From assembly GCA_037893245.1 (NCBI GenBank), contig JBAIAA010000603.1, positions 248,001 to 312,000 on the forward strand: a DNA stretch of 64,000 nt, in the 5' to 3' direction. This DNA comes from Crossaster papposus. Lineage: Eukaryota > Echinodermata > Asteroidea > Velatida > Solasteridae. Of this stretch, positions 1 to 64,000 are shown one piece after another. The translations under genes were made by a program, and so were the position numbers. Position 1 is the stretch's first letter; every line of letters begins with the position of its first letter. The notes under the pieces are model-generated. The model was not told where the DNA came from, ran no database searches, and worked only from the letters and a program-made list of their open reading frames with translations.

Positions 1-64
1 TCTTGGTAAAGTATTCAGGTTGCGAGCAATTCAGTAAAATGTGTAACCAGTTCATATTTCTTTC

Positions 65-198
65 AGGTGTGACTCCGATAATCTGGTTTTGCTGAGGACA
101 GCAATGTCATTGTCGTAGCGCTTGAGAGTTTGGGCAATTAGAGCAGTCCACGATAGTGTCCTGACATTCCATGCACCAATATTTAGAGTGTATATCTC
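65..198 (-). pseudogene. Non-LTR retrotransposon endonuclease fragment
   Basis: The minus strand reads through a recognisable N-terminal part of the apurinic-type endonuclease of RTE/CR1-like LINEs. It has the signature GAWNVRTLS, then TALIAQTLKRYDNDIAVL and a KTRL motif where intact elements have ETRL. The stretch that normally separates NVRTL from the TALI helix is shortened, which suggests a small deletion. Nothing upstream or downstream continues the frame convincingly, so this is a dead scrap. The family assignment is from remembered motifs. Confidence 0.7.
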
Positions 199-817
199 TT
201 CTTATTTCGACCGCTGATTAGTGGATGTCTAACCAGGTGCGGCTACCCGGCCAAAACTAGTATTTTTCTAACCTCTTCCTCTTATTGAAAGAGCAGCGCT
301 ACTCCTAAATAGGTCTTTTCTGTCATCCTGAGAACACGAAGGCGACATCTGCCCAACTTGTCGATCGTTGTGGCTAAAACATTTCAGCAGCATCCTCTGC
401 CTGTTCCCGTTACCATTTCCTCATCGATACTTGGCTTCCACACACAAAACTCAGAAATTAAGTAACTCATCATTGATAAATAACTTTAATACACAAATGA
501 AAGGATTTTGATGGAAACGTTGTGCGTATAGTCTCTTCCCACTGTCTGCATCGTGCAGGCGAATGTGCGCCACACTGGTGCAGACACTGCCACAAGTGTG
601 GCACCCTGCACGATCCCAGGTTGGATTTTGGAGTGTTTTTCACTTAGATGGAAGGGTAATACATGACTAAGGAATTTCATCTATTCTAGAAGCACATTGA
701 CAGTTGGGGCAGATATGCCCTCATACGTCCTAAAGGCATTATGCTTAGTTCATACTATTTAACCCATAGCTGGGTCAAGGTTGTTACGCGCTGGAGAGTA
801 TAGACTGCTATTTTTGG
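199..817. other. Non-coding stretch
   Basis: No exon or convincing reading frame is visible. The sequence is AT-rich with ordinary composition; short open frames here have no coding character. Confidence 0.5.
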
Positions 818-995
818 CTAACGAGTTTTACGTACCCGGGTTTGTGATCAGAGTTGTCCTTCTCTTAGTCATATTGAGGACTTTGATCACAAACTCGGTT
901 AGAGCTCGTTAGCCTGAGTTGTCCTCCTAGGCATATTACCGACCTATGCTAACGAGCTCCACCTACCCGGGTTTGTGATCAGAGTTGTCCTTCTA
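818..995. repeat. Three-copy short repeat with inverted middle copy
   Basis: A motif containing CGTACCCGGGTTTGTGATCA and GAGTTGTCCTTCT occurs at about 818-862 and again at about 949-995. Between them, about 883-911, part of it (GATCACAAACTC...GCTCGTTAG) lies in the opposite orientation. This direct/inverted/direct layout is typical of decayed foldback DNA elements. Confidence 0.6.
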
Positions 996-1461
996 GATGG
1001 AATGGCAACCAACCTTACGAGTTCACCTATATACCCGAAGCAGCCTGGATATAGCGCAGGAACTTGCTGACACCCTCTGCTATTCAGTAGAAACAGGACT
1101 GGCACGAGAAGCCAGACACGAGGATTTAGCCAGGAGAGGCTAATGGTGAGACGCAGAATGAAATGGGATACTTCAGTGGGGATGGAGCGGCTCAGTTCTA
1201 CATTGCAGCACATATTGTTAACTGCATGCGTGCGGATTGTCTCGGGCTCTTAATTATCTAAATTGGAAGGTCAGTTTAAAACAAGGCTTGTAGGGCCAAC
1301 AAGTTGGTAATAACTTTAAAGAAGACATGCAGTCGAACATCTTCATTACGCAATTTTTTGTTTTAAATTAATAGATTTATGTGTATTAAATGTGAATAAG
1401 AAGCAAAGCTAGTTCTAGTGTACGTTTAGTGTGGTAATTTGCCGCCCAAAAAATGAGCCCT

Positions 1462-1488
1462 CCCCCCCCCCCTTTTTTTTTTTTTTTT
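1462..1488. repeat. C-run followed by T-run
   Basis: Eleven C are followed directly by sixteen T on the plus strand. This is a low-complexity tract with no coding meaning. Confidence 0.8.
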
Positions 1489-1677
1489 AAAGTTTCGCGG
1501 CCACTTAAAATGAGTGACGTAAACCGAAGCAGAACCCAGACAAATTTGCGATAGTCGGTACCCCACGTCTAGGTACGAGACGGGTTTGCGTGGATATGAT
1601 TCGCGTACGCTTTGTGCACACACACGTAGATACACACAGTCGGCACACGCACGCTGTACAACGTAATCGAATTTAAC

Positions 1678-1837
1678 ATGGACGATAGTGAAAGTTCTTC
1701 CTCGGTTATTTTAGTGAATCCGACGAAAATAGTACTGATTCGTCTGATTCGAATCACAGTATTTCTTATTCAGACACTGAAGACACTAAGCGCTCTAGGT
1801 CGAAGCACAACCGCTCAAAATGATTGCTGCAGAGGGC
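1678..1837 (+). pseudogene. Broken acidic Ser/Asp-rich reading frame
   Basis: An ATG opens with MDDSESSSS. After about 30 bases the acidic, serine-rich character continues in another frame (ESDENSTDSSDSNHS, then SYSDTEDTKRSRSKHNRSK and a stop). A single frame break would explain the switch. Such leaders are common at the N-termini of transposon proteins and nuclear factors, but no family is recognised. A link to the transposase-like gene at 3067 is possible but unproven. Confidence 0.35.
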
Positions 1838-2157
1838 CGAGAATCACTATAGGCCTGCCTGGACCACTTTGCTCTGTACCCCTAGAACTCTGGGTCTCCC
1901 GACACCCGTAGGGCAGAGACCCACAGATGGAGAGGGTTTTTACAGGTTAACCGCCGTTAAACAATAGAAACCGTGCACAAATTTCGGGCAATAACTCCAT
2001 ACTGCCGCACGGTCTACCCCAACCAAAAATGTGTAAGAGTACTTTATCAACTCGCCCAGCTGCTGCCCACCAAAAACCGGTCAAATCTCGACCAATTTCT
2101 GTAAAAAAGTGAAAACTTTCCAGTATTTATTGATCTTCATTTGATACACCCTCTCAC

Positions 2158-2275
2158 AAAAAGGGGGGTGGGGGGGGGGGGGGTGTGGAGAGGAGTGGAG
2201 GTGGGGAGTGGAGGTGGGGAGGAGTGGAGAGGTGAGGTGGAGAGGTGGAGAGGAGTGGAGAGGTGGAGAGGAGTT
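2158..2275. repeat. G-rich/GGAGAGGTGGAG low-complexity tract
   Basis: A G run is followed by repeated GTGGAG, GGGGAG and GAGGTGGAG words on the plus strand. This is a purine-rich simple repeat and a likely G-quadruplex former. Confidence 0.8.
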
Positions 2276-3066
2276 ATTCTCATTTCACCTTCAACTTCTT
2301 TACTTCCGATTCTTAATCACCCTGACCGCTAGGTTATAAAAGGGAGGGCGTTGACACCAGGGACGTTACGGGAGAGTGGCCGTAAATGAGCGGCGTGTAT
2401 ATGTCACCTTTATTCTCACTGGGCGCAACCAGAAGCGCCAAGGGTACCAGACGTATAGGTGTTAGATCAATTATGACAAGTTCAATCTCAAAAAAGTCAA
2501 GAGAATCGGTCCTTGATTTCTGACAACAGTTGATGTCTGCCGCCTGTGTCTGGAGTCGGGTCTAAAAATGTGCATGGGATTGAAGACCCAAACGATTATG
2601 AAGGGAATACATTGCAAATGCAAGTATAGAGGTATTCCAGCGGTGGCAGCTTTTTTGATGTTATCCCTTTATACAAACCAAATGGCTGCCGAAATGGCTG
2701 CCGTACCCCGAGTCAACTCGTACTCCGAGAATATTTATACAAGAAAAGTATATACAAAGTTATTTTGTTTGCATCAATTTTATGTAGGTCAAGCTATATC
2801 ATTTTAATAAATATAATGCGTTTGTCTTATCCCACAGTTATCTTAAGAAGTACATGTACCGCTAATTGCAATTTAAAGTAAATCAAATAATTATGAAGAC
2901 AACAATCCTGTACACAAAACCATAATGGTGCATCTTTACGTGCACGAGGGTACGAGTTGACTCAAATACGACTTGACTATCAATTTTGGGGTATGAGTTA
3001 ACCTGGGTACGATTTGACCCATTTCCAACAAAATCCACTTTGAGTTATTAGACGAAACAAGAAGAT
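2276..3066. other. Non-coding leader region with a possible TATA box
   Basis: TATAAAAG lies near 2335 ahead of a G-rich stretch, about 730 bp upstream of the transposase-like frame. It could be a promoter, but no initiator or downstream element supports this. The remainder is AT-rich and shows no exon. Confidence 0.25.
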
Positions 3067-5242
3067 ATGAGTGAATCAGAAGATGATGAAGACTTGCCAC
3101 ATGACCCAATTGAAAATGAGCCTGCAGATGTCATTGTGGACACTGATTCTTTGTCAACAACATTCATCTTAGGATTGAGGGGAAAGTATAAACTCAATCA
3201 TGAGGCATGCAGTTATGTTGCTGAGGAAACACAGAATGTACTCCGATTAGCAAGAGAAAATTTACAGAAGAAAGCAAGAAATCTGTTGCCTGAAGTACAG
3301 GAAGCTAAACTAGATGGTATTTTTAGTTCTTCAGAATTGGAACAGTCATTCAGTTTTATCCGAAACATGGCCAATCTGAACTCCTACATTAAATAAAATT
3401 TTGATCTTGTTGAACCAGTGGAGCATGTGATGGGAAGGAAACCAAACGGCAAAGTGCAGAGCGTTCAGTATGTCAGTATTCTACAGACACTGCAGGCCCT
3501 TTTAAAGGATGATAATATTTTTGCTGAGGTAATCCAGAGACATCAAAGTGACCAATTACATGTAGTTAGAGACCATTGTGATGGTTTGAACTACCAAAGT
3601 CACTCACTGTTTTCACTGCCAAGTCCAACTATCCAGGTTATTCTTTACAATGATGACTTTACAGTGGCTAATCCCATAGGAAACCGAGTTAAGCAGCTTA
3701 AGTTTTCTGGTTTTTATTTTTTTGTGGGGAATATGCTGCCACAAAATCGGTCTAAGCTGTCCTCTATTCAGCTTGCTCTTTTGTGCCAGTCGGAGATAAT
3801 TTCACAGTATGGAATGTCTCGCGTAATAAGTCCTCTAATTGAAGATTTGAAAACCCTTGAGACTGTTGGTGTGGATGTTGAAAAGGACGGTGTCGTGCAT
3901 ACTTTTAGAGGAACCCTCTCTATGTTCGTCGCAGACAACTTGGCTGCACACGGCATTGGGGGCTTTCAGGAAAGTTTCAATACTCGACGCTTCTGTAGGT
4001 TATGCAAAGTCACAAAGACAAATGTTAAAAACTATTTTCGGGATGTTGACCTTGTTTCAAGAAGTAGAGATTCTTACAATGAACAAGTTGAAATAGTTCG
4101 GCAAATGCCAGAAGTTGCTTGCATATATGGGGTGAAAAAGGACAGTCCATTGAATGCGTTGGATCATTATCATGTTGTAGATGAACTTCCTTCAGATGTG
4201 GCTCATGACTTGTTTGAAGGTGTAATTCCAGAAGTCATGAAAAAGGTAATTCTTCATTGTGTCGAGGAAGAATATTTCACACTGCAGTTCTTAAACGAAG
4301 AAATCAAGAATTTTCCGTATTCGGGAACAGACAAGACAAACAAGCCTTCTAAAATGGCAACACAGGTTGCCTCATTCAGTGTAAAGCAGAAAGCTGTACA
4401 GTCTTGGTGTTTTCTTCGTCTCTTGCCTTTGATGGTCGGAAGCAAAGTACCGGTTGGTGATGAAATGTGGGCAGTTCTTTTCTTACTTGAAGAAGTAGTG
4501 CAATTGTGTACTGCACATACAGTGGATCCAGCTCTTTGTGATTTCCTTGCTGATTGAAATGTTTCTGGAGAAATACTTCACTCTATTTCCTGAAGATTCT
4601 ATGAAACCCAAGTTTCATTATATTATCCACTATCCCAAATTGATGCTAACATTTGGCCCACTTGTCCATTGTTGGACACTAAGGTTTGAAGGAAAACACT
4701 TGTATTTCAAAGAACTGTCCCACCACACCAAAAACAGACGAAATCTTTCAAAGACACTTGCAACCAGACATGAATACTATCAGGCATGGATGAGAGCTAC
4801 TCATACAGGTTTTGTTGATGCTGTTGAGCACACTGGTGGGAATTTGTTGCTGGTACGGCTGCTGTTACGACCAATACAGGAAACACTTCAGCCACTGCTT
4901 GGGGACAATAAATTCGTTTATGTTGCAAAGAAAGTGCAGTGTAACAACACATGGTACAGTCAAGGTTTGGTAGTTGCTGTAGGAACGACACCAAGAGGTT
5001 TTGTTCAGTTTGGTGTGATTGAGCTTTGTTGTCTAATAGGCGGCAGCGTATATCTTGTTTGCAAGCCAGCTACAAATACTCGATTTGTATCCCACATCCA
5101 TGCTTTTGAGTTGACACTTTCTGCTAATGATTTTGTAGTGAAGGTTTCAGATCTGCTTGACCACTATGCACTCGGTGTCTACAATAGTGACAACGGTAAA
5201 ATAGTTGTGCCACGTCATCATATAAATATTCCTGAGTTTTGA
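3067..5242 (+). pseudogene. Transposase-like protein gene, broken twice
   Basis: Three consecutive plus-strand frames together read as one protein of about 720 residues. Part 1 (3067-3396) starts with an acidic leader and ends at an in-frame TAA. Translation continues in the same frame after the stop (NFDLVEPVEHVMGRK) to 4557, where a frame change leads into part 3, which is clear from about 4557 to 5242. Landmarks are CRLCK (a possible zinc-binding motif), YGVKKDSPLNALDHYHVVD, LPSDVAHDLFEGVIPEV, and in part 3 PKFHYIIHYPKL...GPLVHCW and RFEGKH. These resemble the uncharacterised transposon-derived proteins repeated in fish and marine invertebrate genomes; the DLFEG block recalls the LPPDxxHDLLEG region of Tnp2-like transposases. 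No terminal inverted repeats were found around it. With a stop and a frame change it is probably inactive. Confidence 0.75.
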
Positions 5243-5969
5243 AGGTATGCAGGTATCACTGTTGATTCCTGGTGGTCATAGATAGTAACCTAGCTGCGCA
5301 GTTTTATCACATATGTCTTGCAAAGCTCATTGCATGATACTAGATAGTCCAAAGTTGTTTGTGCTGCATCCAAAGCTTGAGAGTAGTCAATAAAGGACAT
5401 GTAGACTGGGAAATTAATTTCTATAGATTTCTCTATTATGATTCTGATGTTTGCTATCTGGTCTCTTGTGCCCGGCCCTTCTTTTCACAAAACCTGCCTT
5501 TTAATTCTGGAGGGCCATATCTTACGTTGCATGTAATTGCTTCATAAGCGTCCTCTCACTATAATAACATAATTATAAAAAGCTCTTGCTTGCATACGTG
5601 CTACAGGAATGTAACTCCACCTCCCTGCATTTCTTTTTAAGGAAGGACTTATTATTGTTCTACGCTGAATTCTGGTCAGATCCTTATACTGTCTTTCTCG
5701 GATTGTACACCCCTAATTGCCTTCATCATGTTTATCTTCTGTCTTTCATCTGATAGTTCAACAACTTCAGACATGTACATTCAGACAGCAAAAAAATCCA
5801 GGTTACTGGAGAACATATTGCAAATGCATATATACTTCCAGGCATGTGATCCAATGTGTACAACCGCAATCTGTTGACAAGAACTGATATATGTGATTAC
5901 GTTACTTGGTCAAACAGTACTAAGTATAAGTCATAAAGTGAGTCTGAATCACTATTTAATAATCTGAAT
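5243..5969. other. Non-coding stretch
   Basis: AT-rich sequence downstream of the transposase-like frame. No exon, RNA gene or clear repeat is seen. Confidence 0.5.
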
Positions 5970-6317
5970 TATAACACCTCACTCACAGATTCTGTGTCTT
6001 GATTGGCCGAGAGTGCGGCACGTGTCACTTGCTCTTTTTACTATTTTTTACTTGTGCTATCCAAAAAGACTATACCACGCAAAAAGGACTATGCGCATAG
6101 CAACACACAAAATATGCGCATAGCAACAAAAGCGTGACTAAAACCCAGACGTGTGTTTCGGTGCATTGCGTAAACATTGCTCTAGTCACCTTCGCACCCG
6201 TTCATCAAGGCAACAAAGTACACGTATGATCGAGAGACGTATAATTAGGAGATTTTTTTGTCATTACTATACTTTCCGGAAGCTTAAATTGTGCAGAAAC
6301 TGTGAGTGAGGTGTTAT
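5970..6317. mobile_element. 348-bp TIR element (MITE), module 1
   Basis: It is bounded by near-perfect inverted ends, TATAACACCTCACTCACAG on the left and CTGTGAGTGAGGTGTTATA on the right. There is no coding capacity. A related element with TATAACACCTCGCC and GGTGAGGTGTTATA ends is at about 7994-8183. The superfamily is not assigned because no target duplication is clear. Confidence 0.7.
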
Positions 6318-6318
6318 A

Positions 6319-6486
6319 AAACAAATATTGACTGCTTTATTTCGCGGTATAGTAAAACTAGCCTCCCTCGGTGATCCATGGAGCATTCTATTTTCCCTCG
6401 GCTTCGCCTCGGGAAAATAGAATGCTCCCTGGATCACCCCGGGAGGATAGTTTTACTATACCACTCAAAGCAGTCAATATTTGTAT
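6319..6486. repeat. Long inverted repeat (hairpin), module 2
   Basis: Two arms of about 80 bp pair around a centre near 6402 (CCCTCGGCTTCGCCTCGGG). The arms include CAAATATTGACTGCTTT, TATAGTAAAACTAGCCTCCC and GATCCATGGAGCATTCTATT. It directly abuts the TIR element at 5970-6317. The same two modules recur in the opposite orientation at about 7866-8183. Confidence 0.75.
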
Positions 6487-6543
6487 ACTGTTGACATTTT
6501 TAGATTCCTGTTTATCTACGGCAATCAACAAAAACAAGTTGAC

Positions 6544-6794
6544 ATGTCATTAGAGGATGAGGGGAGCAAGGTACATGTTGGGGACATAAAGAAGCAGGCT
6601 TGCCAGTTGTTCACCCTCCAGAAGGCCCAGGTTAAGCTATGGGATAGGACATTCGAGGACTGGGTCGATGCAGACAATGACCAGGAAGAAGTGCAAAACA
6701 ATAGCAAAATACTGGTAGATGTTGCTGAACACTAAGTCACGGCCGAAGATCCAACTCCTGATGTTCCAGCAACACTTCCACCTTCTTCATTTAG
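6544..6794 (+). pseudogene. SAMD3-like gene, exon A
   Basis: This is the first recognisable exon of the gene that runs to 18452. It starts at an ATG (MSLEDEGSKVHVGDIKKQ) and is rich in acidic residues; WDRTFEDWVDADNDQEEV could be a small ubiquitin-like or PB1-like N-terminal domain. An in-frame TAA follows VDVAEH, after which the frame continues (VTAEDPTPDVPATLPPSSF) to a GT donor at 6795. The exon appears real but carries a premature stop. The true transcription start is not visible, so the first codon is an assumption. Confidence 0.5.
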
Positions 6795-6924
6795 GTACGC
6801 TCGAGATTGTTCCAGACTATTAAAACAAGTATCCAAGACAGAGGTGTAACAATGTTCTAGTTTTATGTCAGGAACTACATACATTGTACAATAACTTTGA
6901 TTTATTTGTATATTTTAACTTCAG

Positions 6925-7042
6925 AGGACATCAGGCAGAGTCATCTTCTATCAACTGGACGGGAAGGTACAAACTACCCGATTTTCCATGCGAGGTCAGC
7001 AGTCCTGGAGGCAATCTACAGCGGTGTGAAAAAAAATACATA
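6925..7042 (+). pseudogene. SAMD3-like gene, exon B
   Basis: It is preceded by TTCAG and followed by GTAAGC. One frame gives SSSINWTGRYKLPDFPCEV, where YKLPDFP matches the short motif after the N-terminal region in uncharacterised SAMD3-like proteins. The more plausible continuation (AVLEAIYSGVKKNT) is in another frame, so a one-base break probably lies near the middle of the exon. Confidence 0.5.
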
Positions 7043-7741
7043 GTAAGCATTGTTTTAGATTTTAACACATTACATATAACAACCTTTTCTAATTTAAATA
7101 TTATTATAACTTTGGATTGGATTGAATTTATGAGTACAGTACTAATAATAGTCAGCAGCTGTAGTCTGCACATTCTAAAATTACCAATAGCTAATCTGTT
7201 ACTGTTTTAGTATTCAGACTATACTTTCTTTAATTTGAATTTGCTATTCACTGACAAAATTCACATTATTAGGAAAAGGCAAACAAAACCAGAAATAAGG
7301 AAATGTTCAGGTCGGGTGAGTCAGATTGGCACGGTGCATGTTATAATATACTCTCCTTCGGTTTCCACTGCTGTGGCCGAGGTGCGATTCCTGCTGGACC
7401 ACACGTGCATTTTAGTTTTCAGTCCTTACCTGATTCTGTGTGTTTTCCCCAGAATATTTTTGGGGGGTTTTCCTCCAATCTCTCAAACTGTAATTTCTTC
7501 TTATTGTCTTCTCAGTCTATAATGTTTCTTCATGCATGTGAGCTATAGGGTGCCTATTTCTAGGGCACTTTTAAAGAATCCTTGGATTTATTACCAGAAA
7601 TAATTATAATCAGATTCGCTTCTGTCAATCAGATCAACTTCTTGTTGTTAAGAAAGAATATTGAAACTTTGATACAATTCTATATTTATATGTCTATACT
7701 TAGGCTATATATATACTATATTTATATGTTTTATACTGCAG

Positions 7742-7841
7742 CTACCCAACATCAGCTCAATACAACCACCTCATTGGTGTTCTCTTCGAACGGTTCCCCA
7801 AGTTGGCCAAGCAGCCAAATATGTCATTGGACACTGCATCG
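7742..7841 (+). CDS. SAMD3-like gene, exon C
   Basis: The exon lies between CTGCAG and a perfect GTAAGT donor. It reads YPTSAQYNHLIGVLFERFP, then KLAKQPNMSLDTAS, without a break. YPTS-x-YN is the hallmark opening of the conserved block in the SAMD3-like family that is greatly expanded in fish, cnidarians and echinoderms. Its molecular function is unknown. The exon ends in phase 0, so the next exon must begin with a complete codon, as exon D does. Confidence 0.7.
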
Positions 7842-7865
7842 GTAAGTTTGAACTATAAACAAATA

Positions 7866-8183
7866 TGTACCGAGTGGTGTAGTAAAACTTGCCTCCTGAG
7901 GTGATTCATGGAGCATTGTTTTCCTTAATAGGCAAAGCTATGAAGTACAGAGGGAGTTTTACTACAACACGAAATAAAGCAGTAAATATTTGTTTTATAA
8001 CACCTCGCCTACATATTTTGCTTGGTTTCAAAAATGTAATATACTTTAAATCTAAATACAGTTAAAATGAACTTCTATTTCAATACAACATTTGTGAAAA
8101 ATGTATTTGCTCACTAATCCCAAACCACCTTTTCCATGGATGCTATTTGGCCGTGCATATAATTTGTGGGTGAGGTGTTATAA
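7866..8183. mobile_element. Two-module MITE, opposite orientation to 5970-6486
   Basis: First comes a hairpin module with GTGGTGTAGTAAAACTTGCC and GTTTTACTACAACACG arms, then AAATAAAGCAGTAAATATTTG, then a TIR module from TATAACACCTCGCC (about 7994) to GGTGAGGTGTTATA (about 8183). It is the diverged mirror of 5970-6486. The left breakpoint of the 3.3-kb tandem amplification (8020/8021) lies inside the TIR module, so units 2 and 3 carry only its right part. Confidence 0.65.
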
Positions 8184-8263
8184 TGTAATCGATTTGGATA
8201 AATATAGATTACTTCTGAAATGGGTCACAACTTTTAATAGGATTCTACTTTTACCTCTAACAC

Positions 8264-8290
8264 CTCCCCCTCCCCCTCCCCCTCCTCCTC
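8264..8290 (+). repeat. CCCCCT hexamer microsatellite
   Basis: Three CCCCCT units then CCTCCTCC, within tandem unit 1. The equivalents near 11607 and 14950 have four and five units. This array alone accounts for the 6-bp growth in unit length. Confidence 0.85.
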
Positions 8291-8434
8291 CAAAATTAAA
8301 ATGACTTTCTTATGCACCCCCTCCTCCATAATTTAATTGACTTTCTTATGCACCCCCCTCCTCCAAAATTAAAATGACTTCCTTATGCACAAGCTGTAGT
8401 GCAGCCTAATGTCATTGTTTCTTTCAATTAACAG

Positions 8435-8813
8435 ACTCTCTGGAAATACAGACTTCTGTATAAATTTGCGAATTCACGTAGACGTGATGACAACAAGATC
8501 CAAGTGGTCATCAAACATAAGAGAAAGCCGGGGAACAACCCACTATTTGGATCACCTAGTGCCAAAAGACAACCACCACAATGGGGCATTGCAACTATAT
8601 CAACCATCCAGACCTTCTTCTGAGGACGATGCTTCCATTCAAGCACACATTCACTGGATGCAGCAAGAAACATCGAAGAGGAAACCTAACTATTAGCGAA
8701 TCCAGTTAGCAATGTCCATGACCCTCTCTGACCGGCGTCAGCTCATCACAAAGGAAGGAGCATCACTGAAGAAGATACAACAGACGTATCCTTGGCTCTT
8801 CGATGAAGACGAG
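8435..8813 (+). pseudogene. SAMD3-like gene, exon D (copy 1)
   Basis: The acceptor is AACAG and the donor follows GACGAG. It opens in phase with exon C (TLWKYRLLYKFANSRRRDDN, then a Lys/Arg-rich segment, then PPQWGI). The family-like sequence then moves to another frame (SSEDDASIQAHIHWMQQETS), meets an in-frame TAG after KPNY, and continues as RIQLAMSMTLSDRRQLITKE and IQQTYPWLFDEDE. YPWLF is the conserved motif that ends this block in SAMD3-like proteins. So there is at least one frame change and one nonsense codon, and the same breaks are present in the other two copies. Confidence 0.7.
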
Positions 8814-9453
8814 GTCCGTTTCTTTTGTGCAAATTATAAATTATAAATTATAAATACATGTATGTTGATAATCAGAACTCTTTGTCATTAAATATACAAA
8901 TGTTTAATAACGTCATGGCTTTGTTTACATATGCACTTTCCTATGGAAGTAAAGTCGGAACACCAGACGATGTAGGGACAGACTCGCTCGTAGGAAAGCG
9001 CACATGTACACATATAATCTAAACTGATATAATCTAAACTGCTGTTAACATGTTTTAAAACATGAATCTAAACAACCTTTGAACACAACAGTGTATGGGT
9101 AATTCCTAATGATTTGCAAGGCTATTTGCCCATACACATGGATAACATAGTGCTAGAAACCTAAATAAAACTTTAACGACATCACATTAAAAAACATAAA
9201 GGTCAACCATAATCTTGTATCACAGGCACTTTGCACTTGGTGATAATCAATAATTGACAGTAATGCACGGTGCTGTAATTGTGACGCCCTGTTTCAAAAT
9301 AGGGCTATATTCAAGTATTTAAAATATGTTTTGAATATACAATTTATTATCACATATTCGAAAGTGCTCGGTCAAGAGGTGACACAGACATTCCCTACAT
9401 CAGACTTTATTACAATGTGTGATACATGTACCGTAAAATCCCTGTTTTAATAG

Positions 9454-9636
9454 ATGCAGACTGAGTTCGACGCCTTAGAGAAGAACAAGAGGGACCTCAC
9501 GATCTTTTGCAGGCAGGTCTACAGAAGTATGCAACTCCGATTCTCAAGATTTACAGGGGTTCGAAGAAGATGAAACCCCTTCTTGTGCAGGCACTGGAAG
9601 AAGTTGGATTACAGCGCGAGGAGAAAAGTCGAAAAG
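9454..9636 (+). pseudogene. SAMD3-like gene, exon E (copy 1)
   Basis: The acceptor is TTTTAATAG and the donor follows CGAAAAG. The exon reads MQTEFDALEKNKRDLTIF, then after a shift AGLQKYATPILKIYRGSKKM and QALEEVGLQREEKSRK. The two halves join if one T is missing from the TTTT run near 9504. The phase arithmetic agrees: the exon is 183 bp, and 184 would match the one-base remainder needed by exon F. The predicted piece is a helical segment of the SAMD3-like C-terminal block. Confidence 0.7.
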
Positions 9637-10189
9637 GTACAAAAGCCTAAACTAGCCCAATGGCCTGCACTTGTCACAAATTGACAATATAACCACACAA
9701 CTTAATTTTTATTTTTTTTTGTAATTTCCTAGACACCTCACATTTTTTAATAGAAAAAATGCTATTCAGATATTTTGTTGGTCAAGTATTCGATATAACA
9801 GCGTAGCCTTACAAAACTTGTTTTAGCATTAAACCTTAAGCATATGGCACTCTAAAAGGACAATGCCACCTAGACCGTTACAGTTGTGCGCACAAATTTA
9901 ATTTAATTTTGTGTGCACAACGGCATGTTCAAGTGTGTACAGCAAAACAGCTTTGGAGAAAGTGGCATGTGTCCAAAATATCCACTTCATGTATAACTTG
10001 AAGGAAATTAAACTGTGTGTGCTATCTTTTAATTTGTATATAATAGCCCCTCCCTAATGAGATTTGAAGGTTTGCATGATGAAAAGTTAATAAGATAAGT
10101 TGTTTGTGAGAGCACATCGTGGCAAATCTCTGTGTGGCTCTCAAATTGTCTTTCTCAAATGGTCTTTTGCTTAATATATTTTTTAATAG

Positions 10190-10281
10190 AGGCTACTTAC
10201 ATTACTGCAGCTCTGGCTGTTCCATCTCTGTTGAAGGAGGACGTTGACAATCTGATGGTTCTTGGAGAGGATTCGGATTTG
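10190..10281 (+). CDS. SAMD3-like gene, exon F (copy 1)
   Basis: The exon lies between TTTTAATAG and GTAAGT and is unbroken, reading EATYITAALAVPSLLKEDVD, then NLMVLGEDSDL. The LAVPSLLKE motif matches the AL-x-LP-x-LL-x-E segment of the SAMD3-like family. It ends in phase 0, so it can splice either to a following exon D copy or to the terminal exon at 18177. Confidence 0.7.
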
Positions 10282-11777
10282 GTAAGTTTTATTGGGAGGT
10301 TTACAGAATTGACCTATCGCCGTTGAGAGTTAGCTTGAAACGCGCAGTTGCAATTATGTGGAATAATTGCATAAAAGCTATCTGACCGGATACAGGAGTT
10401 GTCTTAGATTTCTGAGAAAACTTTGCCCACGTGTACATGCAGACTTTCGTGAGACAACTAATTGCAAAAAGTCACTTGTTAATGTGTATCTGAATAATGC
10501 AGACTTCCCAGACCCCACTCACATATTTTAACATTCGAGAATAGGAAAAACTTAAGAAATATGAACAGAACAAACGGGCCGATGAGCATTTGCATTAAAT
10601 TTGAAATGCATTTGCATATATTGCGTTTCAACGAACCGGGCATATAATGTGTATGTAGCCAAATAAATGCCTGTATATTTAGATTTTTTTCAACAGACAC
10701 TACGATTGGATAATGGTCCTGAACGGTGAAAGGTCAATTCCATAAAGAAACAAGAATTTAATGAAAAACATAAGCCACATTGCATAAAATCTTGAACGGA
10801 TAGTTACTGGCTTAGGTGATTTCAAACAATGGCAATTGTTTTCAACAGAAACAGAACAGGCACATATATTGGCCCATATAATTGTTCAAAATCATCCAAG
10901 CAGTATTTGCGGTAATTATGGCCTGTGCTCCGTGGCTTCTTGATCGTGTCATATTTTTGATGTACAATGCAATGCATGTTATTTTATTACATATTTAGGC
11001 TTTAGATGTGTCTTTATCATTGGAAAATTATAGAGATTGTGGTATAAAAATTAATGCATGACCTTGAACCATTATGTTAGTGCCCCGCTCGGCTGCGGCC
11101 GCAAGTTCGACTCGTGTTATGAGTAGCATTAGAGCAGTACTGTGGGTATAGGTGGAGCCGGGTCTCGGTGATGATTTTTTTTAACAATCCTTGAAATATG
11201 CTTTGTACCCCATCAACTTTTTTACTTGTCCACATTGCTAGGGAAAATCCCTTCCTTTGGTTTTTGAGTGAGTAAGAAACAATCATGTGTCACTTGATGA
11301 CACCAATTTGATTCCTGAATTAATTTTGTTTGGTACAATTCACACATGTAAATTTTGCTTGGTTTCAAAAATGTAATATACTTTAAATCTAAATACAGTT
11401 AAAATGAACTTCTATTTCAATACAACATTTGTGAAAAATGTATTTGCTCACTAATCCCAAACCACCTTTTCCATGGATGCTATTTGGCCGTGCATATAAT
11501 TTGTGGGTGAGGTGTTATAATGTAATCGATTTGGATAAATATAGATTACTACTGAAATGGGTCACAACTTTTAATAGGATTCTACTTTTACCTCTAACAC
11601 CTCCCCCTCCCCCTCCCCCTCCCCCTCCTCCTCCAAAATTAAAATGACTTTCTTATGCACCCCCTCCTCCATAATTTAATTGACTTTCTTATGCACCCCC
11701 CTCCTCCAAAATTAAAATGACTTCCTTATGCACAAGCTGTAGTGCAGCCTAATGTCATTGTTTCTTTCAATTAACAG

Positions 11778-12156
11778 ACTCTCTGGAAATACAGACTTCT
11801 GTATAAATTTGCGAATTCACGTAGACGTGATGACAACAAGATCCAAGTGGTCATCAAACATAAGAGAAAGCCGGGGAACAACCCACTATTTGGATCACCT
11901 AGTGCCAAAAGACAACCACCACAATGGGGCATTGCAACTATATCAACCATCCAGACCTTCTTCTGAGGACGATGCTTCCATTCAAGCACACATTCACTGG
12001 ATGCAGCAAGAAACATCGAAGAGGAAACCTAACTATTAGCGAATCCAGTTAGCAATGTCCATGACCCTCTCTGACCGGCGTCAGCTCATCACAAAGGAAG
12101 GAGCATCACTGAAGAAGATACAACAGACGTATCCTTGGCTCTTCGATGAAGACGAG
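11778..12156 (+). pseudogene. SAMD3-like exon D (copy 2)
   Basis: Same sequence and borders as copy 1 at 8435, including the frame change and the TAG after KPNY. The breaks therefore pre-date the amplification, or are the same systematic error. Confidence 0.7.
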
Positions 12157-12796
12157 GTCCGTTTCTTTTGTGCAAATTATAAATTATAAATTATAAATAC
12201 ATGTATGTTGATAATCAGAACTCTTTGTCATTAAATATACAAATGTTTAATAACGTCATGGCTTTGTTTACATATGCACTTTCCTATGGAAGTAAAGTCG
12301 GAACACCAGACGATGTAGGGACAGACTCGCTCGTAGGAAAGCGCACATGTACACATATAATCTAAACTGATATAATCTAAACTGCTGTTAACATGTTTTA
12401 AAACATGAATCTAAACAACCTTTGAACACAACAGTGTATGGGTAATTCCTAATGATTTGCAAGGCTATTTGCCCATACACATGGATAACATAGTGCTAGA
12501 AACCTAAATAAAACTTTAACGACATCACATTAAAAAACATAAAGGTCAACCATAATCTTGTATCACAGGCACTTTGCACTTGGTGATAATCAATAATTGA
12601 CAGTAATGCACGGTGCTGTAATTGTGACGCCCTGTTTCAAAATAGGGCTATATTCAAGTATTTAAAATATGTTTTGAATATACAATTTATTATCACATAT
12701 TCGAAAGTGCTCGGTCAAGAGGTGACACAGACATTCCCTACATCAGACTTTATTACAATGTGTGATACATGTACCGTAAAATCCCTGTTTTAATAG

Positions 12797-12979
12797 ATGC
12801 AGACTGAGTTCGACGCCTTAGAGAAGAACAAGAGGGACCTCACGATCTTTTGCAGGCAGGTCTACAGAAGTATGCAACTCCGATTCTCAAGATTTACAGG
12901 GGTTCGAAGAAGATGAAACCCCTTCTTTTGCAGGCACTGGAAGAAGTTGGATTACAGCGCGAGGAGAAAAGTCGAAAAG
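12797..12979 (+). pseudogene. SAMD3-like exon E (copy 2)
   Basis: Equivalent of 9454-9636 with the same missing base in the T run. One substitution changes the codon in the CTTCTTTTGCAG context. Confidence 0.7.
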
Positions 12980-13532
12980 GTACAAAAGCCTAAACTAGCC
13001 CAATGGCCTGCACTTGTCACAAATTGACAATATAACCACACAACTTAATTTTTATTTTTTTTTGTAATTTCCTAGACACCTCACATTTTTTAATAGAAAA
13101 AATGCTATTCAGATATTTTGTTGGTCAAGTATTCGATATAACAGCGTAGCCTTACAAAACTTGTTTTAGCATTAAACCTTAAGCATATGGCACTCTAAAA
13201 GGACAATGCCACCTAGACCGTTACAGTTGTGCGCACAAATTTAATTTAATTTTGTGTGCACAACGGCATGTTCAAGTGTGTACAGCAAAACAGCTTTGGA
13301 GAAAGTGGCATGTGTCCAAAATATCCACTTCATGTATAACTTGAAGGAAATTAAACTGTGTGTGCTATCTTTTAATTTGTATATAATAGCCCCTCCCTAA
13401 TGAGATTTGAAGGTTTGCATGATGAAAAGTTAATAAGATAAGTTGTTTGTGAGAGCACATCGTGGCAAATCTCTGTGTGGCTCTCAAATTGTCTTTCTCA
13501 AATGGTCTTTTGCTTAATATATTTTTTAATAG

Positions 13533-13624
13533 AGGCTACTTACATTACTGCAGCTCTGGCTGTTCCATCTCTGTTGAAGGAGGACGTTGACAATCTGATG
13601 GTTCTTGGAGAGGATTCGGATTTG
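13533..13624 (+). CDS. SAMD3-like exon F (copy 2)
   Basis: Identical in translation to exon F copy 1, with the same acceptor and GTAAGT donor. Phase 0 at its end keeps it compatible with exon D copy 3. Confidence 0.7.
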
Positions 13625-15126
13625 GTAAGTTTTATTGGGAGGTTTACAGAATTGACCTATCGCCGTTGAGAGTTAGCTTGAAACGCGCAGTTGCAATTAT
13701 GTGGAATAATTGCATAAAAGCTATCTGACCGGATACAGGAGTTGTCTTAGAATTCTGAGAAAACTTTGCCCACGTGTACGTGCAGACTTTCGTGAGACAA
13801 CTAATTGCAAAAAGTCACTTGTTAATGTGTATCTGAATAATGCAGACTTCCCAGACCCCACTCACATATTTTAACATTCGAGAATAGGAAAAACTTAAGA
13901 AATATGAACAGAACAAACGGGCCGATGAGCATTTGCATTAAATTTGAAATGCATTTGCATATATTGCGTTTCAACGAACCGGGCATATAATGTGTATGTA
14001 GCCAAATAAATGCCTGTATATTTAGATTTTTTTCAACAGACACTACGATTGGATAATGGTCCTGAACGGTGAAAGGTCAATTCCATAAAGAAACAAGAAT
14101 TTAATGAAAAACATAAGCCACATTGCATAAAATCTTGAACGGATAGTTACTGGCTTAGGTGATTTCAAACAATGGCAATTGTTTTCAACAGAAACAGAAC
14201 AGGCACATATATTGGCCCATATAATTGTTCAAAATCATCCAAGCAGTATTTGCGGTAATTATGGCCTGTGCTCCGTGGCTTCTTGATCGTGTCATATTTT
14301 TGATGTACAATGCAATGCATGTTATTTTATTACATATTTAGGCTTTAGATGTGTCTTTATCATTGGAAAATTATAGAGATTGTGGTATAAAAATTAATGC
14401 ATGACCTTGAACCATTATGTTAGTGCCCCGCTCGGCTGCGGCCGCAAGTTCGACTCGTGTTATGAGTAGCATTAGAGCAGTACTGTGGGTATAGGTGGAG
14501 CCGGGTCTCGGTGATGATTTTTTTTAACAATCCTTGAAATATGCTTTGTACCCCATCAACTTTTTTACTTTTCCACATTGCTAGGGAAAATCCCTTCCTT
14601 TGGTTTTTGAGTGAGTAAGAAACAATCATGTGTCACTTGATGACACCAATTTGATTCCTGAATTAATTTTGTTTGGTACAATTCACACATGTAAATTTTG
14701 CTTGGTTTCAAAAATGTAATATACTTTAAATCTAAATACAGTTAAAATGAACTTCTATTTCAATACAACATTTGTGAAAAATGTATTTGCTCACTAATCC
14801 CAAACCACCTTTTCCATGGATGCTATTTGGCCGTGCATATAATTTGTGGGTGAGGTGTTATAATTTAATCGATTTGGATAAATATAGATTACTACTGAAA
14901 TGGGTCACAACTTTTAATAGGATTCTACTTTTACCTCTAACACCTCCCCCTCCCCCTCCCCCTCCCCCTCCCCCTCCTCCTCCAAAATTAAAATGACTTT
15001 CTTATGCACCCCCTCCTCCATAATTTAATTGACTTTCTTATGCACCCCCCTCCTCCAAAATTAAAATGACTTCCTTATGCACAAGCTGTAGTGCAGCCTA
15101 ATGTCATTGTTTCTTTCAATTAACAG

Positions 15127-15505
15127 ACTCTCTGGAAATACAGACTTCTGTATAAATTTGCGAATTCACGTAGACGTGATGACAACAAGATCCAAGTGGT
15201 CATCAAACATAAGAGAAAGCCGGGGAACAACCCACTATTTGGATCACCTAGTGCCAAAAGACAACCACCACAATGGGGCATTGCAACTATATCAACCATC
15301 CAGACCTTCTTCTGAGGACGATGCTTCCATTCAAGCACACATTCACTGGATGCAGCAAGAAACATCGAAGAGGAAACCTAACTATTAGCGAATCCAGTTA
15401 GCAATGTCCATGACCCTCTCTGACCGGCGTCAGCTCATCACAAAGGAAGGAGCATCACTGAAGAAGATACAACAGACGTATCCTTGGCTCTTCGATGAAG
15501 ACGAG
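15127..15505 (+). pseudogene. SAMD3-like exon D (copy 3)
   Basis: Same borders, frame change and nonsense codon as copies 1 and 2. Confidence 0.7.
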
Positions 15506-16145
15506 GTCCGTTTCTTTTGTGCAAATTATAAATTATAAATTATAAATACATGTATGTTGATAATCAGAACTCTTTGTCATTAAATATACAAATGTTTAAT
15601 AACGTCATGGCTTTGTTTACATATGCACTTTCCTATGGAAGTAAAGTCGGAACACCAGACGATGTAGGGACAGACTCGCTCGTAGGAAAGCGCACATGTA
15701 CACATATAATCTAAACTGATATAATCTAAACTGCTGTTAACATGTTTTAAAACATGAATCTAAACAACCTTTGAACACAACAGTGTATGGGTAATTCCTA
15801 ATGATTTGCAAGGCTATTTGCCCATACACATGGATAACATAGTGCTAGAAACCTAAATAAAACTTTAACGACATCACATTAAAAAACATAAAGGTCAACC
15901 ATAATCTTGTATCACAGGCACTTTGCACTTGGTGATAATCAATAATTGACAGTAATGCACGGTGCTGTAATTGTGACGCCCTGTTTCAAAATAGGGCTAT
16001 ATTCAAGTATTTAAAATATGTTTTGAATATACAATTTATTATCACATATTCGAAAGTGCTCGGTCAAGAGGTGACACAGACATTCCCTACATCAGACTTT
16101 ATTACAATGTGTGATACATGTACCGTAAAATCCCTGTTTTAATAG

Positions 16146-16328
16146 ATGCAGACTGAGTTCGACGCCTTAGAGAAGAACAAGAGGGACCTCACGATCTTTT
16201 GCAGGCAGGTCTACAGAAGTATGCAACTCCGATTCTCAAGATTTACAGGGGTTCGAAGAAGATGAAACCCCTTCTTGTGCAGGCACTGGAAGAAGTTGGA
16301 TTACAGCGCGAGGAGAAAAGTCGAAAAG
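16146..16328 (+). pseudogene. SAMD3-like exon E (copy 3)
   Basis: Same as copy 1, including the G of CTTCTTGTGCAGG, so copies 1 and 3 agree where copy 2 differs. Confidence 0.7.
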
Positions 16329-16881
16329 GTACAAAAGCCTAAACTAGCCCAATGGCCTGCACTTGTCACAAATTGACAATATAACCACACAACTTAATTT
16401 TTATTTTTTTTTGTAATTTCCTAGACACCTCACATTTTTTAATAGAAAAAATGCTATTCAGATATTTTGTTGGTCAAGTATTCGATATAACAGCGTAGCC
16501 TTACAAAACTTGTTTTAGCATTAAACCTTAAGCATATGGCACTCTAAAAGGACAATGCCACCTAGACCGTTACAGTTGTGCGCACAAATTTAATTTAATT
16601 TTGTGTGCACAACGGCATGTTCAAGTGTGTACAGCAAAACAGCTTTGGAGAAAGTGGCATGTGTCCAAAATATCCACTTCATGTATAACTTGAAGGAAAT
16701 TAAACTGTGTGTGCTATCTTTTAATTTGTATATAATAGCCCCTCCCTAATGAGATTTGAAGGTTTGCATGATGAAATGTTAATAAGATAAGTTGTTTGTG
16801 AGAGCACATCGTGGCAAATCTCTGTGTGGCTCTCAAATTGTCTTTCTCAAATGGTCTTTTGCTTAATATATTTTTTAATAG

Positions 16882-16973
16882 AGGCTACTTACATTACTGC
16901 AGCTCTGGCTGTTCCATCTCTGTTGAAGGAGGACGTTGACAATCTGATGGTTCTTGGAGAGGATTCGGATTTG
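16882..16973 (+). CDS. SAMD3-like exon F (copy 3)
   Basis: Unbroken. It precedes the single terminal exon and ends in phase 0, matching that exon's first codon. Confidence 0.7.
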
Positions 16974-18176
16974 GTAAGTTTTATTGGGAGGTTTACAGAA
17001 TTGACCTATCGCCGTTGAGAGTTAGCTTGAAACGCGCAGTTGCAATTATGTGGAATAATTGCATAAAAGCTATCTGACCGGATACAGGAGTTGTCTTAGA
17101 TTTCTGAGAAAACTTTGCCCACGTGTACGTGCAGACTTTCGTGAGACAACTAATTGCAAAAAGTCACTTGTTAATGTGTATCTGAATAATGCAGACTTCC
17201 CAGACCCCACTCACATATTTTAACATTCGAGAATAGGAAAAACTTAAGAAATATGAACAGAACAAACGGGCCGATGAGCATTTGCATTAAATTTGAAATG
17301 CATTTGCATATATTGCGTTTCAACGAACCGGGCATATAATGTGTATGTAGCCAAATAAATGCCTGTATATTTAGATTTTTTTCAACAGACACTACGATTG
17401 GATAATGGTCCTGAACGGTGAAAGGTCAATTCCATAAAGAAACAAGAATTTAATGAAAAACATAAGCCACATTGCATAAAATCTTGAACGGATAGTTACT
17501 GGCTTAGGTGATTTCAAACAATGGCAATTGTTTTCAACAGAAACAGAACAGGCACATATATTGGCCCATATAATTGTTCAAAATCATCCAAGCAGTATTT
17601 GCGGTAATTATGGCCTGTGCTCCGTGGCTTCTTGATCGTGTCATATTTTTGATGTACAATGCAATGCATGTTATTTTATTACATATTTAGGCTTTAGATG
17701 TGTCTTTATCATTGGAAAATTATAGAGATTGTGGTATAAAAATTAATGCATGACCTTGAACCATTATGTTAGTGCCCCGCTCGGCTGCGGCCGCAAGTTC
17801 GACTCGTGTTATGAGTAGCATTAGAGCAGTACTGTGGGTATAGGTGGAGCCGGGTCTCGGTGATGATTTTTTTTAACAATCCTTGAAATATGCTTTGTAC
17901 CCCATCAACTTTTTTACTTTTCCACATTGCTAGGGAAAATCCCTTCCTTTGGTTTTTGAGTGAGTAAGAAACAATCATGTGTCACTTGATGACACCAATT
18001 TGATTCCTGAATTAATTTTGTTTGGTACAATTCACACATGTAAATTTTGCAAGGTTTCAAGATTTTGGCAACACAGTATTCTTTTTAAAAATATTCTCAT
18101 ATTTTTCAGATATAGCTTTACGTATATCATGCTTAATACTCAATTGTTTTCTTCTTTTCTTTTATTTTGTCAACAG

Positions 18177-18452
18177 AAGGATTTTCCAATAATTCGGGGA
18201 GATGAAAGTAATTTCACCTCATGTACTACTTTTGATGTGGTGATTGATGGCATAGTTGTTAGCAGCTCCACTAACCTACTTATGGCCCTCTCTGTGTACT
18301 TGGCAGGATTCTATGTCATCAACTTGGCTTATCCCTCGTGTCTTAAAAAGACATGTACTTTCTTCCAGAAGGTGATCCTGAACATCCAAGATAATCAGAA
18401 GCCTGAACGAGATGTTGTATCCTTACTGGAGAAGCTTACACTAAATAACTAA
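18177..18452 (+). CDS. SAMD3-like gene, terminal exon
   Basis: It follows CAACAG and opens in phase 0 (KDFPIIRGDESNFTSCTTFD). It then reads VVIDGIVVSSSTNLLMALSV, YLAGFYVINLAYP and a stop at 18450-18452. The pattern of a short hydrophobic segment with alternating SSST/LLMAL, followed by YVINLAYP, fits the C-terminal region of SAMD3-like proteins. The exon is open throughout and is not duplicated, so amplification was confined to the internal cassette. Confidence 0.65.
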   Translation, partial: KDFPIIRGDESNFTSCTTFDVVIDGIVVSSSTNLLMALSVYLAGFYVINLAYPSCLKKTCTFFQKVILNIQDNQKPERDVVSLLEKLTLNN

Positions 18453-18935
18453 GAAATCAAGATATTTCTTAAGATTGATGTTCAAATGTTTTAAAGTTGT
18501 ATGTGCATAGTTTGGTTCATGTTTCCACATGTTTCACAAAACATTAAGCAATGCTAACTCCACTTGTGCAACATTTAACTTTGCGCAATATTTAAGAAAA
18601 TGTACATAGTAAGTTTGTGACTTATGAAACAAATAATGGTGTAACTTATACAATTACATTAATTGACATAAGTTACGGCACAGAAACTTTGAATGAACCA
18701 TTTTATTATCACCTTAACAAAACATTCGTGGCATTGTTGTTTATTAACCTGTGTTGCTGTGTAATTTTAAAGAAATTTGAAGAAAAAAAATGAAATTCAA
18801 AATGGTAGGCAAAGGGGATTCAAAGCCTGTTTTATGACAGAACCGAAACAATTGAAGAAAACAAGTTTCCTTGTCCAAGATGTTAAAGTTATGTAAAATG
18901 TTACACATCTTCGCAAAGTTGTTTGAAATTGACCG
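18453..18935. other. 3' flank, no gene seen
   Basis: AT-rich sequence after the terminal exon, probably 3' UTR grading into intergenic DNA. No AATAAA within a sensible distance is striking enough to call. Confidence 0.4.
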
Positions 18936-19175
18936 TTATTTAATAGCAGTGCAACATATTTGTTTCTAAACCAGTTCATGTAGAAATCTGTGTATACGCG
19001 CAAAGTTTTTCCCAGAATTTTAAACCGATGATGGATAAACCTTTACATGTAAGGCCGTAAATATATGTCAGCGACAAAGGCCGGAAATATCAGGGTGTGC
19101 TACCCACAGATACTGACACGAAATCGAGGGTGTGAAAAACAATCCCAGATTCCTGGTACGAACTGGTTTAAATCC
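18936..19175. repeat. Dispersed repeat, copy 1
   Basis: It contains GTGTATACGCGCAAAGTTTT, then TATATGTCAGCGAC and GGCCGGAAATATCAGGGTGT, then GTGCTACCCACAGAT and GTGAAAAACAATCCC. A second copy of the right part is at 44275-44455 and a left fragment is at 58220-58303. It is an unclassified interspersed repeat family. Confidence 0.7.
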
Positions 19176-19962
19176 TAAGCATGGCACATGTTAAATACTT
19201 TTATTAACCAGCTGATAACGATTAGAAGGTTTTAAACCATTGGTATTACCAATTAATTGTTCTTAAACGTCTTTTTGATTTATTTAAGATTACAAATTGA
19301 GACGATGATATGGTAAAAATTTGTTGTCCTTTTCAGGAAATTTCTATGCATTCTTGCTTGAAAAAAACATGTTGAGAATGTAGTGTCAAAAGAGGTCATA
19401 ATGGGGAAAAATGTACAATGTAATTAGATGGCCACTCAAAGATCTGGGTAATCATAATAATATGGCTTAGAATTAATGTTATGGATGTTTATATTGAGGT
19501 TTGATATTAATCATTGAGACTCAAAATATTTGGTACTTCAAATGTTTGATAAAATAAAAGCTGATTAGCCAAAATAACATACGAATGTTGTAAACTTCTA
19601 ACAGTTTTGTTACACTCTTGTACATCATTTACAAATGTAAAATGTCACAAACTTTGAACCAAAATATTTGTCATGGATGATCTCAAAAACATGCGTAGAA
19701 GTGGCTTTTGACCAAAGTGTGGCATTCGACAAACAATAATCATGCAACTATGTGTTAAAGAAGACAATGGGTCTTTTTACAAGCGCTCTCATTTTATCCC
19801 CAAATGTTTTAATTGGAAAATTATTTATTGGGATTTACCCATTGTTCAAATATACTGCGTGTTACAGCAGCTGTATCTTCTTGAGAGATGTTGAAAAAAT
19901 AAACAGTATTAACAAACAAAAACAGAAATCTTTGTGTTTCTCTTGGAGGTGTCATCATAATT

Positions 19963-20067
19963 CTGCAGTGGTAGATCCAAGGAGCTTAACATTGGCACTG
20001 TGACCCAATCCATCCAGTAAGCTAAACATGTCCTAACACCGTGCTATACTTGGATCTGCCACTGCTA
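19963..20067. mobile_element. Short hAT-like MITE
   Basis: Inverted ends GCAGTGGTAGATCCAAG and CTTGGATCTGCCACTGC enclose about 70 bp of unrelated sequence. CAGTGGYRGATCC ends are typical of hAT-family non-autonomous elements. An 8-bp target duplication was not recognised, so the class is inferred from the termini alone. Confidence 0.55.
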
Positions 20068-20126
20068 CAAATTTCAGTATGTCAGATTTCTGGAATGACA
20101 AATGTTAAATCATCAAAGCTCATTAG

Positions 20127-20440
20127 TCACTGGACTACAGTGTGATTAGTCAGAAGTTCAATTACAAGTCGCTTGACTAACAGATTAGTCGTATCAGACA
20201 TGATCCTATCCTTGTCATATGACTAATTCGGTTAGTCAGAAGTTCAATGACGAATCGCGAAAGTCACTTGACTAAGAGATAAGTCGTATCAGACATGGTC
20301 CTATCCTTGTCATAGGACTACTTTTATAAGTCAGAGTCTTGACTGATTTAGTTAGTCATCAACAGTAGGTGACTAATTTAGGTAAGTCGTACGAGACATT
20401 GCTCTGGACAATTTCTTTTTAGTCAAAATGACAAACTAAT
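20127..20440. repeat. Diverged tandem repeat of AGTC/GACTAA motifs
   Basis: Units of about 110 bp contain TAAGTCGTATCAGACATG, then GTCCTATCCTTGTCAT, then a GACTA...TTAGTCAG core. About three imperfect units are visible. The AGTC/GACT words make local foldbacks. Confidence 0.65.
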
Positions 20441-20444
20441 TTTT

Positions 20445-20880
20445 AGAGTGTACACACACACACACGCAAGTGGGTAAATGCCGTCAATAGGGGACGGGGC
20501 ATTGTCCGACCGTCTTTCCTCTTTTGTTTGTACTCTAACGTTTTCGGATGATCGCCATAGGGTTTGCACACGAGTCTGAATCGGGGACCTTTGCGGAATA
20601 GGGGACCCCATTGTTCCCTTTGTCCTACGTCCCCTATTTCAATCAAAAACAAACGCACACACACAGCTCTGTTTTGACCGGCAATCGTGGACGGGGTATT
20701 CTCCGACCGTCTTCCCTCTTTTGTTTATACTCTAACGTTTTTTGATGATCGCCATAGGATTTGTACATGGGAAAAGATCGTGGACGTTGTGTCAATCGTG
20801 GACCCATTGTTTGAATCAATATTCTTTTGTCCGACGACCACGATTGCCAGTCAATACAAACGCACACGGCACACCAAGTC
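20445..20880. repeat. Two diverged copies of a ~210-bp direct repeat
   Basis: The copies start near 20445 and 20655. Both carry a CACACA stretch, a GGGGACGGGGCATT or GTGGACGGGGTATT block, CCGACCGTCTT, CTCTTTTGTTT, ACTCTAACGTTTT and GATGATCGCCATAGG. They differ by many substitutions, so the duplication is old. Confidence 0.7.
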
Positions 20881-21585
20881 GTGAACCACATAACGATTGA
20901 GGCTCGATATTGTGTTTTCCTTTATTCCTATGTTATACCCAATCCCCATTGCTTTGCGCTTGCACCGTCGATCGAGGACCGAATTTTTCCATTTATACCG
21001 CCGACCGAGGGGATTTTGTTTCCTTTGTTCTCCTTTGTGTCTCGCCCCTCGGTCGTTATGTGGTACCAGAGCTGGCAGGCCCGCTGGAACACATTTTTTC
21101 CCGGGGGTGGGTACTTTATTTGATAAAATTGTCGGCAAGCGCGAAGCCATTACGGCGTGGGGTCCGGGAGCTTTGAGTTTATAGATGCTCTGTGGTGCAA
21201 TCTGAGCGTTTAATTGACACTTTTACTGCATTTGTAAAGTGTAAAAGATATTTCAAAATTTCGTTTTTTGGGGACACTTTTGAACAATTTTGTAATAATT
21301 TTGTATGCTGAAACTTCTTAAAAAGATGACGGATTCCAAAATATCGCTGAATACCTGTAATCCACGACTCAACCCAACTGTTAAGTAATGAGTATTTTAT
21401 GTATTTTATGGTGCCCTTTATGGTGTGTACAAACAAACGAGTGTTATTCCCATCATAAGACCCCAGAGCTATTTTGTCATAAATTATGCAAGGTCTCAAT
21501 AAAGCACTCTTCAGCTGAAATGTACTCTGTAGTGATCTCACAATTTTGTTGAGTTTACCCTGGATTTGGGGGAGACCCTGAGATT

Positions 21586-21586
<1 letters not shown>

Positions 21587-21626
<40 letters not shown>
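21587..21626. repeat. 40-nt poly-C run
   Basis: An uninterrupted run of forty C on the plus strand, followed by ACCCCC repeats. It is an extreme homopolymer; length may vary between alleles or be misassembled. Confidence 0.9.
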
Positions 21627-22068
21627 ACCCCCACCCCCACCCTCTCCTGGCCTCTCCAGAGCGTAATTCTTAACTCTTTTTTTCTTTTTTTGTGTAAAAC
21701 ACGCATCTGGGGGATCAGTTCTAGCCACATTATCTCTGCTAGATGACAGTCCAGGGTTGGAGTTCGTGGACGGGCAAATACATCAAACGTCTGCAGGCCA
21801 ATTGGGTTAGACATTCCCTAAAAGCGGGAGTTTCAAACCCTGTCTGGTTTTGGCGACGCGATGACTTTTTAGTTCAATCAGTGATTGATTATTACCGGTG
21901 ATAATATGCCGTCCCCTTTTTTTTCTCTTTTGGAAGGGGAGCAGGGCATATTTTCTGTGCTATGCACTTCTTCAGTCACCATTCTTTTAGTTCACTTTCC
22001 TTTCCTTGTTTTGATTTGTGTATCGGTTTATATGACAAGTGGCAAGGACAAATACCGTCTTTTTTTTT

Positions 22069-22086
22069 GGGGGGGGGGGGGGGGGG
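22069..22086. repeat. 18-nt poly-G run
   Basis: Nine T are followed by eighteen G on the plus strand. It lies 480 bp from the poly-C run, in opposite base sense. Confidence 0.9.
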
Positions 22087-22112
22087 CGGTGTCTTGACTT
22101 ATTTATTTTGTT

Positions 22113-22954
22113 TTAGTCTTGAGATTCATTTCCTTGATCATTGTTTTGTTCTTCCAATAGGATTTGCAGATTCTCCTCATCAAAATTTTGTTCCTCTTGG
22201 TTGGATTGTGGAGTCCTAGATCGAACAAGTTCATATTTTATGTTTTTGTGCCGTTTGTATGCCAGGATAGGTTGGGTATCAAATAGCCTATTTAGGTATT
22301 CGTTTTCACTAATCAAGTGCCAGTGTTTGAGGATAGCCCGTTTGAGGGCTGGGTGCGCGACATGTGGGGAGTGTGGTATTGTTTTTGTTTTTTTCACGCT
22401 TAGGGTCCGCGGGAGTCTTGCCTCTTTGAGAAGGGAGGGCTAGGTCTTCGTTTGTGTATCCGCGCTTTTGAAGTTTGTCTTCGAAGAATTCAACCCTCTC
22501 CTCAAAGTCTTTTAAATGGGTACATAATACGTTTGTATCTGGTCACTTCGCCCTTGATTAATCCGCTAAATACCGACTTAGGGTGTGCTGAATCTCGAGC
22601 TAGGTACTGAAATGTATCAGTTTTTTGGATAGCTACTCGAGTGCCCAATATCCCTTCATGTATGAATCGTTCGCCTTTGTAGATAAAAAGGTCGAGAAAA
22701 GTGACTTGGCGGTGTGAGATCTCAGACGTGAACTTCAGCGTTGGATGAATTTTATTAAGTGATTGCACTAGGTCAGCAGCCTGCTTTTCATTTCCGTTAA
22801 CGATTATAAGAACATCGTCTCTATATCCCATGTAGCTCACAATTGAGGGATTGTGAGGGATAATGTTTTCTTGTTTGTATTTAAATAGGGTTATGTCACA
22901 AATCTCCGGACTGCATTCGCTGTGCCCATGGCCACGCCAATTTTTTGTCTTCAC
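22113..22954 (-). pseudogene. Penelope-like retroelement RT fragment
   Basis: On the minus strand, 22954-22502 reads SYMGYRDDVLIIVNGNEKQA, then LNKIHPTLKFTSEISHRQVT, FLDLFIYKG and HPKSVFSGLIKGEVTRYKRI. This is the catalytic palm with YRDD in place of the usual Y-x-DD, followed by the HPKS/F-x-G-x-x-KGE motif of Penelope-like reverse transcriptases. After broken sequence, 22397-22113 holds LKRAILKHWHLI and LAYKRHKNIKYELVRSR, the RT C-terminal motif of the same group. The N-terminal RT motifs and a GIY-YIG endonuclease are not seen, so this is a degraded internal fragment. Confidence 0.75.
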
Positions 22955-24758
22955 ATATGCAACACGTCTGTCTCGTTACTATTGCCATCACGTTTCTTCT
23001 GTCAGCCTGGAACCGAAATAAGACATTCAATATATATTTAAGCAAATGCATAGCACCAGATGTTGGGGTGATTCACATTTTTAGTATATTAAATAGGCCT
23101 ACCTAAAGTAATAAAATTGGTGATCGGTGAATATTCAGGTGCAAATGTATAATAAAATTTAGATTTGTGGCGGCCATATTAAATTGTATCCATGACCATT
23201 ACCTCCAATCACGTCGTAACCTATTCCAAATGATTTATTTTGCCTAAAAAACATATAATAGAATTTCAAATAATTCAAATATCTCTTCTGACAGCGAATA
23301 TATGATGCATTACATATTAATGGCGGCCATCTTGGATTTTTGCACATTTAACACATTTCCGCAACAGTAATTTCTTAGGACTTTTAATATGTTATTCAGG
23401 ACACCTTATAGATGACCTCTGTGCCCAAATAAATTCTGTTGCATTTTTTTCCATTTCAAAAGTTAGTTTGCCTGGACTACTATATCCACCAGGGTTTTGC
23501 AAGAACTAGTTACGCGTGTCAAGAATAGACCGCCCGAACTCGGCCTATAACTGTAGAGTATGGGAACAATATTTGAAATCACACGTTGTAAATTCGCTGC
23601 TCCCGTGATTTTTTTTACAAGCCGTCCTAAAAGGACAGTCGCATTGCGAGTCGGAAATCTGGCTAAAAATTGTTTTCTTAAAAAAAACAATTTCTGAACG
23701 ATATTTGCACACCAAGAAGCTTACATTTTACTTTTCAAAACGCACCTCGTTAGAAAACGGAGACCAATTCAAACAAAAGAGGTAGGTTTTTATCTTAAGC
23801 TATCCGGAACTAGGAAATATCTGGCAGTAGGAAAACGACTGTACTACGAGTTGACTCGAGAGACATGGAATAATTAATTAACGCCCCACCTCTCCCAAAA
23901 TCCACCACTGGAAGAAAATGCCAAAACAGTTCATAAACGTGGTGAAACTGCAAGGAGAAATTTAACTCGTTCAAGTTCTGGTATCTCTGAAACTCCGATA
24001 GTCTCACTCCATCCAACGTTATCTAGCTCGTGCAGCAGATGCACGACGTACATGTACATGTGCACAAGACGCTGTTCCCGGGTACCCGGCTCGTGCAGTA
24101 CACGCATGGCCAACACACGAGCGTGCATAATCGCTGGTATCATGGTACATAGAAGTACACGTATTATGGCCATGGCCATATATGGGTTAGCCAAGGTGTA
24201 TTAATTGTACATGTACAATGTACATGTACTGCACGTGGACGACGTACGTTGTTCATGCATTTGGGCCACAGTGCGCGATGCATGGGGGTGGATTTGAATG
24301 GCGCTTTCGAGAACGTCGTCACAGGGGCGGAACATTTTAAAGTTTTATATTGTTTGTAGGCCTATTTTATAATTATAGTTTTCCATTTTTATAGATCTTT
24401 ATTTTTGATCACGTAAGTATTCAAGTACTTATGATAAGATGTGCGTATATATACTCTCAAATATAGGGGTGCTTTAGTATTGCAGCACCCCCACCCCAAA
24501 ATCCGTCCTAGGGGGGCGGCAGCACCCCCTGCACCCCCTGTTCCCGCGTGCCTGACGAGGGGAGTAGGCCGAATGGCAGAAACGTTTCAGTGTAGATTTT
24601 AGTAACAGGTTCCTTCTGGGGCTGGGAATTAGATACCACAACACTAATTACAGATAAGCTAGCAATCTGTATCATAATCTTGATTTTCATTTTTTGCTAC
24701 TTTATGCCCATTTCGTGGTAACAACTTCAGGTCACATATATCATTTTAACTCTTTTAG
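22955..24758. other. Non-coding stretch
   Basis: AT-rich with no exon seen. A palindrome-rich patch of TGTACATGTACA type words lies at about 24045-24250, and a C-rich patch (GCACCCCCTGCACCCCCTG) near 24520. Confidence 0.5.
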
Positions 24759-24835
24759 GGTAAAAAGATTACTAAGCAGCTCATCCACCAAGATCTTTTA
24801 TTAGAGCAACGTGGTGCCTTAATTGTTCTAAAATA

Positions 24836-25090
24836 ATGGAAGATCAAGAAAGTCCAGCATCATCCACACGATGTCACTCTCCACCAGTGGGGTCAGACTC
24901 GACAAGTGACCCAGAAACATCTTGGCCTATCGCCGATTGGATTTATCAAGTCGTGTTTCAAGAGCAAGAACGGCACTCCTCGTCAGCCGTCCATCTGTGC
25001 CTTTTCAAGAGCCAAGCTGACGGTACTAAAAGAGGTCTTCCCCAATCAGGAGCATTCCGTCCAGGGTTTAAGCCAATTTTCCCACATTTG
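24836..25090 (+). pseudogene. TRMO: TRMO exon with start of the TsaA-like domain
   Basis: The clear part (from about 24906) reads LSPIGFIKSCFKSKNGTPRQ, then PSICAFSRAKLTVLKEVFP and EHSVQGLSQFSHIW. This matches the N-terminal strand region of the TsaA/VirR-like domain of eukaryotic TRMO, which transfers a methyl group from SAM to N6-threonylcarbamoyladenosine at tRNA position 37; NGTPRQPS and LxQFSHxW are diagnostic. The donor GTGAGT follows TTTG at 25090. An ATG at 24836 opens a frame with MEDQESPASSTRC and a PxA-DW stretch, but it is one base out of register with the domain frame. Either a frame break lies before residue 35 or the real start is in an upstream exon. The 2-nt phase at the donor agrees with the next exon (W-ILFI). 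Confidence 0.75.
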
Positions 25091-26877
25091 GTGAGTCTCA
25101 AGACAGTCACTATGTAGATGTAGATGGTACCAAGGAAGTGTAGGATACTGTAGTTCTGAAGATGTTTTTAGATTCGGCCATCAGCCAGATTTGCATTTTC
25201 ACAATAACTGTTTCTTCCCAATGGCACATTGTATATTCTAGCTAATTTTGAATGTTATCACACTAACAACTGACAGGTATGGGTGGGATCAAGTCAGCTA
25301 GTGAAACCATATATCAGGCCAAAAAAACCAAATAAATTAGTTTCTCATCCTCGCGCACATCCTTTTTTGCTGCTGCATCAAAACAATTTGTTTATATTTG
25401 TATTTGTTTCGCATCGTCACTTTTCTCCCGATCTTAATTGTTCTCGTTTGCATTTTTTTTAGAAGAGTGAAGCCTTATTATTATCATATGACGCGACACT
25501 ATACAGTGTGGCAGGCCTGGAATTACAATTACAATTTGTTTAGGGAAAGGCCACTTTGGCCTTGGAGTATTCAAAATTTGGGAGGGCACCAAGGCCAGTA
25601 GGAAGGGCGCCAAGGCCAAAATTTGAAAATAAAAAGGGTATGTCGCTGTATATACATGTACCACTAAAATAACCAGACGAAGTCCGTGGACCCATTACCC
25701 CTATTTATTTCGCACACCGCTGATGCAGGCAGGTGAAAACTAAAGCAAAATACACAAAATAGTTATTATTAAGCATTATAATTTAAAGAAATACAAATGT
25801 GCAATAAAATAATTACATTAGGTTTGGAGAAAATTGGGCAGCACCTTGTCGGCAAAATCAGTTACAGAGGAGCAACAATCAATCAGTTATGAAAATAAAG
25901 AAACCCGTATATAAACTTACAATCGTTCCCGGGGTAAGGGATCGTCCGCACACACAGCGAGATAAACAGGAATTTACGGCGGCATTCTGGGGTGCTGCAC
26001 AAATAATATATACACGTATATAATTCAACAAATACCACTATCATTCTAGTAATTTGCAATTACTAACCCAAACTAAGAATTCATATTTGTTTCCCCGACG
26101 CACCATGAACTATAAAGGGCGTTGGCTCTGAGGAATGTTCGGATATTTCTAGTGTACATTAAAAGGCTTATAAACTAGAAGGCAAACAATTTAACAGCAA
26201 TATAAACCTTAAGATAAATGCTTCCATGTAAATTACATCTTCGGAAATAAACATGATATAAATCAAAGGTAAAAATACTTACAAATGGTTGACTACAGAA
26301 AGAATGTGTGAGTTGGTTGGGAGCGTGAACGCAACTGACTCAACCCCCCCCCGCGTGCCTCGGTGGTTAAGTGGGGCAACCAGAAATTACGTAATTACAT
26401 ACCAAACATGCTCAGACCTACGGCTTATGCAAATAAGAGAACAATCATTTAACAGATGGAAAAATACATAGCGGTGACGATAACAGGGTACGAAGGCCAC
26501 TTAGTTATGAAAGTTATAAAACAAACTACAACCAACGGCGAACTACTTTGTTGATTCATTACTTAAACACTAAAACAGGCCTCTTTATTGAACAAGTTTC
26601 CAAGATAATAACTATTGATCCGTTGAACATTGTTACTCTATTAAATTCTTGTAGTTTAATCCGAAAAGTTTTGGACGGTGAAGGGATTCATTCACTAAAA
26701 AAGGTTTTCTAGTCATGCGGTGCAACAATTCCACCAGAAGAGGGCGTTCAAACAACAGAGAGCGCCCTCTGTTGGTCAATGTTTTTATTTTAGACTGGTC
26801 CCTTGTTTAAAGACGTCGGGTGTTCGTGTACAACGCGAACGGGTGCCGATAGAGTCGCGAATGCGTTGAACGCACTG
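25091..26877. other. TRMO intron, first part
   Basis: Non-coding AT-rich sequence within the gene. No exon is recognised. An open frame at 26289-26471 has no family similarity. Confidence 0.5.
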
Positions 26878-27196
26878 ACCTCTATACATGGACAGATCAT
26901 CATTGTTCTATTTTGAAGTCGGCATGCGGAGAAGTGCAACATGGCGGACCCACGATGTCACTCTGTGAGCCAATGAAATGTCTAGGTGTTGGTACGATAC
27001 GTATTACGTAATGTTTATACATGTAAATACAAAACGTACAGAGTAAATCCACTAACCTAGGCTCTACACTGGACATTTCATTGGCTCACAGCAGTGACGT
27101 CTCGGGTCCGCCATGTTGCACTTCCAGTTCGCGCCGACTTCAAGTGTTAGCACAGCAGAATATGGACAATGATCCGTCCAGGTGTAGAGGTCAGTG
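26878..27196. mobile_element. ~320-bp palindromic MITE in TRMO intron
   Basis: The left arm (26878-26990) and right arm (27066-27196) are diverged inverted copies. Matching blocks include TGACCTCTA, GGACAGATCAT / ATGATCCGTCC, GAAGTGCAACATGGCGGACC and GAGCCAATGAAATGTC. The interior of about 75 bp has TACATGTA. It is a foldback element with no coding capacity. Confidence 0.7.
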
Positions 27197-28730
27197 GTTG
27201 AACGTAAACAATTTACGCTAGTGCAACTTCCTTTGACTCGTTCGAGCGGATTGCGCTGCACGTACAAACTTATCGCGGAAATTCCCATATGCAAATTAGG
27301 TGAACAGCGCCGCTCATTATGAGGTCATCGTACGTTCTCGCTTTACGCGCGTCATCGCCTTCGGCCACTTCCGGGTAGGTACGGACTCGTTTCAGTTTAA
27401 TGAATGAATCATTATGCATCGGGTACTGCACATGCGTAGTGATGGTATGAGAAAAAGCTAAGATGGCCGCTGTCTAGTGCTGAAAAAAGCTTCCGAATCG
27501 GTGGAGTTTGGGTGAGTTATGACAGTTTAAAAACTTTTTGCGTCTTCCTTTTTTTGAACTCAAAGTTCAGAGAGTCCATATTTGTAATAATGTTATTCTT
27601 TCTCACCAAATTTCTTTGGAAATCAAGCGATTTATTTCATTTGTTTAGCTGTCGAATGGTGTTACACACGTGGGTAATCGGATTGATAGCGCGATGGTCG
27701 CGAGCAATATTGCATGGCCATTTTAAGATGAAACTCCCAAAATTTGCCAATAATTCTCAAAGGATCACATGATAAACTACACGCGGCATGTGAACGCATC
27801 AAGTTACATCGATGCATTTTTATGGAAATTGAGCGGCGGCGCATCGTTAAATATAGAATGACTGGAGGGGAATGACCAGCAAATTGGCGGGACAATCTTA
27901 CGTCACAAAAGTCACTGATAATTTTGGGCATCAAATGAGTGCAAGTGCGCAGGCGTGCAAATTCCCGCATGATTTATGGGACAGGTTTGTAAAACTAACA
28001 CAAGTAAATAACGCGCTGGAAAACTGGTGTCGATTTTCCTTGATTTGCAGGTCAAGAATTGATCGTGAATACCTTAGAAGTTCGTTAACTCAGCTTGGAT
28101 ACATATGGAAGGTTATTTAGACGATTTGTGTGGATTTTGGCGACATTTTGAACCACATTCAAGACATAATCATTCGTCAATATTCTTCTGGCTCGGCCTC
28201 TAGTACCAGTAGCGCAAGATAATGCCCAAATGTTAAAAAAGTGATAACTAGAAGCCAGTAACTCGGTCTACACCACACCGTGTTTTGTCGCACCGAAAAA
28301 TAACTAGCTATTTACTTTACAAAATAGGGTCTGGAGCTAAAATTACTAGCCCAAATCAATATATCTTGGTATCAGTTTTCTTGTAGAAAGATTCTCCATC
28401 CATTGGTATAGGTAGTTTTGGCCTCATGGAAGTGGAAGTATGCTTGTTCGTTGAGATATTATGCTTGTTGGTTTTTTTGGGGGCCACCCTGTGTAAGTTT
28501 CTCTATACAAACACATCAAGCCAACGTCAAGCTCCCCAAAAATGTCCCCATCTTCCGCTTTTAAAAATAGTTAGGACGAGAAACATTTTTTTATTTGGCC
28601 TAACAGACCAGTTTTCACTGGTTGCGATGAGTTACCACTCAGCAATTCAGAATCAAGAACCATTGAGTTTTAGGTAAAATAAGTCTGGGACTTCAATAAT
28701 TGCGCCCCAAATTGTATGTGTAATTTGCAG
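27197..28730. other. TRMO intron, last part
   Basis: No exon or recognisable repeat. It ends in TAATTTGCAG, the acceptor of the following exon. Confidence 0.5.
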
Positions 28731-28890
28731 GATACTATTCATCTCCACAAGAATGGTGATGGGCGGTTCACCAAGGCCAAAGTGAAGCCGCCTCGTTTAG
28801 ACGGAGTCAAGGTTGGGGTTTTCGCCATCCGCAGTCCCCATCGACCCAATCCTATCGGCCTGACCTTAGCCAAGCTGGATAGAATCCAAG
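28731..28890 (+). pseudogene. TRMO: TRMO exon with catalytic-domain core
   Basis: After TTTGCAG the first codons continue W-ILFI from the previous exon. One base is then missing before HKNGDGRFTKAKVKPPRLDG, and the exon continues VKVGVFAIRSPHRPNPIGLT and LAKLDRIQ. The RSPHRPNPIGL motif is the signature of the TsaA/TrmO fold and is expected near the SAM site. The break is a single-base loss inside TTCATCTCCACAAG. The GT donor after ATCCAAG is GTATTC. No later TRMO exon was found in the window; instead the last ~50 bases of this exon open the long tandem array. Confidence 0.8.
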
Positions 28891-29043
28891 GTATTCATAA
28901 CCCCATCGACCCAATCCTATCGGCCTGACCTAATAGCTCAGCTGAATAGAATCAACGGTATTCATAACCCCATTGACCCAATCCTACCGGCCTGACCTAA
29001 TAGCTAAGCTGGATAGAATCCACGGTATTCATATAATAATAAT

Positions 29044-29325
29044 AATTGGGGAGGCTAATCATCCTTACTCGCAGCTGGTGTGCTGAATTGCGAAGGATGC
29101 AAGTGACACCCAATGACTGTTCATGTGTCACGTCACATTAAAGAACCATTTTTTCAAAAGAACCTAAAAACAAATGTAAACATTGGTTTTTATGTTGAGT
29201 ATTTCCTAACGTTTCCAAAAATGTATAGTTTAGCAAATCTACACAAACAGTGAACGAAACTTTCAATATGTACATTATGAACCTGACTTGGAGGCAAGGG
29301 CTTTAAACACAAGCCACCCAACCAA
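29044..29325. repeat. Array spacer, first of ten copies
   Basis: The spacer begins with ATAATAATAATTGGGGAGGC and runs through GCAGCTGGTGTGCTGAATTG, CATGTGTCACGTCACATTAA, a CCATTTTTTCAAAAGAACC stretch and GTACATTATGAACCTGACTT. Other copies start near 29655, 30504, 31560, 32036, 32713, 33385, 34058, 34600 and 35077. They differ by a few substitutions and by the number of AAT triplets. The spacer shows no TRMO similarity and no coding signal. Confidence 0.9.
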
Positions 29326-30598
29326 TCCTATCGGCTTGATCTGTTAGCTAAGCTTGATAGAATCCAAGGTATTATATTCCCATCGACCCAGTCCTATCGG
29401 CCTGACCTTAGCCAAGCTGGATAGAATCCAAGGTATTCATAACCCCATCGACCCAATCCTATCGGCCTGACCTAGTAGCTAAGCTGGATAGAATCCAAGG
29501 TATTCATAACTCCATCGACCCAATCCTATCGACCTGACCTAATAGCTAAGCTGAATAGAATCAACGGTATTCATAACCCCATTGACCCAATCCTACCGGC
29601 CTGACCTAATAGCTAAGCTGGATAGAATCCACGGTATTCATATAATAATAATAATTGGGGAGGCTAATCATTCTTACTCGCAGCTGGTGTGCTGAATTGC
29701 GAAGGATGCAAGTGACACCCAATGACTTTTCATGTGTCACGTCGCATTAAATAACCATTTTTTTCAAAAGAACCTAAAAACAAATGTAAACATTGGTTTT
29801 TATGTTGAGTATTTCCCAACGTTTCCAAAAATGTATAGTTTAGCAAATCTACACAAACAGTGAACGAAACTTTCAATATGTACATTATGAACCTGACTTA
29901 GAGGCAAGCGCTTTACACACAAGCCACCTAAGCTAAGCTTGATAGAATCCAAGGTATTATATTCCCATGGACCCAGTCCTATCGGCCTGACCTTAGCTAA
30001 GCTGGATAGAATCCAAGGTATTCATATTCCCATCGACCCAATCCTACCGGCCTGACCTAATAGCTAAGCTGGATAGAATCCAAGGTATATCCCTATCGAC
30101 CCAATCCTATCGGCCTGAGCTAATGGCTAAGCTGAATAGAATCAACGGTATTCATAACCCCATTGACCCAATCCTATCGGCCTGACCTAATAGCTAATCT
30201 TGATAGAATCCATGGTATTCATAACCCCATCGACCCAATCCTACCGGCCTGACCTAATAGCTAAGCTGGATAGAATCCAAGGTATATCCCAATCGACCCA
30301 ATCCTATCGGCCTGAGCTAATAGCTAAGCTGACTAGAATCAACGGTATTCATAACCCCATTGACCCAATCCTATCGGCCTGACCTAATAGCTAAGCTTGA
30401 TAGAATCCAATGTATTCATAACCTCATCGACCCAATCCTACCGGCCTGACCTAATAGCTAAGCTGGATAGAATCAACGGTATTCATATAATAATAATAAT
30501 AATTGGGGAGGCTAATCATCCTTACTCGCAGCTGGTGTGCTGAATTGCGAAGGATGCAAGTGACACCCAATGACTTTTCATGTGTCACGTCACATTAA

Positions 30599-30977
30599 AG
30601 GTAGTATACACCATTTGCAGAAATCGAAAATATTTACTACTGAATTATTAAGAAATACCTTACTCAATTGAAAGTAAATAATGATTCTAGGCATTCAGCA
30701 AAAGGATTGCGCTAGATATCCTGTAATTATTCAAAAACATTGAATTTTATGAAGAAAAATTCGCTCTCGCCGGACGGCGAGAGCGAAAAAACAAAGATAA
30801 CATAAGAATAACTGCTCGACCCCGGTTGAAAACAAACGTTGTTTTTCGTGCTTTTCTCGGCATCCATGATTGTAAAACTTCGGAAAAGTCAGTTAAACGA
30901 TATTTACTATGAAATACAACCCCCCAAATCTACCCATTCATGATAATTCAAGCAATTACCAATGGTGTATACTACCT
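30599..30977. mobile_element. 379-bp TTAA-flanked MITE in array spacer
   Basis: It starts AGGTAGTATACACCATTTG and ends CCAATGGTGTATACTACCT, flanked on both sides by TTAA (30595-30598 and 30978-30981). It interrupts the third spacer and is absent from the other nine, so the insertion is visible by comparison. TTAA target use is known for piggyBac and Kolobok families; the termini do not decide between them. A small internal hairpin CGCTCTCGCCGGACGGCGAG lies near 30767. Confidence 0.9.
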
Positions 30978-33900
30978 TTAAAGAACCATTTTTTCAAAAG
31001 AACCTAAAAACAAATGTAAACATTGGTTTTTATGTTGAGTATTTCCTAACTTTTCCAAAAATGTATAGTTTAGCAAATCTACACAAACAGTGAACGACAC
31101 TTTCAATATGTACATTATGAACCTGACTTGGAGGCAAAGGCTTTACACACAAGCAACCCAACCCAATCCTATCGGCTTGATCTGTTAGCTAAGCTTGATA
31201 GAATCCAAGGTATTATATTCCCATCGACCCAGTCCTATCGGCCTGACCTTAGCTGAGCTGGATAGAATCCAAGGTATTCATATTCCCATCGACCCAATCC
31301 TACCGGCCTGACCTAATAGCTAAGCTGGATAGAATCCAAGGTATATCCCAATCGACCCAATCCTATCGGCCTGAGCTAATAGCTAAGCTGACTAGAATCA
31401 ACGGTATTCATAACCCCATTGACCCAATCCTATCGGCCTGACCTAATAGCTAAGCTTGATAGAATCCATGGTTTTCATAACCCCATCGACCCAATCCTAA
31501 CGGCCTGACCTAATAGCTAAGCTGGATAGAATCCACGGTATTCATATAATAATAATAATAATTGGGGAGGCTAATCATCCTTACTCGCAGCTGGTGTGCT
31601 GAATTGCGAAGGATGCAAGTGACACCCAATGACTTTTCATGTGTCACGTCACATTAAAGAACCATTTTTTCAAAAGAACCTAAAAACAAATGTAAACATT
31701 GGTTTTTATGTTTAGTATTTCCTAACGTTTCCAAAAATGTATAGTTTAGCAAATCTACACAAACAGTGAACGAAACTTTCAATATGTACATTATGAACCT
31801 GACTTAGAGGCAAGCGCTTTACACACAAGCCACCCAACCCAATGCTATTGGCTTGATCTGCTAACTAAGCTTGATAGAATCCAAGGTATTATATTCCCAT
31901 CGACCCAGTCCTATCGGCCTGACCTTAGCTCAGCCGGATAGAATCCAAGGTATTCATATTCCCATCGACCCAATCCTACCGGCCTGACCTAATAGCTAAG
32001 CTGGATAGAATCCACAGTATTCATATAATAATAATAATTGGGGAGGCTAATCATCCTTACTCGCAGCTGGTGTGCTGAATTGCGAAGGATGCAAGTGACA
32101 CCCAATGACTTTTCATGTGTCACGTCACATTAAAGAACCATTTTTTTCAAAAGAACCTAAAAACAAATGTAAACATAGTTTTTATGTTGAGTATTTCCTA
32201 ACATTTCCAAAAATGTATAGTTTAGCAAATCTACACAAACAGTGAACGAAACTTTCAATATGTACATTATGAACCTGACTTAGAGGCAAGCGCTTTACAC
32301 ACAAGCCACCCAACCCAATCCTATCGGCTTGATCTGTTAGCTAAGCTTGATAGAATCCAAGGTATTATATTCCCATCGACCCAGTCCTATCGGCCTGACC
32401 TTAGCTAAGCTGGATAGAATCCAATGTATTCATATTCCCATCGACCCAATCCTACCGGCCTGACCTAATAGCTAAGCTGGATAGAATCCAAGGTATATCC
32501 CAATCGACCCAATCCTATCGGCCTGAGCTAATAGCTAAGCGGACTAGAATCAACGGTATTCATAACCCCATTGACCCAATCCTATCGGCCTGACATAATA
32601 GCTAAGCTGGATAGAATCCAAGGTATTCATATTCCCATCGACCCAATCCTACCGGCCTGACCTAATAGCTATTAAACTGGATAGAATCCACGGTATTCAT
32701 ATAATGATAATAATTGGGGAGGCTAATCATCCTTACTCGCAGCTGGTGTGCTGAATTGCGAAGGATGCAAGTGACACCCAATGACTTTTCATGTGTCACG
32801 TCACATTAAAGAACCATTTTTTTCAAAAGAACCTCAAAACAAATGTAAATATTGGTTTTTATGTTGAGTATTTCCTAACGTTTCCAAAAATGTATAGTTT
32901 AGCAAATCTACACAAACAGTGAACGAAACTTTCACTATGTACATTATGAACCTGACTTGGAGGCAAGCGCTTTACACACAAGCCACCCAACCCAATCCTA
33001 TCGGCTTGATCTGCTAGCTAAGCTGGATAGAATCCAAGGTATTATATTCCCATCGACCCAGTCCTATCGGCCTGAACTTAGCTAAGCTGGATAGAATCCA
33101 AGGTATTCATATTCCCATCGACCCAATCCTACCGACCTGACCTAATAGCTAAGCTGGATAGAATCCAAGGTATATCCCTATCGACCCAATCCTATCGGCC
33201 TGAGCTAATAGCTAAGCTGACTAGAATCAACGGTATTCATAACCCCATTGACCCAGTCCTATCCGCCTGACCTTAGCCAAGCTGGATAGAATCCAAGGTA
33301 TTCATATTCCCATCGACCCAATCCTACCGGCCTGACCTAATAGCTAAGCTGGATAGAATCCACGGTATTCATATAATAATAATAATTGGTAAGGCTAATC
33401 ATCCTTACTCGCAACTGGTGTGCTGAATTGCGAAGGATGCAAGTGACACCCAATGACTTTTCATGTGTCACGTCACATTAAAGAACCATTTTTTCAAAAG
33501 AACCTAAAAACAAATGTAAACATTGGTTTTTATGTTGAGTATTTCCTAACGTTTCCAAAAATGTGTAGTTTAGCAAATCTACACAAACAGTGAACGAAAC
33601 TTTCAATATGTACATTATGAACCTGACTTGGAGGCAAGCGCTTTACACACACGCCACCCAACCCAATCCTATCTGCTTGATCTGTGAGCTAAGCTTGATA
33701 GAATCCAAGGTATTATATTCCCATCGACCCAGTCCTATCGGCCTGACCTTAGCTAAGCTGGATAGAATCCAAGGTATTCATATTCCCATCGACCCAATCC
33801 TACCGGCCTGACCTAATAGCTAAGCTGGATAGAATCCAAGGTATATCCCAATCGACCCAATCCTATCGGCCTGAGCTAATAGCTAAGCTGACTAGAATCA

Positions 33901-35690
33901 ACGGTATTCATAACCCCATTCACCCAATCCTATCGGCTTGACCTAATAGCTAAGCTTGATAGAATCCAAGGTATTCATAATCCCATCGACCCAATCCTAC
34001 CGGCCTGACCTAATAGCTAAGCTGGATAGAATCCACGGTATTCATATAATAATAATCATTGGGGAGGCTAATCATCCTTACTCGCAGCTGGTGTGCTGAA
34101 TTGCGAAGGATGCAAGTGACACCCAATGACTTTTCATGTGTCACGTCACATTGAAGAACCATTTTTTCAAAAGAACCTAAAAACAAATGTAAACATTGGT
34201 TTTTATGTTGAGTATTTCCTAACGTTTCCAAAAATGTATAGTTTAGCAAATCTACACAAACAGTGAACAAAACTTTCAATATGTACATTATGAACCTGAC
34301 TTGGTGGCAAGCGCTTTACACACAAGCCACCCAACCCAATCCTATCGGCTTGATCTGTTAGCTAAGCTGGATAGAATCCAAGGTATTCATATTCCCATCG
34401 ACCCAATCCTATCGGCCTGACCTAATAGCTAAGCTGGATAGAATCCAAGGTATATCCCAATCGACCCAATCCTATCGGCCTGAGCTAATGGCTAAGCTGA
34501 ATGGAATCAACGGTATTCATAACCCCATCGACCCAATCCTGCCGGCCTGACCTAATAGCTAAGCTGGATAGAATCCACGGTATTCATATAATAATAATAA
34601 TTGGGGAGGCTAATCATCCTTACTCGCAGCTGGTGTGCTGAATTGCGAAGGATGCAAGTGACGCCCAATGACTTTTCATGTGTCACGTCACATTAAAGAA
34701 CCATTTTTTTCAAAAGAACCTAAAAACAAATGTAAACATTGGTTTTTATGTTGAGTATTTCCTAACGTTTCCAAAAATGTATAATTTAGCAAATCTACAC
34801 AAACAGTGAACGAAACTTTCAATATGTACATTATGAACCTGACTTGGAGGCAAGCGCTTTACACACAAGCCACCCAACCCAATCCTATCGGCTTGATCTG
34901 TTAGCTAAGCTTGATAGAATCCAAGGTATTATATTCCCATCGACCCAGTCCTATCGGCCTGACCTTAGCCAAGCTGGATAGAATCCAAGGTATTCATATT
35001 CCCATCGACCCAATCCTACCGGCCTGACCTAATAGCTAAGCTGGATAGAATCAACGGTATTCATATAATAATAATAATTGGTAAGGCTAATCATCCTTAC
35101 TCGCAACTGGTGTGCTGAATTGCGAAGGATGCAAGTCACACCCAATGACTTTTCATGTGTCACGTCACATTAAAGAACCATTTTTTCAAAAGAACCTAAA
35201 AACAAATGTAAACATTGGTTTTTATGTTGAGTATTTCCTAACGTTTCCAAAAATGTATAGTTTAGCAAATCTACACAAACAGTGAACGAAACTTTCAATA
35301 TGTACATTATGAACCTGACTTGGTGGCAAGCGCTTTACACACAAGCCACCCAACCCAATCCTATCGGCTTGATCTGTTAGCTAAGCTTGATAGAATCCAA
35401 GGTATTATATTCCCATCGACCCAGTCCTATCGGCCTGACCTTAGCTAAGCTGGATAGAATCCAAGGTATTCATATTCCCATCGACCCAATCCTATCGGCC
35501 TGACCTAATAGCTAAGCTGGATAGAATCCAAGGTATATCCCAATCGACCCAATCCTATCGGCCTGAGCTAATGGCTAAGCTGAATAGAATCAACGGTATT
35601 CATAACCCCATCGACCCAATCCTACCGGCCTGACCTAATAGCTAAGCTGTATAGAATCCAAGGTATTCTTATCCCAATCAACCCAAGTCA

Positions 35691-36538
35691 TTCAGTCGTA
35701 AAGTCAAGTCACTCTTATTTCATTATTCAAATGAACTTGTGACAAAACAATTCAGAGATGAAACTTCAGATATCAATCGGAAATGCACCTTTTAGACCTT
35801 CAATTTTTCACATCTTATTTTACTTTGGCATTCTCCTCTGTATTGACTTGCGATAGACTCGACTGAAACACTGTAAACAAAAGCGTAGAACACAGAATGT
35901 ACCTTTACTTTCATAGAGCGTGGCAAAAATATATGGAACACTGGGTAGTTTTGAAAAGGAATAGGAAAGTTACCAAAGAAACAACAGTTACTGTTACAGT
36001 TTTATTTATTAATGTCACACTCCTTAAAAAAAAACACTGACCAGCCAAATCTGGCTTATGAGCCAGTGACATGTACATACTGTATTAAAAGATACAAAAA
36101 GGCACACAAAACAACATACGCCAAAAATAAAACAAAAAAAAGTGTAATATTTAAATTGGTTATCATCATAAATGAGCGGCAATGATATTGTGTTAGCATA
36201 TTTACCAGTCTGGCAACTACAGTTACCATTAGACATAACATAAATATATTTATCATACATGGACATATTAACTCTTCTAAGCAGAAGTCACTTTTAGGAC
36301 TAGTTCTTTAACAGCACACATATGCACGTACTGTGTGTTTTGTGCATAGAGTGCATTGAACGTGTGGGCAGAATTGTGTTCCCCCATAGGAACACATGCA
36401 AAAGGGTGGGAAACCAACATATAATGTGCACCAACCAAAGTGCCATATTTTGTTTTACCTAACTACCTACCCTGTTTACAAATTTCATGTAATCAAAAGC
36501 AGGAATTTAAAAAAAAAATTTGCTGTATTTTATTGCAG
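35691..36538. other. Non-coding stretch after the array
   Basis: Ordinary AT-rich sequence. No TRMO continuation is seen. Confidence 0.45.
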
Positions 36539-36689
36539 AGATCAAGAAAAGAAACCTGTTTCCCATCACAAGATATGAAGAGCTAAATCATTGGAAGTGT
36601 TTTCCGTCGAAACACTCTTTGAAGACCTCGGGATTGACTCCGACACTGTTCATAAGTGAAGACCAAGCCTGGAATTTGACCCCAAACTT
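36539..36689 (+). CDS. Possible exon, unrecognised gene
   Basis: The stretch lies between TATTGCAG and CTTGTAAGT, is open in one frame (IKKRNLFPITRYEELNHWKC, then SLKTSGLTPTLF and EDQAWNLTP) and has good splice-site context. It could be the first visible exon of the gene that continues at 37751. However, its end phase (2) does not match the phase-0 start there, so an exon may be missing, or this is chance. Confidence 0.3.
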
Positions 36690-37750
36690 GTAAGTTCATA
36701 GACAAGTTATTCTTTAGTCCCGCACCAAAAATTGCTTAACCCTAACCCTCCAGGGTATTTTGGCTAGACAGCCTCCTACATGTACACGCAGCAAAGTGCA
36801 GCAACGGTCCAAATAACATGGTAGTTACAGTGCAGAAACATCCATCAGGTCAAAAATCTTAAGGTCAAAATGCCCTAGAGTAACTGGTCACTGAACGCAG
36901 CCGATTCATCATTGGCATTGTTCAATGGGGACTAGCTCTCAATAGTCTTAGACTGTGGTATTAATACACTGGTGTCGACAGCAGAATGTATCAAAGTGCA
37001 CTAGATTTTATTTTTTTGATGCATTGTGCTGCGTGTAGCAGGGATAGGGTTAAGCAGAAAAACCTTGCTTAGTGAAAACCAACTTACCAGCCACAACTCT
37101 ACATGATGTATATTGTTTGTTATTTTGCATTTTGTTTGTTTGTTGATTGGTATTTGTTGTTAGCTTGCATACATGTAACAGTTACATGGAATTTTGGCTA
37201 GTAATTTGATTTTAGAAATAAGCAAGGTTTTTGGTGCTTCAGCAGCTCGATGAAATTGGCCCCTGGTCTTAGAAAATTCATAAAAAATATTGGAAATTAT
37301 ATAAAATAAAGGAATTGGTTTTTGTTATACATGTAGTTAAATATATTTATACACAGTTTGCCTTTTTTAAATTTATTTTTTAAACTAATATCCGTTGCCA
37401 ACATTTGTTGTAGGTGAAGATCTTATAATTATTTGCATTTAGAAATTACTGTCACTCAAGTGATTTTGACGTTACAAAACATTTCCTGTAAAATTCACTG
37501 GAATTAAAATGTGTTTATTTTTCACGAATTCACAGCACGAAAACTCTGAATCCCCTGATGTCACAAATTCGCATTCGCTTTCGCACCGAACGAATATGAA
37601 ACGAATATGAATTAGGAAAAGAGGGGGCCAAAGGAGTAATTTTTATTTGTTGACAATTGTTGACAGTAGATTGTCCCAAAGTCAGAAGGGCCAATATCCA
37701 CTGTAAAAGTATGTCGTCATAACATCGGCCGTCGCTGACTTCCTCCGCAG
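36690..37750. other. Non-coding stretch
   Basis: AT-rich with no exon. Two CCCTAA units near 36740 are too few to call telomeric. Confidence 0.45.
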
Positions 37751-37912
37751 CTAGAGAAACCAAAGACGACCGAAGATGATGTCTCCAAATCCAAGGACTC
37801 CCGAGAGTACTTCCAGCAGGATCTAAAGATGCTGTCCAGCTATTGATCAGCTAGAGAGGAAGGGAAGGAGGAGCAGTTAGCTGAGGAGGAAGACCTACCG
37901 CCTCTCTTACAG
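37751..37912 (+). pseudogene. Unrecognised gene (locus C), exon 1
   Basis: The acceptor is CGCAG, the donor GTAAGG, and the length is 162 bp (phase 0 to 0). It reads LEKPKTTEDDVSKSKDSREY, then FQQDLKMLSSY, an in-frame TGA, then SAREEGKEEQLAEEEDLPPL. It is highly charged and probably disordered or coiled. The frame is the same on both sides of the TGA, so the only defect is a nonsense codon. No family is recognised. Confidence 0.5.
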
Positions 37913-38391
37913 GTAAGGGTGGGATCAAATTTGATAGCGCAACTGCAGCTGAAAATCAAACCCCCATACTCTACATCTGTATTTCACCCCTACTCCTCAC
38001 CTCCATTCCCCACTTGGCAGATACCGGCAGTATATCAGTTTCATTGTTATTATTGATTATATAACTGACATACAGATCCTTGTCATTTTATTGGTTGAAC
38101 TCGCATCACCTGACATTCGTTATTGCTCCCATTCACGCCGGGGCTCAAAAAGTCCCATTTGCCCATATTATTCAACAGCTAGGATCATTCATTCTTGTTC
38201 TCATCACTAATTTTGAACAGCAGAGCGCCGCACACTAAAACCCGGGGAGAAGGTTAATATTTTCCAAGGAGAACAAAACACAGCGCTCCTTAAAAATTCC
38301 ACAGGAGAAGTAATTTCTTCAGTTTGTTTTGTAATGCGAACCGGAATGCGTCCGTTGATTTTGTGTCATGGAAAAATCTATACTACAGTAC

Positions 38392-38474
38392 TGTAACGTA
38401 GATTTGTCCTGGGGTCGACACAACACACAAGAAGGAATCTTGACTCAAGTGTTCCTTGGTGTCCGGTGAATACC
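38392..38474 (-). repeat. Truncated 3' LTR of the gypsy element
   Basis: TGTAACGTAGATTTGTCC through GTGAATACCTG matches the start (plus-strand sense) of the right LTR with two visible differences, then similarity stops. The rest of this LTR and the polypurine tract have been lost. Confidence 0.85.
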
Positions 38475-38499
38475 TGAGGGAGCCGCTCCTCGCTCCGGC

Positions 38500-38780
38500 T
38501 TGGCTCGTCACGGTCTGCACGAGGCCGGGGGGAACACTCCGAGCGGAGGTGGCCCCCGGCGGTCGAGGTAGCCCCTCCTGCTCTTGTCGTGGCCGACTGG
38601 CCGACTCGTCCCGTTCTGCACGAGGTCGGGGGGACCGCTCCGAGCGGAGGTGGTTCCCCGGCGGTCGAGGTAGTCCTTCTTGTTCTGGTCGTGGCTGGCT
38701 GGCCGACTCGTTCCGTTCCGTACGAGGGGACCGGGAAGGTCGCTCCGCGCGGAGGTGGTCCCCCGGGTTGTCTCTTGGCC
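38500..38780 (-). repeat. ~117-bp tandem repeats in gypsy 3' region
   Basis: The block CCGAGCGGAGGTGG...CGGTCGAGGTAG...TCGTGGC...GCCGACTCGT repeats about 2.5 times. On the minus strand it encodes a repeated Arg/Glu/Pro-rich peptide (for example SASQPRPEQEGLPRPPG). The bias suggests a repeat of the element's terminal frame rather than a conserved domain. Confidence 0.7.
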
Positions 38781-38837
38781 GGGGGCGGTGACGCGGGCCT
38801 GGCAGCGGCCGGTTGACCCCGTCCACCGCGGAGAAGG

Positions 38838-40210
38838 TCAGGGCTCCCTTGTCGGGAGAGGCGAGGCGGAGAAAGCTCGGGGCCGGCAGGATTGAATCTC
38901 TAGGGCGTCCGCCGCCGCCATCACCCCGGCCACCAACCCACCCTGGCAGTACCGATGGTGGCGCCCCCGGACGACTTCCCGGTAGAAATACAGGCCGCAG
39001 CCTCGCTCGCACACGTACGGGCGTTCCGCGTGGAGCCCCTCGCACGCAGTGCGGATGTGCCTGCGGCGGTTGCTGCTGCGGGTAAAAGTCTTTCCACAGT
39101 GAGGACACACCACGGGAGCCATCCTGCGGGGGGAAGAAAGTTTGGTTAACGCAAGACAATATCGGCTAGGCCGGACTACTTTCCGGCCGGCGCGAGTATA
39201 CCGTTCGGTGCCTGGTTCCGTCGGCGGAGAAGGCGACTGAGCACCCTCCCCCTCAGGTTCGTCCGGCCCCAGATCTGGGCCCGTCTCCTCCAACCCGTCA
39301 AGAGCGACACCCGCCTCCGCAACGGGTGGAAACGCCTCCGCTTCTGACCTTTCCGAAGGTAGTTCCACCACATCTGACCGGTCATTCCTGTCCCCTGGCG
39401 GCCCCGCTGAAGGAACCCGGGGCTCTGGGCTAGATGCTGGTGATGGCTGCCCGCCTGGAGGCGGCTGTCCTTCCTCTGTGACTAGGCTGGGCTCCACTGG
39501 GTGGCCCCCTGCAGCCCGTCTCCACCAGTCCACCTGGGCGTCACCCAAGTACGGTTTTAGCCGGTTGAAATGGACCACCTTGGCCTTGGCGCGAGGCAAC
39601 CTCTGGATCCGGTAGGTGACGTCGTCGGTCCTCTTCAATACCACAAAAGGCCCGTCCCACCAGCACTGCAGCTTGGGCGTGCGACCCATCTTCTTGAAGG
39701 GGGTGTAGAGCCACACGGCACGTCCGGGCTCGTAGCCGGCACCCTCCGCCCGACGATCGTAATGTTGCTTCTGGTATGTCTGGCTCCCCTGCAGATGCTG
39801 TCGAGCGAACTTGTGCGCGCGCTCCATCTTCGCCCTCAGCTCGTCTATGTACTCCTGCTCCGTCGCCTCTACCGTCGGCTCCTCCGGCTGTCCCACCACC
39901 AAGTCCAACAGAAGTCGCACCTCTCGGCCGAGCATGAGCATGTTCAGCTTGAACGGTACGCCATCATGACGTATGGGAGGTGTTCGTCCCAGTCATCCTG
40001 GTTCTCTCGCACGAACAGGCTTAACATCGTCTTGACGGTGCGGTTGAACCGCTCCACCATTCTGTCGGACTGGGGATGGAACGGCGTCGTGCGGGTCTTG
40101 AGGACGCCCAGTAGACGGCAGGTGTCTTGGAACAGTCGGGCTTCGAACTCCCTCCCCTGATCCGTGTGGATCTCGAGGGGGGTGCCGAAACGGGTGATAA
40201 CCTGCTCCAC
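38838..40210 (-). pseudogene. Gypsy integrase 3' end plus C-terminal zinc fingers
   Basis: 40210-39944 encodes the integrase core end: HTDQGREF and TPFHPQSDRMVERFNRT hold the second Asp and the Glu with 35 residues between them. It stops after MMAYRSS; about two dozen bases seem deleted, then 39941-38838 resumes in another frame with NMLMLGREVRLL, a helical segment and WDGPFVVLKRTDDVTYRIQR (GPF/Y module). Unusually, after a Pro/Glu-rich linker the frame continues with CPHCGKTFTRSSNRRRHIRT, a C2H2-type finger, and a further Cys/His cluster (CERGCGLYFY...HHRYC). Such fingers may act in chromatin targeting, as chromodomains do in other gypsy integrases; that role is inference. Confidence 0.8.
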
Positions 40211-40339
40211 GAGTGAGGGCTGTCTGATCCGGGATCGGAAAAGCCTCCCGTCTCCCTGCTGGCCTCAAACAATGACTCCCTGTGTAGTCCATCGCTCCCT
40301 GAGAGGGCGCTGTTCTGGTGACCTGTCTCCGGACGACTC

Positions 40340-40960
40340 CCCGCCCCCGCTGCGTCGACGAACACAACCCGCGAACGCTCCGAGCGGAGCGACCCGACAG
40401 CCGCGCTGCCGTCTACGGCCCTGGGCTGCCCCTCCTCGGGCTGAAAACCCACCGGTCTCGAATATGGGCTGTAGGTGTCCTGGCGATGCCCCGCCCCCGC
40501 TGCGCTGACGGGCACGGCTTGGCTCGCTCCGAGCGTTGCGAACCGCCTGCCGCGCCGTCGCCTACAGCACGGGCCAGGCCCCCCACGGACTCGATATCAT
40601 TTGTATAGGACAACTGTGGGATGTCCCGATGAGGCCCCGCTGGGGTAGCGTAGTAAACCCTGGGAGTGTCCCGACAAGGCCCCGCCCCCGCCGCATTAAC
40701 GGCCACAGCTTGGGATCGCCCCGTGCGGAACGAACCGTCTGCCGCGCCGCACAGGCCGGGCCCCCCATGGACTCGATATTTTTTGTATAGAACAACTGAG
40801 GATTGTCCTGATGAGGCCCTTACCCCGCTACATCGACGGGCACAGCTCGGAATTGCTCCGCGTGGAACAAAACGTCTGCCGCGCCGCCGTCTACAGCACG
40901 GGCCGGGTCCCCCCCCAGACTCGGTAGCAACCCCAGACAATTTATGGGGAAGGGCGCCCT
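40340..40960. repeat. Diverged ~150-190-bp repeats in gypsy interior
   Basis: About four copies share CCCCGCCCCCGC, a GACGGGCAC or equivalent, GCTCCGAGCG or GCCCCGTGCGG, CTGCCGCGCCG and ACTCGATAT-type blocks. They replace the expected protease/RT region. There is no coding motif. Confidence 0.7.
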
Positions 40961-41081
40961 CACTCCGGATCTGAGTGGACGCACCGTCGCCCCCCAACCA
41001 ATGGGACATGTCCCTAAATTCCCCGCTATCATTCCCCAATTCCTCCCCCAGGAAACACCCTGACTCCCAGGAAACCACAGC

Positions 41082-41106
41082 CCCCCCCCCCCCCCCCCCC
41101 CCCCCC
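41082..41106. repeat. Poly-C run in gypsy element
   Basis: About 25 C on the plus strand, just inside the gag frame, where it would read as polyglycine on the minus strand. Confidence 0.85.
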
Positions 41107-41111
41107 AGAGC

Positions 41112-41273
41112 TCTCCGGTAAATCCTTAAAGAAGGCCTCTAACTCCTCCGGCGTGATGCACGGAGTGCCTGAACACTCTCTAGACTGGTCCCCGTTCCCC
41201 GGGCCCATACCCTGGCCTGCCTTCTCGCCGTGGGGCGAGTTGGCTGCCATGCCATCGTGGTTTTGCGAAAACA
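41112..41273 (-). pseudogene. Gypsy gag N-terminus
   Basis: From ATG at 41273 the minus strand reads MFSQNHDGMAANSPHGEKAG, then PCITPEELEAFFKDLPESS, then glycine from the poly-C run. Its position 56 bp inside the LTR/primer site fits a gag start. No capsid or zinc-knuckle part remains. Confidence 0.6.
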
Positions 41274-41328
41274 TGAACACTTCACCTGGTCTTTTTCCCG
41301 TCCTCCTGTATCCCACCGCTGCCACCAA

Positions 41329-41617
41329 TGTAACGTAGATTTGTCCTGGGGTCGACACAACACCCAAGAAGGAATCTTGACTCAAGTGTTCCTTGGTTTC
41401 CGGTGAATACCTGCCGTTTATTGTGGACTCTTGCCTCTAAAACACTAACCTGAAGTTCACACAACAACGCGGTCTCTAGAACTCGTTAGAACCGGTTCGG
41501 CGTACGCACGATCCAAAGGCGGGTTTCCGGGGCGCACCAGCAGGAGCCACCAGGGCGATCCCACCACCGTGGAATCGCTCCAGCGCCCTCTACCGTCAAA
41601 CCGGCACGGACGCTACA
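41329..41617 (-). repeat. Full 5' LTR of the gypsy element
   Basis: 289 bp with TG...CA ends (TGTAACG on the plus-strand left, CGCTACA on the right). The inner side is followed on the minus strand by TTGGTGGCAGCGGTGGGAT, which fits a tRNA primer site. Confidence 0.85.
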
Positions 41618-42342
41618 GTACTAAGGTACTGTTTTTTTACGTACACTTGCGGTATACTCACGCAGTATGTGTGCCGCGTTAGCCATGCGCGCCAATGTAT
41701 GAGCTAGCTATAGCTAGCTGGCCATGAACATCACAAATAAACACTGTATGTACAGGAATGACACGATCCTATCTCTGCAATGCATGGCGCGTGCACTGTT
41801 GTGTACATGTACATGTACGTACTGGTACGAGTGCGTGTACAATATACCTGTAAACAACCCCAGTACAGAACTGTAGCTGTGCACGTGTATCTATACTGAA
41901 TGTACATGGTGTTCCGTACAAAAATACCAGGTGTGAGTTTCAGTGCGCCTAATCGACCATGAGTGCCTGACCCGTGCAATACGTTTTGTGGTAAAATAAA
42001 AGTGGTACATTATTGTATATGGCACTGAGACTAAACAAAGAAGTACTGCATGCGCGCGCAATGTAAACAAATGTGTAGCTAGCGCGTGCATTAGCAAACT
42101 TTGAAAGCGACGTCTTTTGAAAGCTTTGAAAGCAACATACACATGTAGGCCGAAACAGCTCTTGTTTTTGTTATTTTCTTTTCTTTCTTTTTAAGGAGAG
42201 CGAATAGCTCTTCTTAAATCAACATCGGGATTTAAGGAGAGCAATTTTAAGCTCTCCTCATTTTTGTTTAAATGAAGGACTTGTATACTATTGTATCTTT
42301 TTGTGTGTCTGAGCAGTTATCATTAAGTGTATTTCTCTGCAG
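41618..42342. other. Locus C intron
   Basis: Non-coding. TACATGTACATGTAC is near 41810, and a small hairpin with GGAGAGC / GCTCTCC is at about 42195-42260. Confidence 0.5.
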
Positions 42343-42443
42343 GCAATATCTCTTATGGACAGAGTAGAGACAGGGAGGGAAGAGTTAAAGAAACAGCTGA
42401 AGATGATAGAAGAGAAACGGGCCATCCAAGAGAGAAATGAACG
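42343..42443 (+). CDS. Locus C, exon 2
   Basis: Between CTGCAG and GTACGT. It is unbroken: AISLMDRVETGREELKKQLK, then MIEEKRAIQERNER. The heptad spacing of L/M/I with E/K/R indicates a coiled coil. At 101 bp it leaves two bases, which the next exon completes, so the phases agree. Confidence 0.65.
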
Positions 42444-42589
42444 GTACGTTGTCAATCAGGAGGTGTGATGATGGTGTCTGTGTGCAAATAACTCGCTGTA
42501 TAATGGTTATGAAGATAGAAAGCTAGGTAGGATTGCTGAATGCCTAATTGCTGCCATATCCCTTGAGCTAAACATGAAGACGCACCGTG

Positions 42590-43040
42590 TTTATTGCAAG
42601 CCCACTTGAACCAGAATAAAGGGGAAGATATACTATCTCGTCTCATCCTCAACCGGCTACAGTCACCCGTTATTCACAATATCATCCCAAAAAGTCATTG
42701 TGCTTTTGTGCCTCGCGTGGCACAGTTGGCATGATGTTTTCGGGTCAACAACTCCAGGAAAAGTGCAGAGAACAACATCCTGACCTCTTCATTGTCTTCA
42801 TCGACCTGACAAAGGCCTTTGACTCAGTCAGCCAGGAAGGTCTGTGGAAGCTTCTGTACAGGGCTGGCTGCCCATCCAAGATAATTAACATCATCAGATT
42901 CTTCCACGATGGTATGGTTGCCCGTGTAAGAGGTTGCGGCTCTACGTCCATCTAGCCCATTTCCTGTTACCAACGGCACTAAACAGGGCTGTGTCCTAAT
43001 ACCATTGCTCTTTAGCAGTGTTTTTTCATTCATGCTCCGT
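42590..43040 (+). pseudogene. LINE reverse transcriptase fragment
   Basis: Shifting frames give GEDILSRLILNRLQSPVIHN, RGTVGMMF, QQLQEKCREQHPDLFIVFID, LTKAFDSVSQEGLWKLL and NGTKQGCVLIPLLFS. These are RT motifs up to TKQGC (motif 4 region), placed as in RTE/CR1-type LINEs of the clade whose endonuclease matches the scrap at 65-198. The catalytic Y-x-DD region is absent. It is inserted in a locus C intron. Confidence 0.8.
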
Positions 43041-43462
43041 TATGCTCTCAACAACTGCACGCGGGGATAATGATTCAGTTTTGCACTGACAGCGGTGGTG
43101 TATTTCATTTAAATTGTTGCTCCGACAAAGTCGTGCGCCTTATCGCGCTAAACATTGCGACAACATGAAGGCTATGTAAACTGTTGAATTAGATGGTACC
43201 AGACTAATTATTAATTAGAGCTGACTGGTATTAATTTGTAATTAACTTTATTTCATTATTTTTAAGCTCCAAAAAGGAAGATTTTACTTCACTTTCAATT
43301 TAAGATGGCCGATCCGTGAATATTGCGTAATGTGAGGACATTTCCTGCTGCACCTCATCATCACTTTTTGTTTGAAAACTTGGCATGATTATGAGCTTAA
43401 AAACATTTAGGGTAACTGGATTTTGAAGTCTCTGATTTCTCCCACCTAAAAAAACCCCACAG

Positions 43463-43628
43463 TATTGAGATTTGTGAGCCCACCCACCCTCAGCCTGCCA
43501 CCGTCACCACTAGAATGCCTAACAGACCAGTTGTACGTACCTCTGATGTGCGTGTGTCGGAGCGTGTCAGCTTGTCATCTATCACACTGAAACTCAACAC
43601 CACCGTCTTCAATGAACTCAACGATGAC
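43463..43628 (+). CDS. Locus C, exon 3
   Basis: The acceptor is CCACAG and the donor GTGAGT. The first base completes the Arg codon of exon 2. It reads IEICEPTHPQPATVTTRMPN, RPVVRTSDVRVSERVSLSS and ITLKLNTTVFNELNDD. It is unbroken and ends in phase 0. No named domain is recognised. Confidence 0.65.
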
Positions 43629-43660
43629 GTGAGTTGTTTTTCAGAGAATAGGCTCTGTCT

Positions 43661-43860
43661 ACGAAGTAAACACAAATGTCACGTGATACGCGCGACCCAC
43701 TTCTGGCATTTTTTACAATGTAACTCAAAGCCCATAGTTAATACACACGAATAGAGTTTTCACAAAGTGACGCTGTCTGTGTGTATTAACTATGGGCTTT
43801 GCATTACTTTGTGAAAATGCCAGAAGTGGGTTGTATCACGTGACATTTGTGTTACTTCGT
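43661..43860. mobile_element. 200-bp palindromic MITE
   Basis: Inverted arms run from ACGAAGTAAACACAAATGTC (left) to GACATTTGTGTTACTTCGT (right), with internal matching blocks CACTTCTGGCATTTT and AGCCCATAGTTAATACACAC. Each arm is about 85 bp around a short centre. There is no target duplication I can be sure of. Confidence 0.85.
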
Positions 43861-44274
43861 GGGGACGGTGACAAAATTAGGGGTTCAATTTTCCATGTCC
43901 ATGTTACATCAGACATAGGAATTTGTTTTTTTAATTCAAAAACGTTGAAGTCAATTTCAGTGACACTTGCATGGTAAATTACTTGGTCATGTGTAACCGG
44001 GACATCAACAAATATCACAATTTTAGACCCCCTTTTAGACCCCCTTATTTATGGACTAACCAATGGAGAATCAGTTCTGTTCTTGAAAATCAAATTTCTA
44101 TCGGATGTGTAAACATCATTTTTGCTATAAATACCACCACAAAGTGGTACAAAAGAGAATGGACAGAAATTAAACAAATGTCACTTTGCTCCTAAACAAT
44201 TTGTAAACATTTCTCTTTACCAGTTCGTATTATAAAAAAACGTGTCTACATCCAAATTTGTTCCTGAATTCAAG

Positions 44275-44455
44275 CAGAGCAAGGCCATAAATATCTGTCA
44301 GCGACCGGCTCGCAGCGAGCAAGGCCAGAAATATCAGGGTGTGCTACCCACAGATGCCGGCCTAAACCTGACTCGGATCAAGGTTCGTGAAAAACAATCC
44401 CGCGCTTGGGCCTAATCAATGTCAAAATAATCCTTGCGTGAACTGGTTAAGATAT
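44275..44455. repeat. Dispersed repeat, copy 2
   Basis: It shares AAATATCTGTCAGCGACC, GGCCAGAAATATCAGGGTGT, GTGCTACCCACAGATG and GTGAAAAACAATCCC with 19050-19175. An extra GGCTCGCAGCGAGC palindrome is inserted in this copy. Confidence 0.75.
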
Positions 44456-44590
44456 TGTACTTGTTACAGACGTACATGTATGTATTTGCAACATTATATT
44501 TCTAGTGTTATGCAAAAGACTTCTTAGTATAAAGGCTCACTGTAGATAAACCAACTTAGAATCGACCATTTGAATTTGTTTGCTTTACAG

Positions 44591-44705
44591 GTCAGTGGCA
44601 ACACTATCTAGAAACTGCACAGTAACTTGTTCCGTGGTCAAGAGATTAACAAAGTATACAGAGATTATGAAGACATTGCCTACTGACCACTTAGCTTATG
44701 ATCAG
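44591..44705 (+). CDS. Locus C, exon 4
   Basis: After TTTACAG. One frame is open: SVATLSRNCTVTCSVVKRLT, then KYTEIMKTLPTDHLAYDQ, ending in phase 0 before GTAGTT. That matches the phase-0 start of the exon at 52323 (DEFMEHSASYHA). Its own start leaves one extra base relative to exon 3, so an exon is missing or a one-base break lies here. A diverged second copy lies at 45006-45055 plus 50350-50407. Confidence 0.55.
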
Positions 44706-44782
44706 GTAGTTATCTCACTGACCCCTGCCTTCTAAACTTTGCCTCGCCACTACCCCACCCATGAACTGGACATTTAACCTTT

Positions 44783-44965
44783 GGGGCCCAGTGGTTTATG
44801 TTTGTGATTCACGATCAGAGGGTCGGGGTTCGAATCCAGCTGCTAGCCTTATGTTGTGTCCTTGGGCACGCCACTTCACCCCACTTGCCTCTTTCCACCC
44901 ATGGGTACAGACATTCGCTGGGGAGTAACCTGCGATGGACCAGCATCCCATTCTGGGAGGGGGGA
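44783..44965 (+). mobile_element. tRNA-derived SINE
   Basis: A box-B-like GGTTCGAATCC is at about 44827, followed by a body with TGTGTCCTTGGGCACGCCAC, CCCCACTTGCCTC and CCTGCGATGGACCAGCATCC. This body is familiar from SINEs of marine deuterostomes. The tail ends in a purine-rich stretch. Confidence 0.75.
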
Positions 44966-45005
44966 ATATTCTCAGTTATTTCCCTCCTAAACTATTCCCC
45001 GCCTC

Positions 45006-45055
45006 TACAACCAGAAACTAGAAAGTAACTTGTTACATGGTCAAAAGATTAACAA
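45006..45055 (+). pseudogene. Relic copy of locus C exon 4, left part
   Basis: GAAACTAGAAAGTAACTTGT, then ACATGGTCAAAAGATTAACA, aligns with the middle of exon 4 at roughly 80% identity by eye. Its continuation (AAGTATACAG...) is found only at 50350, beyond a 5.3-kb insertion. Confidence 0.65.
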
Positions 45056-45307
45056 GTCAAAGGTAAAATGCTCTGAGAGCATAATAAAAGGGCCAAAGGG
45101 TTTCCAGTTAAAGTAAAATGCTGTGCGAGCATTCCAGCTAAAGTAAAATGCTGTCTCAGCACTGCACTCTCGTCAAAAAGGAAGTGGACAAGAGAATGAC
45201 AACGGGTTTTACCTCTTACCCCCCCAACAAGCGCAGACCGAGCGAAAGGTCAGCAGGTGTGGGCCACTAGTTCGGTGTGGGCGGGTCGAAACCGTTTCCC
45301 TCCCACC
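45052..45307. repeat. Left 256-bp inverted arm
   Basis: It starts ACAAGTCAAAGGTAAAATGC. Contained blocks are three AAATGCT...AGCA words, TGGACAAGAGAATG, a C-run and GGTCAGCAGGTGTGGGCCAC. It pairs with 46345-46600 with only a few mismatches. Confidence 0.9.
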
Positions 45308-46344
45308 TCGCCCCCTCCTCCCATAGCAGCATGGACTCACAATCGGGTAGTCTAAAGCACCGACTCAATGAGCCAATGAGAGAGAGACACACGCATTGGA
45401 GGGGAAAGCGCTGCACTCTCTGCGAGAGAGAGAAGGCCGCAACGCAAGAGAGTGGGAAGGCGATCACCGGCTATCTAACGCGGTCGGTGGTCACGTAGCT
45501 GAATAACTGGCACGAAATGGACGGCGCGTAAACAATAACTCGTGCTCGCGCGATAGGGCGGATGAGCACGAGCTTATAAATAAGCTTATAATGGGCTTAT
45601 TAACGGATAATCTCGACGCGCGCTGTGGGCCCACGGTGAAGTTCACTTCTTACCCGCTCTGTGCGCGCTGTGTATCAAGTAGTAAGTATGCTGCTGTTGG
45701 CGCTCACATGTTTCCGTGCACAAGTTGTTGAGTATTGAAGCAAGGTGACATCTTTTTTTTTTGAATCCGGCACACATGTGTTGGATGAATTAGAGAAAGC
45801 GTGCGTTCGCTGTGTATTTGCGAGCGTTTGTGAGACAAATGCGCGCAAGGCACAGCTACGTACGGTGGTCTAAAGGCGGAGAAAGAAGGCGGTGCTAAGT
45901 AGAATTGTCATTGTCAACTGACGTGATGACCTGTTGCAGTGTATGAAGTGCAACCCTATGCAGGCACAGGCGCTCATGCATTAGGTGTAGCTGACAGATG
46001 CTGAAAGTACGCCGGCACAGATGTGCATGCAAAGCGGAGCGAAGGCTGTCAAGTGTCTTGGGCTAGGTGGAGGGTGTAGGTTAGAATTATGGGCGTAGCT
46101 AGTATGCGCCAGAGTAGAAGAGCGTGCATAGCGGCACCTAGGACCTCTCAGACAGTGTCGTCAGTGCAGGAGAGCGCGCAGCGTATATCGAACATTGGTG
46201 ATAGTACTCTTTATAGCAACGCAAAACCAAAATTGAACTCCATCCAAGCCGTAATGGCTATCTTACGATGACCCACCAGCATTAGTGTATGCAAATAAAT
46301 GCAGTGATTACGGTACGGTGCTAACCAGTTAACATCTACTGCTC
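45308..46344. other. Interval between the inverted arms
   Basis: G+C-rich relative to the host introns; no convincing frame. TATAAATA occurs near 45575 with a nearby AGCTTATAAATAAGCTTATA palindrome. It might hold a promoter for a neighbouring element gene, but there is no direct evidence. Confidence 0.35.
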
Positions 46345-46600
46345 GGTGGGAGGGCAACGGTTTCGACCCGCCCACACCGAACTAGTGGCCCACACCTGCT
46401 GACCTTTCGCTCGGTCTGCGCTTGTTGGGGGGGTAAGAGGTAAAACCCGTTGGCATTCTCTTGTCCACTTCCTTTTTGACGAGAGTGCAGTGCTGAGACA
46501 GCATTTTACTTTAGCTGGAATGCTCGCACAGCATTTTACTTTAACTGGAAACCCGTTGGCCCTTTTATTATGCTCTCAGAGCATTTTACCTTTGACTTGT
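46345..46600. repeat. Right 256-bp inverted arm
   Basis: Reverse complement of 45052-45307, ending CTTTGACTTGT. It lies only 11 bp from the stop end of the basic-protein frame on the minus strand. Confidence 0.9.
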
Positions 46601-46610
46601 CCACTTCCTT

Positions 46611-48592
46611 TTATTTAGTAGCTTGTGTTTGAACAGTAAGAAGTTTTTCGCGCGCCGACAGAATGCAGTCACCGTCCGCCGCCATGGCAACAAGCTCACG
46701 CAAGCGCGCCTCGAGCGCGTCACGGTTGTCGGCGCGACTGTCGTAAGCGGCAAACTCGGCGTCGACAGCGGCCGACTGCAACTGCCGCAGACGCTCGCGC
46801 TGCTCTTTGCGCTTCGGTTGCGCCCGCTTTTGCGGTGGCGGCGCTGCGCTGCTTGGCTGCGCGGATGTGCTGGTGGCGGCGCGCTTGGGCAGATTTTTCA
46901 CTGCAACGCTCGCGCGCTTCTTTTTGGCTTTCGCCGTACGAGCGCCAGCGACGTGACCGAGCATCGTCATGTCGGCGCCGGGCGACTGTACGATTTGCAT
47001 GGCAGGCGTTGGGAGCGACGTCTGCTCGACCGTCACGGGCGGCGCCAGCAGCGCTTTTGCGCCCGTTTGCGCCCACCACTGCGCATCCTCTTTGAAGAGG
47101 AGCTCGATGATGGTGGCCGGCGACGGCGGCAGCAGCGCTTTGACGCCCGTGTGCGCCCACCACTGCGCATCCTCTTTGAAGAGGCGGGCGATACGCCGCT
47201 TGTGCATTTTCTCGTATGCCGCGTAGAGGCGCGCGCAAATGTACTCGGAGGGTAGACTTGACCCAAGTCGGACTTACCATGGAGTTAAGACTACCAATTT
47301 GCTTTCGTCAATCCGGCCGAATAGTTATGTGCTTTGTTGGCCTTAGAAAAAAGGCGCCGTCATCTGGTTGTCGTTCCGCTATCGGCATCAACGCGATGTC
47401 ATCATGTCAGTGCAGTAAATCCGACTTGACGGATCGGCCAATCAAACCCCCCGCGGTGATATGTAGTTATTCATAAATTATTTGCATACGCATCACATGG
47501 TTATGCGCGATGTATGCCAAATAAGTCCGCCAATCGGTACGGACTCGCTAGACCGCTAACGGACTATGGAGGAATGGTAGGCAGTACTGTCACTAGATGC
47601 TTTTTTCAAATTAAATAACTGCGTCCATACTTCGTTTATTTAGTTAGAGTATGGTATAGTGCAAACTTAACGGCCGGACAATGTACACGATAGCAAGACT
47701 ATTAAACCGTTTGTACATTTACACATAATGTACACTATGCACATGTGTATGTACATTGTACATCACAATGTCCACGTATGTCCGTCACACAACTGGGTCA
47801 AAGTTCATATTATTACAGATATATGCTAATTTATACAATTCTGCAATTTGATTGGCCGCTACCGTTTTCGGTAGATGAGCCCATAGGTTGTGTACAAACG
47901 TGTGGCAAATCCGTCAAGTCGCGATTTCTGAACCACACATGAGCATGGGTGGCGCATGAGGGCGCGCTACTGATAAGCGTGGACGTGACGCGAGGCGCAC
48001 AGTGTGGATGACCATGAGCAATGTTACCACATAATCCCGACTTGGATCAAGTCTACTCGGAGGGCAGCTGGCTGCACTTGCCGGCACACTTCTGTTTGTG
48101 CGGCAGTGAGGTGCCCTTGTACTGCGGCGGGCTGTTGTTGCAGAGTGTCAGCTCACTCTCTCGCTTGGTGATGGTGAGCGGCGCCGGCGCATGGAACTTG
48201 GGGCGTCGCTTTCGACGCGGAATGCGCGCCATGCGGTCGCGACGCGCGTCCAGCCATATGTGCATGAACTGCGTGTAGAGCAGCTGCACGTGCTGGGCCG
48301 GACGCGTGTCGTCGCGTGGCTGCGCGGAGTAACTGCGCCGACGCCGATTGATCTTATGCGCCCTATCGCACGAGTGCGCCCGCGCGCGATGCGCCGCCTG
48401 CGGCCCGGTGTTGTCGCCGCAGGGCGACTTGGGCATGTGCGCTTGTATCTCGTGCGCGTCGCTAGTGTACTGCGACTGGCTGCTGTCGACGAGTGGCAGC
48501 TCACTCTCCCGCGCCCCGTAGGGTTTGCGACGCAGTCGGCGACGCGGCGACGCCTTGGGCGGCCGTCGCTTGTCGGCCGCACTGCGCGCCAT
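46611..48592 (-). pseudogene. Very basic protein of unknown family, split by insertion
   Basis: The minus-strand frame starts at ATG 48592 (MARSAADKRRPPKASPRRRL) and runs to 48056, then resumes in the same frame at 47243 and ends at 46611 after an 803-bp element. Without the insertion it would be about 389 residues. It is rich in Arg, Lys, Ala, Pro and Ser, with YTQFMHIWLDARRDRMARIP near the middle, SEYICARLYAAYEKMHKRRI at the junction, a duplicated LFKEDAQWW-x-x-TG-x-KALL block and an Ala/Lys-rich tail. The composition suggests a nucleic-acid-binding or core-type protein. I recognise no family. Confidence 0.6.
47253..48055. mobile_element. 803-bp TIR element with 9-bp target duplication
   Basis: The ends are TAGACTTGACCCAAGTCGGA and (reverse complement of the right end) TAGACTTGATCCAAGTCGGG. 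CTCGGAGGG flanks both sides (47244-47252 and 48056-48064). Subterminal inverted words AATCCGACTTGACGGAT and AAATCCGTCAAGTCG repeat the terminal motif. A 9-bp duplication suggests a Mutator-like (MULE) non-autonomous element. It lies inside, and interrupts, the basic-protein frame. Confidence 0.85.
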
Positions 48593-49156
48593 TATTTGTT
48601 TTAGTTTTGTGTTTTGTTTTTGTTTTGAAGGTTTTTTTACGTTTTTTTTCTCTTACCTCTTACAAGCAATCGTCTATCGCTTGTTGTGCCCGGAAATCGA
48701 TGCGTAGATTCCGAGCGAAGGAAACCTGCAAAAAAACACAATGTAAGTTTGCCGATGTGCGAACAAACAGCAAACGGTTGTTGAGTATAGATGCAAGTTG
48801 ACACCTCGGTACACGTTGTTCCCACACAGAACAGAACCACCCGTTACAGTTAGTCGAGCCCATCTACTAACCTACCCGACTCTAAATAAACCAATCAGCC
48901 TACTTTGCCGTCAGACCTACGGTGTTGCGTCTTGCCACAGACCTACGGGCTACTAGTATGTATATACTATATAGTACTGTACACCATTACATTGTTCTCC
49001 GTATACCCATTAGCTCCTACCCTGTGAGGAGATAGCACTAGTCAATAGCAGCTGCTACTTCGTTGTTTCTGTCTTAATTGTCTAAATTGGTCACTTTTGA
49101 AGCCAAAATATGTTTTAGCTTCGTTATTTCGGGTGTTTTGTTACTTTTTTTAACCT
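48593..49156. other. Non-coding part of the composite insertion
   Basis: T-rich stretch directly upstream of the basic-protein ATG (minus sense), then ordinary sequence. No gene is seen. Confidence 0.4.
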
Positions 49157-49188
49157 CCCCCCCCCCCCCCCCCCCCCCTCCTGCGAGT
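49157..49188. repeat. 32-nt poly-C run
   Basis: Uninterrupted C on the plus strand inside the composite insertion. Confidence 0.9.
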
Positions 49189-49650
49189 CGGCGTCGTCGT
49201 TGTCATCGGCGAACGTCTGCGATTGTGATGATATTGTCTAGCGTCAAGTTGCCGTTGTGCTTCACTACAAAGGGCACACTGTGACTGCTGCAAAAAAGCG
49301 AAATAGTTTGACAATTTTCAGCAGGAAATGAAACAAAATTGCGGCAGAAGCAAGAAAGTTAGACAGAAACACAAAATTGACCGAAATTGCCGATAATTTG
49401 AAGCGATTCAGACAGCGAAAATTATTACCAGAGCTGAAATTTGTGGTTGTGTGCGCAAGCGTTTTGGCGGCATTTGCGCAGCGCACACTTGCAAACAACG
49501 CCGCACAATTGCGCAGTACATGCGCACTGACACTAGCAAATGCTAAAACGCCCGAAACTCACAAATATCACACATTCTTGCACCGAGTTTCACTTAGGAA
49601 TGCATTCATTCACAGATGCTTTTAGTGCCGTTTTCGTCGAACTGAGGAAA
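49189..49650. other. Non-coding part of the composite insertion
   Basis: No coding or repeat signal beyond short open frames. Confidence 0.4.
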
Positions 49651-50344
49651 TTCACATGTCAGATGGTCAGATTCGTATGACAACCCCCTCTGAGAAGTCG
49701 AAAATCAAAATTCTGTCCCAATAGAACTCATGCCCTTGATCTCCTGATCATTTTCGTTATTGGGTTCTTTTAGATTCCGTGGAGCGATCGCGAGTTATTC
49801 CAGTCGGACTGAAGAAGAAAGAAAGAAGAATAAAATTAACGCAAAATCGGTTTACTGGCAAAGTAAGGGTGCCGCGGCGCTGCCACTCCCAGCCGGGCGA
49901 ACCCGTTGGGTGTGACGCTCCCGCGTCACCCTCACATGTCAGATGGTCAGATTCGTATGACAACCCCCTCTGTCGTCGAACTGAGGAAATTCATTCACAT
50001 GTCAGATGGTCAGATTCGTATGACAACCCCCTCTGTCGTCGAACTGAGGAAATTCATTCACATTGTTGTCATTGTCAGATGGTCAGATTCGTATGACAAC
50101 CCCCTCTGAGAAGTCGAAAATCAAAATTCTGTCCCAATAGAACTCATGCCCTTGATCTCCTGATCATTTTCGTTATTGGGTTCTTTTCGATTCCGTGGAG
50201 CGATCGCGAGTTATTCCAGTCGGACTGAAGAAGAAAGAAGAATAAAATTAACGCAAAATCGGTGCACTGGCAAAGTAAGGGTGCCGCGGCGCTGCCACTC
50301 CCAGCCGGGCGAACCCGTTGGGTGTGACGCTCCCGCGTCACCCT
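49651..50344. repeat. ~270-bp direct repeats separated by ~60-bp units
   Basis: Copy A (49651-49932) and copy B (about 50076-50344) both run from GATGGTCAGATTCGTATGAC through GGAGCGATCGCGAGTTATTC to GACGCTCCCGCGTCACCCT. Copy B lacks one AAGA repeat. Between them are two to three units of about 60 bp ending GTCGTCGAACTGAGGAAATT. This terminal repeat block forms the right end of the composite insertion. Confidence 0.85.
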
Positions 50345-50349
50345 AGATG

Positions 50350-50407
50350 AAGTATACAGAGAGATTATGAAGACGTTTCCAACTGATCACTTATAGTGTA
50401 TGATCAT
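50350..50407 (+). pseudogene. Relic copy of locus C exon 4, right part
   Basis: AAGTATACAGAGAGATTATG, then AAGACGTTTCCAACTGATCA, aligns with the end of exon 4 (KYTEIMKTLPTDHLAYDQ) with a 2-bp insertion and stops. It completes the relic begun at 45006. Confidence 0.65.
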
Positions 50408-50470
50408 GTAGTCCGGATTACCATTTCGGTGCTCTACCAACTGAGTTATATAGCCTTGTGTCGGTGGCTC
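50408..50470 (-). mobile_element. tRNA-derived SINE head
   Basis: The minus strand reads GGCTATATAACTCAGTTGGT then AGAGCACCGAAATGG, a tRNA-like box A. It resembles the head of the SINE at 52025 (ATAGCTCAGTTGGTAGGGCACCG). Confidence 0.6.
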
Positions 50471-50510
50471 CCTATATTTATCAACACTAGTCAAAAGTAC
50501 CCGTGGGTGT

Positions 50511-50892
50511 AATATATGACCGGAAGAAGGGAAGTTGGGGATGGGGTGACGTACCCGTACCCGTAAGTTTGGGCGAGATCGGACCAAGGACTTGGGAGGA
50601 GTAGCGAAAAACGAACATTTGACCTTTGACCCCAGTGACCTTGACATATGACCGGAAGAAGGGAAGTTGGGGATGGGGTGACGTACCCGTACCCGTAAGT
50701 TTGGGCGAGATCGGACCAAGGACTTGGGAGGAGTAGCGAAAAACGAACATTTGACCTTTGACCCCACTGACCTTGACCTTTCCAAAAATGAACCCCTCAA
50801 GGGCAATTCTGGGGTGAACTTACATCCACCCACCAAGTTTGGGCGAGATCGGACCAAGGACTTGGGAGGAGTAGCGAAACAAACAGACAGAC
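50511..50892 (+). repeat. Three tandem units of ~132-138 bp
   Basis: Each unit contains AAGTTTGGGCGAGATCGGAC, CAAGGACTTGGGAGGAGTAG and, except the last, CGAAAAACGAACATTTGACC. The last unit ends in AAACAGACAGACAAACG. This is a known style of interspersed repeat in marine invertebrates, locally amplified here. Confidence 0.85.
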
Positions 50893-50911
50893 AAACGTTG
50901 CTCGAATTATA

Positions 50912-50939
50912 GTATGATGATGATGATGATGATGATGAA
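50912..50939. repeat. ATG trinucleotide microsatellite
   Basis: About nine ATG repeats on the plus strand. Confidence 0.9.
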
Positions 50940-50984
50940 GTATGATATGATATTTGTTCATCAGGGGATGCTGGTCAACAGCCA

Positions 50985-51045
50985 TCAACCCGTAAATGCC
51001 ACAGGTTCAAGTCGAGCTCCAGTCAATTTATGTGTTCAATTCTAT
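50985..51045 (+). mobile_element. SINE fragment
   Basis: AGGTTCAAGTCGAGCTCCAG and TCAATTTATGTGTTCAA match the box-B half of the SINE at 52025 (GGTTCAAGCTCCGCTCCAGTC). Confidence 0.55.
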
Positions 51046-51115
51046 ATAAAATTTCTTAGTCAATTTTTCTTAGTGGCTTATTTGAAATGTATAAACAAAA
51101 AGCCTAATGGTGCTG

Positions 51116-51851
51116 TCCCATGGCGCCGACTAAGCCCAACGGGCCCTTACCGTTTGATTTAAATGACAAGCGGTGTAAATCTCTCCGGCCGCAAATGTTA
51201 AAATTGTCAAATGTTAAATTTGTCCACCGTGTCCTCAACGTTTCCATTCCGTCTCCATACCGGGTTCTTACCACCTACAACGTCCTCGTACCAGCTAGTG
51301 TCACAGTGTCACTGTGTCTGGAACGGTTTCTGACAGGTTTGATGTAAACCACACGGCAACAGGCCGGTATGGAGACTTTATGAGGACGGTAGAACGGTAA
51401 GAGGACGTTAGTAGGTCAGTAAGAGAGCGGTTGAACGTTAATAGACCGGTGAGGGGTCAGTATGTAGCTGGTATGAGGCGGTGGGTCAACGTTGAGCAAA
51501 CGGCGAGAGCCCGGTACGAGGCCGGTATGAACACGGTGACAACCCGTTGGACAAAATATGACACGTCGTCACCGTTATCACCGTTTCCAAAAACGGGTCC
51601 ATAACGGCCTCGTACCGGCCCACCGTCCTCTTACCGTCCTTATACCGGGTTCTCGCCGTGTGGTACAGCGGTGGCACACGGCGAAAGTTTTGGGCATGCC
51701 CAAAACTTTTGCCGTGTCTTGCCGGCCACTAACGGGCCCCCACCGTGTTCACCGATCGCACAACGCCCCGCCGTGTGCCCTTACCGTGTTCCACCGTCCG
51801 CACGAAATGTACCACACGGTGGCACACGGTAGGCTTAGCCGGCGCCATGGG
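51116..51851. mobile_element. TIR element built of ACCGT/ACGGT words
   Basis: The ends are TCCCATGGCGCCGACTAAGC and (right, reverse complement) TCCCATGGCGCCGGCTAAGC. The interior is dense in ACCGT, CCGTCC and their complements, in opposite sense in the two halves, so the whole unit can fold. A 40-bp near-perfect palindrome centred on GGGCATGCCC lies near 51695. The breakpoint of the 6.7-kb tandem duplication (51582) is inside it. Confidence 0.75.
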
Positions 51852-52024
51852 ACAACTACTTTACCATCTTCGAGTGATACACATTTGCTTTTTCCCATTT
51901 TTTTTATATTGTTTCAAAATTGTTGCTAGTATCGTGCCTTTGGCGTGGAAATTAGGATTTGATGGCTTCAGACTAGCACCCCTGAACAAAAATATTGACA
52001 TATTTGGGAAACCAACAACATAGC

Positions 52025-52130
52025 GCCGGATAGCTCAGTTGGTAGGGCACCGTAATGGCAATCGGGATGTTACTGGTTCAAGCTCCGCTCCAGTCAATTT
52101 CTTTGTTCAAATGTCTTTGATCCAAAAACT
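52025..52130 (+). mobile_element. tRNA-derived SINE
   Basis: GCCGGATAGCTCAGTTGGTA (box A) and ACTGGTTCAAGCTCCGCTCC (box B), with a tRNA-like head and a short body. The arms do not pair well enough for a functional tRNA. Confidence 0.7.
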
Positions 52131-52322
52131 GTGAGTCTGTAACCTTCTTGACCATTACCAGATAATAGATGTATACAATTTGGAAGAAAACAAAATGTGC
52201 AGGTTTATAAACTGAGTTGGTAAAACTTTAAATGCACAGCTCTAAACCTTTTTAAAAATGAAAAGAAGTATGTGTGCTTAGATTTACAGCATTCTCTTGT
52301 AATTTCCTTCGTGCAAATGTAG

Positions 52323-52490
52323 GATGAGTTTATGGAGCATTCCGCCAGCTACCACGCCTTAGCCAACCACACCATCTTAGCCTCCTCAATGCTACAGAAA
52401 CGTGGTCCAGATAGCCTGAGTGCTGAACCCGCTCCTAACTAAGACAGAGAACCCACCCTGGGGAGATGACAGAGAAGAATGGTCTAAGAG
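52323..52490 (+). pseudogene. Locus C, exon 5 (copy 1)
   Basis: Opens in phase after exon 4: DEFMEHSASYHALANHTILA, then SSMLQKRGPDSLSAEP, then a stop. The later part reads better one base over (LLTKTENPPWGDDREEWSKR) up to the GTATGG donor. A one-base loss near GAACCCGCTCC would reconcile them. It is helical and probably coiled; no family is recognised. Confidence 0.6.
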
Positions 52491-52725
52491 GTATGGCTGT
52501 GTCCTGAATCACCTGTCTATTAACGTCCGTCGATGTCATTTTTTTATAATAATCGATATATCGGAAATTCAATATCGAGTATACCTCGATATATCAATTA
52601 TTTCCCGTGTACATGGTCCGCGCATGGTCCGAACAATATCAAATTGCGCCAGCCCGCGTGTTTATGGTTTATTGAGGGCGCCCTTAAAGGTAGTAAATAT
52701 CATTTAACTGACCTGTCCGAAGTTT

Positions 52726-53584
52726 GGGGTCCGCTCGTAAGTCCGACGCCTCATAGGTCCAACGCCTCATTACTCCGACAAAATACCAAATAAGGCCATA
52801 AAGTCCGACGCCCCATAGGTCCGACGCCCCATAGGTCCGACGCCCCATAGGTCCGACACCCCATAGGTCCGACACCCCATAGGTCCGACGCCTCGTAGGT
52901 CCGACGCCTCATAGGTCCGATGCCTCATAGGTCCGACAATTAATTTTACTTTTAATTCTGTCCATAACTCCGACGCCTCATAAGTCCGACGCCTTATAAG
53001 TCCGACACATCATAAGTCCGACACATCATAAGTCCGACGCCTCGTAATTCCGACAGTCTTGAATACAAGCATTGCGATCGAAAAATATGAAGCTGTAAGC
53101 TACAAGTTCCAAATACTTGATCTCCAGCAATATTTCTACAATCTATCTCACATAATAGGCCGCGAAGACCGCTTTATACACTGAATCATTGGTGAAATCA
53201 CAAAATAATAATTAACGAGCTCGCGTGCAGGAGTTTACAGGGTTATGGTTGTCTGCACCCATAGACATCTAAATAATTATTTAGATGTATATTATTTAGA
53301 TGTCTATGTCTGCACCCCTAATTCGTGCTTTGCACAGTGCGCCCTCTCACGTTTTTGCCTTGTCGGACAAATGAACCTTCTCTTATAATAGTCTATAGCT
53401 CCGACGCCAGTACGACGCCTTATTTGTCCGACGTCGGACTTATGAGGCGTCGGACTGTTGCGGCATCGGACCCATGAGCCCGAGTGTATGAGGCCAGTGC
53501 CTCAAAAGTCCGACGACTCATAATTCCGAAATTCGGACTTATGAGGCGTTGGACTTATGAGGCGTCAGACTTACGATACGGCCC
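52726..53584. mobile_element. TIR element with terminal tandem arrays (level 3 of nest)
   Basis: Flanked by CCGAAGTTT (52717-52725 and 53585-53593). The left end is GGGGTCCGCTCGTAAGTCCG and the right (reverse complement) GGGCCGTATCGTAAGTCTGA. Next to each end lies an array of GGTCCGACGCCTCATA-like 16-17-bp units in inverted orientation. The uninterrupted host sequence is known from the MITE at 30599, which confirms the insertion. Confidence 0.85.
53261..53307. mobile_element. 47-bp palindromic micro-insertion (level 4 of nest)
   Basis: It begins ATAGACATCTAAATAAT and ends with its exact reverse complement (17 bp each), flanked by GTCTGCACCC on both sides (53251-53260, 53308-53317). Confidence 0.75.
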
Positions 53585-54466
53585 CCGAAGTTTTACAATC
53601 ATGGATGCCGAGAAAATTGAGAAAAACAGCATTTGTTTTTAACCGGCATTGGGTAGTTATTCTTATGTTATCTTTGTTTTTTCGCGATCGCCGTTTTCGG
53701 AATAATTACAGGATATCTAGCGCCATCATTTTGCTGGATGCCTAGAATCATTATTTACTTTCAATTGAGTAAGATTTTTCCTAATAATTCGGTAATAAAT
53801 ATTTTCGATATCTGCAAATGGTGTATACTACACTGTACCTTTAATTATAAGGGCGCCCTCAATAAGCCCAGATAACGGACAGCGCGCCCCGGAACAAATG
53901 AACGAACAGCTCAGTCTTGGAATCCAGACTGGCTTGCTAGGCCAATAGCAGGGTGCAGAGAACGCTCCTCGCAATTCCCAACTCGTGATTGGCCACCCCA
54001 AAATGTTATCAGAACAAGGGAGGGTTACGTCCCAAACAACCGATAGGCGCATGGCTGGGGCGGCATGGCTGGTTTCTTTTGAGATTTTACTGCGCAAGTG
54101 ATTGTGAACTATAGCGGCGGGGCGGGTAAAACACAAAGAACAACTTAACAACCGCAGTTAACGTCGAACGTATTTTATTTAATAGGCCTACTCAAATGGT
54201 CTAAGCTACAAATAAAGACGGCAGCTTTTCTAATATACTAAAGCCCTGAGATTTTCTGGATAATCTGACACTCTTTCGGTGTTTTCGATATCATTTAGGA
54301 ACATCAAAATTTAGATACATCAAAATTTAGATACATCAAAATTGTCGATATATCGAAATGTCGATATTTCGATATTATTAAAAAAGTGACATCGGCGATA
54401 TCGTCAAAATAGTATCGAGTATTTGAGTAATATCGATATATCGATGGACGTTAGGTTACTGTCTAT

Positions 54467-55125
54467 GGCTAGCGGTAGCGCATGATGTGTATATAGAAAG
54501 TAGACTCTGCCGTAACCAATATGCAACCTATGTAAAAACGACAATTGTCCAATACTACTTCGAATTTTATCAAATGTAGTTAGTCAACATTTTGTTTGCA
54601 ATTAGTTAGGCCTACACATCCGTGAATGGGTGCAACGTACCCAACTAGTCTAGTTCCTTAACCTGATAATTCCCGGATGTCTGTAAATTTCTCTGTTCTT
54701 TTTTGGGTGGGAAACCAGACTACAAAAACAATTTTGTTTTTCTTTTTGTTCCAGCATTTATGAACACAAACTTTTAATGCGAGTGTAACAATATTTGCTA
54801 TTCCCATTTCCCCCCTTTTTTTTATTACAACAGAAGCAAATAGTGTATACTACCTTTAAAATCGAAAATCTTGTGGCTAAAGCCAGTTCATACTTTATGC
54901 GGAAGCGATACGAATTTGACGTCACAGAGCATTCGCTGCAAACATTTGTCGGAGTTGAAATGTGTTCAACTTTTGCGAATTCGCGCCCCGAAAATTCCCT
55001 GTGATATAACAAAAATCGCATTTGTGTTTGCTTTTGCGCCGAGTGTAAACCAAGTCGCTCCGAATGAGCTACTTGAATGCACCCTTATTTACAATCATTG
55101 TATTTTTGTTGCCTTTTATATCCAG
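54467..55125. other. Locus C intron with a lone TTAA-MITE end
   Basis: AATAGTGTATACTACCTTTAA at about 54839 is a right end of the same TTAA family, with no clear left partner. The remainder is non-coding. Confidence 0.5.
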
Positions 55126-55443
55126 TCCCATCTTCAATGCCACATTTGCCAGGAAACCCACCCCCAACAAGGCTACACACTTGCAACAAGCACCTTCTTG
55201 GAAACCTTGACGCCCAACCTCAACCTCGGGGGTGGCACCCCGGGGCAAGACCAAGCTGGGCCTAGTGGCGGGTTACTAGCTGGCACTGGTCCAGACGGGT
55301 TGGATCTGGATAGAACCGGTATGGGTAAACCGGTCTCTCAAGGTTTGATGGACGATCGGAATACCAGGTCCTATGCTTCATGGCTTGCCTGGTGGAAGAA
55401 TACTGTCAACTGCGATGATTACACCAAATATTTATCCACACAA
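55126..55443 (+). CDS. Locus C, exon 6 (copy 1)
   Basis: Between TATCCAG and GTAAAAT. The best frame ends ...TRSYASWLAWWKNTVNCDDY, then TKYLSTQ, phase 0, matching the next exon (ETDFLGAVF). The first half is Gly/Pro/Thr-rich (LGGGTPGQDQAGPSGGLLAG) and may be disordered; its frame relative to exon 5 is uncertain. The Trp-rich SWLAWWK segment is the most conserved-looking part. No family is named. Confidence 0.6.
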
Positions 55444-56103
55444 GTAAAATATACCTTTTCTTTCCTTGTTCTGACAAGAAATGTAACTATTGATCTTTAA
55501 ACATAAGTGGGAAAAAATAATTGTAAATGCATATTTCGTCTCTGAGATATGGTACATATGGTTAAAGATTGCATGTGCCAAACCTGCTTATAGGAGCTTG
55601 ATTTAAAAAACTAACAAACAATACACTTCAACTAAGGAGTTTTATACTTCAATTTCTTTTTCAAGTTTTTCTTTAATATCATCCAAGTTTAAGTATATTA
55701 TGACAATTTTCTTTCCTTTCCATGTTCTATAGAAATATTTCCTATAATTAAAATAATGATGTGCATTAATTGATCAACTTCAGATACGCACTCAAACTCT
55801 GTCAAAAGTGGGTTTCCTTCTTCCTTTTACGACCCTGTACTATTCATGGCTAATTATCTGACAACAGCAGTACTCCATGGTGGACAATCAATCAGATTTT
55901 CCCAGCAGTGCTAAGCTTCCTGGCCCAAGTCCATCATAATCCATTAAAATGTATTCACATCGGGCCTGCAGGACTACCGGTAAGTCCCCCAAAAAATCTG
56001 CCAAAATAGGGGAAGGATTTTGATGGATTTGGCAAGGTTAGGGTTAACAAATGGATCCGCAAGCTTTTTCATGACCTCATTAACATTCTGGTGAATATTA
56101 CAG
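55444..56103. other. Locus C intron
   Basis: AT-rich. A possible exon at 55796-55978 was considered, but direct joining of exons 6 and 7 is in frame without it. Confidence 0.45.
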
Positions 56104-56214
56104 GAAACTGATTTTCTGGGAGCAGTTTTCACATGTCGGAGAGTGACCACGACAAAGGTGATGCAAATAAATCAGATAAAGATGTCCTAGCTCTTCCAAA
56201 ATGGCCAAACAAAG
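56104..56214 (+). pseudogene. Locus C, exon 7 (copy 1)
   Basis: After TTACAG it reads ETDFLGAVF, then one base is missing in GTTTTCACATG, then HMSESDHDKGDANKSDKDVL and ALPKWPNK before GTGAGA. Phase to exon 8 agrees only if that base is restored. It is acidic and probably exposed. Confidence 0.6.
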
Positions 56215-56320
56215 GTGAGAATGGGTGCATGTCACAGAGAGACGAGTAGTACAATTGAGTCTTATCACTTTATACAATTATTGTTTAGAATTTAATTGTC
56301 ACATTTCACGAGTCAAAAGA

Positions 56321-56596
56321 GGGGTCAACCCGATGTTCCCCAGTCCCTATGTTCCCAAGTCCCTATGTTCCCCATAGTGTAATATAATAAAATCGACCAG
56401 TAACGTAATAATCTCGTACGTTCGTAAAGTCTCGTACGTTCTCGATGTTAACTTACACGTCCTATTTTATTACATTACTGATTGTAACAACTATGGGGGA
56501 ACATAGGGACTGGGGAACATAGGGACTGGGGAACATAGGGACTGGGGAACATAGGGACTGGGGAACATAGGGACTGGGGAACATAGCTACGCACCC
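56321..56596. mobile_element. TIR element with terminal tandem array of 16 bp
   Basis: Flanked by GTCAAAAGA (56312-56320 and 56597-56605). The left end is GGGGTCAACCCGATGTTCCC, the right (reverse complement) GGGTGCGTAGCTATGTTCCC. ATGTTCCCCAGTCCCT units lie at both ends, about two on the left and five to six on the right in inverted sense. Same architecture and duplication length as 52726-53584, unrelated sequence. Confidence 0.85.
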
Positions 56597-56712
56597 GTCA
56601 AAAGATACTTGGCATTTTATATTCTTGTAATAAAAGAACGTATTTGCCTGAAGCACAATTCTCCATGCAATCATAACATTGTTGATTGTCCCAAATAAAA
56701 CCCACTTCATAG

Positions 56713-56826
56713 AGCGAGACGAGAAATTGAAGGAATTAAAGAACCAGAAGACAGATTACCAGTCAGGAATGTGGAACGTCAACTCAGTCTTAATGGGAGG
56801 ACTCGGCAGTGATCCGGAGATAGAAG
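56713..56826 (+). CDS. Locus C, exon 8 (copy 1)
   Basis: Follows CATAG; unbroken: ERDEKLKELKNQKTDYQSGM, then WNVNSVLMGGLGSDPEIE, before GTAAAT. Phases agree with exons 7 and 9. Confidence 0.65.
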
Positions 56827-57879
56827 GTAAATAGTACAGCTTAGGAAACGTTAATCTTAGGTCTTGCCCTTAAACCATATGAATATCGAGTTTACTTGAC
56901 CATTTTTAGCATATTGTTTTAAAAACATGGTAAGGAAAGGATTAATGCCATACTTGAACAGTATACATTTGTGGAATTTTTTGTGGGATTTTATTATATT
57001 TCATACTTTTGGGTTGTTGTTTTTTCTTCTGATTTCATAACTTTTTGGGTTGGAATTCTTCCGGATTTTACATTTCACACCCTCTAACCCTTTGCAAAAT
57101 GCCAGTTATTTCCAAGATTGTTTTCATTTCTCTAATCTTTGTGTAGGCTCCGCCCTACAGATCATCAATTTATCCAAAGAGGTGACGGGTTGTCAAATAA
57201 ACTTGGCAATGACGCATGTGGATTGATAACTGGTGTATTAAACGGATGGTATATGTTGTCAACATGTTACTAATTACTTGACATAAGGTTGCTTAACATG
57301 ACATTATGGCAACTTGACATGACTTGAAATTAATGTTACATGGCTACATTGTTTCACGTTTAGTTACATGTACATTGTTCGATTTGCTAAGCTGTTTAAG
57401 AAACATACAAAATAATGACGTTTTGGCTGAATTTTATGTTAAACTTCTAACGTTGCAAAATGACAAGTACGGGGAAATGTGAAATGTCGAACTTGCTCAC
57501 GTACGTGTGTAAACGAACAAAATAGTACGCGATATGTTGCGCGACTTTTATAACCATTAGTGCGGTAAGGCGCACGACTTTGTCTCATAATGAAAACGCG
57601 TTCATTGATTTATGATGCGACTAAAAAAACAACTAGCAGAACACGTTTGCCATTTGGTGGAGTCAAAAATTTGGTTCTACGAAATGATGGACTGTTATTT
57701 GTCACGAAATTAAACAAAAACCATGCTATTTAAAGAAGTTGTTATGTGAATCTTTATACTCTACTTTAAAAAAATATTTTCCAATCATATCGATTTTAGT
57801 TGTATTGCCCAAAACGCCATCCAAAGCAATGTGCACTTTTAGGATTTCTCATTTCTCCTTTTTTTTCTCGCTTTAACAG
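56827..57879. other. Locus C intron
   Basis: No exon seen. A short stretch after GTGTAG at 57146 has no usable frame. Confidence 0.45.
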
Positions 57880-58109
57880 AAGAAGAGGAAGAACCAGCAG
57901 AATCGGACGGAGCACACTCCAGATCGCGTTACTTACTGCGAACTTCATCAAGAGGTTCAGCTAAATCCACTGCCAGCTCTTTACCGAGGAGTGCAGCGTT
58001 GAGGGTCCCTGGATCAACGGAAGGGGGAGGAGTAGGAGACAGGAGATCCGTCTCAAGATTGTCATCCAGGGCAACCGTCAGGAATCTTACCAGTCGGCTG
58101 TCTAGCGCC
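57880..58109 (+). CDS. Locus C, exon 9 (only complete copy)
   Basis: After TAACAG, 230 bp, unbroken: EEEEEPAESDGAHSRSRYLL, then RTSSRGSAKSTASSLPRSAA, and after more Ser/Arg LTSRLSSA before GTAAGC. It ends in phase 0, so it could splice to exon 5 of the second copy. A low-complexity, probably phosphorylated tail. No function is assigned. Confidence 0.65.
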
Positions 58110-58219
58110 GTAAGCAGTTAGGCATTCTTAAGTTTGATTGATAGATCAGATTGTGCCAGGAGCTGTTTAATTTGATAGAATAATTTGGCATACAAAATTG
58201 GAAGCCAGTTTTTGAGGTG

Positions 58220-58303
58220 ACACCATGTTCGCATGCATGTTGCACACGTTACCAGTTTGCATTGGAGGATGTGTATACACGCAAAGTTTTCCGGAATTCA
58301 AAA
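58220..58303. repeat. Dispersed repeat fragment at the duplication junction
   Basis: It contains ACGTTACCAGTTTGCATTGG and GTGTATACACGCAAAGTTTT, the left part of the family at 18936. It is cut at 58303, where the second copy of the duplication begins. Confidence 0.65.
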
Positions 58304-59044
58304 CGTTTCCAAAAACGGGTCCATAACGGCCTCGTACCGGCCCACCGTCCTCTTACCGTCCTTATACCGGGTTCTCGCCGTGTGGTACAGCGGTGGCACA
58401 CGGCGAAAGTTTTGGGCATGCCCAAAACTTTTGCCGTGTCTTGCCGGCCACTAACGGGCCCCCACCGTGTTCACCGATCGCACAACGCCCCGCCGTGTGC
58501 CCTTACCGTGTTCCACCGTCCGCACGAAATGTACCACACGGTGGCACACGGTAGGCTTAGCCGGCGCCATGGGACAACTACTTTACCATCTTCGAGTGAT
58601 ACACATTTGCTTTTTCCCATTTTTTTTATATTGTTTCAAAATTGTTGCTAGTATCGTGCCTTTGGCGTGGAAATTAGGATTTGATGGCTTCAGACTAGCA
58701 CCCCTGAACAAAAATATTGACATATTTGGGAAACCAACAACATAGCGCCGGATAGCTCAGTTGGTAGGGCACCGTAATGGCAATCGGGATGTTACTGGTT
58801 CAAGCTCCGCTCCAGTCAATTTCTTTGTTCAAATGTCTTTGATCCAAAAACTGTGAGTCTGTAACCTTCTTGACCATTACCAGATAATAGATGTATACAA
58901 TTTGGAAGAAAACAAAATGTGCAGGTTTATAAACTGAGTTGGTAAAACTTTAAATGCACAGCTCTAAACCTTTTTAAAAATGAAAAGAAGTATGTGTGCT
59001 TAGATTTACAGCATTCTCTTGTAATTTCCTTCGTGCAAATGTAG

Positions 59045-59212
59045 GATGAGTTTATGGAGCATTCCGCCAGCTACCACGCCTTAGCCAACCACACCATCTT
59101 AGCCTCCTCAATGCTACAGAAACGTGGTCCAGATAGCCTGAGTGCTGAACCCGCTCCTAACTAAGACAGAGAACCCACCCTGGGGAGATGACAGAGAAGA
59201 ATGGTCTAAGAG
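59045..59212 (+). pseudogene. Locus C, exon 5 (copy 2)
   Basis: Identical in translation to 52323-52490, including the frame break. Confidence 0.6.
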
Positions 59213-61847
59213 GTATGGCTGTGTCCTGAATCACCTGTCTATTAACGTCCGTCGATGTCATTTTTTTATAATAATCGATATATCGGAAATTCAATATCGA
59301 GTATACCTCGATATATCAATTATTTCCCGTGTACATGGTCCGCGCATGGTCCGAACAATATCAAATTGCGCCAGCCCGCGTGTTTATGGTTTATTGAGGG
59401 CGCCCTTAAAGGTAGTAAATATCATTTAACTGACCTGTCCGAAGTTTGGGGTCCGCTCGTAAGTCCGACGCCTCATAGGTCCAACGCCTCATTACTCCGA
59501 CAAAATACCAAATAAGGCCATAAAGTCCGACGCCCCATAGGTCCGACGCCCCATAGGTCCGACGCCCCATAGGTCCGACACCCCATAGGTCCGACACCCC
59601 ATAGGTCCGACGCCTCGTAGGTCCGACGCCTCATAGGTCCGATGCCTCATAGGTCCGACAATTAATTTTACTTTTAATTCTGTCCATAACTCCGACGCCT
59701 CATAAGTCCGACGCCTTATAAGTCCGACACATCATAAGTCCGACACATCATAAGTCCGACGCCTCGTAATTCCGACAGTCTTGAATACAAGCATTGCGAT
59801 CGAAAAATATGAAGCTGTAAGCTACAAGTTCCAAATACTTGATCTCCAGCAATATTTCTACAATCTATCTCACATAATAGGCCGCGAAGACCGCTTTATA
59901 CACTGAATCATTGGTGAAATCACAAAATAATAATTAACGAGCTCGCGTGCAGGAGTTTACAGGGTTATGGTTGTCTGCACCCATAGACATCTAAATAATT
60001 ATTTAGATGTATATTATTTAGATGTCTATGTCTGCACCCCTAATTCGTGCTTTGCACAGTGCGCCCTCTCACGTTTTTGCCTTGTCGGACAAATGAACCT
60101 TCTCTTATAATAGTCTATAGCTCCGACGCCAGTACGACGCCTTATTTGTCCGACGTCGGACTTATGAGGCGTCGGACTGTTGCGGCATCGGACCCATGAG
60201 CCCGAGTGTATGAGGCCAGTGCCTCAAAAGTCCGACGACTCATAATTCCGAAATTCGGACTTATGAGGCGTTGGACTTATGAGGCGTCAGACTTACGATA
60301 CGGCCCCCGAAGTTTTACAATCATGGATGCCGAGAAAATTGAGAAAAACAGCATTTGTTTTTAACCGGCATTGGGTAGTTATTCTTATGTTATCTTTGTT
60401 TTTTCGCGATCGCCGTTTTCGGAATAATTACAGGATATCTAGCGCCATCATTTTGCTGGATGCCTAGAATCATTATTTACTTTCAATTGAGTAAGATTTT
60501 TCCTAATAATTCGGTAATAAATATTTTCGATATCTGCAAATGGTGTATACTACACTGTACCTTTAATTATAAGGGCGCCCTCAATAAGCCCAGATAACGG
60601 ACAGCGCGCCCCGGAACAAATGAACGAACAGCTCAGTCTTGGAATCCAGACTGGCTTGCTAGGCCAATAGCAGGGTGCAGAGAACGCTCCTCGCAATTCC
60701 CAACTCGTGATTGGCCACCCCAAAATGTTATCAGAACAAGGGAGGGTTACGTCCCAAACAACCGATAGGCGCATGGCTGGGGCGGCATGGCTGGTTTCTT
60801 TTGAGATTTTACTGCGCAAGTGATTGTGAACTATAGCGGCGGGGCGGGTAAAACACAAAGAACAACTTAACAACCGCAGTTAACGTCGAACGTATTTTAT
60901 TTAATAGGCCTACTCAAATGGTCTAAGCTACAAATAAAGACGGCAGCTTTTCTAATATACTAAAGCCCTGAGATTTTCTGGATAATCTGACACTCTTTCG
61001 GTGTTTTCGATATCATTTAGGAACATCAAAATTTAGATACATCAAAATTTAGATACATCAAAATTGTCGATATATCGAAATGTCGATATTTCGATATTAT
61101 TAAAAAAGTGACATCGGCGATATCGTCAAAATAGTATCGAGTATTTGAGTAATATCGATATATCGATGGACGTTAGGTTACTGTCTATGGCTAGCGGTAG
61201 CGCATGATGTGTATATAGAAAGTAGACTCTGCCGTAACCAATATGCAACCTATGTAAAAACGACAATTGTCCAATACTACTTCGAATTTTATCAAATGTA
61301 GTTAGTCAACATTTTGTTTGCAATTAGTTAGGCCTACACATCCGTGAATGGGTGCAACGTACCCAACTAGTCTAGTTCCTTAACCTGATAATTCCCGGAT
61401 GTCTGTAAATTTCTCTGTTCTTTTTTGGGTGGGAAACCAGACTACAAAAACAATTTTGTTTTTCTTTTTGTTCCAGCATTTATGAACACAAACTTTTAAT
61501 GCGAGTGTAACAATATTTGCTATTCCCATTTCCCCCCTTTTTTTTATTACAACAGAAGCAAATAGTGTATACTACCTTTAAAATCGAAAATCTTGTGGCT
61601 AAAGCCAGTTCATACTTTATGCGGAAGCGATACGAATTTGACGTCACAGAGCATTCGCTGCAAACATTTGTCGGAGTTGAAATGTGTTCAACTTTTGCGA
61701 ATTCGCGCCCCGAAAATTCCCTGTGATATAACAAAAATCGCATTTGTGTTTGCTTTTGCGCCGAGTGTAAACCAAGTCGCTCCGAATGAGCTACTTGAAT
61801 GCACCCTTATTTACAATCATTGTATTTTTGTTGCCTTTTATATCCAG

Positions 61848-62165
61848 TCCCATCTTCAATGCCACATTTGCCAGGAAACCCACCCCCAACAAGGCTACAC
61901 ACTTGCAACAAGCACCTTCTTGGAAACCTTGACGCCCAACCTCAACCTCGGGGGTGGCACCCCGGGGCAAGACCAAGCTGGGCCTAGTGGCGGGTTACTA
62001 GCTGGCACTGGTCCAGACGGGTTGGATCTGGATAGAACCGGTATGGGTAAACCGGTCTCTCAAGGTTTGATGGACGATCGGAATACCAGGTCCTATGCTT
62101 CATGGCTTGCCTGGTGGAAGAATACTGTCAACTGCGATGATTACACCAAATATTTATCCACACAA
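61848..62165 (+). CDS. Locus C, exon 6 (copy 2)
   Basis: Identical to 55126-55443, with the same splice sites. Confidence 0.6.
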
Positions 62166-62825
62166 GTAAAATATACCTTTTCTTTCCTTGTTCTGACAAG
62201 AAATGTAACTATTGATCTTTAAACATAAGTGGGAAAAAATAATTGTAAATGCATATTTCGTCTCTGAGATATGGTACATATGGTTAAAGATTGCATGTGC
62301 CAAACCTGCTTATAGGAGCTTGATTTAAAAAACTAACAAACAATACACTTCAACTAAGGAGTTTTATACTTCAATTTCTTTTTCAAGTTTTTCTTTAATA
62401 TCATCCAAGTTTAAGTATATTATGACAATTTTCTTTCCTTTCCATGTTCTATAGAAATATTTCCTATAATTAAAATAATGATGTGCATTAATTGATCAAC
62501 TTCAGATACGCACTCAAACTCTGTCAAAAGTGGGTTTCCTTCTTCCTTTTACGACCCTGTACTATTCATGGCTAATTATCTGACAACAGCAGTACTCCAT
62601 GGTGGACAATCAATCAGATTTTCCCAGCAGTGCTAAGCTTCCTGGCCCAAGTCCATCATAATCCATTAAAATGTATTCACATCGGGCCTGCAGGACTACC
62701 GGTAAGTCCCCCAAAAAATCTGCCAAAATAGGGGAAGGATTTTGATGGATTTGGCAAGGTTAGGGTTAACAAATGGATCCGCAAGCTTTTTCATGACCTC
62801 ATTAACATTCTGGTGAATATTACAG

Positions 62826-62936
62826 GAAACTGATTTTCTGGGAGCAGTTTTCACATGTCGGAGAGTGACCACGACAAAGGTGATGCAAATAAATCAGATA
62901 AAGATGTCCTAGCTCTTCCAAAATGGCCAAACAAAG
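62826..62936 (+). pseudogene. Locus C, exon 7 (copy 2)
   Basis: Identical to 56104-56214, with the same missing base. Confidence 0.6.
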
Positions 62937-63434
62937 GTGAGAATGGGTGCATGTCACAGAGAGACGAGTAGTACAATTGAGTCTTATCACTTTATACAAT
63001 TATTGTTTAGAATTTAATTGTCACATTTCACGAGTCAAAAGAGGGGTCAACCCGATGTTCCCCAGTCCCTATGTTCCCAAGTCCCTATGTTCCCCATAGT
63101 GTAATATAATAAAATCGACCAGTAACGTAATAATCTCGTACGTTCGTAAAGTCTCGTACGTTCTCGATGTTAACTTACACGTCCTATTTTATTACATTAC
63201 TGATTGTAACAACTATGGGGGAACATAGGGACTGGGGAACATAGGGACTGGGGAACATAGGGACTGGGGAACATAGGGACTGGGGAACATAGGGACTGGG
63301 GAACATAGCTACGCACCCGTCAAAAGATACTTGGCATTTTATATTCTTGTAATAAAAGAACGTATTTGCCTGAAGCACAATTCTCCATGCAATCATAACA
63401 TTGTTGATTGTCCCAAATAAAACCCACTTCATAG

Positions 63435-63548
63435 AGCGAGACGAGAAATTGAAGGAATTAAAGAACCAGAAGACAGATTACCAGTCAGGAATGTGGAACG
63501 TCAACTCAGTCTTAATGGGAGGACTCGGCAGTGATCCGGAGATAGAAG
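63435..63548 (+). CDS. Locus C, exon 8 (copy 2)
   Basis: Identical to 56713-56826; the last exon of the gene inside the window. Confidence 0.65.
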
Positions 63549-64000
63549 GTAAATAGTACAGCTTAGGAAACGTTAATCTTAGGTCTTGCCCTTAAACCAT
63601 ATGAATATCGAGTTTACTTGACCATTTTTAGCATATTGTTTTAAAAACATGGTAAGGAAAGGATTAATGCCATACTTGAACAGTATACATTTGTGGAATT
63701 TTTTGTGGGATTTTATTATATTTCATACTTTTGGGTTGTTGTTTTTTCTTCTGATTTCATAACTTTTTGGGTTGGAATTCTTCCGGATTTTACATTTCAC
63801 ACCCTCTAACCCTTTGCAAAATGCCAGTTATTTCCAAGATTGTTTTCATTTCTCTAATCTTTGTGTAGGCTCCGCCCTACAGATCATCAATTTATCCAAA
63901 GAGGTGACGGGTTGTCAAATAAACTTGGCAATGACGCATGTGGATTGATAACTGGTGTATTAAACGGATGGTATATGTTGTCAACATGTTACTAATTACT

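Follow-up and report, generated by a model that had tools for sequence, protein, structure and literature searches.

New introns have been proposed to arise from minisatellites at exon boundaries. In amphioxus, tandem repeats across the exon-intron boundary are known as mirage minisatellites (PMC3087553), and the portions of the reports available to us place them in Adh3, the globin genes BflGb6 and BflGb9, PGBD5 and troponin C, with unit lengths of 10-72 bp in Adh3 and of 60 and 108 bp in PGBD5 (PMC3087553, PMC3902484). The Adh3 repeat is reported to be unstable in length. Human duplicated genes likewise have variable internal tandem repeats where exon and intron meet (PMC2812944). Like the array described below, these are boundary minisatellites, and they are able to alter gene structure; they consist on average of four 30-bp units (160 bp), belong to segmental duplications and, in the available passages of that report, carry no mention of a higher-order structure. 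The CapA satellite of platyrrhine monkeys, for which an origin in a NOS1AP intron has been suggested (cited in PMC8210747), provides a precedent for a tandem repeat seeded from a single-copy gene stretch. An abalone kinase gene has a minisatellite built of 27-bp units, which lies inside an intron according to the accessible text and was set aside (PMC6905558). In the literature searched, as far as its accessible text goes, no echinoderm case of a mirage-type repeat was found, the mirage reports being those on lancelets.

The array described here was analysed in one haplotype, within a 64-kb stretch of sea star DNA (the window, to which all coordinates refer). Its closest known counterpart is the amphioxus mirage, of which it is a larger, two-level version, probably lodged in a dead or dying copy of the tRNA-methyltransferase gene TRMO. 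The initial annotation took the phenomenon to be unusual; it has in fact already been named, with precedents (PMC3087553). As in the mirages, the repeated unit extends from exon into intron, the array lies next to the authentic boundary and splice signals are kept in many copies. It is the 3' exon boundary that is duplicated, as is described for BflGb9. The monomer spacing, mostly 63-67 bp, falls inside the reported mirage range of 10-160 bp, whereas the higher-order unit of 477-845 bp exceeds it. The scale also differs, since BflGb6 is reported with 6 and 3 units in two haplotypes as against 56 monomers over ~6.8 kb here. Further differences from the published accounts are the host, a sea star rather than a lancelet, the two levels of repetition with their probable intron of ~285 bp, and a host gene that looks broken. 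Unlike CapA, a true satellite of suggested intronic origin, the sea star array is local within the window. Such a two-level case would suggest that the process extends beyond lancelets and human duplicated genes and is able to build satellite-like higher-order arrays. It would also offer a datable model of a gene-seeded satellite.

A two-level array at an exon edge

28841-35686, plus strand: composite array of 56 monomers in 11 blocks, with 10 intron-like spacers
28841-28901, plus strand: monomer 1, comprising the authentic tail of exon 2 (50 bases) and 11 bases from the start of the intron, with the donor among them
29033-29314, plus strand: spacer of ~285 bp, first of the ten copies and probably the original intron 3' of exon 2
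Starts near 29642, 30482 (split), 31549, 32025, 32701, 33373, 34046, 34588 and 35065, plus strand: later spacer copies
35672-35686, plus strand: right end of the array, a truncated monomer ending in ACCCAA and abutting an unrelated flank, GTCATTCAGTCG, from 35687

A 61-base query from the exon tail gives 56 blastn matches between 28841 and 35671, all on the plus strand and followed by the partial monomer that runs to 35686. An anchor count likewise gives 56, in agreement with the ~56 monomers of ~65 bp estimated initially. The E-values range from 9e-28 to 3e-8, with 55 matches at E≤1e-10, which excludes chance. By comparison, 100 random 61-mers drawn from 1-28060 and 36000-48060 have at most 3 matches each (median 1) at E≤1e-10, self included. 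No blastn match of the monomer lies outside the array in the window. Copy 1 is the 3' end of the TRMO exon with its GT donor, as had been proposed. The donor position is GT in all monomers, and AAG/GT is retained in 32 of the 56.

The initial description was of a simple row of monomers, each with ~14 intron bases. The row is in fact interrupted by the ten spacers (nine unsplit, one split by an insertion), whose sequence is unrelated to the monomer and which add ~285 bp of probable intron each. The 11 blocks contain, in order, 3, 5, 9, 6, 3, 6, 6, 6, 4, 3 and 5 monomers, and the distance of 477-845 bp between spacer starts rises to 1,059 bp across the copy with the insertion. With the copy at 31541 as blastn query, eight unsplit spacers show 97.5-98.2% identity, and the split spacer matches it in two pieces (100% and 96.6%). 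Private variants, one or more in each, mark all nine unsplit copies. At the end of a block, the intron part of the last monomer continues unbroken into the spacer (GTATTCATATAATAATAAT...). Such continuity would be expected of the original intron, which is the simplest and a probable identity for the spacer, a step based on one locus. An extra CCCAA is found at 8 of the 10 spacer-monomer joints, and ACCCAA stands at most of these joints as well as at the right end of the array.

Monomer classes A to F recur in order as blocks, like classes being more alike, which is the pattern of a higher-order repeat. Mean identity is 0.73-0.90 between classes and 0.95-0.96 within them (0.86 in class F), the class labels being assigned by eye. 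Independently of the classes, monomers at the same position relative to the spacer are 0.920 identical, versus 0.783 at different positions, in a comparison of 30 of the 56 monomers; none of 10,000 label shuffles reaches the observed value.

The exon tail encodes HRPNPIGLTLAKLDRIQ, which is identical in the TRMO proteins of Patiria and both Asterias. Class A is nearest to the exon (mean identity 0.932; 0.955 for m05 and m50). Among full-length monomers, only the exon and ten class-A copies are without a frame-breaking 2-bp insertion, and in all ten of these copies the conserved AAT (N) is replaced by AGT (S). From these comparisons the direction from exon to array is well supported, in line with the original proposal that the array grew from the exon.

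Most likely, the array itself is without function. A search of 24000-40000 with Rfam at gathering thresholds gave no match to a known RNA gene, and one spacer is not predicted to fold more stably than shuffled sequences do (z -0.77; 48 of 200 shuffles fold as well). The spacer as a mobile element was set aside, short of full exclusion: it is framed by no inverted repeat of at least 10 bp, having only internal ones, and blastn finds no copy outside the array in the window. Exact patterns for the monomer and for the spacer occur in none of the IMG/VR viral contigs, a weak test as an animal repeat is not expected there. A scan for bacterial-type promoters was disregarded as irrelevant to an animal gene.

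State of the adjoining TRMO copy

24836-24838, plus strand: ATG of MEDQESP..., corresponding to an internal Met of Patiria TRMO (MESRESP); from the three-frame translation
24927-25090, plus strand: conserved portion of TRMO exon 1 (LSPIGF to SHIW), with donor GTGAGT and ending in phase 2 (TG/G)
28731-28890, plus strand: TRMO exon 2, acceptor TTTGCAG, donor CAAG/GTATTC, frameshifted

It had been reported that no further TRMO exon was seen. However, a tblastn search with nine proteins detects exon 1 with those of Patiria, Acanthaster and Asterias rubens (E 2.5e-25 to 2e-28 among the matches listed, which cover four of the nine queries), as does a local TRMO HMM (7e-24). Exon 1 lies upstream of exon 2 and their splice phases match. 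This order and phase indicate that the TRMO locus, or a large piece of it, is present rather than a lone exon fragment.

Exon 2 scores 53.7 bits against TrmO_N (PF01980) on its downstream frame, above the Pfam cut-off of 26.8. It was initially called functional. The sequence as assembled does not support this: compared with eight aligned orthologues the exon is one base short, in the conserved F codon of ILFIFHKN, where all eight other TRMOs have FH. Exons 1 and 2 together translate to ...SHIWILFISTRMVMGGSPRPK*, the stop being the 18th codon past the junction Trp in the frame that leads from exon 1 into exon 2. Exon 1 has a probable frame problem of its own. In the three-frame translation its likely ATG (24836-24838) is out of frame with SPIGF, whose own frame lacks any ATG from the preceding stop onwards. 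Three in-frame stops also lie 5' of the conserved part, where the Patiria N-terminus matches. This long N-terminus is perhaps not essential coding sequence, since the annotated Acanthaster protein is without it.

No TRMO exon after exon 2 was found in the window, including the 28 kb 3' of the array. When C-terminal portions of five echinoderm proteins served as tblastn queries, the best match in the window had an E-value of 0.05; it spans 41 residues of the variable linker (45882-46004), contains an internal stop and was discarded as noise. The sole match in the window to a TRMO HMM built from 69 homologues, beyond position 144 of 355, has an E-value of 8.1. The missing 3' exons could sit outside the window.

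Because of the frameshift in exon 2, the probable one in exon 1 and a search of the window that yielded no downstream exon, the TRMO copy beside the array is probably inactive. It could also be a living gene whose sequence was misassembled, or an allele broken very recently. Apart from the indels, its coding sequence still looks constrained, with 10 differences from Patiria in 107 compared residues and two substitutions at sites that are otherwise invariant among six compared orthologues. We consider it rather unlikely, while deserving serious attention, that the same mirage-type array sits in the intron of a living TRMO. In that case the frameshift would be a mistake of the assembly or a rare allele, exon 3 would lie beyond the 64 kb and the array would be spliced out within a very long intron. 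The conserved coding sequence and the GT retained in every monomer agree with such an arrangement, and amphioxus mirages are reported, in the parts of the papers at hand, to leave splicing undisturbed (PMC3087553, PMC3902484). On the other hand, the frame problems are two and separate, and the 28 kb 3' of the array yielded no later exon. Assembly error is also disfavoured by two large duplications in the window, whose copies show few indel differences (for a 3.34-kb duplication, 12 gap positions in a 6,709-base alignment and 12 in a 3,366-base alignment; for the other, none in 5,697 bases); errors common to all copies would stay hidden in such a comparison.

If the TRMO copy is truly dead, the question arises whether growth of this kind damages genes. 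It is conceivable, and to our mind distinctly improbable, that growth of the array helped to kill the copy that seeded it. The array would then be a nascent satellite born from an exon edge, whose dozens of competing 5' splice sites and lengthened intron were inherited as a unit. Were this so, the locus would exemplify gene loss by growth of an exon-edge minisatellite.

Origin and history of the array

An alternative origin would be the capture of a TRMO exon fragment by a mobile element or dispersed satellite that multiplied the fragment and landed here. Satellite-like repeats are reported, in the accessible text, for oyster Helentron elements (PMC7492417), and the window contains several mobile-element remains. 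Capture is nevertheless very unlikely, given the upstream exon 1 in the right order and matching phase. Moreover, monomer and spacer are confined to the array within the window, and 28600-36000 contains no inverted repeat of at least 40 bp (shorter ends could remain).

That repeat misassembly created or inflated the array is hardly credible: a tandem 6.7-kb duplication at the window end, 100% identical over 5,697 bp without gaps, can be an artefact, and one mirage was aberrantly assembled in the amphioxus draft genome according to the portion of the report available (PMC3087553), but misassembly does not produce diverged copies, and the monomers diverge in ordered classes with within-class means of 0.86-0.96, while all nine unsplit spacers have private variants and the tenth a private insertion. 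The exact copy number may still be wrong.

We favour, as the probable reading, a two-level, mirage-type minisatellite that grew where exon 2 of TRMO ends, beside a TRMO copy that is more likely inactive. In its first step, a ~65-bp segment (~50 bp of exon with the GT donor, plus ~10-15 bp of intron) would have been tandemly duplicated several times, and the copies would have diverged. As the higher-order pattern suggests, a larger block of monomers with the following ~285 bp of intron may then have been duplicated, by unequal exchange or a related process, until ten spacers were present. The short ACCCAA may mark the exchange point. Against this, it measures only 6 bp, and an extra CCCAA stands at 8 of the 10 joints.

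The spread of blocks looks more recent than that of monomers, since spacer identities of 97.5-98.2% compare with 0.73-0.90 between monomer classes. Homogenisation by gene conversion could likewise make the spacers look young.

30599-30977, no strand assigned: MITE-like insertion of 379 bp in spacer copy 3, with a TTAA duplication at 30595-30598 and 30978-30981

In a third step, this TTAA-flanked element entered one spacer. Its presence in one of the ten spacers, the nine others being without it, shows that it came after the blocks had multiplied. Its arms have 21 of 21 complementary bases, TTAA counted in, and partial relatives (78%) lie at 53585-53831 and 60307-60553.

Organization of the array

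The array consists of tandem monomers, mostly of 63-67 bp, each a copy of the tail of TRMO exon 2 with its GT donor and adjoining intron bases. The relevant features are:

24927-25090: TRMO exon 1, conserved part (tblastn, E down to 2e-28)
28731-28890: TRMO exon 2, the tail of which is monomer 1
28841-35686, + strand: monomer and spacer array
30599-30977 (30595-30981 with TTAA): MITE-like element with complementary ends and a TTAA duplication, within one spacer

A 61-base query (exon tail plus 11 intron bases) yields 56 blastn matches at 28841-35671. All lie on the + strand, and the rest of the 64-kb window contains no match. Counting anchors independently likewise results in 56. Indeed, 55 of the 56 matches satisfy E<=1e-10, a threshold at which 100 random 61-mers drawn from 1-28060 and 36000-48060 give a median of 1 match and never more than 3, self included. 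Since the two counts agree and the control lies far lower, the figure of about 56 monomers in the initial annotation is correct. It missed, however, that the monomers are interrupted: ten copies of a ~285-bp spacer, unrelated to the monomer, split them into 11 blocks of 3, 5, 9, 6, 3, 6, 6, 6, 4, 3 and 5. Eight unsplit spacers are 97.5-98.2% identical to the ninth, which served as query, and the split copy matches it in two pieces (100% and 96.6%). Spacer starts are 477-845 bp apart, or 1,059 bp across the copy with the insertion.

The array is a higher-order repeat. When monomers are sorted by eye into classes A-F, the order F-A-B-C-(D)-E-spacer recurs, with exceptions. Mean identity is 0.95-0.96 within these by-eye classes (0.86 for class F, because one truncated copy pulls the mean down) and 0.73-0.90 between them. 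Because classes drawn by eye can flatter, a test based on position only was added, using 30 of the 56 monomers: the first after, the second after and the last before a spacer, 10 each. Identity is 0.920 within and 0.783 between these groups, and the observed value was reached in none of 10,000 shuffles. GT occupies the predicted donor position in all 56 copies; AAG|GT is found in 32 of them, the exon itself included.

Origin of monomers and spacers

Class A is nearest to the exon copy (mean 0.932; 0.955 for monomers m05 and m50). Every full-length monomer contains a frame-breaking 2-bp insertion, except the exon and the ten copies of class A. At one codon, all 10 of the latter read AGT (S) against AAT (N) in the exon, and this N is invariant among aligned orthologues. 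The exon thus bears the orthologue state, and the copies derive from it rather than the reverse, which upholds the earlier proposal that the end of the TRMO exon seeded the array. From this one locus, a local origin is suggested.

The intron portion of a block's final monomer continues unbroken into the spacer (GTATTCATATAATAATAATAATTGGGG). Most spacers end in ...GCCACCCAA before the next monomer, and an extra CCCAA is present at 8 of the 10 spacer-monomer joints. At its right end the array breaks off in an incomplete monomer, ...TCAACCCAA, with GTCATTCAGTCG as the adjoining sequence. The simplest reading of this single locus is that the spacer would be the original start of the intron, the flank from 35687 being the intron's continuation, and that exchange may have occurred near ACCCAA.

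The monomer classes are more diverged than the spacers, so the monomers probably multiplied before the blocks did, unless gene conversion gave the spacers a young look. The MITE-like element is absent from the other nine spacers and was therefore inserted after block multiplication. Partial relatives of it (78%) lie in the window at 53585-53831 and 60307-60553.

State of the TRMO copy

Among the 97 proteins listed, the best matches to the TRMO exon are from Patiria miniata (90%) and from Asterias rubens, Asterias amurensis and Acanthaster planci (88%). Exon 1, upstream, had been missed in the initial annotation, which saw no further TRMO exon. Over 107 compared residues, 10 differences separate the two exons from Patiria, 13 from Acanthaster, and 19 and 20 from the respective Asterias proteins. 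The window, which is animal DNA, would thus probably come from an asteroid nearer to Patiria and Acanthaster. Exon 1 ends in TG|GTGAGT and exon 2 begins at TTTGCAG|G; the junction codon is therefore TGG (W), in agreement with SHVW-ILF of sea stars.

Exon 2 was taken to be functional, a view that its reading frame does not support. After the junction codon it continues ATA CTA TTC ATC, and the next codon is short by one base, at a site where all eight aligned orthologues have FH; the spliced frame reads ...SHIWILFISTRMVMGGSPRPK and then a stop. In the exon 1 region, the ATG of MEDQESP aligns with an internal Met of Patiria (MESRESP) and is out of frame with SPIGF, whose own frame contains no ATG between the preceding stop and SPIGF. 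A stretch resembling the Patiria N-terminus has three stops in its own frame; that N-terminus is missing from at least one annotated sea-star protein. A TRMO HMM was built from 69 of the 97 matches (those >300 aa among the first 79), and beyond profile position 144 of 355 its sole match, with either strand of the window considered, has E 8.1. Given the frameshift, the out-of-frame ATG, the N-terminal stops and the lack of a later exon match in the window, it appears rather likely that this TRMO copy is inactive. On the other side, the coding sequence is otherwise well preserved, with two substitutions at sites otherwise invariant in the six compared orthologues. The indels could also be assembly errors, although few indels separate the copies of either of two large duplications in the window.

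Relation to other exon-boundary repeats

Two reports describe amphioxus 'mirages', tandem repeats across exon-intron boundaries, as length-unstable, leaving splicing undisturbed and a suggested route to new introns (PMC3087553, PMC3902484). Tandem repeats at such boundaries are also reported from human segmental duplications (PMC2812944). The sea-star array shares the defining anatomy of mirages, but it belongs to another host lineage, is larger, is organized on two levels and adjoins a gene in a different apparent state. On its sequence features, we would file it as a variant of this kind of repeat.

Other repeats in the window

A ~3.34-kb unit is present three times in tandem at 8015-18060 (99.4-99.7% identical in alignments). 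A tandem duplication with a period of 6,722 bp (51582-57278 and 58304-64000), whose copies are 100% identical for 5,697 bp, up to where the window ends, is either very recent or an assembly duplicate. Inverted arrays of 16-bp units, of GTCCGACGCCTCATAA type and CCCTATGTTCCCCAGT type, lie at 52726-53585 and 56329-56586, with arms 77-98% complementary. LTR-retrotransposon-like remains, perhaps of Gypsy type, lie on the - strand at 38838-40264 together with a C2H2 zinc finger. They match Integrase_p58_C at 55 bits and rve at 27.2 bits, the latter short of its cut-off of 32.6, and a 102-bp tandem repeat is close by at 38504-38766. A reverse-transcriptase fragment at 42620-42952 scores 24.9 bits with RVT_1, short of the 29.6 bits set as cut-off by Pfam.
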